Part shown: piece after piece, positions 1-64,000 of the stretch
Layout: each line of letters begins with the position of its first letter
Position numbering within the stretch: the first letter of the stretch is position 1
Origin: Ceratotherium simum simum
Taxonomy: Eukaryota; Chordata; Mammalia; Perissodactyla; Rhinocerotidae
Length of the DNA: 64,000 bases
Reading direction: 5' to 3'
NCBI RefSeq assembly: GCF_000283155.1
Contig: NW_004454207.1
Location: forward strand, 15,952,783 to 16,016,782
The notes under the pieces: model-generated
Databases searched by the model: none
The model's input: only the letters and a program-made list of their open reading frames with translations
What the model was told of the DNA's origin: nothing
Translations under genes and position numbers: made by a program

Positions 1-2027
1 ACCAACACAGGGAAAGTACAGTGGCCAAAATGGTACTAGCTTCCACAGCACATAGACTGGTTTAGGGCCAGAAGGGCCCTGGGTTCCCAGCACAAGGACT
101 GTTCAGTAACCGAGGGCATTCTGGTTTCTTAGCATGTAGGCAGACGTGGGGCCAAAATGACCCCCAGAACCCTACCTGTCAGGAAGGGGAGGGCTGGAAA
201 GTGCCCCGGGGCAGGAGCACATTGGCAATGTGGTGGCCAAAGGGGGCACCAGAGTGCTGAATGGATGCCAATAGGGCCCCACATTCCACAGCACAGAAGT
301 GGGCTAGTGCCCCTAAAGGCCCAGGGGACACCAGTGTATGGGGAGTCTGGTCTCCACAACAGCATCCAAGACGCCATTGCATGGGCACATGGTGTTTGGA
401 ACTGTCTCCAGGGCGCCAGCATTCTGCCAGGCACATGTCCAGAACAGCTCCAGGGCCACACGGGGGAATGGTACGACGCCCAAAGGGCTCATGGTTCCAC
501 AGCTGGCCAGGCTGGCTGGTAGCCAGAAGGTTTCCTAGAGCACTAGCTCCATGGATAGATGGTGGCCAAAATGGCTTTTGCTTCCTCAGTTTGCAGGCTG
601 ACTGAGGACTGGTAGAGCCCATGGTCCCGCTGTAGGAGGCCAGTAGTGTGACCTAAAGCACTCTTGTTTTTACAGCAGGTGGGAGGCAGATTGGCAAAGA
701 ACCATCAGTTTCCCAGCGTGTGGACAGGCTGGAGGCTGGAAGGAACCCTGGAACCCTAGCTGGCAGGAAATCTAGTGGCCAGGAGGTTCTGCAGGGGACC
801 ACCGAGATAGAGGTATAGTGGCTGAAAGGTGCCCCTTGCATCAGCATTTGGATGGATGGTTGCCAATAGGTCCCTGTGTTCCACAGCACAGGTGCAGGTT
901 AGTGCCCATAAGTGCCCCCATGAACCCAGAGTGTGGGATGCCTGGTTGCCAGAAGGGTGTGTAGGAGAGTGGTATAAGTGTAGGAATGGTTAGAACTGCC
1001 CCTGAAGCATCACTGTGCTGTCAGGCATGTGTCCAGAGGAGCCCCAGGGACAGAGATGGTGGGAATAACCAATTCTCAAAGGGTTCTGGGTTCTGGTCAA
1101 AAGAGTATGCAGTTCCTCAGCACATAGGCAGTCTGGGGGCTGTAACAACCCGTGGAACCCTAGCTGGGCAGGCTGGCGGTCAGAAGGTTGCCAGAGATAC
1201 CAATGTGTGGGAAGGACAGTGGCAAATGGTTCTAGGTTCTATAGCACAAAGATTCCATAGCACAGAAGGGCCCTTGGTTCTCCAGCGAGAGACCTGTTCG
1301 GTGACCAAAAGCATTCTCGTTTCTGCATCATGTGGGTAGGTTGGTGGTCTAAGAACCTTCAGTTCCTTGGCACACAAGCAGACTGGGGACCAGAAGAAGT
1401 CCCAGAACTGTAGCAGTTGGTTTTCCACAGCAGGCAGGCAGGCTGTTTGCTGAAGAACCTTCAGTTTCCTGGCACTGGGACAGGCTGGGATGCTGAAAGC
1501 AACACAAAACCTTGGTGATGGGAAGTCATCTGGCTGGGAAGTGCCCAAGGGCACCAGCGCATTGCAGGTACAGTTGCTGAAAAGGCCCCAAAGCACCAGC
1601 ATTCTAGATGGGTTCTTGTTTATAGAGCCAGTATTCTATAGCAGGAGGCTGAAAGGGCTCTCCACAGCAGGCCAGACTGCTATGAACCTATGAACACTCA
1701 GTTCCCAAGCACAAAGACAACCTTGAGGGTGGAAGGACCCTCAGAACCCTAGTGGGCAGGTCCATGGGTGGCCGGTAATTTCACCAGGGCACCAGTGCTA
1801 TGGACAAACTATAGCTGAAAGGGCTCTTGCTTCCTCAGCTTGAGAGCCAGCAGAGGATCAGTAGGGCCCATGGTTATCCTACAAGAGGGCAGTGCTGTGA
1901 CTGAAAGTGCTCTCCTTTCTACAGCAGGCAAAAAGCTGATTCAGCACCCTTGGTGGAAAGATGTCTGGTGCATGGAAAGTTCCCCAGGGCACCAGCATGC
2001 TGGAGGTGCAGTGGTAGAATAGGGCCC
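1..2027. repeat. Left, irregular part of the array
   Basis: Same phrases as the rest of the array, but the 1.5-kb phase is broken. Anchor A-like sequence occurs near 750 ('gaaccctagctggcagg') and again near 1507, only about 756 bp apart. This suggests internal loss or half-unit copies. No gene is seen. Confidence 0.6.
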
Positions 2028-2392
2028 TGTATTAGTTTGCTAGGGTTGCCATAACAAAATGCCACAGACTGGGTGTCTTAAACAACAAAAGTTTATTTTC
2101 TCACAGTTGTGGAGGCTGGAAGAGCAAGATCAAGGCGTTGGCAGGGTTTGTGTCTTCCAAGGACCCTCTCCTTAACTTGTGGATAGCTGTCTTCTGACAT
2201 GGTCTTTTCTCTGTGCACACACATCTGTATTCTAATTTCCTCTTCTTATATGGACACCAGTCATACTGGATTACAGCCCACACATATGACCTCATTTTAT
2301 ATTAATCACTTCTTTAAAGGCACTGTCTCAAAATACAATCATATTCTGAGGTACTGGGGGTTAGGGCTTGAACATGTGAATTGTGAGGAGCA
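2028..2392 (-). mobile_element. MaLR-type solo LTR (MLT1/MST-like), minus orientation
   Basis: The sequence reads 'tagtttgctagggttgcc', then 'aacaaaatgccacagactgg', then a 'tttattttctcacag' segment, and near its end 'ctgaggtactgggggttagg'. That is the reverse complement of a mammalian MaLR LTR. It begins with TG and ends with CA as read here. Flanks 'ccctg' and 'cactg' may be a decayed 5-bp TSD. It interrupts the GC-rich array, so the array is older than this insertion. The exact subfamily is not assigned. Confidence 0.75.
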
Positions 2393-2644
2393 CTGAAACC
2401 CTAGTGAGAGAGCACATTGGTGGTCAGCAGCCTCATCAGGGCACCTGCCCTGGGGGAGAGGAGGGACTGTAGCCAAAAGGGCTCAATCTCTGAGCCAAAA
2501 GTGCCCATGGTACCCAGCATGCAGTGTGTACTGTGGCCAAACTTGTCCCAGTTTTAACAGCAGGCAGGCAAATTGATGGCCAGAAAACACCGAGTAGCCA
2601 GGAGGCCAGTGGATTGTGGGCAGGAAGAAGCCCCAGAAATTTTT

Positions 2645-2841
2645 TTTTTCGGGGGTGAGGAAGATTGGCCCTGAGCTAACATCTGTGCCCATCTTTCTTT
2701 GTTTTGTATGTGGGATGCCTCCACAGCGTGGCTTGATGAGTGGTGGGTCGGTCCATGCCTGGGATTTGAACCTGCGAACCCCAGGCCGCCAAAGTGGAGC
2801 GTGTGAACTTAACCACTACGCCACTGGGCTGGCCCCCCTAT
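2645..2841 (-). mobile_element. ERE SINE inside the array
   Basis: Reverse-complement ERE: T-run, 'gtgaggaagattggccctga' phrase, B-box-like head and terminal 'ccactgggctggcccc'. It is flanked by a perfect 17-bp TSD, 'aagccccagaaattttt', at 2628-2644 and 2842-2858. It is the short form, lacking the second 'gaggaagactggccctg' block seen in longer copies. Confidence 0.93.
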
Positions 2842-2858
2842 AAGCCCCAGAAATTTTT

Positions 2859-3476
2859 AGAACACTCAGAAGACTAACACTATGGGAGTATGGTGCCTAA
2901 ATGGGACCCAGGGCACCATAGTGCTGGAAGTATGGTTCCCACTAGGGCCATATATTCCACAGCACCTGCTCTGACTAGAGCCCTTGTGACCACAGTGTGG
3001 GCAGTCTGGTCACCAAAGGGCCCCCAAGGAAGCAGTGCCTGGGCAGATGGTGTCTACAAGTGCCCCCCTGAGGCACCAGCATGGTGACAGTGCCCAGAAG
3101 AGTCCAGCGGCTCGGGAGGCAAGATGGACTCAGGCCAAAAGGGCTCATCCTGCTGATGGCCTAGTAAGAGGAGCTCTTGTTTCCAGAGCATAAGGACAGT
3201 CTAGACTCGGGACAGATCCCTGAAACCCAGGCAGGAGGGGAGGTTGGTGGCAGGAAGGTTCCCTGGGGCACCCTGGAGAGGAACGGAGAGTGGCTGAGAG
3301 GGCTCATGATTCATGGGTTTGCAAGCTGAGGGAAGCCCTGAAGGGCTCACAGTTCCCCTGGGAGATAGTAGTGCTCTGAGGGGAAATGCTCTCCTTCCAC
3401 TACCGATAATTAGGCTCGTCGCCCAAGAACCCTCCATTCTCCATAGTGCACACAGACTGGGGGCAGACAGGAATCC
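2859..3476. repeat. Partial array unit up to the first regular anchor A
   Basis: Array sequence resumes after the ERE TSD. It contains anchor B at 3151 and phrases like 'ctggtcaccaaagggccccc' (2999 on). It belongs to the end of a unit whose start has been disrupted by the MaLR and ERE insertions. Confidence 0.65.
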
Positions 3477-4992
3477 CGGAACCCTAGCTGGTGGGAAGTC
3501 TGGTGGCCAGAAGGTTCCCAAGTACACTGCCCAGATGGAGGTGCGGTGGTGAAAAGGGGCCCTATTGCACCAGGGTTCTAGGTAAATGGTTGCTTATAGG
3601 GTTCTGTGTCCCACAGCACTAAGCAGGCTAGTGTCCTTATCGGATCTCCTGGAACCCAGTGCGTGCGGGCAGCCTGGTCTCAGAAAGGACCCCCAAGACG
3701 TGCCTGGAAGTGCCCCTGAGGTGTAAGTGTCTGGAAAACCTCCCTGGTCCTAGATGTCAGGATGGAAACGATGCCAGTAGGCTTTGGGTTCCACAGCCTA
3801 CGAGGAGGGTGATTGTTGGAAGGGTATGTGGTAACACAACTCGTGGGCAGGCTGGGGAATGTAAGGGCATGGGGAACCCTGGGGTAAGCTGAAAGTCCCC
3901 ATGGACACTAATTCGTGGGCAGGCCTGGGACCGAAAGGGCTCTGGGCTCCATTGCAAATGGAGTAGCTGAGGACTGGAACGGCCAAATGCCCCCTAACGC
4001 TGGGCCTGACCAGTGACTGGGAGAGTTATGGTTTGTGCATCACGCGGGCGGGCTGGTGGCCAAAGAACCTTCGGTTCCCATACACGCCGGAAGAATCCAG
4101 GCAGGAAAGAACCCCGGAACCCTAATGAGGAGCCACGTTGGTGCTCGGAAGGTTCACTAGGGCACCCACGCGGGGTGGGGGAGGAGGGAAAGGAGGGAGG
4201 ACGGTGGCCGAAATGGCTCTAACACCTGCAACGAAAGTACCCATGTTGCCTCAGCGTGTGAGTGTACGTGTGCCTGTTTCAACAGCAGGCAGCCAAACTG
4301 ATCACTGGAAAAACCCCGGGTCTCAGGCATACTGCTGTATTGTAGGTGGGAACTACCCCGGAAACTTTTAAGACCAGAAAGTCCCTCATGACGCTAATGC
4401 TATAGAGTTTGGGTGCCAAAAGGGACCCGGAGTACCAGCGTTCTGCAAGTATAGTTCCCTGTAAGGCTGTATGTTCCGCAGCACACGCTCTGGCTAGGGC
4501 AGATGGGACCCCTTGTGCAGGTAGTGTTTCTGCGTAAAGGGCTGCCTGGGCATTAGTACCAGGGCAGATGCTGTCCAGGAGAAATGCCCATGGCACCAGT
4601 GAGGGGCATGCAAGGGTCTGGAAGCGTTCGGGCCATGAAAGGGCGACGTAGCCCAAAAGCGAAAAGTCTTGTTCTGTTGATAGCCTAGTTGGAGGAGCCT
4701 GAGTTTCCACCCCATAAGGACAGTGTAGGAACCTGAATTATCATCAGAACCCTAGCGAGCAGTCGGGTTGCTGACAGGAAGGTTCCTTGGGGCACCCATG
4801 AGACGGACAGACAGTGGCTGAGAGAACTTAAGATTCCTCAGCTAGCAAGGACTGAAGGGCTCTTGGTTCCCCTGCGGGATGACGGCACTGTGACCCAAAA
4901 TGCTCTCCTTCCCACCTCAGGCAGGCAGGCAGGCAGGTCGCCAAGAACCGTCGGTTCCCCAGAACGTGCTCAAATGGGGCCAGTAGAAAACC
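3477..4992. repeat. Higher-order unit a (1516 bp)
   Basis: Runs from anchor A at 3477 to the next at 4993 and includes anchor B at 4675. Contains a G-rich tract at 4172-4197 just before 'acggtggccgaaatggctc'. No coding potential is seen. Confidence 0.75.
4172..4197 (+). other. G-quadruplex-type motif in unit a
   Basis: Four G-runs of 4, 5, 3 and 3 separated by loops of 1, 4 and 6 nt on the plus strand. This fits the usual G3+ N1-7 rule for a quadruplex. Folding has not been shown. Confidence 0.55.
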
Positions 4993-6530
4993 CGGAACCC
5001 TAACTGGCAGGAAGTCCGATGACCGGAAGTTCGCCGGCGCACCTCTGGATCAAGGTGCAGCAGGGACAAGAGGCCCCTTGCATCAGAGTTTTAGATGGAT
5101 GGGTGCCAGTAGGACTCTGTTCTATAGATTGGGTGCAGGATAGTGCCCATATGAACCCTCCTGGAAGGCAGTGCACAGGCAGCCCGGCCTCAAAAAGGAC
5201 CCACAGAGCACCTGCACCAAGGCAGAACGTGTCCAGAAGTGCTCCATTGGTATAAGTGTCCCGAACTGCACGTGTCTGGAAGAGCCTCAGGGACCTAGAT
5301 GTCGGGATGGACACGATGCCCGGTCATCTCAGTTTCACAGCCAAAAGGAGGGTGATAATCCGAGGGTACCTGGTTCCTCTAGCTGGCGGGTGGGCTGGGG
5401 TCATAAGGATACGTGGAACCCTAGGTTCCAAGCCAGATAGTGATCGGAAGGTACCCAGGGACACTAATCCGTGGGGAATTCCATGTTTTCAGGGGTTTTA
5501 GGTTCCGTTGCAAACGGGATAGCCAGGGACCAAAAGAACCGTAGGTCCCCACGGCCAGGCCCAGCTGGTTACTGGAAGGGTCCTCACTTCTGCCTCAAAA
5601 TGTCAGGCTGGTGGCCTGATAACTTTAGGTTCCCCAAGAGACAGAACAATTCCAGACCCTAATAAACACCGGAACCTTAGGGAGGAGACATGTTGTTGGC
5701 CAGAAAGTTCATTGGCAAGGACGGTGGTTGAAAGGGCTCAGATTCCTTCACTGCAAGGGCCCGTGGTATATAAAGCCAAGTTCAGTACTGTGACATAAAG
5801 TACTCTAGCTTCAATAGCTGACAGGCAAATTAATAGCCAGAAATCCCTTGGGTCCCCAACATGTCAGTGGACTTTGGATAGAAAGAAAAAACTGGAAACT
5901 TTCTGCGCCTGAAGTCCGTTCGTGACCCTAATGCGATGTGGAGTACGGTGCCTAATTCGGACCTACGCCACCAGTGTGCTGGAAGTGTGGTTTCCTTAGA
6001 TCATATAGTCAACATCACGGGATTTGTAAAAAGCCCCTGCGATGCCAGTTCACAGGCAATCTGGTTAAATAAGGGCCCCCAGGGCCTCAGTTCTGCGGCA
6101 GACGGTGTCCGAAAATGCCCCCTGCAGCACCAGTGTGGTAGCAGGCACGTGTCCACAGGAGTCCCGGGGCCTGAGAAATCGAAATGGAGGCAGACCTAAA
6201 GGGCTCACCAAATTGATGGCTTTATAAGAGGTTTCCAATGCATAAAGATGGTTTGCGGGCCTGAAGGATCCCCGGAACCTTGGTGAGAGGGAAATTTGGT
6301 GGAAGGAAGGTTTTCTGGGGTTGCCGTGAGAGGGATGATGGTGGCCGAGAGGGCTCACTTAATCCCAAGATTGCGAGCTGACTGAAGGCCTGAAAAGCTC
6401 ACAGTTCCCCTGGGGAATGTTAGTGCTATGAGGGGAAATTGCTCTCCTTTCACTGCAGATGGGCAGGCTGATTGCCCAGTTACCCCCGGTTCTTCCAGAA
6501 CAAATACAGTCTGGGGACCAGTAGGTATCC
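4993..6530. repeat. Higher-order unit b (1538 bp)
   Basis: Anchor A at 4993, anchor B at 6211, next A at 6531. The order of subunits follows unit a. No insertion is recognised inside it. Confidence 0.75.
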
Positions 6531-8085
6531 CGGAACCCTAACTATCAGGAAGTGTGGAGGCCGGAAGGTTTCCAGGTACTCTGCCTAGATGGAGGTGCAG
6601 TGGCAAAAAGGGCCCCTCTCACACCGGGGTTCCTGATGGATGATTACTTATAGGGTTCTGTGTTCCACAGCACTAAGCAGGCTACTGTCTTTATAGGATC
6701 TCTTGAAATCTAGTGTGTGGGCAGCCTGGTCTTAGAAAGGACCCCCAAGACAACAGTGCCAGGGCAGAACTTGTCCGGAAGTGCTCCCGCAGTGCCAGCA
6801 CCCTGGACGGCTCATGCCCGGAAAACCCCCCAGTCCTAGACGTCAGGATGGAAAGGATCCGCAATGGACTTCGGGTTCCACGGTCTGCAGGGCGGGCGGT
6901 AGTCATAAGGTGTACAGTTCCCCACCTTGCAGTAGGGCCTGGGGACTTAAGGACATGCGGAACCTCAGAGGCCAGGCTGGATGGTGATGGGAAGGTCCCC
7001 GGAGACGCTATCCCCTGGGAGGCCCTTGACCAAAAGGATTCTAGGTTCCGTTGGAAACAGGGTACCTGTGGACCAAAAGGGCCACTAGTTACCCAGTTCC
7101 CGGCCTGTCCAGTGACTATAAGGATTCTGGGTTCTCCACAGGCGGACAGGCTGGTGTCCGAATAATGTTCGGTTCCCAGGCACATGTGATGACTCAGGGG
7201 AGGCAGGAGCCGTGTGACCTTCGGGAGGGGCCATGTTGGTGTTCGGCAATTTCCCTGGGTAACCAAGTGGGGACCCGGGGAAGTGGGGGGTAGGGAAACA
7301 GGAGGATAGATTGCTTCTGAAAGGCTCCGATTCCGGATCCAAAAAGGCCCAAGTTGTCTTAGGAGGAGCCCTGAACTGTGACCGAACATGATTTGGTTTC
7401 AGTAGCAGATGGGCAATTGATGGGCAGAAACCCCCGGGTCCCCAATATGCCCGTGTACTGTCGGCAAGAACGACTCCAGAAATTTATAGGAACAAAAATG
7501 CGCTCATGACACTAACACGATGAGAGTACAAGTATGGTTTCCAGTAAGGGCTTATATTCCTCAACAGGAATTCTTACTTCGGCCCATAGTGTTTCAGTAC
7601 GCACGCAGTCTGGTCACAAAAGGGCCCCCAGGACTGCAATGCCAGGGAAGATGGTGTCTGGAAGTGCTTGCCTGGGCATGAGTGCAGTGGTAAGCATGCA
7701 TCCAGAAGAGTACTGGGGACTGAGAAAGCAAGAATGACCCAGACCGAAGGAGCTAGTCCTTCTGAAAGCCAAGTAGGAGGAGCCCATGACTGCACTGCAT
7801 AAAGACGATATGGGAGCTTGACTAATTGCCGGAACCCCAGTGAATGGCAGGTTGTTGGCAGGAAGATTCCCTAGGTCACCGGCGAAAGAGACAGACGGTG
7901 GCCACGAGGGCTCAAGATTCTTGAGCTTGAGAGCTGACTGATGGCCTGAAGAGCTCATGATTCCCCTGCAAGATGGCAATGCTGAGACTGAAAATACTCT
8001 CCTTTCCACCTCAGACAGGCAGGCAGGTCGCCAAAGAACCCTTAGTTCCCCAGAACGTGCATAGATTATGGGCCTGTGGAAACCC
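6531..8085. repeat. Higher-order unit c (1555 bp)
   Basis: Anchor A at 6531, anchor B at 7761 (worn: 'tctgaaagccaagtagg'), next A at 8086. A G-rich tract at 7269-7295 sits at the same place in the unit as that of unit a, about 3.1 kb (two periods) away. Confidence 0.75.
7269..7295 (+). other. G-quadruplex-type motif in unit c
   Basis: G-runs of 4, 4, 6 and 3 with loops of 4, 4 and 2 nt on the plus strand, in the same unit position as 4172-4197. Confidence 0.55.
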
Positions 8086-9570
8086 TGAAACCCTAGATGG
8101 CAGCAAGCATGATGACCGGAAGGTTTTCTGGGTCTACACCCAGATGTAGTGTAGCGGGAAAAAGGAGCCCTATACACCAGAGTTCTGGATGGGTAGTCGC
8201 CAATAGAGACCTCTATTCCACAGCAAGGGTGCAGGCTAGTGCACATAAGGGCTTTCCTGGAAGCGTATGCACAGGTAGTCTGGTCTCAGGACCTACAGGT
8301 CACCAACACCAGGGCCAAATCTGTCCAGAAGTCCTTTCGGAGCGCCAGCACCCAGGCCAGCGTGATTCCAGTAGAACTCCCAGGTTCCTACCGATCAAAA
8401 TGGACCCGATGTCACAAGGGTACACAGTGTCCCCACGGTGGGATTAGGGACCATAAGAACACTTCTAGGAACCTTAGGTGCTGGGCCAGCTGGTGTTTGG
8501 AATAACTCTAGGGACACTAACTCATGAGCAAGCTGGTGACTGAAAGGGTTCTAAGTTCCATTGCACAAGAGCAAGCTGAGGACTGGATGGGCTATTGGCT
8601 CACCACCGCCAGGCCTATCCCGTGACCTGAAGGGTTTTAGATTTTGCATCACGGGGGCAGGTCGGTGGCGATAGAACCTTCGGTTTCCAGGCACATGAAT
8701 GACAGCGGAATGGAAGGAGCACTGGAACCCTAGAACACGGGAATCGTTGGTAACCGGAGGTTTACTAGGGCAGCGGAGCTTGGGGAAGGACGGTGGCCGA
8801 AAGGGCTCAAATTCTTTAGCTGCAAGAGCCCACGCTACCTCAGTAAGAGATCTGTACTTTGACCGAATGTACTCTAGTTTCAACAGCAGGGGGTCAAACT
8901 GATGGCAGGGAAAACCCTGATTCTCGTATAGACTGTGGGCAGGAAGGACGGAAACCTTTAGAAGGAATGGCCCTCATGACACTAACGCGATGCGAGTACT
9001 GGGGCCAAAGGGGACCCCAGGCACCAGCAAGCTGTCAGTATGGTTCCCAGTAGTCCCGTATATTCCACAGCAAGGATTCTCCCCAGTGCACTGGCAGTCT
9101 GGTTGCCCAAAGGGTTGCCACAGTGTCAAGGAAGATGGTGTCTGGAAGTGACCCCCAAGATACCAGTGAGATGTCAAGCATGTAAACGGTAAAATCGCGG
9201 GCTGTGAGAGGGAGCAATGGCTCTATGGACCCAGGGCGTAAAGGCTTCCTCCTGCTGACGTGTTGGTAGGAGGAGCCCATGGTTCCACCTGTAAGAACTC
9301 TTTTGGGGTTTGAAGAATCCCCGGAACCCTATCGAGGAGGCAGGTTGGTGGCAGGAAGGTTATTATGGGGCACCAGCTGGATGGGCGGACGGTGGCTGAG
9401 AGAGCTCTTACTTCATCAGTTCGCAGGCTGACTACGGGCGGATGAGACCCACCCCTCCTTTGCTGGTGGCTAGTGCCAGGACCAAAACCGCTTTCCTTTA
9501 CACCACAGGCGGTCTGTCAAGAACCTTAGACTAACTAGCGCACACAGAGGCTGGGGGCCGGCAGGAATAC
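8086..9570. repeat. Higher-order unit d (1485 bp)
   Basis: Anchor A at 8086 ('tgaaaccctagatgg'), anchor B at 9253, next A at 9571. The G-tract position seen in units a and c (near 8780 here) is reduced to 'cttggggaagg'. Confidence 0.75.
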
Positions 9571-10799
9571 CGGAACCCTAGCTGGCCGGAAGTCTAGAGA
9601 CCGGAAGGTTCCCCGGGGCACTGCACAGATGGAGGTGCGGTGGCCAAAAGGAGCCCCTTGCTCCAATGTTCTAAATGGATGGTTGCCAATAAGGAAATAA
9701 ATTCCACAGCACTGGAGCAAGCTAGTGCCCATAAGGGCTCTCCCTGAACCCAGTACACGGGCAGATGGGTCTCAGAAAGGGCCCACAAGGCACCAGTGCC
9801 AGGGCAGAGGGTATCTGGCGTGCCAGTGCCCTGGACCGCACCTGTCTGGAAGAACTCCGGGGTCCTAGATGCCCAAGGTCTCCGGGTTCCATAGCCTACG
9901 GGGAGGGAGATGGCCTGATGGGTATATACTTCCTTGATGACTCCGGGTCAGAAGGGGCTCTGGAATTCTAGTGAGGGGCTAAACTGGTGGTCGGAAACTG
10001 CCCCAGGGTACTCAGGCAGGTGGGGACGGACTGGGGAACGGCGGTGGCCGAAATAGCTCAGATTACTGAGCCAAAAGGAATCACGAGCAGTCAGGCCAAC
10101 TGATGGCCTGAAAATCCCCAGGACCGTGGGCGGAAAGAATTCCCTGAAACACTTAGGGTCAGAAGGGCCTTCAGGACACTATTGCAAAGGTAGTATGCTG
10201 GCCAAAGGGGGCTCTGGGGCTCCAGGGAGCTGGAAGTTTAGTTCCCCAAAGGACCATATAATTCACGGCAAGGGATTTGGGCAGGGCCCCTGTCACTAGA
10301 GTGCGCAGTAGGTCTCAATGCCAAAAGGGCCCCCGGGGCAGAAGTGCCAGGGCAGATGGTGTCCAGAGGTCCCTTCCCCACCCCCTGCCCCTCCCCCGTG
10401 ACACCAGCGAAGTGGTAGACAAGTACCGGAAGAGTCCAGCTGTTTGAAAGCGAGATATGTCTCCAGACCGAAAGGCCTGTTGATGGCCTAGTAGGAGTTG
10501 CTGGGGTTTCCCCCGCATAAGGACTGTCTCCGGGCCTGAAGGATCCCCGGAACCCTGGTGAGTGGGCATGTTCCTGGTAGGAAGATTCCTGGGCGCCTGA
10601 GCGAAGAAGAGACGGTGGCCGAGAAGGCTCCTGATACCCGAGCTTGTCAACTGACTGAAGGTTGAAGGACTCATGCTTCCTCTGCTGGACACCAATGTCG
10701 TGACTGAAAATGCTCTCTTTTCGAAAGCAGACGGGCAGGTTGGTCGCCGAAGAACCCTCGGTTCCTCAGCGTTTGCGCAGGCTGGGGTCGAAGGAATCC
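9571..10799. repeat. Shortened higher-order unit e (1229 bp)
   Basis: Anchor A at 9571 and anchor B at 10486 are 915 bp apart, against 1167-1230 bp in units b-d. B to the next A is the usual 314 bp. About 290 bp therefore appears to be missing between A and B. It holds a C-rich tract at 10376-10397. Confidence 0.7.
10376..10397 (-). other. Minus-strand G-quadruplex-type motif in unit e
   Basis: C-runs of 4, 5, 4 and 5 with spacers of 1, 2 and 1 nt, so the minus strand carries four long G-runs with very short loops. It is the strongest such motif I noticed in the window. Confidence 0.65.
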
Positions 10800-11451
10800 T
10801 GAATCCCTAGCTGGCAGGATGTCTGGTTGCCGGAAGATTTCCAGGTGCACTAGCGTGGTGTAATTAAGTTGACAGAAAGGGCTTGCGAAGCCCCACTGCC
10901 CTGGAAGGATAATTGCCAATAAGTCCTTATATTTCACAGCATGGGAACTGGCCACCATAAGGCTACCCTGGAACACAGTGTGCAGTCATGTCTCAGAAAG
11001 GGCCCTTAGAGCACCAGCACCAGGACAGAAAGTTTCTGGAAGTGCTCCTGCGTGCAACCGAGGTGGCAGGTAAGTTTCCAGAAAAGTCCTGGGGACTGAC
11101 AGGATGAGGTGGACTGAGGCAGGAAATGCTAGTACTGCTGATGGCCTAATAGGAGTTGTGGATTTTACAGCACCCGGGTTTCAGAAAGGGTGCCCGAGGC
11201 ATGTGGGTGCAATGGTTGCAGAGAAGGCTCTGGGTTCCTTTGCTAGCAGGCAGCCTAAAGCTTCCAAGGCCCTTGGGATACCAGTTCTTGGGCAGGCTGG
11301 TGGCCATAAGGGTCTTTGAGTCTGCATCTGGAGGGCTGTAGGGTGGCTGAAAGGACCCTCTCGCACCTAGTGTGTGGTCAGACTGGTGCTGCAAGGGCGG
11401 TGATTCCCGGTTGGGACAGTCTTTTTGGCCTGTAGTCTTTTGATTTCACTG
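10800..11451. repeat. Truncated last unit f of the array
   Basis: Begins at anchor A (10800). A B-like phrase, 'tgctgatggcctaatagg', follows at about 11137, some 850 bp too early for a full unit, so much of the unit is lost. Array-like text fades at about 11400 and the solo LTR begins at 11452. Confidence 0.6.
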
Positions 11452-11888
11452 TGTCAAAAGTTCAGAATAGCAGAAGTAAAACCAATGAATCACCTGGAGT
11501 ACTAATTAGTAAAAGTTTATTGTGCACATATCAAAAGAGAGTTTGCCAACTGGGAGCCCTCAAACCAAAACACGAAATGTGGCTTAAGGGTATATTGTTA
11601 TAAAGCAGCGTATATAGTGAGAAAGCAGTGACTGTTCATTCTTCACAGTGACTGCTTATAATATTAGAATTTTCTTAAATGATACGGAGTTGGTCAGTGG
11701 TTACCTCATATCAACCTTGGGAAACAGTTTGTTTAAGTTTTGCTTATGGTTTCCAGAGGTATAAACAAGAAATGACCCAGGTCAAGTTAGTCTTGCAAAA
11801 TAAGCTAAGCTTTGCTTGTATGACTGAATTGGTTTTGTCAGCTCAGAGAATTTTCAAGACTGGTCTCTATTTGTTTTTTATTTTAACA
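11452..11888 (-). mobile_element. ERV-type solo LTR, copy 1
   Basis: In plus reading it starts 'tgtcaaaag' (after a short 'tg') and ends 'ttttaaca', so on the minus strand it is TG...CA. A polyadenylation-type AATAAA lies in the minus strand at the 'gtttattgtgcacat' phrase near 11514. It aligns along its whole length with 44546-44981 ('aaaagtttattgtgc', 'ttccagaggta', 'cagagaattttcaagactgg'). Flanks 'actg' and 'acta' could be a worn 4-bp TSD, as expected for class I (gammaretrovirus-like) elements. No internal viral genes are present. Confidence 0.75.
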
Positions 11889-12121
11889 ACTATTTGAGGG
11901 CTACATGAAGGCTGGAAGGGCCCCTGAGCCCCAGAATTTGCAGTGGCTGCTCCTCATGTGCTCTTCATTGCTGGAACTCATGTCTAGTACTTTTCCGTGG
12001 AGAAATGTATCCACTACAATTCTAAGTTCAACAAAGCTGCCTTTTACAATTGAAGATGACAGATTCTCAAAAACAAGTGGCTTGGAAATGTATCATCCTT
12101 GCACTCTTGCAGAAAATTCTT

Positions 12122-12420
12122 TTTTTTCTTTTTTTTTTGTGAGGAAGATCAGCCCTGAGCTAACATCCATGCTAATCCTCCTTTTTTGCTGAGGAAGACT
12201 AGCTCTGAGCTAACATCTATTGCCAATCCTCCTCCTTTTTTTTCCACAAAGCCCCAGAAGATAGTTGTATGTCATAGTTGCACATCCTTCTAGTTGCTGT
12301 ATGTGGGACGCAGCCTCAGCATGGCCGGAGAAGCGGTGTGTCGATGCACACCAGGGATCCGAACCCGGGCCGCCAGTAGCGGAGTACACGCACTTAACCG
12401 CTAAGCCACGGGGCCGACCC
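12122..12420 (-). mobile_element. ERE SINE, long form
   Basis: Reverse-complement ERE with two 'gaggaaga' blocks and a 'ccccagaagatagttgtatg' segment shared with the copy at 28498. It ends 'ccacggggccgaccc'. The 17-bp TSD is 'tcttgcagaaaattctt' (12105-12121) and 'tcctgcagagaattctt' (12421-12437), with two differences. The short ORFs here are frames through the SINE. Confidence 0.92.
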
Positions 12421-12437
12421 TCCTGCAGAGAATTCTT

Positions 12438-13570
12438 ATTGAATAAACAAAAGACATTTGGGGAAGTTGTATCCAAAAAAAGTTGGAATGAAAATTGAAT
12501 CCGTATAAATACAAGGATGTTTAAATAGTTTTGATTAGTGCTATTATAGAATATAATATGCAGATAATAATTCATGAAACAAAGGCTAAATTATTTATGC
12601 ATAATTATAACTCCAGTAGACTAAACAAAAATTCTAGTCAATATATTCATGTAGTGGAAGAAGAGGGAAACACAACCTGGCCTTAGATCCTTGTCCTTTT
12701 GGAATGGCATGTGGGCATAAATTTTTGCTAATAGAAATGATTCTTTTATTTTAAAAAAATTAATTGCCATTATGATGGAGAAAGATAAGACCATGGCTTG
12801 CATAAATCGAGCTGAATTGCCCTGTGCATAAAGTATGATCAGATTGAAAATTTCCTTTGGCAGGTTATGTGTGTATGTAATATACATATGTATGCAATAT
12901 ATATGTGTTTAATATAATATGCATGTATATTGTATATATTTGTATATAATATATGTATATTTTATGTATTTGGAGATATATATATATATATATATGCCAG
13001 AAGGTTCACCTTGGCAGAGATTAGAGCCAGAAGATAAAAATTTTTTATGATGACATGAATTAAGGGCCTTTGTGAACAGTAGTGTTAAGATGTTTTCTGC
13101 CCTATGCAGACTTATATTCTCCTATATTATTTCATATAATTAGAAAATCTCAGTTATACACATTAACCTTATATTTATAGGACAGTAAAGGAAAGTTCAG
13201 CCTTGTTGGTAGCAGATCTCTGGTGAGTTTGACTTTCCAGGCCCAAAGTAGAGCTTAGAGTGGGAGGAACAAGAGACAACAGAACATTAAAGTGCAGGAA
13301 GGGCAGAACCAGGAATTAGATGTCAACAAATTTATTTTACCCCAAATTTCAGAGAAAGTTAATTGAAGGAAGATCAGTAAAAACCTGTTACTCTAATGCA
13401 TTTGGGAGGAAAAATTAATTGCAGGGGTTTCTTTTCACAAATTAACTGAGAATCTTATGTTTGAATAAGATATATTTATAAAGATCCCAAGTCAAACTAA
13501 ACACAGACTGTTTACTTTACAAATCACTAGAAAAGAGAAAATAAGGAAAACAGGATGTGCAGAAAAGGAT
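12438..13570. other. AT-rich DNA, no gene seen
   Basis: Holds an AT-alternating stretch (about 12880-12995) and otherwise unremarkable AT-rich sequence. No repeat is recognised with confidence. Confidence 0.5.
12974..12995. repeat. (AT)n microsatellite
   Basis: Uninterrupted alternating A and T following a looser 'tatgtatat' tract. Confidence 0.85.
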
Positions 13571-13935
13571 GTGTTGGACGGCTTTTTTGATATGTCAACA
13601 TAGCTAGGCTATAGTCTCCAGTTACTGAAATACTAATCTAAGTTTTTCTGTGAAGGGGTTTTTCAGATATAATTCAAGTCACTAATCAGTTGACTTTCAG
13701 TCAGGTTGGGCCTGACTTACTCAGTTGGAAGGCCTCAAAGCAGAGCTGAGGCTTCCTGCAGACGGAGAAGATATTCCACCAGTGCACAGTAGTGTTCACC
13801 TGTGCCATGGACCTTACTCATAATCTTTCTTTCCTGACTGCCTCTGGACACCTAGATATCTTTATCTATCTATCTATCTATATAAAAATATCTTTATATC
13901 TTACTTGTTCTACTTTTCTGGTTGAACTAACTGAT
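13571..13935 (+). repeat. Old LTR-like repeat ending in (TATC)n
   Basis: The run of phrases 'tatgtcaacatagctaggct', 'tctgtgaaggggtttttcag', 'tcagttgac' and a (TATC)n tract at 13862-13882, followed by 'tctggttgaactaactgata', resembles a common mammalian LTR-like repeat whose tail carries this tetranucleotide. The family name is not assigned. Confidence 0.5.
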
Positions 13936-14079
13936 ACATTTGACAACAATGAAGAAGCCTAGAAATATCTTAAGGGAAATACACTGAAACTGATGAATAT
14001 TTTTTATAAAAGTTAAGAAATAAAAAGAAAGGAAAAGAAAACAGGGTGATTGATAGATAAATCTAAGAGGTAGTCATTT

Positions 14080-15245
14080 GATAAACCAAATAAAATAATC
14101 CACAAGTTAGGTAAAATTAGATGTGAAAAATGGGAAAATAACAAATGCATATGAAATGAAAGGATTAAAGGAGACTATTTTCTGCAACTCTAGGTTAATA
14201 GATTTTCTAGTGTTATATAAAATCCTAAAATTGACTCAAGTACAGTTAAAAAACCACAATAAACCAATTAACTATGGAAGAATTAGAGATTGTAGTCAAA
14301 GGAACTACTCTCTGAAAACCTGGCCTGCTGTTTTATATATCATTTCCTTCAACTCAATGAGAATAGATTGATTGTATACCAGTAACTCTTCAAATAATAA
14401 AGAATATAGAACCATTATAAAGATATTTATATGAAGCTAGAAAACAGTTATATCAAATCAACACAACTGAATAGTGTTTCTTTATGTTTACATATAAATT
14501 CTATATAAAATATCAGCCAGTATAATCCAGAATCAAATTAAAAAAATAATGCTTCAAGACAAACTGGTATTCATACTACAACTATAAAAATGGTTGATAT
14601 GAGAATTTTAATATGTTAAAAATAATCATAAGATCATTTTTATAGAAGTTGATATTGTACTTGATAAACTTTAATATTTATTCCTAATAATAAAATAGCA
14701 TACTAAAAGAAAAATATAAGGATAGTTTCATAATCCTTAATGTAATAAATGTATGTGTTGTTCATATTTACACACATATATGTATGCAAACCCACACACA
14801 CACACACATCTGTAGGAACACTAAGTGATAAGAGACCAGAAGCTTTTCTGTTAAATTCAGAACAAGAATGAAATGCCTTAAAAAAATATTACTTATGAAC
14901 ATTTTAGAAATACTGGCAAAAACAAATAAGAAAACAATAGAAGTTATAAATATTGAAAAGGTGACAAAAACACCTTAATGTACATATGATATGACTCTAT
15001 ATTTGAAAAATTCCACAGAATAGATAAAAAATAATAATAATTATGAGAGCATTCAGAAAGTTAGCTAAAGTTAAAATGCTAAAATCAATAGCTTCCTTTG
15101 CTACTATAATTTTTTGAACTCTACAGAAGAACATTAAAAAAAATACTCAGACTTGTTTTGTTATTGGATGGGAAGCCTATTTTAGATTCCAAATTTTAAA
15201 CCACTTTGTAAATATAATCCAATGTCAATTAAAATCATACACGTG
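14080..15245 (+). mobile_element. Very worn L1 ORF2 fragment
   Basis: Plus-strand text resembles L1 reverse-transcriptase coding sequence: 'aaatatcagccagtataatc' and 'agaaatactggcaaaaacaa', then 'gatatgactctatatttgaa' (the region coding the catalytic DD motif in live L1) and 'aaaatcaatagcttccttt'. Many stops and indels are present. It is one of the older insertions in the window. Confidence 0.6.
14792..14808. repeat. (CA)n microsatellite
   Basis: About eight CA repeats inside the worn L1 region. Confidence 0.85.
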
Positions 15246-17317
15246 CTCATATAGTTCATATGTATTCTTTCATTTGTTTTGCAGAGAGGAGCAAGAAAGT
15301 TGTATGATGATTTTAAACATCTGGAAGAAATTTAGGTTGGAGGCTGATGGCGGTAGGACAAAGCAGAACATGGGTAATTTAGAGATCTTCTGAGTTTTAA
15401 AGTAAATTGAGTACATGAAAAGGAATAGCAATAAGCCTAATGTGATATAGTGGATATTCAGTAGGTGCCAGCTCCCTTCCTTTTATCCTTCCTAGATGAG
15501 CTGGTTGTTTGGATGAGATGATTCAGTTGTCTATGATTTGAGCAATCTATTTTGATGCCAAATCAGGGTTCTTTAATATATTACCACATAAAATAGTTCA
15601 GAACCGTCATATTTACCAGCACATGCATCCTGATGTAACTCAAGGACTAACGCAATCTCTGGGGTCATGATTAATCTTTTCTGTATCTTCAAGGTGCAAA
15701 CTTTAGGTATTGGGTCAATTCTCAAAGCCTTAACCAGTAGATTTCTAAGTCAGTTCCTGCTGCCATTTAATCTTCTCTTCAGTTGACTGGCGGAATCTGA
15801 TGGAGCTAGCGCTTGAATCAAGATCACTAAATCCCCCCTTTTCTGTTTGAAATCCCATGGGATTTCATTCCATCCTACACACAGACTGTTTCATCTCAAG
15901 GTTTGAGGGAAAGGAAATGATCCCTCTCCTTATACAAAAGTTAGGGAGTCCTTGCCTAATTCAAACACTCTCAGCTTGGCTTATGATAAATACCAGGTTA
16001 ATGTGTCATCAGAAGGCTGGGGATTACTTCCGAAATAAATAAATAAAATATTTGCTCCATGGTGTGGCTCTTTTATGATAACCAGTATTTGGCTGGAGAT
16101 TTAGTTTCTTAATCATCCAACACCATTTCCACTGCTGAGGAACCATGATCAGGTCATTACCATGGTAATCAAGCCCTTTCCTGTATTACGCTTAGGTTAG
16201 CTCCCAGGTATCTCTCAGTATCCAGCCTTGCTTTTCTCAAATATTTATTTGCTGGTGGGCTTATTGTTAGCAGATATTTGGTATTTCAAGGTTCTATCTG
16301 GAAACTTTTCATTATTTTAATACACATATCCACGTGTCAGATCTTGCAGAATATCTTACAGGAGACAACTAATGAATATGAGGTCCCCTGAGGGAAGAAA
16401 AAACAATAGGTCACAATTCAATTACAGCAGTGTTAGATTCAAGGAATACAGAACTTATATCCTAACAGCATTTAAAAGCAAAAAAAAAAAAAAGTGACCA
16501 CGTGTCCTATAACATAAAATGATGGCAAAACAATTGTTAGTAGAAGAGTATATTTTGTAGCACATTTTAAATGTAAATAGGTCATGAAATGAACAGTCCT
16601 ATATTCTAAGGCAGGGAATGATTACCTTTTGTTTGCTACATTTGGAAAGTGTTTTGAGGGGAATTACAATAAACACACATACAATAAGACTGATCAACAA
16701 AGAAAATAGCTTTCAGATCAATGGGAATATTATATCAGAAAATGCTAGCTATAGCAACCAAACTCAAAATTTCACCTGAAGCATCTTAGGATTTTTATTG
16801 CCTAAATGAAATGTACTAAGGCAAAAAGAGATTTTTTCCCCCTTGTTATAAGCACCAAGAGGAATTGCTCATAGGGGTATTTATATTTAAAGGAAAAAAT
16901 GCTTTATTATTTAGAGGAGGGAAAATGGACATGTAAAACTTTGGATTATTGGCATTTAATATTGACCTCCATTACACTAAAAAAACTGCATTGTGCTAGC
17001 AAATTTAATTCTTTAATCTTGGATAAACAGTTTTAAAACAGTTGGTTACAATCTAAATAATCTATCGCTTGTGGTGTGGAATTTTATTATATAGAAATGT
17101 TTATTTTAATATACCCTATGGTAAAATATATTCCAAAGACAGCAGCTAAAATTCCTGGAAGCATCTTTCTGATTATGAGTATAACATAAGTATAATCAGT
17201 TTAGCAAAACAATATGAAAATATATTAAGGTGCATATCACCCTAAAATTTCGAAACCAAGTAAAAAATACCCAACCTTTTGCAAGTTTCAGAATTGCTTT
17301 ATTTATTTTGGTTTTTA
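15246..17317. other. Low-repeat AT-rich DNA
   Basis: I recognise no gene or clear mobile element here. It includes an A-run at about 16480 and a perfect 14-bp palindrome at 16156-16169. Confidence 0.45.
16156..16169. promoter_or_regulatory. Perfect palindrome resembling an RFX X-box
   Basis: 'attaccatggtaat' is fully self-complementary and close to the palindromic RFX site GTTRCCATGGYAAC. Functional use is only a possibility. Confidence 0.25.
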
Positions 17318-18441
17318 AAATTTTTTTATTAGGGTCTAATTGACATACAACATTATATAAGTTGCAGGTTTACAACCTAATAATTTGATATTTGTATGCA
17401 TTGGGAAATGATCACCACAGTAAGTCTAGTTAACATCTGTCACCATACATAGTTAACAGATTTTTTTTCTTGTGAAGAGAACTTTTAAGATTTACTTTCT
17501 TAACAACTTTCAAATATGCAATACAGTGTTATTACATATAGTCACCATACTGTACATTACATCCCCATGGCTTATTTATTTTATAAATGGAATTTTGTAC
17601 CTCTTGACCCCTTTCTCCCATTTTGCTCACCCTCCATCCTCCACTTCTGGCAACCACCAATCCGATCTTTGTATCTATGAGCTTGGTTTTTTTCTTTTTC
17701 TTTTGGATTCCACATTTAGTGAGATTATACAATATTTGTTTTTTCTGTCTGACTTATTTCACTTAGCATAATGCCCTCAAGGTCCATCCATGTTGTCACA
17801 AATGGCAGGATTTCATTCTTTTAGCTGAATAATATTCCATTGTGTATATATATCACATTTTCTTTATCCATTCATCTATCAGTGGACATTTAGGTTGTTT
17901 CCGTGTCTTGGCTATTGTAAATAATGCTGCAGTGAACAGGGGGATGCAGATATCTTTTCAAATTAGTGTTTTCAAATTAGTGTTTTCATTGTCTTTGGAT
18001 AAATATGCAGAAGTGGAATGGCTGGATCATATGCTAGTTCTATTTTTAATTTTTTGAGGAACCTCCATACTGTTTTTCATAGTGGCTGTTCCAAATTACA
18101 TTCCCACCCACAGTGCACAAGAGTTTCCTTTTCTCTACATCCTCGCTAACACGTTATTTCTTGTCTCTTTGATAATAGCCATTCTGACAGATATGAGGTG
18201 ATATCTCATTGTGGTTTTGATTTGCATTTCCCTGATGATTAGTGATGTTGAGCATCTTTTCATGTACCTGTTGGCCATCTGTATGTCTTTGGAAAAATGT
18301 CTGTTCAGATCCTCTAACCAATTTTTGATCGGATTGTTTGTTTTTTTGTTCTTGAGTTGTATGAAGTCTTTATACATTTTGGATATTAACGCCTTGTCGG
18401 ATATATGATTTGCAGATATTTTCTCTTATTCAGTAGGTTGC
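17318..18441 (-). mobile_element. 5'-truncated L1, 3' end fragment
   Basis: Reads from the L1 3' end ('attgacatacaacattatat', 'gatcaccacagtaagtctag') into the end of ORF2 on the minus strand and stops abruptly at 'cagtaggttgcc'. A 17-bp internal duplication ('ttcaaattagtgttttc') lies near 17957-17990. The L1 is inactive. Confidence 0.88.
18135..18377 (-). pseudogene. L1 ORF2p C-terminal remnant
   Basis: An open stretch of 80 codons encodes the C-terminal part of L1 ORF2p, recognisable by 'NNPIKNW', '[15 protein letters not shown]' and '[10 protein letters not shown]'. In a live L1 this region follows the reverse transcriptase domain. The frame ends in 'NNVLARM' before the usual C-terminal cysteine-rich part. 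It is a fragment with no function expected. Confidence 0.85.
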
Positions 18442-19622
18442 CCAGAGTTGCTTTATTGCCAAAGGAGGAAGGAAGTGTGTTTTGGTGTGTGTGTGTGGGG
18501 GGAGCCCCTCCCAAGGAAAAAGAAACCCAAAGGAGTTCCATTCAGAATTATCTGTCAAATAATTCTTTATAAAATCAAAAGAAGGACAAAGCAATGTAGA
18601 TGTGTAAAAAATGATGAAAGCCCATCTACCTAAAGGCCTCACTGGGGGACATTATTTTGATTAATTTACCATTGTCCAGGCTCAGGTCTGTGGTTTTTAG
18701 TTCAGATAATAGATCTCAGGAGCATAGCAATAATGGATTTATCACTCCAAGTCAGATTTCTATTCACCAAGCTTAGAACTGTATGAAAATTTTTAAAAAA
18801 TTATAAAATTAAAATATCTATCTACCTACCAGCCTACCTATCTACCTATATATGTATATCAGAGTTCATATGCAGTAGAGCACATGTGTTGATATGAGTA
18901 ATATATTTTATTCCTTTAGGCGGGTCTAATGTGAGAAGCCAAACTATAAGCAAAACACTGCTAGGGAAGCATGGAATCTGGTATGAGAAGACAGATAATC
19001 TTAGGCAGTGTCCTTCAACTATAAGTTGCTTAAGCACTCTTCCTCATAGTGGGATCATAATAATATTTATGATCAAGACTCACTCTCCCCTGGACAGTGC
19101 TTAGGTGAATTCTGCACACATTTCCTTCTCCAACTCTTCTGCTTTATTTTCATTGCTGATCAACCTCAACCCAACCCATTTTTTTCTTCATGTAACTTGA
19201 TACCTCCAGTCAAGTCCCTTTTAAAAAAAAAAGGAAATATAATAATTTAATCAAGACAAGGAACTATACTAATATGTAAAGTAGTTTTATATATCCTTGC
19301 TGTTTCACTATGGGCTTAATTTATAGATTAAATTTCAGGACCACACTTAACTCCTTTATTTCCAAGTTTCACTTTTTCCCAGTAAAACCCAATTAAAATG
19401 TATCTTGAATATGATGGCATGTAATGCTTCATAACTTGACTCATGTAGAAGATTTACTAGCGTAACTGGAAATGAAGGGCTTTCTTCCCTCAATCAGCCC
19501 TTTTTTTAAGAAAGGAGAATCGAGGCCTCTGTATAAAATGGGATAAGAATCAACACCTTTCGTTTTCCAGCATCCTTGACTTTAAAGTGAGAATGCAAAT
19601 GGAAAGCATTTTTATTTTTATT
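18442..19622. other. AT-rich DNA, no gene seen
   Basis: Contains a (GT)n run at 18485-18497 and an imperfect (CTAT/CTAC)n tract at 18815-18853. Nothing else is recognised. Confidence 0.5.
18815..18853. repeat. Imperfect (CTAT/CTAC)n microsatellite
   Basis: Tetranucleotide steps 'ctat', 'ctac' and 'ctac' broken by 'cagc'. Confidence 0.75.
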
Positions 19623-19635
19623 AAAACCATTAATG

Positions 19636-19866
19636 GGGGCCGGCCTGGTGGCTTAGTGGTTAAGTGGATGTGCTCCGCTGCTGTCGGCCCGGGTTCAAAT
19701 CCCAGGCGTGCACCGATGCACTGCTTGTCAGGCCGTGCTGTGGCAGCGTCCCACATAAAGTGGAGGAAGATAGGCACAGATGTTAGCCCAGGGCCAGTCT
19801 TCCTCAGCAAAAAGAGGAGGATTGGCATGGATGTTAGCTCAGGGCTGATCTTCCTCACCAAAAAAA
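19636..19866 (+). mobile_element. ERE SINE
   Basis: Full ERE in plus orientation: 'ggggccggcctggtggctta' head with A- and B-box-like parts, two tail blocks and a poly(A). TSD is 'aaaaccattaatg' (19623-19635) and 'aaaaacattaatg' (19867-19879). The 96-codon frame across it is not a gene. Confidence 0.93.
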
Positions 19867-19879
19867 AAAAACATTAATG

Positions 19880-20394
19880 TAGCCTCCATTTTCAATCTGA
19901 ATATATCTTTAAGTGTTTAAATAAATGATTTTTTCCTCTATAAATATAGGAGTGATAGAGGAAGAAACATAAGGAGTTATTTAGTTCATATTTTGGAAAA
20001 ATAATAGCAATAAAGTTCTGATAGTATTGCAGAGGTTATACATTTTTTTGCATGTAACAGCAATCATATTTTAGTTGGTACTCATGGACATAAATTGAAA
20101 GAATGAATTGAAATGGATATAATACTTTCATCTATTATTCAGCAAGCTATCAAATGAGGTGTTATGACTTACAGTGAGCAACTTCAACCTATCATTTTTG
20201 CCAATCTAAAAATCTGATTAAATGTCAAGCAAGTGTGATGTGAATGTGCCTTCCAGTAATGTTCTAAATAAGTAGAAATCGCTGTTTCTTTAGCTTTTCT
20301 GATTTAAACAGTGCTTTTTTGAGACACCAAGTTATTAGAACTGAGATGGGCACTGGTATCTCAAAGTGACAATAACTGAATTTCAACTGATCAG
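19880..20394. other. No feature recognised
   Basis: AT-rich unique-looking sequence without gene signals. Confidence 0.45.
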
Positions 20395-20560
20395 TTGACC
20401 TGACTTTCCTGCTCCTCTTCCCATTATGCTCCAATCATACTGACCATCTTCTGGCTTCTTCAGCACACCTTACATGCCAGGGTATGTTGCCCTTTTGAGC
20501 CTTTACATTTGTGCTTCCTCCAACTGGATATTTGCACCCAGATCTTTGATGACTCAGTCA
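20395..20560 (+). repeat. Probable old interspersed repeat
   Basis: 'ctgaccatcttctggcttct' followed by 'tttgagcctttacatttgtg' and 'ttcctccaactgg' resembles a widespread mammalian repeat, possibly L2-related. Assignment is uncertain. Confidence 0.35.
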
Positions 20561-20574
20561 CCTGAAGAACTAAC

Positions 20575-20935
20575 CGAGTTAGAAAATCTACTTCCAGTGT
20601 GGCTCACTTACATGGCTGCCAGTTTGCTGCTGGCTGTTGGCAAGGGAACTTATTTCCTCTCCACAAGGGCTTCTCCACAGTGCTGCTTGAGTGTTCTCAA
20701 AACATGGAGGCTGGCTTCTCCCAGACGGAGTCATCCAAGAGAAAGAGAGCCACACAGAAGCTATGCCTTTCATGACCTAGCCTTGGAAGTTAGCATAGTA
20801 TCACTTCCACCACATTGTATATTTTAGACATGATCACTTCAGAGCATCCCACATTAAAGGGGAGGGGCATTAGACTCCACCTTTTGATGGGAAGAGTGTC
20901 AAAGAATTTGGTTCATATTTTAAAACCACCACACT
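20575..20935 (+). repeat. Unnamed mammalian interspersed repeat
   Basis: 'gtggctcacttacatggctg', 'tttcctctccacaagggctt', 'atgacctagccttggaagtt' and the end 'aaaaccaccaca' match a repeat I have met in other mammals but cannot name. The ORF at 20474-20827 is a chance frame through it. Confidence 0.45.
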
Positions 20936-21102
20936 AAGGCCCATGATTCTCTTTAATCTAAATAGTTACTCTTTAATTAACATAACAGGTATTGTATTGC
21001 TCATAAATTAATACAATAACAATAATAGTAGCAATAAACAATAAATAGTAATATTCATTTGAATGTTATCTTCTTTCCTTTAAATGTCACATTTCTATAC
21101 TC

Positions 21103-22277
21103 CTTCGAATTTTTTTATTGAGGTATAATTGACATACAACATTATATTAGTTTAAGAAGTTCAACATAATGATTCGATATTTGTATGGATTGCAAAATGA
21201 TCACCACAATAAATCTAGTTAACATCTGTCACCAATCATAGTTACAGAATTTTTTTTTCTTGTAATGAGAACTTTCAGGATCTACTCTTTTAGCAACTTT
21301 CAAATATGTAATACAGTATTATTAACTATAGTCACCATGCTGTACATTACATTTCCATGACTTATTTATTTTATAACTGGAAGTTTGTACCTTTTGACTC
21401 CCTTCATCCATTTTGCCCAACCCCTCTCCCCCACCTCTGGCAACCACCAATCTGTTCTCTGTATCTATGTGCTTGGTTTGTTTTTTGTCTTTTCTTTTTT
21501 CTTTTTTTTTAGATTCCTACATATAAGTGAGATCATATGGTATTTGTCTTTCTCTGTCTGACTTATTTCATTTAGCATAATGCCATCAAGGTCCATCCAT
21601 GTTGTTGTAAATGGCAAGATTTCATTCTTTTTCATGGCTGAATATTATTCCGTTGTATATATATATAACATTTTCTTTATCCATTCATCTATCAATGGAC
21701 ACTTAGCTTGTTTCTATATCTTGGCTATTATAAATAATGCTGCACTGAACATGGAGGCATAAGTATCTTTTCAAATTACTGTTTTCATTTTCTTTGAATA
21801 AATACCCAGTAGTGGAATTGCCAGATCGTATGGTAGTTCTATTTTTAATTTTTTGAGGAACTTCCATACTGTTTTCTGTAATGGCTGCACCAATTTACAT
21901 TCCCAACAACAGTGCATATAGGTTCCCTTTTCTCTATATCCTCACTAGCACTTGTTATTTCTTGTCGTTACAATAGCCATTCCAACAGGTGTGACATGAT
22001 ATTTCATTGTGGTTTTGATTTGCAATTCCCTGATGATTAGTGATGTTGAGCATCTTTTCATGTGCCTGTTGGTCATCTGTATGTCTTCTTTGGAAAAGTG
22101 TCTGTTAGATCCTCGACCCATTTTTTAATAGGTTTGTTTGTTTTTTTGTTGTTGAGTTGTATGAGTCCTTTATATATTTTGGATATTAACCTCTTGCCAG
22201 ATATATGATTTGCAAATATTTTCTCCCATTCAGTAGGTTGCCTTTTCATTTTGTAGATGGTTTCCTTTACTGTGCAT
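21103..22277 (-). mobile_element. 5'-truncated L1, 3' end fragment
   Basis: Same L1 3' region as at 17318-18441: 'attgaggtataattgacata', 'gatcaccacaataaatctag', and ORF2 end in reverse to 'cagtaggttgcc' plus about 35 bp more. It stops after 'actgtgcatcccc', where other L1s continue 'agaagctttttagtttgatg'. Confidence 0.88.
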
Positions 22278-22753
22278 CCCCTGAATTTTTAAATTTAGTT
22301 TTATTGTATCTACTGTTTCAAGTCTTTTCAAGAGAAGTTTTTCTCCAATTTTATAAAGAAAGTATAACGAAAACCATAATTCACTTACAAATTGATTTGT
22401 AGCCAACAGTGATGGGAAACATATATTCTGTTAAGTCCTATAATGGTAACTATAAAATATATATGAATTTTGTTTCACTTTAAAAGTTGATTAGCAATAA
22501 GATGTTAAACTGTATTATGTATAAGATTCATGCAACTACATTTTATTTTGTCCAATTAAAGTAGAAATTATATTCAAATTCTTGGACCTGCTTTAATTTT
22601 CAAAGATTTGTGGAAAACAGTGAAAAGAAGAAGAGAAATGCTGTAACATATAAAAGTGTACATATTCTTTCTGTATTTAAACAACTCAATAATAATAATA
22701 GTGATTCAAATTAACGCCTTAACCAAATTGGTTGAATGTTATTCCACTTATTC
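22278..22753. other. AT-rich spacer between two L1 fragments
   Basis: No gene or named repeat recognised. Confidence 0.5.
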
Positions 22754-22764
22754 TAAACTCTTAG

Positions 22765-24726
22765 TCTTTCTTTCTTTATTATGTAAGTTTCAGGTGTATA
22801 ACATTATCATTTGACATCTGTGTACGCTACAAAGTGATCAACCTCCAAAAGTCTAGTTACCATCCATCACCCTACCCCTCACCCCTTGACGCCCTTCACC
22901 CCTTTCGGCTACCCCTCAATCCCCTTACCCTCTGGTAACCACCAATCTGTTCTTTGTTTCTATGAGTTTGTTTTTGTTTTGTTTGTTTGTTTGTTTTTAG
23001 ATTCCACTTATGAATGAAATCATATGGTATTTGTCTTTCTCCTTCTGACTTATTTCACTTAGCATAATACCCTTAAGGTCCATTTATGTTGTTGCAAATG
23101 GAAAGATTTCACTTTTTTGTGTGTCTTAGTAGTATTTCATTGAATATATATACCACATCTTCTTTATCAGTTCATTCATTGATGGAGACTTAGGTTGTTT
23201 CCATATCTTGGCTATTGTAAATAATGCGGCACTGAACATGGGGGTGCAGATATCTTTTCAAATTAGTGTTTTTGTATTCTTTGCAAAAATACCCAGTAGT
23301 GGAATACCTGGATCATATTGTAGTTCTATTTTTAGTTTTTTGAGGAATCTCTGTACTGTTTTCCATAGTGCATCAATTTACAATCTCATCAACAGTGTAC
23401 AAGGGTTCTCTTTTCTCTGCATCTTCTCCAACAGTTGTTATTGCTTGTCTTTTTGATAATAGCCATTCTGACAGGTGTGAGTTGATATCATTGTGGTTTT
23501 GATTTGCATTTCCCTAATAATTAGTGATGTTGAACATCTTTTCATGTGCCTGTTGGCCATCTGTTTATCTTCTTTGGAAAAATGTCTATTGAGATCCTCT
23601 GCCCTGTTTTTTAATTGGGCAGTTTGTTTTGTTGTTGTTGAGTTGTATGAGTTCTTTATATATTTTGGATATTAACCCCTTATTGGATATATGATTTGCA
23701 AATATCTTCTCCCATTCAGTGAGTTGTCTTTTCATTTTGATGATGGGTTCTGTTGCTTTGCAGAAGCTTTTTGGTTTGATGTAGTCCCATTTGTTTATTT
23801 TTGTTTTTGTTTCCCTTGCTTTTGGAGTCAGATCCACAAAAACATCACTAAGACCAAGGTCAAGGAACTTACTGGCTATATTTTCTTCTAGGGATTTTAT
23901 GGTTTCAGATCTTACATTTAAATCTTTAATCCATTTTGAGTTAATTTTTTTGTATGGTGTAAAATCGTGATCGAGTTTCATTCTTTTGCTTCTGGCTGTC
24001 CAGTTTTCCCGCCACCATTTATTGAAGAGACTGTCTTTTCTCCATCGTATGTTCTTGGCTCCTTTGTCATAAATTAATTGTCCGTATATGTGTGGGTTTA
24101 TTTCTGGGCTCTCAGTTCTGTTCCATTGATCTGTGTGTCTGTTTTTGTGCCAGTACCATGCTGTTTTCATTACTATAGCTTTGTAATATCGTTTGAAATC
24201 AGAGAGTGTGATACATCCAGCATTGTTCTTCTTTCTCAAGATTACTTTGGCTATTTGGGATCTTTTGTGGTTCCATACAAATTTTAGAATTATTTGTTCT
24301 AGTTCTGTGAGATATGCCATTGGAATTTTGATAGGGATTGTATTGAATCTGTAGAATGCTTTTGGTAGTATGGACATTTTCACAATATTAATTCTTCCAA
24401 TCCATGAGCATGGCATATCTTTCCATTTATTTGTGTCGTCTTCAGTTTCTTTCATCAATGTCTTATAGTTTTCAGTGCACAGGTCTTTAACCTCCTTGGT
24501 TAAGTTTATTCCTAGGCATTTTATTCTTTTTGATGTAATTGTAAATGAGATTATTTTCTTAATTTCTCTTTTCGGTAGTTAGTTATTAGTGTATAGAAAC
24601 ACCACAGATTTCTGTATATTGATTTTGTATCCTCTGACTTTACTAAATGCATGTATTAGTTCTAACAGGTTTTTTTGGTGGAGTCTTTAGGGTTTTCTAT
24701 ATATAGTATCATGTCATCTGAAAACA
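22765..24726 (-). mobile_element. 5'-truncated L1 with TSD
   Basis: A single minus-strand L1 insertion of about 1.96 kb. The T/C-rich run at its left end ('tctttctttcttta') is the tail. TSD 'taaactcttag' lies at 22754-22764 and 24727-24737. It covers the 3' UTR and the last third of ORF2. A (TTTG)n tract sits at about 22973-22997. It retains the longest L1 frame in the window. Confidence 0.9.
23586..24458 (-). pseudogene. L1 ORF2p remnant, 290 codons
   Basis: Open frame encoding the region downstream of the L1 reverse transcriptase. Recognisable pieces in order are '[19 protein letters not shown]', '[11 protein letters not shown]'-like text, '[20 protein letters not shown]', '[16 protein letters not shown]', '[13 protein letters not shown]' and '[18 protein letters not shown]'. 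It ends early ('KKQGRGSQ') by frameshift or substitution before the usual C-terminus. The catalytic reverse transcriptase and endonuclease domains lie upstream and are absent because the insertion is truncated. Not a host gene. Confidence 0.92.
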
Positions 24727-24737
24727 TAAACTCTTAG

Positions 24738-25316
24738 CCTTTATAACAACTAATTTGATATTTAATTTTTTTAAAGTAGAAGGTAAAACTTACTCATCAT
24801 TGGCATCTTATGTTCAAGTGAGATGAGTGTTACCAGTGCCCCTAAATTCCCTATAGTTAATCAAGTCTTAAAACTAAACAGCAAAGTCTCTTTTTCAAGC
24901 AAATGTACAAAACTCTAGAGATTAAAGGCATCATCTTCTGCTATAATTTAAATATTCATACTATGGTTAGATATATTTCCTGGAGATATATTCAGTTATA
25001 GCCAAGAATGGCATGTTTAAAATTACTAAAATTATTTCTGTTCTTCACCTGAAAAATGCAGTTATATCACCAGCTGTAATTTAGTGCAGTACATAGCCTA
25101 GTTTTGAGTGGAATTAAGCCTCTTAAAAATGTCTTTTAATTATAGCCATTAATTGTGACCATTTTCATTAACCAAGTTTTTTTGTTGTTTTAATTCCATC
25201 TTCTTGTAATTTTATTTTAAAATTCTGAAAGATCTTTGTTTTCAATGTGAATTAGTTTGACCAAGTAAATTTGCTTTGTACCTCCTTGGGCAGTAGCATG
25301 ATATGTTTGCAAAAAA
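24738..25316. other. No feature recognised
   Basis: AT-rich sequence without clear repeats or gene signals. Confidence 0.45.
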
Positions 25317-25525
25317 ATGGGTTTTAGAGTCAGTTAACACTATGTTTGAATTCCACTTATGCCTTTCATTTGCTTGTGATCTTGAAAAGTTACTGATGTT
25401 TTCTTGGTTTCAGTGTTCTCATATGTAATAAGGGATTAACACCCAATATGCAGTGCTCTTCTAATGAGTCACTTAGACAACATGTATGCTTGGCACATAA
25501 CAGATGCTCAATAAATGTTAGTTCT
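25317..25525 (+). mobile_element. MIR SINE
   Basis: 'gggttttagagtcagttaac', 'tgcttgtgatcttgaaaagt' and 'gcacataacagatgctcaat' follow the MIR consensus order. Worn, as expected for this ancient tRNA-derived SINE. Confidence 0.7.
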
Positions 25526-25724
25526 TTACCCTTTTCCAAAAGATCCTGTCTTCGGGGCCATTTCTGTTAAATAGAAAATAAAAACAAAAACCTTGCAAAT
25601 CTTTCTCAAAAATGAATTAAATGTGGTTGTAACCTGTGGTCTGATTTTGACAAAATGGTGAAACAACAGAAACAAATCTGTTTTCTTCTAAATCTACTTT
25701 AAGAAACCCTCTTCCTTTTTCACC

Positions 25725-25890
25725 ATCACCTGGTAGACACCACCACTTACTTGCTGTGACTTGAACAAGTTCCTTAATGTCCCTGTGCCTGTTCCTTATC
25801 TGTAAATTGGAGATAATAATAGTGCCTACATCATGTGGTTGTTATGAAGATCAATTCAATTAATTCAAATAAATGTTTATATAAATAGTC
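25725..25890 (+). mobile_element. MIR SINE
   Basis: 'cttgctgtgacttgaacaag', 'ctgtaaattggagataataa' and 'gtggttgttatgaagatcaa' match the MIR core and tail. Confidence 0.75.
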
Positions 25891-26580
25891 AATTTATATT
25901 AGCTACCAATATTATTTGGAAAGGTTTTGTATTTCTTTTTACTAATGCTCAAGAACCGCCTCCCAACCCCCATAGCCTGGCTTAAATCTAACTTTCAGAT
26001 TTTCATATATTCCCACCACCAACAAGATCCAATGTAATTCTGCTAAACTCAAGTGCAGATGGTGCACTTAATTTCAGGAGGTTCCCAGAGCCCTTGAAGT
26101 CCATTCTTAGATCCCTTAACATACTTAAAAACATTTAATTTGGGAGATATGCAAAGGAATTTATAATATTTTTGAGCTCAGAAGTATAACAGAGCTCCAA
26201 ATATATAGCCTAACATTTGGAGTTTATATAAAATGATTTATATTGTTTTTAAACATCTTTAGTATGGATTTATTTCTACATCTTCCAAGTTCAGTCGCTT
26301 ATGCTTCCATGGATGCCTTTTCCTGGCTTTTCTATCCAAGTTCATAGCATATATTTTACTACAAAGGTATTCTAATGTATGTGTCCTCATTTTGCTGTTT
26401 CTGGCTCAGAGGGAGAGTTTCCATTATGTCAAACATAGCGATTATTCCACTAGCTTTTTTAAAAAGTGCTCATTTTCCTCCCTTCAAAGACATGCAAAAC
26501 AGAAATCTTTCATAATTCTCTTTACATAATGGGGTCCTATTGTGTGAGTCGGCATAAGCAAGACATCCTGCAGTGAATCA

Positions 26581-26610
26581 TTCTTTCTTTCTTTCTTCCT
26601 TTCTTTCTTT
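26581..26610. repeat. (TTTC)n microsatellite
   Basis: Seven tetranucleotide steps with one 'ttcc' interruption. Confidence 0.85.
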
Positions 26611-26920
26611 GACTAAAGGTATCAAGTCATTGTCTTTTTATTGATAGATCCAAATTTCATCTCCCAGGTAATTGATTAAGGATGAATCATCAAAAATTTG
26701 TCACAATTCAAATAGACAAAGAATGTAAATAATAGGTCTGCAATATGAACGCATATAAGAAAGGAAGGAGAATGGAAATAGCATCAGAGCAATAGACCTT
26801 TTCATTTTAAATATTTTGTTCAGTTTATTTCAGAACTGTGCACACTGTCAGGGATAATGAGTAAGCAGGAACCTCAATAAATGGCAAAGTCCAGCCTTAA
26901 CAATTTGTTTTATAAAAGTT

Positions 26921-26925
26921 AAAAA

Positions 26926-26961
<36 letters not shown>
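26921..26961. repeat. Poly(A) followed by (TA)n
   Basis: About 14 A followed by about 13 TA units. Confidence 0.85.
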
Positions 26962-26965
<4 letters not shown>

Positions 26966-27374
26966 TGTCTCCAGTTTTATAAATTATGGTCTGGACGGTA
27001 CCTAAAACAGAAATTTCACGTAGCAGTACTAGAGTGCCCAAAGTATTCCAGTTATATACATTTAGCCTTTTCTTCATTGCTATAGAAATGGGAAGGGAAA
27101 CAGGACTGGATCTTTTCTGCAAAAAGTAAGGGGATGGGTTCTGGTGAGGTAGAGAAATGATTCAGTTTTAGTTTTCTGTGATTAAAAATGATTGGGATCT
27201 AGGAAAAAGTATGAGTCACTCCAGGAGCGTGCATTTCCAAGCAGGAAATGTAGTTGTTGTGATGCCCAGGACCCGAAATTCCTGAAAAAAATTCTCCTTT
27301 TGTCATTTGAGTGTTTTCGAGAATTGATCAAGTAATTGGCATATATTTCATTCCTAATGCCAACTCTGACCTCA

Positions 27375-27490
27375 ATAGTGGTAGGAGCCATATCTTATTT
27401 ATCTGAATATTTTTCAGTAACTGGTATACTACCTGGCACAAAACAGACACTTGTCTATATTTTAATAAATGAAAGAGCCAATAAATGAAA
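27375..27490 (+). mobile_element. Probable L2 3' end
   Basis: 'ctacctggcacaaaacagac' then 'ttaataaatgaaagag' resembles the L2 tail ('cctggcacatagtaggcgct' and 'aataaatatttgttgaatga' in the consensus). Confidence 0.5.
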
Positions 27491-28480
27491 TCTGCTGAAT
27501 ATTATGTTAAACTTGAAACTTCATTGATGTTAATTTTTATTTGAATGTATATGTAGGGGGTGTGGGTATGACTGAATGAATTTGAATTTATATTTATATA
27601 TTATATATATATTTATAAATATATACAGTTATATATGAATGTGTATGCATCTATATATTTATCTATATAGGTGAGGAGAGAGACTTGATATGTCATTTGT
27701 CTTGTTATTCATTATATTATATCCTCGAGGACAGAGCTTCTGTTTTCTACTTCCTATGGAGAGCTCTACATTTTCTAAAGTAATATTATACATAGGTTGA
27801 AGCACAGTTTATGTAGTGTGAACAAAGAATATTGCTTATAAGATTTGGACTTTAAAAATTTCAATATCTGCTTTTTAATTAGCAACAAAGTAAAGATAAA
27901 AGTAGCAATTTTCCCACCATTTTGTATGTATGATTTTCATTTCTTTTAAAGAATTACTACATTCTTCTCATTCCCAAAATCGTGTGCCATATCTTTTTCG
28001 TTTTGAAGTAAATTATACTAATTTAAATGTATTTTCACATTGAGAGTTTGGTGGTGAGCATTGCTGGCATTCTGCAGGACAGTTTCATGCAACGCTACAT
28101 GTAAGTCTCTCTGTTACTGTAATCAGGGCTGCTGTCAGTTGTCATGGCCGACTGCCAACTGGTGGAGTCAGTGGTTGTATTTTATCTTCCTAAGGAAAAC
28201 TAATTCAGCAAGCTATAGAACATAACTGCTGGCCTGTGACTTGTTTATTTTTTAAATAAACATGCAGTGCATGGAGGGAATCACCATTCTGTGCCTATTG
28301 TTTACTTTAGTCAGAGAGACATAATGTTTTGGTTGCAGTGTATTTGAAAAGAGAATATTGGGGAGGCATAACAGCAGCTGTATCTAGCTTGTATAATATT
28401 TATGGCTTTCCTTTTCTGAGATGCGACCAAGTTCTGTATTTTTGTGAGTTTTGTATTTTGAACATAAAAAGGTGGGAAAT
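27491..28480. other. Low-repeat DNA, possible conserved non-coding
   Basis: AT-rich runs at 27590-27670. The stretch 28050-28330 has no recognisable repeat and higher complexity than its surroundings. No gene seen. Confidence 0.35.
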
Positions 28481-28497
28481 CTTTGGTACTGAATTTT

Positions 28498-28708
28498 TTT
28501 TTTTTAATAATTTTATTTATTTATTTATTTTTCCCCAAAGCCCCAGTAGATAGTTGTATGTCATAGCTGCACATCCTTCTAGTTGCTGTATGTGGGACGC
28601 GGCCTCAGCATGGCCGGAGAAGCAGTGCATCGGTGCGCACCCGGGATCCGAACCCGGGCCGCCAGCAGTGGAGTGCGCACGCTTAACCGCTACGCCACGG
28701 GGCCGGCC
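28498..28708 (-). mobile_element. ERE SINE
   Basis: Reverse-complement ERE: T-rich run, 'ccccagtagatagttgtatg', 'gggatccgaacccgggccgc' and terminal 'ccacggggccggccc'. Perfect TSD 'ctttggtactgaatttt' (28481-28497 and about 28709-28725). It shares the 'tagatagttgtatgtcatag' tail with the copy at 12122, pointing to one subfamily. Confidence 0.95.
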
Positions 28709-28725
28709 CTTTGGTACTGAATTTT

Positions 28726-30309
28726 AAGGAGAAATAGTGGCTAAATGGAACAAAATACAAAAAGGACCTTCAAGTATTTTACTTTCTGATCTTCAACATC
28801 ATCAGTCAGCTGTGGAGTTATGTTTCCTAAGTATACATAAAGTATTGAATGGTTAAAACTATTGGACATCTTTGGAAAATATGAAATCCATAAAATTATT
28901 GTATTGGCTTTAATTCAAGTATGAAGAGATATGTAATACATGTGGTGATAATTGAAGTGTACTTTGAAGGAAGTTAAATAATGCTTTATTCCGCTCTTAA
29001 CCAGGTTAAACTTGAGCATATAAGCCAAAGATTTGCCAAGTTAAAAGTGAAAATATAAGAGAAGCACAGCATGTTAATTGATTGCTCTCTGGAAGAAAAA
29101 GTGATTTGACTAGGATTCCCTTCTTAAATGGCAACCTTAAGAACAGAGGTTTAGTCTTTTTGGCTTGGTGGCCAAACTTTAAGAGATAATAAGCTGTCCT
29201 TAGAATCTTTGTAAATCTCTGTGACAGTTTCATGATAGTATACTGCAGTGCTTGAATCTGGTCCATTACTCTAATGAAGAATCCCAAATGAATTTAATGT
29301 TCTTTCTTTTATCCATGTTTCTTTCATTGATTCTGGCTTATAATTCTGGACAGAAGATTTAAGGTAGCCAATGTGCCAAAATACTGCAGCATGTTGGCAT
29401 GCAAGAAAGGACACGAGAAAAACAGAAATAGCCTGTGACCTCTAGCCAGTAAATGTTGCAGACAAGAAGGGATCAGACTCAAGCAACAATAACCCTCAAT
29501 GGGTTAAGTCAAAGTTTCTATGAAATACCAAACTAACACTTCTAGTCCTTCATCAAAATGGCATTCATTAATTTGTTCTTTAGGCATTTATTGAGTGCCA
29601 GATATGTGCCAGCTGTAAGTAGTTCACCATCTTGTACAGCATGTGCTTTGGATAAATTTTCCGAGAGGTAACAGATTTACCTAACTCAGCTGTCCTCTCT
29701 TGCCGGCCTATCTTATAACCAAAACTATATACTGTGAAATAGCTAATCAGAGTAGAGGCAGTAGAATATAGTAAAACTTGTCAGCAAAATATTTATAGAA
29801 CATGATTTTAGATTCACCAATACTGCTTTAATGCTGTGACCTCCCGCTCTCTTATCAACCTTATGTTCAGCTCTCATCTTCTCTATATAGTCTTGCAACT
29901 TTTACAGGATCCTTCCTATTGGCTAGTAAAATAGTTTTTGTTTTGTTTTTCTATGCTTGCTGACTTTACTCCCTTACCTACCATTCATATTTCAATAAAT
30001 TTCCTATCCTAACAATTTCAGTGAAATTACCCTGATTAAAGTCAATGAAAATCTCCACTTAGGTCAGTCTGATGGAAACATTTTGGTCCCCATTTTAGAT
30101 TTCCTCTCAGTAGCATTAGACAGCAAAAGTTTCAGGATGATGGAAAGTAGCCATCTGAGTTATGAATGAGGTGACTGGGGGACCATCAAATGTGTATAGT
30201 GAAGAAAAGTGACAGAGATGATGCAAGGATTTTAGCTTTGGTTACTGAGAGCATAATGATGCATTAAAATATAAATGAAGTAAAGCAGGAATTTTTAAAA
30301 AGAATAATT
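28726..30309. other. No gene recognised
   Basis: Mostly unique-looking AT-rich DNA. A short 'ggcatttattgagtgccaga' phrase at 29583 resembles an old repeat but is too short to name. Confidence 0.45.
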
Positions 30310-30386
30310 AGCTTGTTTTTAGGTATATTGAGTGAAGTGGAAACATAGAAGCTTGTTTTTAGGTATATTGAGTGAAGTGGAAACAT
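30310..30386 (+). repeat. Perfect tandem duplication, 40-bp period
   Basis: Two identical 37-bp copies, 30310-30346 and 30350-30386, each starting 'agcttgtttttaggtatatt', separated by 'aga'. No differences, so the duplication is recent or kept identical. Confidence 0.95.
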
Positions 30387-31443
30387 CCTTTCTATCAGAA
30401 GGAATACCAAGATACAAATATCTACTTGGGAATGGAGTATAAGAAATAAATGAAAGGTAGTGAGAGAGCTGAGGCCAAGGTGTACAATGAAAAAAAGGGT
30501 AAATGATGGGACCCTGGGAGGATACTGAGGTGGAGATGGGAAGAGAGAGCAGTGAAAAAAAATGGGAAGAGTGATGAGAGAGAAAAACCAAGAATAATAA
30601 GTACCCTAAGTCAAAGAAATAGAACTTTGAATAATGAGAAAATGTGCAGATAAATATCAAATAATTTGAAGACTGTCTGGGGACTTTTGGATGCGGTGAT
30701 TAGAGCTTGATTGTAAGCTATGTGAGAGCAATTTCTTCAGAATTTAGCGAGCAAGTCAGCGAGTAAGTGTAAACAAAAGATATGGATGTTCCCTTTAAGA
30801 ATATTTAAAAGTGAGGTGAATGGGAATTGGATGGAGCCATGGATTTAGGGGAAATCAGGATGGAGAGAAGGTTGTTTTGTTTTGTTATGATTTTAATCTG
30901 AGTAATACAAACACGTGGCAACAAATTAATCAAACAAGGATCCCCTGCTTTTTACCTTCTGTTTTTAAGTCTCACTCAACAAAGTTAAGCTATTTTTAAT
31001 ATTTTTGTTCTTCTGATGGAAACCTCCATATTTAGACAATATGCTTCTACTCCTATTCTTGAATTGTCACCGTAATGTAAAAGAGATAAGAGTTTAACTC
31101 ACTTAAATACTAACACTACCTTTCTAATTTTTGATGTCCACTTTATGAATTGTACACATTTTCTTCTTTTATTTCTTTATCAGAATTTCATAGTATCTCT
31201 TGATTGCCTATTTGATGGTATAATGATATTAAACCACTAAATTTTTCATCCACTTTTTCTCCCTGCTTCCATCTCCCAAATTTATCAGCTGTACTTTTAC
31301 TTTTACACTGGTAAGGGTAAAACCTATATCGTATCCTTCAGTCACTGTAAAGTCTTCCCTGCTCTCTCCATAGGAAATGTGAAAGATCCTGTTTCTCTCT
31401 CCTAGCGTGAACCCTCATGATTCAAAAGAATGTTTCTAGTAAC
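30387..31443. other. No gene recognised
   Basis: Purine-rich stretch (30420-30620), then AT-rich DNA. Parts may be old repeat sequence that I cannot assign. Confidence 0.4.
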
Positions 31444-31459
31444 AAGAGCAAATGACTTT

Positions 31460-31707
31460 TGGGGCCGGCCCGGTGGCGCAAGCGGTTAAGTGCACGCGCT
31501 CCGCTGCGGCAGCCCGGGGTTCGCAGGTTCGGATACTGGGCGCGCATGGACGCATCGCTTGTTAAGCCATGCTGTGGCAGCGTCCCATATAAAGTAGAGG
31601 AAGATGGCCACGGTTGTTAGCTCAGGGCCCATCTTCCTCAAGGAAACAAGGGGACGATTGGCATCAGATGTTAGCTCAGGGCTGGTCCTCCTCACAAAAA
31701 AAAAAAA
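31460..31707 (+). mobile_element. ERE SINE, young-looking
   Basis: Full plus-strand copy with a CpG-rich head ('ggcgcaagcggttaagtgca' then 'cgcgctccgctgcggc'), B-box-like 'ggttcggatactgg', two tail blocks and poly(A). Perfect 16-bp TSD 'aagagcaaatgacttt' at 31444-31459 and 31708-31723. The retained CpGs and perfect TSD suggest it is among the younger copies. Confidence 0.96.
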
Positions 31708-31723
31708 AAGAGCAAATGACTTT

Positions 31724-32033
31724 CTTTCCTTATATTTAATCAATTACTTAAATTTAATGGAACATTTTAGATTGTTTCCTAATTGGGCCATTAATTTCTT
31801 ATAGAAAATTTTCCCTTGAGTTTCTATTGGTGTTTTTTACTGTCTTTTAAGTCTTTATTAAATATTAATCACATATCAAAAATATTTATAGAAATTAAAT
31901 AGTAAATGTAGATTAAACTTCATATTTAAAGTTATATATTTCTGCTTATGCATTTTAATATATATTATGAAATATTTTATAAATTTTTAAATAATTATAT
32001 ACAATTCATAAATAAACCTATATGTCTATAGTT
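31724..32033. other. Very AT-rich spacer
   Basis: No feature recognised. Confidence 0.5.
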
Positions 32034-32034
32034 A

Positions 32035-32230
32035 CAGTCATGCATCACTTAATGATATGCTTTGAGAAATGCATCCTTAGGTGATTTCATCATTGTGCGA
32101 ACATCATAGAGTGTACATATACAAACCTAGATGGTATAGCCTGCTACATACTTAGGCTAAAATCTTATGGGACCAGTGTTGTATATGTGGTCCGTTGTTG
32201 ACCAAAAAGTCATTATGTGGCACGTGACTG
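32035..32230. mobile_element. Tigger/pogo-like MITE, copy 1
   Basis: Terminal inverted repeats 'cagtcatgcatcacttaatg' and 'cattatgtggcacgtgactg', flanked on both sides by TA, the target duplication of Tc1/mariner-pogo elements. No transposase frame remains. It aligns in opposite orientation with 53525-53727 (shared 'aacctagatggtatagcc' here and its complement there). Confidence 0.75.
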
Positions 32231-32409
32231 TAGTAATTTATAATATTAAAACTAAAGTTAAATATAAACATTAAAGATATCATAAATATTTAATATCTGT
32301 AAAATATTATTGAATATATATTAAAATACAATGTATAAGTTTTCAAGATTAGCAATAATGTAAACATTTATGAATCCATCAACTATTTAAAAAGATAAAA
32401 CATTACCAT

Positions 32410-32828
32410 TAACTTTGTAATCGCTTGAAAAGACTTCCCTACCACCATCCCCTTCCCTGCAGCTTTGAAGGCAACCACTAACATGAATTTAATATGTATT
32501 ATCTCTTGCCTTTTTATGGAGGTTTAACGTATATATTTGAATCCCCAAAATATATTGTTTAATTTTGCATGTTTGGGATCTTTACATAAATCAAATCATA
32601 ATTCTCTGTGAATTCTCTGAAAAGTTTTTCTTTCAAAATTTTGTTTCTGAAATACAACCATTTTTTTTTTTTTTGCTGGAAATCGTCCTATATATTGTTA
32701 TATAATATTCCATTGCATGAATATACCCAATTTATGTATTCAGTCTGCTGTTTACAGACAGGTAGACAGTTACTAATTGTTTCTGGTTTTGTTGTTTTTG
32801 TTTTTGTTATTGTGTTTTATGAAATTTC
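32410..32828 (-). mobile_element. Old L1 3'-region fragment
   Basis: 'aaggcaaccactaacatgaa', 'aatattccattgcatgaata' and 'agttactaattgtttctggt' match the L1 3' UTR as read on the complementary strand. More worn than the L1s at 17-25 kb. Confidence 0.6.
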
Positions 32829-32973
32829 TTTTTTTTTTTTGTGAGGAAGATCAGCCCTGAGGTAACATCCGATGCCAATCCTCCTTTTTGTTTTTTTGCT
32901 GAGGAAGACTGGCCCTGGGCTAACATCCACGCTCATCTTCCTCTACTTTATATGGGACGCTACCACAGCATGG
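32829..32973 (-). mobile_element. 5'-truncated ERE SINE
   Basis: Only the 3' part is present: T-run, 'gtgaggaagatcagccctga' block, 'gctgaggaagactggccctg' block, ending at 'accacagcatgg'. The tRNA-like head is absent. No clear TSD found. Confidence 0.88.
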
Positions 32974-33245
32974 TAATGGTTCTAGAAGCCTTCCAAATAA
33001 CAATTTGCAAATTTTAAATATATGGTCTTCTAATAGTACTTCAGATTTATTTTGAATGTGTTATTACGCTCTCATAAACCTATAAATACATCTTCATCTG
33101 GTATTCTTTAGATGCTTGCCATTATTAACAAAGTTTATGAATATTTTATATAATAATACAATTCTGCAAGTTGACATTAGGTTTATAAAGGACATTCATA
33201 TATAAAATATAAATTGATGAATTTGTATGACATGGGCTTACACAC

Positions 33246-33650
33246 TGTTGGTTGGGTTCTCCTGAAGCAGATGCTGAGACAGAGTTTGGAAGGTGCAAGA
33301 CATTTATTTGGAATCAATACCTGTGAAGAGAGGAGGGAGAAGGCACGACTGAACAGAGGGAGAAGCTAATTTGTGATGCAGGCCTGACAAAGCCCCAGTC
33401 AACCCAGTGGGGGACTCTGGAGCGAGTACTGCCCATCACAGTGTTCCACTCTGGGCTGAAATGACAGGGCCTTTACACCCCTGCCTGACTCAGTCACTGG
33501 GCACAGGCTGCCACTGGGAGGAGAATGGCCTCAGACAAGGCAGCTCACAGCAGCTGAGACTGACCCCGAAGGGGCTGCCAGCTGGAGGCTGCCTGCTGAC
33601 CACTCTTCTCACAGCTGGGCAGCAAGCCCTTCCTATACTTACTTTGTAAG
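33246..33650 (+). repeat. Unnamed interspersed repeat, copy 1
   Basis: 'gatgctgagacagagtttgg', 'gatgcaggcctgacaaagcc', 'tgactcagtcactgggcaca' and 'gctggaggctgcctgctgac'. Its first half resembles 34622-34800 ('ttctgagatggagttttgct'). I recall similar text in other mammals but cannot name the family. Confidence 0.5.
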
Positions 33651-33699
33651 TTCACCATTGTGAGGGCTTGAGAGTTTTGATACTTTTGGACCACAAAGC

Positions 33700-33795
33700 A
33701 ACCATAAGAATTACTAGTAAGTAGCAGAGCTGGGATTCAAACCCAGTCAGTTTGGCTTCAGAGTTCATGCTCTTAACCACTCTGCAGTCCTGTTT
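33700..33795 (-). mobile_element. MIR SINE fragment
   Basis: 'gcagagctgggattcaaacc' and 'catgctcttaaccactctgc' are the MIR head read on the opposite strand. Confidence 0.75.
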
Positions 33796-33799
33796 CCCT

Positions 33800-34621
33800 G
33801 ACCTGTTCAGTACAGAACTGCATGCATAGTATAAGCAAATGCACTACCTGTCTTCGTACTAATGACATATATATAAAGAACATGCGGGTTAAGCTTGTGT
33901 TATTATATGGTAAACTTTGAAACTATGTTAATCATTAAGAGGCTATCAAGAAGGTTCTCAATCAAGGAAGATCAAAGTATCATTTTTGCCCAGATCCTTT
34001 TTTTTAAATTGTCTGCACTAGATGTTGTTCTCTGACTCAAGTGGTCTCCTCTATTCCAAGCCAGTCTATTCTAACCTTTCTCATATAACCCAGGCTTCAC
34101 TGGCTTTTGAGCCAACCTGTTAAAGTAGACATTCCCTCCACTTGTAAATCTTCAATCCCTCAGAATTTCTTGGAGTCCCAAGGGAGTGCCTCACATGTTA
34201 TAAAAATGTTTGGTCTTCTACAGTATAGTGTCCAGGGTGTATTTCTGCTCCCCCTGCTCTTGTCTTTCCTTCTTCTGCTGTGCATAGGTGTATCCACAAG
34301 TTATAGCCATGTCTCAGGCTGCTTAGCCTCCAAGAGGGCGCTGCTGCCATGTTTCCCACTTCTGATGAAGAGATGGAAGAGTGAATGATACCACAGAGTA
34401 CTTAGAATTATTCCTCTCTCCTGACTACTATGAAATTGTTACTGGATCAAGCTGCCTCTCTGGTTGTTTCTTCCCTCATGCTGAATTCTCTCTCAGGACC
34501 TCAGATCCTCATCCACATAGATGTCTGTTGATCCATGGCCACCAGTTCACCAGATGTGTATTAACATTAGTGGCTATAGGCCAGTTTCAAGGTATATGTC
34601 TTATGTTACATTTCCTGAAAA
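33800..34621. other. No gene recognised
   Basis: Moderately complex sequence. The ORFs at 34107-34388 and 34381-34647 lack any recognisable domain, and I see no splice or promoter context supporting them. Confidence 0.4.
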
Positions 34622-35000
34622 TTGATTCTGAGATGGAGTTTTGCTGACAGGAGGTTGATTGAGGAATGGCCTCAAAATCAACACCTGAGGTGGAGTGAGG
34701 GTGGCCCCAAGGGGCAGAGGGATAAGTTAAAACTGTAATGCAGTTATAAGAGAAGCCTCGTCACCTTGGGGAGCTCTGGAGCTGGGATGGTCCTTCAGTG
34801 TTGTCCTAATGGTGCATAGATCAGTCATTGGATGCGCCAGCTATAACCTTAAATGAGGTATTTCTCTTTGAGGAAATTCCTGGGGAGGCTCCCTTCTGTA
34901 AGCTGCCATCAGGTAACACTCCCAAAAGCAGGGAGAATGAATGCTTCAGTCCTGAAGGGTGGATCTGAATGGCACCTCACACCATCCGGTGCACCATCCA
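34622..35000 (+). repeat. Unnamed interspersed repeat, copy 2
   Basis: Starts 'gattctgagatggagttttg' and includes 'ttggggagctctggagctgg' and 'gatcagtcattggatgcgcc'. Same family as 33246-33650 in its opening part, though the two copies diverge downstream. Confidence 0.45.
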
Positions 35001-35117
35001 GATTATTTATGCCATTGACTAAATTTGGTCTTTAAACTTATAAGACTGTCTCAAAAATACTCCCTATTATATTTGTTTGGTTCTGGATAGATTATTTTTT
35101 CTATTTCCTATTATAAT

Positions 35118-35140
35118 ACACAGACACACACACACACACA
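35118..35140. repeat. (CA)n microsatellite
   Basis: 'cacagacacacacacacaca' with one 'ga' step. Confidence 0.85.
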
Positions 35141-36962
35141 AAGCAGTTACTAGTAGGACTCTAAAGCACTTGCCCCTTTTACTCTGCCTGCTCTAAGTAT
35201 GATGTTTTTCATTTGTAAAGGGTTAAAAATGCCCTGGCTTCAGGCAAGTAAAGATAGTGTCTTCTGAGATGAGTGTTATCTGGAAGATTTTCTCTGTAAA
35301 CTCACATGTGCTTCCCTAGATGCTTGGTTCCTTTCTTTCAAAAGAGCTATTTCTCTGGGACAGGATGCTTATAACAAAATGCTGCCTCACTGAGGCCACT
35401 GAACGTGAGTAACAAAACTCCCAGCCGAAGGAGTTCTAAATAAGCTTTTTGGGTGCTTATTTCCCATAATTCAAAAAATATACATATCTCCTGCCCAAAT
35501 ATAAAGCAGGCAATGCACAGAGATATTATAGATGCTGTAGGTACACTGTAAGTATCCCTAGCATATTTACAGTATTAGGCAAAGTCCATTCTGTCTAATT
35601 CACCGATAAGTGTGCCTGGGTCACCTCCTGCAAATGTCTTAGGAATATGTAAATGACAGTTATTTACTTATAAGGATGTCTCCAGGGTGACTTTGTAGTA
35701 GGCACTCTCTCACTCTCCCTTAGTTCATGTTCACCCTCTTCCCATGACCTCCACCGCATGCCAAAACCAAGATGACCAATCACCTGCTCCCCATTGTCCT
35801 ATTTTTGTCCCTTGTCTGTCTTTCCATCCCTCAGAGCTGTAGATGTCTGCCAAGTATTAGGGTAGTGAGGAGATCAAGCATGTTGACTTGAAGGTGGGAA
35901 CAGTTTATTTAATCCTTCTAAATATTTGCATATGAAAACATGAAACCTATTGATAAAATTTAGGGCTGTGAGGCAACAATGAATAGAGTATTTCTAGAAG
36001 TTTGGTTGTGAGAAAGGAGGAGGGCCATTCCCTATGCCCCTTTAAAAGGCCCAATTTAGGTAATTTCTACTCATACACAATTGGCCTGCTAATTTCTGAT
36101 GAGCTTAGTGTGTGACGTAGGGCACTGGACATGTAGAAATGCTGGCTTTGGGGCTGTGGTGAAAGGAAAATAACTACTTAGCCCTGTAAAGTACAGTAGA
36201 AGGATGCCAGCACACAAAGGATTAACCATTGATTGATCTTATCATTTGGTTGAGTATGTAAAATTTGAGTTTTAAACTATAAATCAAATTATAATAGCAT
36301 ATATTTTTTGTGAGCTGAGATAGCTATCTACTCACCTACTTTATAAGGAATTTAGTCCCATCAGTTGTATGTTTTGCTCTCTGAAGTTTCTATAGCTCTA
36401 GAAAATCACAAGGAAGAGGACCAAATAAATATTTTCTTGACGATACAATAAGAAGGAATATGTTAACTCTGTTTTGTTTGATTAGTGATGGAGTTGTTCA
36501 TTGCCATGCGAGTGTTTTTCATATCAGTTTTAAATTATTTACTAAACAAATAAGTCCCTTTATCATAAATATATATGTTAAATGTGGTTGTAGACAGCCT
36601 GAGAATCCTCTTTATTTATAACTTTTTGCAAATTGCAACCGACTGCAAGTTAATGATTAATATATTGAAGTCACCCTTGTTTATCTTGGAACTGGAGATT
36701 ATGTCAGGCAACTTAACCCTGTAGTGTTCTTTTTTTTATTTCATACATAATAATTTCCCCCTGATTAAAATAATGAGAAATAGTAAGTCATCACAAATAA
36801 TGACAGTGACTCAATGCAGGGCAGGCTTTCCTTATACAGTCAAAGTTAAATAGTGGCTCTTAACCTTCAAAAATATGCTGCTATGATTAGGGTAACATTT
36901 GTAGAAACTTTATTTCAATAGCACTTTAGCTCTTCAATTGGAAGTTACACAGGTGAAATAAC

Positions 36963-36987
36963 TATATATATATATATATATATATCT
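36963..36987. repeat. (TA)n microsatellite
   Basis: About 12 TA units followed by 'tctctctc'. Confidence 0.85.
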
Positions 36988-38574
36988 CTCTCACAACAAT
37001 GACTTAATATTATAAGGGACATAGAGGGTTAAGACAGTGTCCCTGAAGGTCAACTAGTTTTGTAACTTTGGACAATAATCATTAGCTATTATATATATAT
37101 GCATATATATTGTATATTTATATACTTGATGTATTTTATACATAATTTTATATATGTGTATATATACATAAATATTGCTTAAATATATATATCTGTATGT
37201 TTATGCATATATACCTATGTTTTATTTAGGTTTTATCTAATATAACCTAAATAATGTAGATTATATGTAATAAAATCTGAAAACAATTATTTAGATTATT
37301 TTATTTGGTTGTATCTTAACCAGTAAATGATGTATATGAATTGTATTTGCTAATGTTGTGATATATTTCTTATGGCACAGCTTTTAGTGCTTTGACAAAT
37401 GATATTATACACTTTCAACCACTTTTAATTATCCCTAATAACCCCAGAATGTTTAAAAGTGTTTTCAACCCTATTCAAAGTAGCTTGCCGGCTATTAAAG
37501 GCTGAGTGCCTCTGGCTGAGAGGCATCTTGGCTGCTAACGTGGGTAATTATAGACATTCCTAAGGCTATTAAATTCGTAAGGCTATTAAAATATCTAATG
37601 TTTCTTAGCTTTGATTATAAGACATCTGAAATTGGCTGGCTGGATTAAGAGTGTCTTGTATTAAGCATTTAGGTCATAAGATCTCTAGACCAAGTCTTAT
37701 CTATGTTCTGAGATGTAAAACTACATTTCAGCTACTCCATAAACATTAACTAATACCTAGTTTTTGAAGACTTAATGTATCTTCCCATGCTATAGTTGAG
37801 CTCCTTATTAATGCAGCATTTCTAGAGACAATGAAGAATTAAATCTTGTACTTAGATTGCATTACTTGTGGAATTCTGTACTGTGGGTAAAATTGAAAAC
37901 ACACACACACAGGGCATTGCTATTTGTATATCACATTGACGTATGCAAATATAAATATATAAAGTAATAGATAATTGTTTAAACTGTAAGTGACCTTAGA
38001 GATAATCTTGACTAGACTTCTAATTTTTTAGTTGATGAAGCTGAGGCCGCTAGAGTTTATATGATTTATACCGTTACATAGCAGCTTATTGGCAATATTG
38101 AAGCTATATGGAACTATAGCTGCCAATTCTCAATAGAGAATAATAGCCCATTATGTTAATATAATCCACTCTTTGTAAAATAGCAAGCTCTCCCAGTTTT
38201 ATTTTCTCCTAAGTAAATTTATTACAGTGGATGATTCAGTTGTTTGTGTGAATAAACCTGGTGGTTGTTATTCAGATAGAATACAAATAAAAATTAATAA
38301 TAATTAGTTCTGACAGTTCCATCCTGTCAAATTGCCTGAATCCATTTTGGAGCACATGTACTTTTCAAAGCATTCAAATCATCTTTCCCTAAAATAATCT
38401 ATATATGGAATGTTTCAGGAAGAAAATGATTTGGTATAAAATAGGGAGGCATCCTCCCTTACCTTCATTAGGTAAGGGCTTGAAAATGGCTTTTGGGTCC
38501 TTAACCTAAATTTCAATGACAGATATAATTGGCAAGAAATCAATCAAACTTTCTGATTCTAAAATCAGACATGG

Positions 38575-38750
38575 CTTTTTCAAAATCTAGCTCTGTTCAT
38601 TTTATCATTTGAGGATAGCTGTTTACCTCACTGAGTCTCATTTTCTTCACCTGAAAAGGGGATAATGCTACATTCATTGAGCTTGTCTATTTTATGAGTG
38701 TTAAATGAAATAATGATTCTAAAGTATGTGTCACAGAAAATACCAAATAC
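38575..38750 (+). mobile_element. MIR SINE
   Basis: 'gtttacctcactgagtctca', 'ttttcttcacctgaaaaggg' and 'gttaaatgaaataatgattc' follow the MIR core. Confidence 0.75.
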
Positions 38751-39955
38751 GTGAAGATGATGTGGCGTTTATTTATTGACCACAGGCCTCCATAAGTATT
38801 TCTCAGATCCTATAAGAAATAATCTTTGACTTTTAGAGACCCAGAGTTAAATGGACACCAGATACCAAGGAGCACCAGGAATGTGAATCAGGTAAGTATC
38901 TCTGGGGAAAAAAAGAGTAATTTAATTACAATTAGTATCAATTTTTGGCCATTCAAGAGATAAGATGAAGTGAAACTGTATATTGTAATGAGCTCATAAC
39001 GCTATCAAGAATTCAGAAGAAGTAGTGTGAGGAAAATTAAAAACCAGACTCCTATCCACATAAGAGAGTGATTCACTGGGCTTTACTCTAGAGAGGATCT
39101 GATTCAAACCAAAGGTCTCCAATTGCTCAAGTCCATGTCTTGTGTAACTGTATAGCATTTGATTATTTCTGAAAAACCCTAGTTTGGAAGGAAGTGGTTA
39201 TATTTCCTACTTAGTTTTTGTCATGTCTTGTCCAGAACACTTCCCATTGACTTTGGTTTTGGCATCAATGCCTTTTCATGCTCCTTGACTGCTTCCCAAA
39301 TTGTTTTTATCCTTGACCATGGTTCATCCTTTCTTGCATTTTTCGAGAAATTTCTAACAAGGCTGATACTCAATTATTGGTGTTAACAAAGCTATATTGA
39401 AGAATGATGCTAGGGAATAATAAAGGTTATAGTGACCATGATAGAAAAAAAATAAAAACTAAATATCAGAAATTCCTCTTCCAGTTATGACAAAGTTAGA
39501 TAAAATACACTCACATACATGATGCTGTAAGACATCAGACAACAACAGCAGTGGCTAATAATTGAAGGACAGTGACCTTGAAGAGAAGGAATATGTGTTT
39601 AGTTGCGTCCTGCATTCCTCACTCTTTTTCCTGTGGGGAAGTTAAAGACTCCCAGTGTAGACTTTGAGACTCAAAAGAAGTAGCAGCTTAGATCTTGTGT
39701 CAGTCTCATTGGCCAGGGAAGAAAATAATTGGAGCTCAGGACTACCAAAAAGTCAGAACCTGAGAGTATAAGGTGCTGGAAAGGAGGAAAAGGCTGAGAA
39801 TCGAGTCTGTATTCTGTGTGCATTTTCCGCTTTTGAAGCATTTGCCAAACTCCAAGCTTCACAAATAGCCATGCAGGACACAGAGAAAAGGGTGTTACAT
39901 ATAGTGTTCATGGATTGGATGACACTCTTTTGATAAGATATCAGTTCTCTCAAAA
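38751..39955. other. No gene recognised
   Basis: Unique-looking sequence. The short minus-strand ORFs at 39671-39959 show no known domain. Confidence 0.4.
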
Positions 39956-40512
39956 TCAATGTAAAAATTCAATGAAATCCTAATATCAGCTAGATTTTTT
40001 TTCTGGAAATTGACAAGCTGGTTTTTACATGTGCACGACAATATAATGCCAAGAAGAGTCAACACTAGCTTAAAGAAGAACAGTGTTAAATATCTTACAC
40101 TACCAGATATGAATATTTATTATAAAGCTTCAATGACTAGAAGTATAATATTGTCTCAAAGATAAGCAGACCAACTGAATAGAACAGAGAATCCAGAAAC
40201 AGATTCATACTTACATTGCGTTGCAGCGCAGTGAAGAAAAGATGTGCTTCTCAATAAATGGTGTTGGATCGATTGGGTGTACAGATGGGGAATAAATGAA
40301 ACTTGACCCCTACCTTCTATTATTCACAAAATCAATTCCAGGTGTATCATAATCATAAAAGTCAAAGTTAAAACGCTAGAGCTTCTAGAAGATGTTATAC
40401 GAGAATATCATCATGATTTTGGAGTAAGCAATGGTTTCATAAAAAACATTAAAAATACTAATCTAAAAGAAAAAATGATTGATAAATTGCTTCATTAAAA
40501 TTGAGAACCTCT

Positions 40513-40754
40513 GGGGCTGGCCTGGTGGCGTAGCGGTTAAGTACACGCACTCCCGCTTTGGTGGCCCGGGGTTCACAGGTTTGGATCCTGGGTGTGCACC
40601 AACACACTGTTTGTCAAGCCATGCTGTGGCAGCTTCCCATATAAAGTAGAGGAAGATGGGCACGGATTTTAGCCCAGGGCCAGTCTTTCTCAGCAAAAAG
40701 AGAAGGATTGGCAATGGATATTAGCTCAGGGATAATCTTCCTTTCACACCCAAA
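40513..40754 (+). mobile_element. ERE SINE inserted in L1
   Basis: Plus-strand ERE, 'ggggctggcctggtggcgta' head to A-rich tail. TSD is 'aaaattgagaacctct' (40497-40512) and 'aaaattgagaacttct' (40755-40770), one difference. Confidence 0.94.
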
Positions 40755-40960
40755 AAAATTGAGAACTTCTATTCATATAAAGACATTTTTAAAGCATGAA
40801 AAGGCAAGCCACAGAGTGGGAGAAGATACATGAAATGTCAATCTAATACAGGACTCATATCCAGACATATGAAGAACTATTACAAATCAACAGGGAAAGA
40901 ATTGACAATGCAAATTGAAGTTTAGATAAAATATGTGAACAAGGACTTCACAAAAGAGAA

Positions 40961-41336
40961 TGTAATGGACTGAATGTTTGTGTCCCCCCCTCAAAATTCA
41001 TATGTTGAAGCCCCAGCCCCAAATGTGACTGTATTTGGAGATAGGGCTTATAGGGAGGTAATTAAGCTTAAATGAGGTCATTAGGGTGGGGCCCTAATCA
41101 AATAGGATTAATGTCCTCATAAGAGGAAACACCAGCGGGCTCTCTCTTCACCATGTGAGGGCACAGTGAGAAGGTGGCCATTTGCAAGCCAGGAAGAGGG
41201 CCCTCACCAGAAACTGACCATGTGGGCACCCTGATCTTGGACTTCCAGCCTCCAGAACTGTAAGAAAGCAAATTTCTGTTGTGTAAGCCACCCAGTCTGT
41301 GGTATTTTGTTATGGCAGACCAAGGAGAGTAATACA
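40961..41336 (+). mobile_element. MaLR-type solo LTR inserted in L1
   Basis: Starts 'tgtaatggactgaatgtttg' and ends 'gagtaataca', with 'cttggacttccagcctccag', 'tgtgtaagccacccagtctg' and 'ggtattttgttatggcag' of the MST/MLT1 LTR group. 5-bp TSD is 'gagaa' (40956-40960) and 'gagga' (41337-41341). The L1 reading 'aaaagaggatatcc' is rebuilt across it, which supports 'gagga' as the original site. Confidence 0.88.
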
Positions 41337-41600
41337 GAGGATATCCAAATGGCCCATAATTATATGTAGAAAGGTGCTGGACATCATTAGTCGCAAGTGA
41401 AATGCAAATTAGAAACACAATGAGATACCATTGCGCACTGACCATAACGTGAGAAAAAATGACAATACAAAATGCTGGAAAGGATGTGAAGCAATTGTAA
41501 TTGTTGACCACTGCTGGTGGGATTGTAAACTGGTTCAACCACTTTAGAAAAGTGTTTTCCAGTGTCTATTAAAGCTAAAAATATATACCCAAGATAAATG

Positions 41601-42880
41601 AGTATATATGTCCATTAAAATACATGAAGCCTGAATGCAACATATTTTAAGAAAAAAGTGATCTACTTTTAAGGTACTATTATGAAAGTAGTGCATCCAG
41701 TAAGAGGCAATTATAATTTGTCAGATGCCTGGCTTTTCTTAATTTAATGCCTTAGTATTATGGTTATCAAATGATTAGCATAAGCCAGATTTTACTAAAT
41801 TTTATTCATTTACCAATTATCATATTGCTAGACCTTCAAAGCTATAATCCTGATTTCTGCAACTTACAGAATCATCTTAACAATTGAGGAATTTGAGCAA
41901 CATGTACACAAACAGATGGGCATGGAAGAGTATGTAATGACACCCAGCAAAGCAAAACCTGGATGAAGCTGCAGGTGAGTTGTCATTGAGACAAGAATTT
42001 TTAGGCTTACGAAATGAGAAGACGCATGAAATGACTCAGAGAGGTCCATGTCACCTGGTAAAAGAAGCCAGGTGATATTATAAGGGGCTTCATCTCTGTG
42101 GTAGCTCAATCACCATTAACCTGGTTGTAGGTTAAGAAACCTAAGTTTTTGAGCACACTGAGAAAAGCTCCATCATCTGAAAGGACACGTTCATATTTAC
42201 AGTGGTTATAAGATTGATGTATAAGATCAGAACTCTAATATAGCAGCTTCAAAATAAATTATTATCACAGAAACTGAAATGCTCAAACATGCCAAAGGAA
42301 GCCACATTATTGGCTAGGTTGATTGAAGTTAAACAAAGGAATTTCATATATCTGATGTTTAATGGCTCAAGCTAAGATACCCAGGTGCATACAACTTAGA
42401 ATTGTAAAAACCTTGTCAATGGAATAGAAAATTCTTAATCTCAATTGATATTTCATTCTCTTCCCTCAGTGGTGCTTGAACGTGTACTACCGATAAATGC
42501 CTCAATCTCAATCTCTCTCTCTCTCATTCACACTTTCATGTCTAACTAAATCCCTTTTGGATTGACTCTCTTTAAATACATTAATATATTGAAACATGTT
42601 AAAGTCAAGTTTTACAAGCTGGATATCTCTCTCTTTGAGGTGACTAGTCTGACCCATTTTTTGTTCATGTTGAAAATCATGTTCATATATTTTTCAAATT
42701 TCTAAGGAAAACTCACCCCCCCAATTGACTGCATTAAGTAAAAACATAGATAAAGACCACTAAAATTTGAAGATTTTGTTTTTCCCTGAGAACAACAGGA
42801 AGGTCTATAAAATTCTTCCTTACAGGAGAGGGAGAAAAAGGGTATTTTGAAGCAGGTAGGCATTTCTTGAAGAGTTCAAA
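41601..42880. other. No gene recognised
   Basis: AT-rich unique-looking DNA with a (TC)n run at 42513-42527. Confidence 0.45.
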
Positions 42881-44541
42881 TACATACATGAATCAAGGCA
42901 TTCACTATTTCACTGATAAACATTCTTACGCGAGTGTTACACACTAGGGACTAGGGACATGGAGATGCAGAGTTTGTGGCATGCTCTCTCTGAGTGCTCA
43001 CGATCTATAGGGGAGAAGGGAAAGTAACCACATGGCTCAGTTCCAAAATTATTGACTCTCTAGTAAGAGATAGATAAATTCAATTTTATGTAATAAATAT
43101 TATGATAGAGAAATGAAGAGATATATACAGGAGCATAAGGAAGTTAGATTCCTTACTCTAGCCCAAGGACAGAGGATGGAAAGAGTGTTCAACCTAGTAA
43201 AGATGGAATACTTAAAGATACAGGAAAGAGAAAGAGAAAGATATTTGTTGAAGCAATTTCTCTAAGCAGACAAAGCTGAAAGTTTGTTTAGTAAATGACT
43301 GGGGTGGAGATGGAGATATAAATATTAGTGGATGTCTACACAGAATTTGTAAGCTGGTGGTAAAGATCTTAAGGGAGGGAGAATTTTTCTGCCTGATAGC
43401 TTCTATTATTTTTGTAAAACAGGGGAGGTAACTTGCTATAAGTGACAGGAAGCTATAATTTGGGAATAGAGGAGAGCCTAGGTAAATCTGAAGACCAGGG
43501 ATTTATGGCATAACCAATAATGAAGAATTGAATGTACTTCTCCAGCAATCATCAGTAGTCCAGGTAGAAAGGGGAAAGGTTAAAGTATCCAGAGTTGGAA
43601 TTGTACAAGTCATGTATGATGGAAGAACCAGGGGAAGGAGCGTGATTGCGGTGATGGATCACATGATAGAGGGTAGATAGGAAAGATGATTGAAATTAGA
43701 AAGGATCTAATAGATTGGAAGATATTAGGGATGTGTGTGTGTGTATGTATGGGGGGTGAAGTGAAGAGACTGGAGGGCATAGTGAGCTAGAAGAACAGTG
43801 TCTGCATTGAAATGAATCTCAGCAGTTATAAATAGGAATAGAAATAGCTAGACCACTAGAACCATATTGACAACATTCTGCAGTTAAAAGATAACTTTGT
43901 AGAATTGCAGACATAGAGACTGAAGACATTAAGAGTAGATCAGTGCTGATACAATGAAGTCAGAGGTCCAACATGGCCAAATAATAATCAGCCTGGGACT
44001 CGAAAGCAGATCAACGGATAATGCTTGACTGGAAAGATTTAAAATGATCTCAAGGATTTCAACAGTAGTCTAAAGAGGAGGGTTATGAATTACCGTGAGG
44101 TACTACAGCTGAGTCCATCCTGGGGTTCAGAGTCAAGCTGTCTGTAAAACTATGGGCCGGGAACTGTTCTCCCTTCCTCTGGTTTCTATTTGTAATAGTT
44201 GTTGTCCATGAGGATTTTGTTTTCTGACAGAAAGGGAGAAAATATGGACAGTCTTCGTATTTCTGGAAGAATATAATGTGACTCCACTGATCCTATTTAA
44301 TACCCTGAGGATTTTGTAATTTTATGAGAAGAGACAACCCTAGCGGAGAGGAGCTGAACTGAGTAAAACCTAGGTGGAAACACAGATAACCTTAGCAGGT
44401 GTCGAGTAGCAATAGTTGTGTCAGTTGGCCCTGACTTAATTTTAACAGATGTGTGACATCCACTAGAGAGGAATAAAGTGCTTGTTGGAGGGTGGACTTT
44501 TAAGAGGGTTGATGTTCTGCTAAACACAAATTTGAGGGTCA
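42881..44541. other. Possible old repeat, otherwise unassigned
   Basis: 'gttacacactagggactagg' and 'catggagatgcag' near 42938, and 'cagtagtccaggtagaaagg' near 43552, resemble parts of the long old repeat seen at 53750-55610, but the match is patchy. (GT)n at 43729-43744. No gene seen. Confidence 0.3.
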
Positions 44542-44545
44542 CTAT

Positions 44546-44981
44546 TGTCAAAAATCCAGAATTAGCAAAATTAAAACCACCAAATCAATAAATAGTATTT
44601 AATAAGAGTTTATTGTGCCTATAAGAACAGTTTATGAACTGAGAGCTTCCAAATTCAGAGACTGATATAAAGCTCAGGCATGAAGTTACAGGATGGCTTA
44701 TAAAGTAAAAATGAGAAAGTTGTTAACCTTTACAATGATTGGTTTTTACAATGGGGGTTTCCAGATAGCAGAGGATTGGTTAAAAGTGAGTATCTCATAC
44801 CATTTTTAGGAAAATGTCTTAAATTTCTCTTATGATTATGAGAGGCATTTACAAGAAATAACCCAAGTTTCACTTATGTTCCTGAAATAAGGTAGATTTA
44901 GTTTTGCTCATGTGACTTAAATGGTTTTGTCTACTCTGAGAATTCTCAAGTCCAGTCTCCATTTTGTATTTAATTTTAACA
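44546..44981 (-). mobile_element. ERV-type solo LTR, copy 2
   Basis: 436 bp, 'tgtcaaaaatccagaattag' to 'ttttaaca' in plus reading. 4-bp TSD 'ctat' at 42-45 of the 44500s (44542-44545) and at 44982-44985. The minus strand has AATAAA at 'gtttattgtgcctat' (about 44607-44622). Same family and length as 11452-11888. Confidence 0.85.
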
Positions 44982-45209
44982 CTATCAAGTAAACTTTTGG
45001 TAATAATATATCCTCACTTGTACCACATAAAATAAAACAGGGCCTCACCACATTTATATCTGTATATAATCTACATTTTACTGTACATCTGAATTTATGG
45101 TTCAGCTAATTATTTAGGACATTATAGATATTTAATTTCTTGAATGTATTTTAAATGTTATATTAAACTTCTGTTATTATTATGAAATCCTAATTAAGAG
45201 AGTCTTTTA

Positions 45210-45460
45210 GGGGCCTGCCCAGTGGCGTGGTGGTTAGGTTCACGCACTCCGCTTCATCGGCCTGGGGTTCACAGGTTCGGATCCTGGGTGTGGACCTATG
45301 CACTGCTTATTAAGCCATGCTGTGGCAGGTGTCCCACATGTAAAGTAGAGGATGATGGGCATGGATGTTAGCCCAGGACCAGTCTTACTCAGCAAAAAGA
45401 GGAGGATTGGCAATGGATGTTAGCTCAGGGCTAATCTTCCTCGCCAAAAAAAAACAAAAG
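45210..45460 (+). mobile_element. ERE SINE
   Basis: Plus-strand copy, 'ggggcctgcccagtggcgtg' to the A-rich tail. TSD approximately 'agagagtctttt' and 'agagagattctttt'. The head is worn, e.g. 'gtggttaggttcacgc' for 'gcggttaagtgcacgc'. Confidence 0.9.
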
Positions 45461-45627
45461 AGAGAGAGAGATTCTTTTGTATTATTTTTATATGAGAAAC
45501 CCAGGTTGACCTCATTACCTTTATAACCAAGACCCTAAGGCCAACCATGAGAAGGCTGGTGGACATACCTGTCTTAATATGCACAGTAGAATGCTGTCTA
45601 AAAAGTGTCTTCTCCTATTTGGGGGTA

Positions 45628-46165
45628 TATTAGTTTCCTCTAGCTGCTGTAACAAATTACCACAAATTTACTGGCATAACATGACATAAATTTATTATCT
45701 CACTGTCCTGGTGTTAAGAAGTCCTAAAATCAAGATGTTGGCAAGGCTGTGCTCCCTCTGGAGCCTCTAGAGAAGAAACCATTTCCTTGTCTTTTCCAAC
45801 TTCTAGAAGCCAACTGCGTTCTTTGATTTATAGCTCCTTCCTCCATCTTCAAAGCCTCTACCTTCAAAGCATCTTTAAATCTCTCCCTCTCTCTCCCTCT
45901 GTCTCCCTCTCTGTCTCTCTCCAAGCTCTGTTTCTGTCCTAACATCTCCTTCTCTGACTCTGACCCTCCTGCCACCCTCTTATAAGGACCCCTGTCGTTA
46001 TATTAAGCCTACCTGGATAATCCAAGATAATCTCCCCATCTCAAGGTTCTTAACTTAATCTCATCTGCAAAGTTCCTTTTGCCATTTAAGGTAACATACT
46101 CACAGGTTCTGGGAATTAGGACTTGGACATCTTTGTGAGTGGGGACATTATTCTGCCTACCGTAA
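45628..46165 (-). mobile_element. MLT1-type MaLR LTR
   Basis: 'tagtttcctctagctgctgt', 'aacaaattaccacaaattta', 'tataaggacccctgtc', 'cacaggttctgggaattagg' and 'cttggacatctttg' in reverse orientation. A C/T-rich expansion at 45883-45925 lies inside it. Confidence 0.82.
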
Positions 46166-47009
46166 GGGGTATCTCGCAATACAAATCACCTGTGGAAAAT
46201 TATTTTCCTTTTATTTATTTTTTCTTTCATACATATTTCCTGAGCACCTACTAGGTACCTGGCCCCTAATGAAAGACACTAGGCAGATAGTGAAGGCACT
46301 GTCCTTACAGTCAAGAAGCTAAATGTCTATTGGTAAAATAAAGTGAGGTTTGGAATTCTGAAGGTTTTTTTGATAGTTTTTGGGTTGCACAGTGATCTTG
46401 TTTATATGTAAGTCCCATTTGTTGGTAATAATAATATTTGATACCACATTTGTTTGTATTTATGATACAAACATCAATGCCTCCAGCCAAAGACCACCAG
46501 TAACATAACCATAGTGGAACAAATTGAGTTTATTACTCATTGCTGTGAGGTAGAATACACACCACGGAGAATGTGTGGCATCTCTGTAAGAGGTTGTTAG
46601 AAAAGACTCATTATAGGATTTGTGTTTTGAATAGGAAATCTTGGGGAAAGTCTAAGGAAGTGGAGACTCGCTCTAGATTGGGTACTGTCAGTAAGCCAGG
46701 GCAATTCTATGATTGGGTTTCTCAAACATCTTATCTCTAGGGAGGGCAGACTAGAGTGGGAATAAAGATGGAATAGGCAAAGAAGCAACAGTCACTCATA
46801 TTAGCCGAGAGGGAGGGATGTTTGATATTCTGTGGGTGACACAATGACCTTGTTTATATCTCACTTATTCATGGTCTTAGAGTGACCTTGTCTGATGTTG
46901 GTGTTCTGTGAGATTATGTCCAACAAGAGAGCAACATGGCTTAGCAGTGAGCCTCAGGCCGGCTTATAATAACATGGAGGCTAGACTTCTGGTGTTTCCT
47001 GTCCCTGGC
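46166..47009. other. Mostly unassigned
   Basis: 'ttcctgagcacctactaggt' to 'cagtcaagaagctaaatg' (46230-46325) resembles an old mammalian repeat opening. No gene recognised. Confidence 0.4.
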
Positions 47010-47115
47010 CCATCTGTGGCACTTGTTAAACATGCAGAATTCCGGATCCGCCCCACAATCGCTGCATCAGAATCTGTGAGGGTTGATTTGACCAGGTGAT
47101 TCTTGTACACACTAA
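47010..47115 (+). mobile_element. MER5-like hAT-Charlie fragment
   Basis: 'gcacttgttaaacatgcaga', 'ttccggatccgccccac', 'tgcatcagaatctgtgaggg' and 'accaggtgattcttg' match the MER5 type of non-autonomous hAT element. Confidence 0.6.
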
Positions 47116-48535
47116 ATGCTCAAAATATCTCTGTAAAAAAAAAAGCAAATATTTATCAGCGTTAAACACTTGCTTGTTTGTGATTACTGTCTTTAGTAGT
47201 GATTTTCTCATATTTTTAATTTTTTTCATTTATTATTCACAAACTATGATTAAGTTTATATTTAAGCATGACTCTTTGTTCGATATTCCTTGGGAATGGC
47301 TGAGCTGTGTCTTAATGAAAAACCAAAATAGAGGTGCATTTTTGAAGAGTTTTAAACTAGACACTAATGATGCTTGCGTGGATTCAACATCTGTAGTTCA
47401 GTCTTTTATTTTCACAATTTGCTCTTATGTTGACTGGGTATCACCTGAAATCAGTACTGCAAGCCGCAGCAGGAGCGAAGAACCATTCTAGTTTGGGTTC
47501 TGAATGCATGCTTTACCATCATCTGTCTGCATCATCTTCCTGTCGACAAACTTTCCCTTGTGCTTTAAACCTGAAACCACATAAGCCTTACAACTTCACT
47601 CTGACGACCATGCCCTTTAAAAGCTAAGCTAAAGGTGTTTTCCTAGTCCCCACATGACAATGTGAGGAATGCAAGGCCTACGAGAAGGAGTCTGTGCCTT
47701 CAAAATAGCATCCGTGACACTCATGCCTTAATTTCTGTTTTTTTTGCAACAGTATAAACATGCATAACAGGAAGACAAAGTTAAAAGCAAATGTACTCTC
47801 TTCAGTACAATCGAATGTAATTATTAATATTAACACTCTAAAATATGGCTCTAGGCCCTCAAAATAAATTTTTTTGAAACAATAGTAATTTCTATATCGT
47901 GCTTTAAGTATGTTTATATGTTTATAGGTAATTTTAGAAAAATGGATGTTCACAGAGAACATGCTAAAGCTCAACATACATTAAGGAAGAGAAAATAGAA
48001 ATATAAAGTGTGTATTTATCCATAATTTGTTGCAACTTGTAATTCCGGGAGAAAATCAGAATTGAATAAGCATTCTGGAAGAGTAGCAGTGAAAGATTGC
48101 CACATTCTAAGCGACAACAAAGTGTCCTATACTGGTGCTTTTCAAACTATTTCCATCAAAGAACCGGTATTTTTTCATTTTTTTATTTGTTCATTCACTT
48201 TTTAAATATTATTACCAATTTGTCACAGATGGATAATTTTTAATAGAGTAATATTTAATTTATGAAAATAATTGAAAAAAATACAAATTATAAACCCGTC
48301 CTTAAATTATTATTGGATTCAACAAGAATAAAATTACTTTGTCAAATTGCTATAAAAATTTCTAAAGGTTTAGTCTCAATTTCTGTTCTTACTTCATTGT
48401 AGACCTGTAAAAAACATTCACAGATTTCCACAGTTTGAGGGGTACTGTCTGATATCATATTTAGCATTGGGTTTTTAATATTTATAACATCATAATTTGT
48501 TAGAGCTATCAGGGAGCTAAGAAATTTAATCTCAG
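47116..48535. other. No gene recognised
   Basis: AT-rich. Short ORFs show no known domain. Confidence 0.45.
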
Positions 48536-48849
48536 ATTTTTTTCCAGTTTTGTTGAGAAATAATTGACATACATCACTGTGTAAGTTTAAGGTGTACAGC
48601 ATGATAGTTTGACTTGATTATATTGTGAAATGATTACCACAGTAGGTTTGGCTAACATCCATTCATGTCATTTAGATATATTAAAAAGAAAAGAAAAAAT
48701 TAAAAAAAAATATTTTTGTGATGAGAGTTATTAGGATTTATTATCTTAACAACTTTCTTATGTATCATACAGCAGTGTTAACTATAGTCTTCATGTTGTA
48801 CATTATATTCCTAGTACTTATTTATCTTATAACTGGAAGTTTGTACCTT

Positions 48850-49044
48850 ATTGGCGGGGGTGGTGAGGAAGATTGGCCCTGAGCTAACATCTGTGCCAAT
48901 CTTCCTCTGTTTTGTATGTGGGATGCCGCCACAGCATGGCTTGATGAGCTGTGTGTAGGTCTGCACCCAGGATCCAAACCTGTGAACCCCAGGCCGCCGA
49001 AGTGGAGCATGCGAATTTAAACACTACACCACTGGGCCAGCCCC
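48850..49044 (-). mobile_element. ERE SINE inserted in L1
   Basis: Reverse-complement short-form ERE. TSD 'ctggaagtttgtacctt' (48833-48849) and 'ctggaagtttgtactt' (49045-49060) is L1 sequence, so the SINE is younger than the L1. Confidence 0.94.
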
Positions 49045-50544
49045 CTGGAAGTTTGTACTTTTGACCACCTTCCTCTAGTTTCCCCTCCCCCAAACTCTGC
49101 CTCTGGAAACCACAAGTCTGATCTCTTTTTCTATGAGTTTTGTTTTGTTTTTAGATTCCACATATAAATGATATCATACTGTATTTGTCTTTCTCTGTCT
49201 ATTTCACTTAGCATAATACCTTCAAGGCGCATCCATGTTGTTGCAAATGGTAGGATTTCCTCATTTTTTTTTATGGCTGAGTAGTATTTCATTGTATATA
49301 TGCCACAACTTCTTTATCCGTTCATCCATCAATGGACATTTAGCTTGTTCCCATGTCTTAGCTATGGTAAATAATGCTGCTATGAAAATGGGGGTGCAGA
49401 TATCTTTTTGAGTTAGTGTTTTTGTTTCCTTTGGGTATATTCCTAGAAGTGGAATTGATGGATCATATGGTAGTTCTATTTTTAATTTTTTGAGGAATCG
49501 CCATACTGTTTTCCACAGTAGCTATACCAATTTACAATCTCACCAACAGTACACAAGAGTTCCTTTTCTCCACATCCATGCCAACATTTGTTATCTCTTA
49601 TCTTTTTGATGATGGCCAGTCTAACAGGAGTGAGGTGATATCTCATTGTGGTTTTAATTTGCATTTTCCTAATGACTGGTGATGTTGAGCATCTTTTCAT
49701 GTACTTGTTGGCCTTTTGTATATCTTCTTTGGAAAAATGTCTATTCTGGTCTTTTGCCCATTTATTAATTGGATTATTTGTTTTTTTGCTAGTGAGTTAT
49801 ATGAGTTCTTTAAATATTTTGGATATTAACCCCTTATCAGATATATGGCTCATAAATTATTTTCCCATTGCATACGTTCTCTTTTCACTTTGTTGATGGT
49901 TTCTTTTGCTGTGCAGAAGCTTTTTAGTTTGATGTAGTCCCACTTGTTTATTTTTTATTTTCTTGGTGGTTTAGGTGTGATTTCCAAAAAATCATTAAAA
50001 AGACCTATTTCAGGGAGCTTTTTTCCTATGTTTTCTTCAAGGAGTTTCATGGTTTCAGGTCTTACATTTAACTCTTGGATCCATTTCAAATTAATTTTTG
50101 TGAGTGGTATAAGACAGGGGTCAAGTTTCATTCTTTTACATGTGAATATCCAGTTTTTGCAGCACTGTTCATTGAAGAGATTGTCTTTTCTCCATTGAGT
50201 ATTCTTGGCTCCTTTGTCACATATTAGTTGACTGTGTATGCTTGGGTTTATTTCTGGGCTCTTTATTCCATTTCCTTGGTCTATTTGTCTGTTTTTGTGC
50301 TGGTACCATACTGTTTTAATGACTGTAGCTTCATAGTATAGCTTGAAATCAAGAAGTGTGATGCCTCCAACTTTGTTCTTCTTTCTCAGGATTTCTTTGG
50401 CTATTCCATGTAAATTTGTGGTTCCGTGTAAATTTTATGAGTGTTTTTCCTCCTTCTATAAAGAATGCCACTAGAATATTGATAGGAATTGAATTGGATC
50501 TGTAGATGGCTTGTTGTATATAGAAATTTTAATGGTATTAATTC

Positions 50545-51318
50545 TTACAATCCATGAACAAGGGATCCTTTCCATTTATTTATGTCTTCTTTGATTTGTT
50601 TCATCAATGTCTTGTAGTTTTCAGAGTAGAGATCTTTTACCTCCTTGGTTAAAATTATTCCTAAGTGTTTTATTGTTTTTGATGTTATTGTAAATGGGAT
50701 TGATTTCTTTATGTCTTTTTCAGAAAATTCATTGTTAGTGTATAGAAATGCTACTGAGTATGCAAAACCATAAAAGTATGTAATTTTGTATCCTGCAACT
50801 TTACTGTATTCATTGATTAGATCTAACAGTCTTTTTGTTGAGTCTTTAGGATTTTCTGTATGTAAAATCATGCCATCTGTAAACAGAGAATTTTACTTCT
50901 TTGTTTCCAATTCTGATGCCTTTTATTTCTTTTTCTTGCCTGATTGCTCTGACTAGGACTACCAATACTATGTTGAATAGTAGTGTTGAGAGTGGGCACC
51001 CTTGTCTTGTTCCCATCTTAGAGGAAGTTTCCAACCTTTCACCAGTGGGCACGCTTGTCTTGTTCCCAATCTTAGAGGAAAAGTTTCCAACCTTTCACCA
51101 TTGAGTATGGTGTTAGCTGTGGGCTTGTCATATATGGCCTTTATTATGTTTAGATATGTTCCTTCTATGCCTAATTTGTTAAGTGTTTTTATCTTGAATG
51201 GATGTTGAATTTTGTCAAATGCTTTTTCTGCATCTGTTGAGATATGATTCTTTTCTTTCATTTTATTAATGTGATGTATCACATTGATTGATTTGTGTAT
51301 GTTGAACCATCCTTGCAT
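50545..51318 (-). pseudogene. L1 ORF2p reverse-transcriptase remnants
   Basis: Overlapping broken frames. 50968-51318 has '[20 protein letters not shown]', the start of the reverse transcriptase palm with the '[12 protein letters not shown]' signature. 50846-51052 has '[17 protein letters not shown]'. 50545-50871 has 'LLDLINEYSKVAGYKI'. A 53/56-bp internal duplication and frameshifts separate them. The catalytic FADD-type motif is not intact ('SVYRWHDF'). Confidence 0.88.
50991..51099 (+). repeat. 53/56-bp tandem duplication within L1
   Basis: 'agtgggcacccttgtcttgt' to 'cctttcacc' (50991-51043) is repeated at 51044-51099 with three extra bases and one substitution. Other L1s have a single copy at this site. 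Confidence 0.93.
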
Positions 51319-51659
51319 CCCAGGGAGAAATCCTATTTGATCATAGTGAATTATCCTGTTTAATGTGCTCCTGAATTCAGTTTGCTAGTATTTTGTTGAG
51401 AATTTTTGCATCTATATTCATCAGGAATATTGACCTGTAGTTTTCCTTTCTAGTAGTGTCTTTATCTGGCTTTTGTATCAGGATAATGCCAGCCTCATAA
51501 ATTGAGTTTGGGAGTGTTCCCTCCACTTTGGTTTTTTTGAAACTGTTTGAGAAGGATTGGTGTTAATTCTTCTTTTCATATTTGGTAAAATTCACCAGTG
51601 AAGCTATCTGGTCCTGGGCTTTTCTTCACTGGGAGATTTTTGATTACTGATTCAGTCTT

Positions 51660-52059
51660 AATAAGACCATTGAAAGAGGTGAGAATGACATTCTTGGTCA
51701 GGAACTTGGCAGATCCAAAAGCAAAGATAGTCAGTTAATGAACAGTGTAGGAGAGGCTAATGGACAAGAAGGAATGAATATTGTTTGGTTTATATTGTAT
51801 ATTTAGAAAAAATAAAGATGAGAGAATAGTGCTATTTATAATTTTAAAATGAGAGTAGGAATGAGTTAATTGCAGAAAAGATTAGAGTTTTTTGATATAC
51901 CAAATGTAGATGTCAGCAGCAAATCTAAATAGAACTGTGATCCATTTTTACTTCTTCTCAGAAAACTATTCTTGCTACCGTGACTGAGCTCATCCTTCAT
52001 TTGTCTTTTCTCTCCCCTCCCACTTCCAATGTGTCATCAGTCCCACTGAGATGGCTGCC
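51660..52059. other. No gene recognised
   Basis: Unassigned sequence after the L1 end. Confidence 0.45.
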
Positions 52060-52165
52060 TAATGAAGCCTCAAGTAATAGTCTCTGCTTTATCCTTGGGA
52101 CTTTCAGTAGTGCCTGACACATAGTTAAGTGTTGAGTAAATATTTGTTGAAAGGTCAAATGAATA
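52060..52165 (+). mobile_element. Probable L2 3' end
   Basis: 'tagtgcctgacacatagtta' and 'gagtaaatatttgttgaaag' match the L2 tail. Confidence 0.6.
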
Positions 52166-52404
52166 TGTTCCCCAATACATGCCCCGGTGATATGTTTTTC
52201 CTTGTCTTTGTGGTTTTGAACGTGGGTTTCTCTTTGTATATAATGTTGTTCTTTTCTAAAATCCTTGAAGACAAGCTCACTCCATTCATATGGCACCACT
52301 TCTCTGAACTCTTCCCCAAAATCTCCAGAAAAAGGCCTTAACGCTGCTCTGAGCCTAAATGTATTATTTCATTGCAATTATTTGCTTATATTTGTATTCC
52401 ACAA

Positions 52405-52530
52405 TAGGCTAAATGATCTTGAATACAGAAATTATATCATTCTTCTAATCATCTTCGTCTGTGCCCCATCATAGTACCTGAAAATCATAGGCAATCAGTA
52501 AAAATTTATTCTACGGATGAATAAGTGAAT
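52405..52530 (+). mobile_element. Probable L2 3' end
   Basis: 'cttgaatacagaaattatat', 'ctgtgccccatcatagtacc' and 'cagtaaaaatttattctacg' follow the L2 3' order. Confidence 0.5.
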
Positions 52531-53522
52531 TACTCAATGAGATCAAGAGAAACTATAAAATGGATTTAGGTCTATTGATCACACATAGAATTTTTGTATT
52601 TTGCTTCTCTTTTTTGTGTAAATCTTCTTACCCCTAAAGTCTAATAGTTATAATTTTCAATTTGATTCATAACAAGTATACTAGAATCCTCTACCCCAAT
52701 CTTTTTGTTGTGTTGTTATTTATTTGTTTGTTTGCTTGTTTTTCCAAAACAAGGAAGAATTTAACCAAATACATAAGACATGCTCTCATTAATATTCTAA
52801 AATATACAGTCCTCTCTCCTGCAAATAATTATGGAGGATGCACTATCTAATTTGATGTTTTCTATGGTCTGGGATGCTCTTCTAAATACCAAAGATTTCT
52901 TGCCTCAGTACTGACCTCAATTTTATTAGAAGAAGTTTATAATTGGGGGCACACTCAACTGATCTCTAATCTTTGTCAAGGTTACTTTCCTTAGGTTAAT
53001 TACGCAGTACTTAAGTCTTGCATTTGACCCGCATACAAGAGCATATTCAAAAGGATTCCAACCTTACTGAGGTAATGGATTGCATCTTTTCATAATTCTC
53101 TCCTAGTTGGATAATAAAGCAATTTGCAACAGAATCTGATCTCTTCCCAACTTTATCTCAGTCTTTGCAACATCACCAGATAAAGAAACTTCTTTGAAGA
53201 TCACTTATATAATGTCACACATTTTGTCACAGTTTCACTAATTTACAGTCCTAACTCCTATACTCCCATTTTATCTTCTGCTGAATAAATAGTAGATTAA
53301 TAGAATTACAGTCCTCTGATTTCCTCAAGTATTTGACAATAAAATTCAAGGGAAAATTTTCCTTTATTTTATAATACATTGTTATGCCACCTGTATCATC
53401 AAGTCACACATTTGGAGTTCTCAGTTGAATTTTTTCTTAGAGAATTCTTCCAAATGAATATTGAAGCATTTCGACCTATTTTGATATATGGCCACACACA
53501 AAATGCAAAATATCAATTTAAC
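52531..53522. other. No gene recognised
   Basis: AT-rich, with a (TTTG)n-like run at about 52720-52745. Confidence 0.45.
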
Positions 53523-53524
53523 TA

Positions 53525-53727
53525 TAGTCATGTGCCACATAAAGATGTTTCGGTCAACAACGGACCAAATATATGATGGTGGTCCCATAAGATTATTACC
53601 ATATAGCCTAGGTGTGTAGTAGGCCATCTAGGTTTGTGTAAGTATGCTCTGATGTCCATACAACGACAAAATCACCTAATGACACATTTCTCATAAAGTA
53701 TCCCCGTCGTTAAGCGACGCATGACTA
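53525..53727. mobile_element. Tigger/pogo-like MITE, copy 2
   Basis: Terminal repeats 'tagtcatgtgccacataaag' and 'gtcgttaagcgacgcatgac' (plus 'ta'), flanked by TA on both sides. Same family as 32035-32230 in the opposite orientation. This copy keeps several CpGs in its right terminus. Confidence 0.78.
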
Positions 53728-53749
53728 TATAATAAAATGTGCCTATTTA

Positions 53750-54520
53750 GCAAATACTTTTTGAGGACTTACTGTGGAACATGCTCTGGTTTTAGTCTGG
53801 GGTTTTAGTGTGGAGAAAGACAAACAAATTTCCCACATTGGGCCTTATATTCCAGTAGTTAAAGGTAGATAACAAAAAAGTGGAAAACTGCATAAACAAG
53901 ATAATGTCTTACCATTATGTACTGTGTAGCATATACAAGGAGATGTGATAGTGACTGGACATTTTCTTTATATAGAGTGTTTAGGGAAGGCCTCTCTGAA
54001 GAGGTGGTCTTTGATCTGAGGCTTGAGGGATGAGAAAAGACAACTACAGACAAAGGAAAATTTTTCCAAGTAGAGGAAACCAGCGAAGGGATGCCCTCGT
54101 CATATTCAATGAACATTAAAAAGGCCAGTGTGACTAGGGTGTAGTAAGCAGGATTTGCAGGGAAAGGAGTGTATAAATTGATGTCTAGTGTTCAGCAAAA
54201 GCCAGATCACATAAGGGTCTTAGAGTGTAAAGGGAAGCAATGGGATGATGTTAAGCAAGGAGATGACACAACTGGATATATATATGTTTTTAAAAAATTA
54301 CTCATAGTGCTGTCATGAGAATGGATGTTAGGGGGTGAAAGTGGGAAGCCCAGGTAGGAGATTATGGCAATAGTCCAGGAATAAGATGGTGGTCACCTAG
54401 ACTAGGAAAGAATTGGACTGATTTGAGATAAATGTTAGAAGTAAAATAGACAGCATTTGCAGATGGATTGATTTACTGGGTGAATAAAACATAAGACTAA
54501 AAAAAGACATCTAAATTTAC
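53750..54520 (+). repeat. Long old mammalian repeat, first part
   Basis: 'ttagggaaggcctctctgaa', 'aggccagtgtgactagggtg', 'gcaatgggatgatgttaagc' and 'atagtccaggaataagatgg' follow, in order, a long mammalian repeat I know but cannot name with certainty. It continues at 55155. Confidence 0.6.
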
Positions 54521-55154
54521 TTGAGCAATTAGTAAAAGAACGATGCCTCTTACTGACACATGTACTTTGGGGGGATATAGAAGATAACTCTTATTTTTCT
54601 TTTCCTGTTCAGCTTCTATTCCCGCTTCTAATATAGCATCCTGATTTTTCATTGGGGATTCTCCCTCCTCCTATTCAATCATGTTGTTTGTGTGGGACTT
54701 CCTCCAATTCCTACCTCAGATATGGTATGAAATGCAAGCTTAGCTAATCAGCATTTTCAAATCTTCCATCAAAGTGACTGACTTAGTGACCACACTTGGC
54801 CCAGTCGGATGCGACCCTGAGACTTTAGATTGAACTAATGGAGATAAGGTGCTCTCTTTCTAAAGTGCGTGGTAAGTTAGTAGGATTTCAGTTTCAAACA
54901 GCTAGATGTTACCACACTGAGAGAGCATACCAGAGAATGAGGCCAATGCAGAGGCAAACCAGGCCAAATGGTAGAGTGAGAAACCAAGCCCTGATGATAC
55001 TTTTAATCCCCTTAAAACCCCATCCCTGAAGCCATATTGACTCCAGGACCTTTTAGTTCTCCATTCCAAAAATTAGCTTTCACATGCTTGAGACATTTTG
55101 AGTTGGGGTTCTCTCCCATGTAAGCAAGAGTTCTTATTAATGCAGGTGAGAAAT
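54521..55154. other. Insert between the two parts of the long repeat
   Basis: About 630 bp not belonging to the flanking family. Text such as 'cccagtcggatgcgaccctg' suggests an old LTR-like element, but no ends or TSD could be fixed. Confidence 0.35.
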
Positions 55155-55610
55155 TTGTTTTAGGTATATTAAGATTGAAATGCCTATTTAGGGTTGTCAC
55201 ATTAAAATACAGGATACCCAGTTAAATTGGAATTTCAAATAAACAATGAATATTTTTTTTAGTATAAGTGTGTCCCAAATATTGCTAATTCTAGTCAGCC
55301 TATTCCTATTAGATATCTAAGTGGAAATGCCAAGTGGGCCGTTACATCTATAGACCTGGTGCTCAGGAGAGAGATCAGGGATTTTGATATATATTTGGAA
55401 GTCATCAATATAGTAATAGCATTCAAATCCATGGGACTAAAGAATTAATCTTGGGAAACAAGGTAGATAGAGTTGAAAGAGTATCCAGGGCTAAACCTGA
55501 GGGCAACCCACTCTGTTGAAATCTAACAAAGCAGCAAGAAATTGTAAAAGATTGAGGAGAAGGTGGAAATAGAGTGTCAAGGAAAGTAAGAAAGAAATGA
55601 GTTTCAAGAC
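55155..55610 (+). repeat. Long old mammalian repeat, second part
   Basis: 'gatatctaagtggaaatgcc', 'tgctcaggagagagatcagg', 'tttggaagtcatcaatatag' and 'aaatccatgggactaaagaa' continue the consensus order after the break. Confidence 0.6.
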
Positions 55611-56393
55611 TGGAGTCCTCCATATCTCAGACAAAGGTTACCAAATTTCCCTGTCAAAACAATGGATACCCTTTCCTCCTTTCACCTACCTGCTGAGCCT
55701 CTCAACATTTCGACCATTCCCTGTAACTATTCAGATATCAAGGCCCCTTTGGCCATTGTTGGAGACATCTAGAAGCTTACACCTTTCTTATTGGTGCAGA
55801 GATGTCCCTTCTCTGTTGCCTTTGATACTTTTCACTTAAAAATCCCTTTTCTGTTTTTAACAAACAGCTTAAGACTTTAAAGGTTTAAAGATAAAGAAGA
55901 GTTAGAACAGACACGTACAATGATCAATTAGTAATTCAAAGTACTCTGTTCAGGTGTGAGAACAGGGAAACAAACAGCTCCAGTGAACAATTATTCATGA
56001 CCAGAGTGTTACCAACATTGCAGAACCTACAGACTTCTTTTTTCTTCAACCTCACTGTCTGCCTTGTCTTTCATCTTCACTCTATCCAGGTGTTCTTATA
56101 GGGTCAGCAGTCACCCTCTTGGTCTCTCCCCAGTACCTTCCTTTTCTTCCTTTACCTTCTCCCTTAATTGTGGAATGGGAAGTATATTGTGGGAGGAATT
56201 TTTCCTTATTTTGTGATTCTCTTTTTATTTTTAATCAGATTGTTTAGAATTATAAGTAAAAAAAAACTTGCTCAAAAGGAAAAGAATTAAGACAGTGCAT
56301 ATAAAGGACAAAAATTGAGAAGTCCCCTTTCTTATTTCCTACCACAGTCCATGTCCTTGAGATAATTATTAACAGATTTTGTCTATCTGTCAT

Positions 56394-56416
56394 CTAGCTA
56401 GCTAGCTAGCTAGCTA
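56394..56416. repeat. (CTAG)n microsatellite
   Basis: Nearly six perfect copies of the self-complementary tetranucleotide, 'ctagctagctagctagctag' onward. Confidence 0.9.
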
Positions 56417-56454
56417 ATTACTTACATTTGTTGAGAAACTATTAAAATACTTCA

Positions 56455-56565
56455 AATATACTAATTTATTTAATCCTCACAAAAGCCCTTTGGCAGATAA
56501 AGAAAATGAGCCACAGGGAAGATAAGTAACTTCCCCAAAGTCACAAAGCTAGTAAGTATATAATA
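56455..56565 (-). mobile_element. MIR SINE fragment
   Basis: 'atttaatcctcacaaaagcc', 'gataagtaacttccccaaag' and 'tcacaaagctagtaag' are the MIR core in reverse. Confidence 0.75.
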
Positions 56566-57161
56566 TACATGTTTTAGTATACATGATATAAAATATTATT
56601 TGATTAAAGTAAATGAGAAGATGTTTTCATTGAAATCTATTTAGAAAACATCGTGCTATTTTAGACATACTGTTTATTGATATAAACACTAATACAACTT
56701 TTGTGTCTGCAGAATTACTTTTGTGGTTTGGGCTCCACATCTGTTATTATTCTTGTCTGTGAGCTTGATTTCTGCTAAAGTTATCCTTCCACAGAAATTT
56801 TCTCCCTTCTGTGATCTGAGTGGGAATCTTCTCTATGGAAGTAGTTTAAAATGCCTAGAAATTCAGTTTTTAATATTCAGGCCTAGCATCTCCACGTGAA
56901 GTGGACAGCACTTGTCAGGCCACACCCACAGCTTTGTCACAAGCTTAGAATTCCCATCTTCCAAAGATAACTTTTTCCACATGCATGCTGTTGGCAAATA
57001 AGCCACTCAGCTAGCTGGCAGAGATTTGCAAGTTTTTTCTCAGGAACAAGAAACAGTCTGGGCTTCTGGCTTCCGGCAGCACTGGGGCCTGGGGCCTCCA
57101 TTTCTGTCATGAAGCAGGCATTAACACCCTAGCTTTCAATTTCTGTTTTGTGTTACAGGTT

Positions 57162-57480
57162 TCCCCTGTTATCTCAAAGTTCACTTTACACCACTTTGCT
57201 TTTACTAAAGACACGTTAGTACCTGTTTTCAATAACCAAAAGAAATCTGAAGAGGAGTTTCACTTTTACGAAAAAAGGCGAAAAATGAAAATAGCATTCA
57301 GCGTTTGTTTTGCAGCAAATCTTACAGAGGCTAAGCAGTCAAGCATACTGTCGTTACTTCAAGCCTTCCCCATCAGCCACATCACCCACAGCAGACAACA
57401 AACCTCAGCCTTTGACATTGAGGGAGGCAGACATAGAAGGAGGTGTAGACGTTAATGACCTGCCTGCCCAGATGGATTCA
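57162..57480 (+). repeat. Unidentified repeat-like block, possibly Tigger-related
   Basis: Opens 'ttcccctgttatctcaaagt', has 'ttttacgaaaaaaggcgaaa' and 'cagcgtttgttttgcagcaa', then text that reads like decayed CpG-rich transposon sequence. The two short ORFs (57150-57455, 57310-57600) have no known domain. The opening resembles some Tigger-type DNA elements, but I could not fix ends. Confidence 0.35.
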
Positions 57481-57630
57481 GACGATGCTAAGATGTTCAT
57501 AGGTGACCATCTTCCTTTCTCTCCTACAGTCCAGTCTCTGTCTCCCACCACCCCAACCTCCAACGACCCAACTCACATTTATCTATATATTTTTATTTAA
57601 TATTCTCTGAATATGTTATAAAGCATTTTT

Positions 57631-57863
57631 TGAGGGGAGCGAGGAAGGTTAACCCTGAGCTAACATCTGTTGCCAATCCTCTTTTTGCTGAGGAAGATTG
57701 GCCCTGGGATAACATCCGTGCCCATCTTCTTCTACTTTATATGAAGCCACAGCAATGCTTGACAAGTGGTGCGTAGGTCTGCGCCTGGGATCCGAACCTG
57801 CAAATCTCGGGCCACAGAAGCAAATCACGCGAATTTAACCACTTAACGCAACCGGGCTGGCCC
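57631..57863 (-). mobile_element. ERE SINE, worn
   Basis: 'gctgaggaagattggccctg' and 'gggatccgaacctgcaaatc' blocks and terminal 'accgggctggccc'. TSD is unclear ('tataaagcattttt' against 'tataccacatttct'). Confidence 0.9.
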
Positions 57864-58115
57864 CTATACCACATTTCTAATGTGTGTGGAATTGGAGAGA
57901 GAAATTAATGCATGTACTCAGTTGTCCACTTTGACTCAAAAGTTTTAATACTACTTTTATCTTGGAGATACATAAATCTTAAAAGCATGTGGTCCACTGA
58001 ATCTTTTTCAGTTACTCCTTGATATTTAATATTTGTTAAGTTTGAAACATTATTTCACAAATCCCTTCTCTTTTTGCCATCCTCCTCCATTCACAATCTC
58101 CAAACTTAATATTTT

Positions 58116-58360
58116 TTTTTGTTTTATTTTGTGAGGGAGATCAGCCCTGCGCTAACATCTGCCAATCCTCCTCTTTTTTTGCTGAGGAAGACTGGCCCTG
58201 GGCTAACATCCGTGCCCATCTTCCTTCACTTTATATGGGACGCCGCCACAGCATAGCGTGCCAAGTGGTGCGTCAGTGCGAGCCCGGGATCCGAACCAGT
58301 GAACCCGGGCCGCCGCAGCGGAGCGCGCACACTTAACCACTTGCGCCACCGGGCCGGCCC
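58116..58360 (-). mobile_element. ERE SINE, young-looking
   Basis: Reverse-complement full ERE with CpG-rich head 'gggccgccgcagcggagcgc' and terminal 'ccaccgggccggccc'. Perfect 17-bp TSD 'tccaaacttaatatttt' at 58099-58115 and 58361-58377. Confidence 0.96.
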
Positions 58361-58377
58361 TCCAAACTTAATATTTT

Positions 58378-61070
58378 AGCTTAGACAAAATAGAGAAAGA
58401 CTTAAACAAAAGGGCTGGTTTCTTTCACTTTGTTTTGTTTATGAATTTAATTACATTTTCAGTTATGTGAAAAACATCTATCTGCAGTAAGACTGTATAT
58501 ATTCCCTCATTTCTTTAACTAGGAAGAGTGCTAAAACTGAAGAAAGTTCACTCACATTGAGAGAATGTAGGAAATAACACATACTTCAGAATGAAATAAC
58601 AAGTAGAAAGATTTTCTGTGCCTCAGAAATCTTGCTGTGCTTTCAAGATCAAATAAATTTCTAATACAGTTTAAATATTTTTGTTAAGGAGGAATGGGAA
58701 ATCGAATAGTTTGCTTGTGTTGATCAACAAGAGGGAGAATCATAAACCTTGGGGAAGATAGGCTTGGGAAATTTTCTACAGGCAGACATTTGATTCTAAG
58801 TTGGGCGGGTTGATGCATGATGCCCTGGTCAGATGGTATTAATATATCTGTTTTCAAAATAGCCTTCTCAGCTCTTATATTTCACTTGATTCTCTCAAAA
58901 CTTAACTTGTTTGAGACACTATGAGAGCAAGGTCAGAATTTAGATCACTATCTTATTTAATACATAATGTTTTCTCATGATGATAAAGAAAAAACATCTT
59001 TTTGAGCTTAATGCCTTCAATAGTCAAAATTATTGGTTGAGCACCTACTACAGGAAAAGAACATTATTAATTAATTATAATTTCTTTCTTACTACTCTTT
59101 CCTATTCTAAATTTGCCTTTGATCCAGGACTTTTTGCTTTTTAAAGATTATGACTTTCAGTAAGTGCCTACTTAGCCACTTCCTAGGTTTTGGCAAATGA
59201 TTCTGTCAACACTAATATTTCTTAGGTATAAACCAGATTCCTATGTGCTGTGATATCAGAAAACAATGAAAGGGAGTGAAGTCAGTGGTCCTGAAAAGGA
59301 ACTAAAGAGAAGCAATGAAAAGGACCACAGTAATTCACAATTATAAAGAGTGTCAAATAATCTTCCTGACAAATTCCATAGAAGTAGACTCCTTAGTTAG
59401 AAGAATTTCATTTTTTCAGGGGAAAAAAGTGCTGCATGTGTTTTGAGACCATAAAGCCTTGGCATTTATTGTGAGAGACTTCTGAAAACTTTCACATGAA
59501 GGCATAGAGGTTATCCAAAAGTCTTTTATTGACCTTAAGATTTACTCATGATACATATTTTTATTTGTTTAAAAAAGTTAAGCACCTTTCTCTGCTAAAG
59601 CAAATACTGAACAACTCATATCTGTTCTGATTTTATTTTTCCATCTAAACTTAGTAAGTCAGTAACATTTTTAACTTTTGTGTTATGATTTCAATATTTA
59701 GAGTTTTTATTACATCGTGGCATTTCTTGAATGGTGATCAGATAATATTTTTATAATGATGTTTTCTGGGGATTTTGACTGCTTTTGCAGTTAGCAATCA
59801 AATATCTATTTTTGTTTGCATTGATGAACACTATAGTGTGATTTGGCTTGACATAATGGATAGTTTTTCTGTATTTGATAGCTTTTCCTATCCTTTTCTT
59901 ACAATTGCAAATTTTAGATTATTCCTTACTTACCTTGTCCTCCGTTCTAACATAACACCAACTCAAGTAAAAAAGCATACTGTGTTCCAAAGTCAAAGTG
60001 TCAGATAGTTCTCCAGGATGACTCGATGATCCCTATTCCTAAATATTTGCATTTGTTTCAGGACTCAGGAAAATTGCCACAAATAATGGCTGTAATTATT
60101 ACAGTACATTTGTTCCCTAAATCGACTTTAGGGAGAAAATGTTATGCTGTTATTTTTAGCGATGATATAAAACTAGGCTGTTGAATTGAGGGATCGCTTC
60201 CGAACTGACCTGGAAAGGAGACACAGCTACCGCTGCTTCAATTACATTAATATGGAATACCTGACTATTTTAAGACCTATTTAGTCTTCTATTTTTTGGC
60301 CAGGAATCATAAAGTTGCCACCCCTTCAGCAGTTTAAATGCACAGATAAAGAAGGAAATATGATTTATTCATCTATTTCCTATTTTTATTCTTATTCTTA
60401 TTATTTTAACATAATCCATTTTTAATTGTTTATTAATGTTGAAATTTTATTTGGACTTTTGCAGGTGTAAAGATAAATAAATTCCAGATTTAAGTCATGA
60501 AATTAAGGTATGGTTCTTTTATAGATTATTTTGTAGTGATAAAATCAAACCCTTCTAAATCAACTGAAATTTTATATGTCCTTCAATAGATTCCCAAACT
60601 GATACCTTTATTGTCTGTGTCAACCCAGGAAGAGTCAGCCAAGCAAAAAGGGTAGTAATAATTGGATTTTTAAATTGACTTTAGTATTTTTCTTGATTAA
60701 AATCTTAAATTCCTATTTCCCAATACAATAGTGTATCTAAGTTAAGACAAAATAATATGGATGGTGTTTGCATATAAACCAACCTTAAAGTCTTCTTTCA
60801 ATTTTGCTTTTGTCACCCTTCAATTGTTATTTCTGTTTGGGGATAGTTTTTTGTTTGTCTGGCTGATTGCTTCCCCCCCCCTCCAAATTATTTATGAGAC
60901 TGAATTATCTAGCTTAGTGGCTGTAAATCATTTTTGAAAGTAGAGAATATATTCAGAAACATAATAGTAGTCTAAGTAAAAAAATACATGGTAAGAGGAG
61001 AATAACACTAAAAGGGAAGAGGAATAGTGATTTATATGGTTATACTATTAAATAACAACAGCAACAACAA
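58378..61070. other. Long low-repeat stretch
   Basis: I recognise no gene and no transposon across about 2.7 kb. ORF 59775-60008 lacks a known domain. Confidence 0.4.
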
Positions 61071-61078
61071 CAATAATA

Positions 61079-61235
61079 ATAAATAGTATTACTAGGTACC
61101 ATTTAAATAGTATTTATCATGAGCTCTGTACTGTTCTAAGTGCTTCATGTACACTAACTCATGTAATCCTTACAACAGTGGGAAAAATCAAGACAAGAAG
61201 AGGTTAAGTAATTTGATAAAGGTCACAATGGAAAG
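61079..61235 (-). mobile_element. MIR SINE
   Basis: 'ctgttctaagtgcttcatgt', 'aactcatgtaatccttacaa' and 'aagaggttaagtaatttgat' are the MIR sequence in reverse. Confidence 0.75.
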
Positions 61236-61740
61236 GTCAGAAAGGAAAAATGGAAAAGTCAACATTAAGCCAGAAGGTTTAAAAAAATAAATTTCAACAA
61301 CGTTGTTAAGTGTAGCTACTGAGGAACGCAGGAGTGAAAATTATAAAAATATTAAGAGATATCAGGAAAAAAGCTTCTCTAATTTTCAGGGACCTGAATG
61401 AAAAAGAATGATAATACCATGAGTTGCTTGCTAGAAGTAAATCAAATTAGCCTGTCAATGGATCTTGTATTGAAAGACCTGACTTTTGAGGCTCAGGTCT
61501 GATCCCATGTTGGCTAGTTTCATTGGGCAAGCCATGTTAAGTCTAGGCCTGGATATCTTTCACTGTAACAGAAGGGATTTGATGAATTTCTAAAGACCCT
61601 TCCCCCAAGATCAAATGGATGATATTTATTTAATACTATTTACCAGTCATGGATTTTTTGGCTGAAAGCAGTTTTAAAAAGTGGGGCCACCTAATAAGCA
61701 TAATGCTTTGGAAAGATATTGAAGAATTCGTAGTCTTGAA
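61236..61740. other. No feature recognised
   Basis: AT-rich, no gene signal. Confidence 0.45.
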
Positions 61741-62110
61741 GGGAAAGGCAAAGAGCCAGGTGCAGTCCGGACTGGCGCCTGGCGGCTTTAGAAAACCTTG
61801 ATAATGTTTGTGTGGCAGTTCCACCATCCTTCATCACTAGAGCCGATGAATCGAAAGGTTTCTTAAAACCTTGGATCACACGCCTTCTACGTGTAGGACA
61901 GAGTCAAGTTGGCCAAAGTTTTGTCCTGCGTCCAGACATCGACAACACCAAAGCGGTGAGAGAAAAAATATGTTGGCAGGAGCCTTACATAGAAGAAAGG
62001 CAGGTTCACCCAATGGAAGAGAGACAATCCTCTTCTGTCTGCTATGGTTTAGTAACTGTGGTTGCTATGGGACTCCTGCAATACATTTTCCAAAATGTGA
62101 GGCTTTAATA
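61741..62110 (+). other. CpG-bearing block with CCAAT and X-box-like sites
   Basis: Richer in CpG and GC than its surroundings ('gtccggactggcgcctggcg', 'gtcctgcgtccagacatcga'). A CCAAT box lies at 62010-62014 and an RFX half-site-like 'gttgctatgg' at 62061-62070. A 98-codon frame (61812-62108) has no known domain. Could be an old transposon, a decayed retrocopy or a regulatory element; the data do not decide. Confidence 0.3.
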
Positions 62111-63844
62111 TATGACTGTTTTCTTTTGATGTAATTAATATCTAAATTGGGGCAAATATATTAATAATGAAAAAATAAGCTGTTAGAAATGTTCTACATT
62201 TCTTACCGCTACAGATTTATATAGAAAGATTGTAAAACAGACAAGCGGTATCTCTTAAAAAACTTCCCCTTCAATTTTTAAGTCCAAGTATATAATTATC
62301 GATGCAGACTCATAAGAATTTTTTTAATCTTATAACTGACAGGCTGAACATAATTACTGATTTCTTCCTAGAATTTCTATCTTTGATAAACATATAAGAG
62401 CTTTTTGTCTCAATAGATACCCAATTGAAAAATCATGAAAAGAAAATATATTTTTCAAAAAATGAGGATAATATCTGAGTGGAAAAATGGCAAGCTTTAA
62501 TTGAGAATTTTTATATTATTACAAATTAAGTGAATGATTAAAAATGCCAAGGAACAGAAGATTGTTTCACATGGCTCTCTGTTCGATGTGGATTGCCAAT
62601 GTGGGAGAAAATCCTTGTAAATCTTAGCATTGCTCCCACACAACCACCTACACAGATGATCGCTTGACTTTCACGCTAACAATAGATGTGTTAGTAGAGC
62701 TCTCACCATCTGCAAAATGAAGTGCATTTAAAAAAAAGTAACTGCAGCAGACAGTAGTAATTGCTTATATATTGTGATTAGCATTTATATTTACATTTAA
62801 AAGGTAAGAATTTACGCAGTGATGACTCCCGGTTTAAATAAGGTCAGTCCCTGGGATAGCTCTCAGGTTAAATAAGGTCAGTCCTAGATATCAGATAAAC
62901 TTATGTTAGAAAACTTGATTTTGAATTTCTTTCTACTTAAAATTTATCTGTATCCAAAAATGCAGAATAAAATGTAAATTAAGTGATTTCTGATATACGC
63001 AGAATGTTCTTCTCTTCCAGAGATAATACTCAGAATTATGTACATTAGTTGTAAACCTCTCTACAAAGTCTAATTGTCACAACTGTCCTAATGTTTTTAT
63101 AGAATTCCTTCAAAGGCACATTTATTTGGGTTTTCCTGCTCTTAAATCTATTTTATTATCAGTGCAGAATGAGTATTGTGGAAAAGAAGCTTTATATCAT
63201 TGGAAAATACAGTCTTTGGCTCCTTTTACCTTATTGATTTTTTGTCAGGGATGGAAGGGTCCATGATTCCACTACTGGGACTCAGTGGAGGATTCTAAGG
63301 CAGAGTGTTAGAAAATGAGTTATCTGGATTCTTCATAGGGAGTAAAGCGACTTAAGGGCTCATGTGTAGACCCTGCTCATACTTAGAAGGTGACAGAGAG
63401 GAGAGCAGGCACGTGACTGATGGAAGGCAGGATGAGACCCATTTTTCTCAACCCGATACAAACAGGTGCAATACCACTCTGTACTGGCAAAGTTCCCGTG
63501 TCTTTCCAACCCACGTGTTTCTAACATTTGGCCTGAATAATCTTGCCCTTTCATACAGATGATGGAGGCAATCTACACGAGCTATGAGAGCTGCTGTGAC
63601 TCTAAAATATCATCCTAAATGGCATTGCCTAAAATTCTGTGATGAAACATTCATTTTTTTATTATAAACGGCCTTTTCCAAGACTACTTTAATGCAGATT
63701 ATTTTAGAAAGAGTAGTACATTAAGGCAATAATAACTTAGTATAATTTAGTTTTGTCTAATTTATTTTCCCTCTTAAATAAATTATAGTTCTAGAAATTT
63801 AATATTAGAAGGAAATTTAGGATTAGAAAGAAAATAAAAAATCA
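62111..63844. other. Low-repeat stretch, no gene confirmed
   Basis: Contains a short diverged duplication ('ggtttaaataaggtcagtcc' at 62831 and a near-copy at 62866). A weak exon-like stretch is at 63541-63618. No transposon recognised. Confidence 0.4.
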
Positions 63845-63985
63845 TCTAATCCCAGCACTTCATTTACAGATGATAAAATTGAGGCTCAGTAAAGGCTCAC
63901 ACACCTAGTTAAGCACAAATCCAGAACTAATCCCTAAGACTCCTGACTCTGGTCCAGTGCTTTGTCCATTATGCTCTCATAAAGC
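63845..63985 (-). mobile_element. MIR SINE fragment
   Basis: 'tttacagatgataaaattga', 'ggctcagtaaaggctcacac' and 'tttgtccattatgctctc' follow the MIR core in reverse. Confidence 0.7.
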
Positions 63986-64000
63986 ATTAAGAGAACAGTG

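Follow-up and report, generated by a model that had tools for sequence, protein, structure and literature searches.

The first 11.4 kb of the window (the whole stretch of 64,000 nucleotides analysed) is an old, decayed, GC-rich satellite in which 43-bp monomers form blocks of about 36 and the blocks are themselves copied in tandem. The array is probably a macrosatellite, now inactive and decayed, in which several levels of repetition are nested; as judged from the sequence, these levels are established, that of unit pairs weakly. The best-supported present role for the array is none, that of a fossil, and the term inactive may hold for this locus alone if live arrays of the same repeat exist elsewhere. 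The GC content is 54% within the array and 35% in the rest of the window. The repeat extends past the window start, so that its left end lies outside, and its right edge falls between about 11400 and 11450. The next 430 bp or so are AT-rich and separate this edge from a probable detached monomer (Table 1); the second-best monomer score in the right flank is 16.0 bits. Part of the AT-rich stretch recurs at 44785-44985, as detected by self-BLAST.

Table 1. Coordinates of the array, its units and its inserts; unit starts are set at one chosen conserved phrase.
Feature	Position	Strand	Size, basis or remarks
Whole array	1-11450	+	Cyclic 43-bp profile, slice comparison, composition
Left part, five unit fragments in broken phase	10-2071	+	Unit-profile matches, E 3e-11 to 6e-147
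Left-part fragments	10-130, 122-515, 511-1413, 1422-1649, 1702-2071	+	Unit profile
Dispersed repeat inserted in array, LTR-like	2027-2388	+	Second copy at 41337-40989
Unit fragment, phase 1283-1535	2382-2645	+	Unit-profile match, E 3e-40
SINE inserted in array, presumably Ere-type	2640-2838	-	Self-BLAST to other window copies, about 68-85%
Unit U1	2872-4389	+	1518 bp, 34.9 monomers; unit and monomer profiles
Unit U2	4390-5919	+	1530 bp, 35.9 monomers; unit and monomer profiles
Unit U3	5920-7507	+	1588 bp, 37.1 monomers; unit and monomer profiles
Unit U4	7508-8973	+	1466 bp, 33.9 monomers; unit and monomer profiles
Unit U5	8974-10171	+	1198 bp, 27 monomers; two unit-profile matches
Unit U6	10172-11450	+	About 1.28 kb, 29.2 monomers; at array edge
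Probable detached monomer	11886-11928	+	24.3 bits; 20 shuffled flanks gave at most 22.7

The monomer is evident in base autocorrelation, with a z of 7.8 at lag 43 and further peaks at 85/86, 127, 170 and 213, and in a cyclic 43-bp profile that scored 2064, against 107-152 in three shuffles. This profile gives a copy number of some 250 monomers, and the total phase advance amounts to 264, including the two stretches covered by inserts. At the level above, self-BLAST yields off-diagonal matches spaced near 1.5 kb and multiples thereof, among them those at offsets of 3055 (68.5% over 1353 columns, E 7e-136) and 1520 (64.9% over 1343 columns, E 2e-54), accompanied by others at 4602, 3085 and 6108. 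When 8-mer offsets are normalised for length, the highest-ranking ones include 6098, 3046, 4599 and 1547, alongside 8820, 9416 and 7329. Six units, from 2872 to about 11450, can be aligned at 58-70% pairwise identity, and the last matched column of the unit profile is 1549, i.e. 36 x 43. In U5, about 263 unit columns are missing near 9934, where the phase passes from 1004 to 1268.

The preliminary description had proposed a tandem repeat with a 1.5-kb unit spanning 1-11451, and the self-BLAST matches, the 8-mer offsets and the six aligned units all bear this out. Its periods (1229-1555 and 1233-1550 for two anchor phrases) are close to the 1518, 1530, 1588, 1466 and 1198 obtained here from one conserved phrase. 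While the unit length was right, the underlying 43-bp monomer, at about 36 per unit, had been overlooked, and although the repeat does reach into 1-2870 and its right edge lies close to the proposed end, the regular phase begins only at 2872. Tandem Repeats Finder, also suggested as a check, reported nothing in 1-11450 with a longest period of 500, an outcome probably due to the strong divergence of the copies and the excessive length of the unit.

Whether the blocks form a true higher-order repeat can be judged from the arrangement of individual monomers, 249 of 265 slices being used in the comparison. The best partner lies at a multiple of about 1.53 kb for 114 of the 249, where about 42 would be expected, and within 2871-10171 this applies to 109 of 169. 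Elsewhere the proportion is no more than chance, namely 2 of the 51 monomers of 1-2870 and 3 of the 29 of U6; the phase of these two parts is therefore assigned from the unit profile and BLAST alone. With the two inserts excluded, the observed order gives 21 self-matches of at least 70 bits, and ten monomer-order shuffles gave 0 in nine cases and 1 in the tenth. Shuffling the monomers thus abolishes the unit-level similarity, which identifies a true higher-order repeat. Two structural features of higher-order satellites are accordingly present, a short tandem monomer (43 bp) and, in 2871-10171, monomers that are most alike at equal positions of different units; homogenised copies of high identity are absent. 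Since the units are only 58-70% alike, the array is a relic rather than an active satellite.

Further layers can be recognised within and above the unit. The unit consensus resembles itself internally, at 15-204 vs 677-878 (72.8%) and at 347-624 vs 1290-1560 (67.1%), which indicates an older duplication layer of monomer blocks. Among U1-U5, units of the same parity are more alike by 0.025 (95% CI 0.012-0.039), and a duplication of two units at a time, as pairs of about 3.05 kb, is suggestive only. The unit tree contains a supported split of {U1,U3} from {U2,U4,U5,U6} (support 99) and weaker groupings of U2 with U4 (67-73) and of U5 with U6 (51-57). Strict alternation of two unit types was rejected in view of this split.

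In the left part, positions 1-2870 consist of the same repeat as phase-jumping fragments together with two inserts. The LTR-like insert, presumably of MaLR/MLT1 type, begins within the span of the last of the five fragments (1702-2071), and its similarity to the second copy is 68.6% by self-BLAST, or 75.5% with K 0.303 over 330 sites. The second insert is assigned to the minus strand on account of a T-run at its left end, and is flanked by a direct repeat, AGCCCCAGAAATTTTT, which may be read as a target-site duplication. Divergence between units (K 0.40-0.62, a value that depends on aligning copies only 58-70% alike) is about twice that among eight Ere-like copies (mean 0.24). At consensus CpG sites, C to T changes affect 25.2% of 314 positions vs 13.2% of 1770 elsewhere, and G to A changes 17.5% of 314 vs 11.7% of 2245; the C-to-T excess suggests germline methylation. 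The earlier proposal that the block grew by duplication of a 1.5-kb unit and then aged is upheld by unit alignment, tree, monomer-order control and CpG decay.

The probable course of events began with the tandem amplification of a GC-rich 43-bp monomer, followed by duplication of monomer blocks; traces of the older internal duplications persist within the unit. Amplification then proceeded with a block of about 36 monomers (about 1.55 kb) as its unit, possibly partly as pairs (about 3.05 kb). Unequal exchange or gene conversion would presumably have driven these steps. Once homogenisation had stopped, the copies diverged through substitutions, chiefly at CpG sites, through loss of pieces and through insertion of mobile elements.

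The array might instead be the degenerate edge of a larger living satellite that continues leftward or elsewhere and of which only the margin escaped homogenisation. This is fairly unlikely: it would agree with the continuation past the window start, with the position of the most diverged unit, U6 (58-62% identity to the others), at the outermost right, and with the ageing of outer layers described for centromeric satellites in the available excerpt of one source (PMC9024551), but the left 2.87 kb, toward the cut end, is more broken than U1-U5. It is also conceivable, though unlikely, that the array represents a fossil pericentromeric or centromeric GC-rich satellite, ancestral to odd-toed ungulates or dating from an earlier laurasiatherian ancestor, which predated 37cen; it would mark an old fusion point or a centromere since lost, and its location would be expected to be shared by rhinoceros and tapir. 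Exact matches to the CENP-B core NTTCGNNNNANNCGGGN, searched as the exact core only, number 0 on both strands of the window.

A retained function, whether as a CTCF/DXZ4-like boundary, a protein platform on the AA-centred monomer motif or a transcribed repeat RNA, is very unlikely. The unit is conserved more unevenly than under column permutation (variance p <=0.001 at three window sizes), with an unremarkable maximum in windows of 20 and 43 columns (p 0.21 and 0.09; 0.047 at 86), and within-phase identity peaks at the AA doublet of monomer columns 18-19 (0.817 and 0.786); mutability, alignment effects or weak constraint could account for both patterns. The CpG observed/expected ratio of 0.34, compared with 0.22 in the flank, also speaks for function; against it stand the methylation suggested above and the tolerance of a fragmented 1-2870 and a shortened U5. 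CTCF-like sites, scored with a matrix against 100 Markov controls, are not enriched in the array (0 at >=12 bits vs a mean of 1.35, 1 at 10 bits vs 3.53, and 5 at 8 bits vs 7.69), and the published DXZ4 CTCF domain scores 10, a value reached by 60 of 60 controls. A decayed tandem gene family or repeat-rich coding exon is extremely improbable: despite the GC-rich block and its 29 stop-free frames of 90-235 codons, these frames occur on both strands, 43 is not divisible by 3, and none of the 12 frames tested matched Pfam. Rfam gave no match at gathering score across the window, and a coding or RNA gene was rejected on these grounds. Of the 35 flank frames, 8 were tested, and a reverse-transcriptase match was the only one they gave; none of the frames tested pointed to a recognisable host gene. 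A monomer-pattern scan of viral contigs, a collection in which mammalian DNA is not expected, returned 0 matches.

Satellites usually turn over too fast to show how nested repeats arise. The decayed macrosatellite described here keeps several duplication layers legible in one short, non-homogenising locus, and the mobile elements inside it supply relative dates, so that it could help to trace the birth and death of such arrays. Centromere movement is well studied in the group concerned, and should rhinoceros, tapir or more distant lineages carry orthologous copies, the array would provide a clock for satellite death and could mark an ancestral centromere. Among the open-access literature matches listed for arrays of this kind or for equid macrosatellites, judged by title and abstract start, none describes it; a "43 bp repeat" found there concerns a human KLRC breakpoint.

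Jeffreys-type minisatellites are GC-rich and carry a GGGCAGG-like core. The array has this core in common with them (12 occurrences on the plus strand vs 3.8 expected), yet its monomers, unlike theirs, sit in a 36-monomer higher-order unit. Equids possess three main satellite families, 37cen, 2PI and 137sat (EC137), which are tandem repeats like the array, 37cen being GC-rich too; by the descriptions excerpted from the source, their units of 221, 23 and 137 bp set them apart from periods of 43 and about 1540 bp (PMC9024551), in agreement with the earlier statement that no named equid satellite could be recognised. None of the three lengths is among the top autocorrelation lags listed. The DXZ4 macrosatellite of horse and donkey shares a kb-scale tandem unit, but its monomer, in the source excerpt, is roughly 8 kb with three CTCF elements each (PMC10656420), as opposed to 1.5 kb without them, and horse DXZ4 is said in another excerpt to resemble human DXZ4 beyond the CTCF domain (PMC3491370); with only the quoted CTCF domain compared, homology was rejected on the difference in unit length and the absence of the CTCF element. 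DXZ4 is located between PLS3 and AGTR2. In ruminants, satellite I of cervids and bovids (bovine 1.715 among them) likewise has, by its excerpted description, short subrepeats arranged in a kb-scale unit: a 31-bp subrepeat in 0.8-1-kb cervid monomers and a GC content of 54% in four cervid rows (PMC7288315, PMC2760882), against 43 bp and about 1.55 kb here. None of the top lags listed for the array, whose period is 42-43, is 31 bp. Clones of satellite I, a common family at centromeres, are 93-100% identical in four satI rows, whereas the array is one decayed locus with copies 58-70% alike; by analogy, it would best be read as built like ruminant satellite I.

The array, a decayed GC-rich block covering roughly 1-11450 of the window, has a GC content of 54% in the first 11.4 kb against 35% in the remainder and is built from a 43-bp monomer with the consensus GGCAGGCTGGTGGCCGGAAGGGCCCCCGGTTCCCCAGCACGCG. 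Base autocorrelation within the array peaks at lag 43 (z 7.8), with further peaks at 85/86, 127, 170 and 213, and the same lag gives the highest self-identity of the unit consensus among lags 1-699 (0.421). Training a cyclic 43-bp profile on the array yields a score of 2064, and the identical procedure applied to each of three Markov shuffles yields 107, 152 and 133; the mean top-base frequency is 0.57 versus 0.35. The monomers number some 250, since the total of 264 obtained by phase advance includes the stretches covered by two inserts and 249 of 265 slices were compared. Tandem Repeats Finder, with a limit of 500 bp, called no repeat in the array. Columns 6-13 of the consensus read GCTGGTGG, presumably the E. 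coli Chi octamer, present in five copies on the plus strand (0.5 expected) and none on the minus strand; GC-rich minisatellite cores have previously been likened to Chi, and its occurrence here is probably a coincidence.

The old higher-order tandem repeat with a 1.5-kb unit proposed in the preliminary description is borne out by self-BLAST, in which the array yields many direct matches spaced by about 1.5 kb and its multiples. Cutting at one conserved phrase delimits six diverged units (U1-U6) of 1518, 1530, 1588, 1466, 1198 and 1279 bp, holding 34.9, 35.9, 37.1, 33.9, 27.0 and 29.2 monomers and sharing 58.4-69.7% identity over the 15 pairs; the last matched column of the unit profile, 1549, corresponds to 36.0 monomers. 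Any two monomers share a mean identity of 0.43. Of 249 monomers, 114 have their best partner some multiple of about 1.53 kb away (about 42 expected), namely 109/169 at 2871-10171, 2/51 at 1-2870 and 3/29 at 10172-11450; on this measure, strong phasing of the monomers is confined to U1-U5. Once the inserts are excluded, 21 self-matches reach at least 70 bits, whereas shuffling monomer order gave none in nine trials and one in the tenth. The 1.5-kb unit is thus a level of organisation in its own right rather than a side effect of a simple minisatellite.

Within the unit consensus, 15-204 resembles 677-878 (72.8%, E 5e-30) and 347-624 resembles 1290-1560 (67.1%, E 7e-22), so duplication of parts of the unit came before amplification of the unit itself. 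U1 and U3 form the closest pair (K 0.40), separated from the other units with support 99; support is 67-73 for U2+U4 and 51-57 for U5+U6. Same-parity units in U1-U5 are more alike by 0.025 (block bootstrap 95% CI 0.012-0.039), and a two-unit duplication above the unit level is suggested, short of proof.

The array extends beyond the window start, and its left part (10-2645) matches the unit profile at E 3e-11 to 6e-147 in six fragments, between which the phase is broken. Monomer similarity ends on the right between about 11400 and 11450, followed by a probable detached monomer at 11886 (24.3 bits; maximum 22.7 in 20 shuffled flanks; flank runner-up 16.0). The intervening AT-rich stretch is possibly a mobile insert, because self-BLAST finds it recurring in part elsewhere in the window. 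Among the matches listed, the only other hits of the unit profile have E 0.52 (array, minus strand) and E 2.9 (63247-63286).

Repeat features of the window
Feature	Position	Details
Self-BLAST match	2885-4175 vs 5940-7272	offset 3055; 68.5%, E 7e-136
Self-BLAST match	2892-4156 vs 4412-5711	offset 1520; 64.9%, E 2e-54
Self-BLAST match	2928-3683 vs 7530-8289	within array
Self-BLAST match	4678-5243 vs 7763-8335	within array
LTR-like repeat, presumably MaLR/MLT1-type	2027-2388	within array
SINE, presumably Ere type	2640-2838	two copies of AGCCCCAGAAATTTTT on either side
AT-rich dispersed repeat	11696-11893 and 44785-44985	71% alike; adjoins array edge, possibly inserted into the array
Dispersed SINEs, taken to be Ere type	12126-12421, 19636-19871, 28525-28710, 31460-31709, 32825-32973, 40513-40758, 45210-45462, 57625-57866, 58115-58363	self-BLAST
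Doubled segment in three Ere-type copies	12133, 19763, 45347	50-52-bp repeats (Tandem Repeats Finder)
Related segments, putatively L1-like	17319-18442, 21108-22276, 22886-24726, 49046-50885	77-83% alike (self-BLAST)
Reverse-transcriptase match	50968-51381, minus	near related segment 49046-50885 (Pfam)
Tandem duplication, apparently recent	30310-30386	40 bp, 1.9 copies, 100% match (Tandem Repeats Finder)

At consensus CpG, C has changed to T in 25.2% of cases (n=314) versus 13.2% at other C (n=1770), and G to A in 17.5% (n=314) versus 11.7% elsewhere (n=2245), as expected for methylated DNA in which homogenisation has ended. Distances between units are K 0.40-0.62 (0.275-0.496 with CpG-like sites left aside), and those among Ere-like copies in the window K 0.164-0.303, mean 0.243 (n=8, 28 pairs). 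These presumably Ere-type SINEs are also the ground for taking the window as perissodactyl. The units therefore probably separated before these Ere insertions, and perhaps even before the perissodactyl order itself arose, on an outgroup-free comparison in which the Ere values are uncorrected for CpG.

A live function of the array finds no support among the things examined. CTCF-like sites, scored with a matrix against 100 Markov controls per threshold, were not enriched (0 vs mean 1.35 at 12 bits, 1 vs 3.53 at 10, 5 vs 7.69 at 8); the DXZ4 CTCF domain, as given in the portion of PMC10656420 that describes it, scored 10, a level attained by 60/60 controls. The CENP-B core had zero exact occurrences, and the window gave no Rfam family match at gathering score. 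Stop-free frames of at least 90 codons number 64 (29 array, 35 flank); Pfam returned 0 matches for the 12 array frames tested and one, the reverse transcriptase, for the eight flank frames tested. Two observations argue against the array being purely neutral: conservation is spread less evenly along the unit than when columns are permuted, and monomer columns 18-19 (AA) are least variable within phase (0.817, 0.786). This unevenness is partly mutability, since CpG columns vary more (mean 0.536 vs 0.658).

As far as the cited excerpts describe known families, the main equid satellites (221-, 23- and 137-bp units; PMC9024551) do not fit an array of 43 bp and about 1.5 kb, nor does equid DXZ4, with its monomer of about 8 kb and three CTCF elements (PMC10656420). 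The boldest reading is that the array might be the fossil of an ancestral (peri)centromeric satellite of odd-toed ungulates or an older ancestor, marking a lost centromere or fusion point; drawn by analogy with inactivated equid centromeres, where satellites reportedly remain and are then progressively lost (part of PMC9024551), it is rather improbable. Cervid satellite I, in the parts of PMC7288315 and PMC2760882 concerned, has a 31-bp subrepeat, monomers of 0.8-1 kb and, in four rows, a GC content of 54%. Membership of ruminant satellite I is rejected on the subrepeat (43 bp vs 31 bp); compared by description alone, this family is the closest known design to the array, both being a short motif amplified in blocks.
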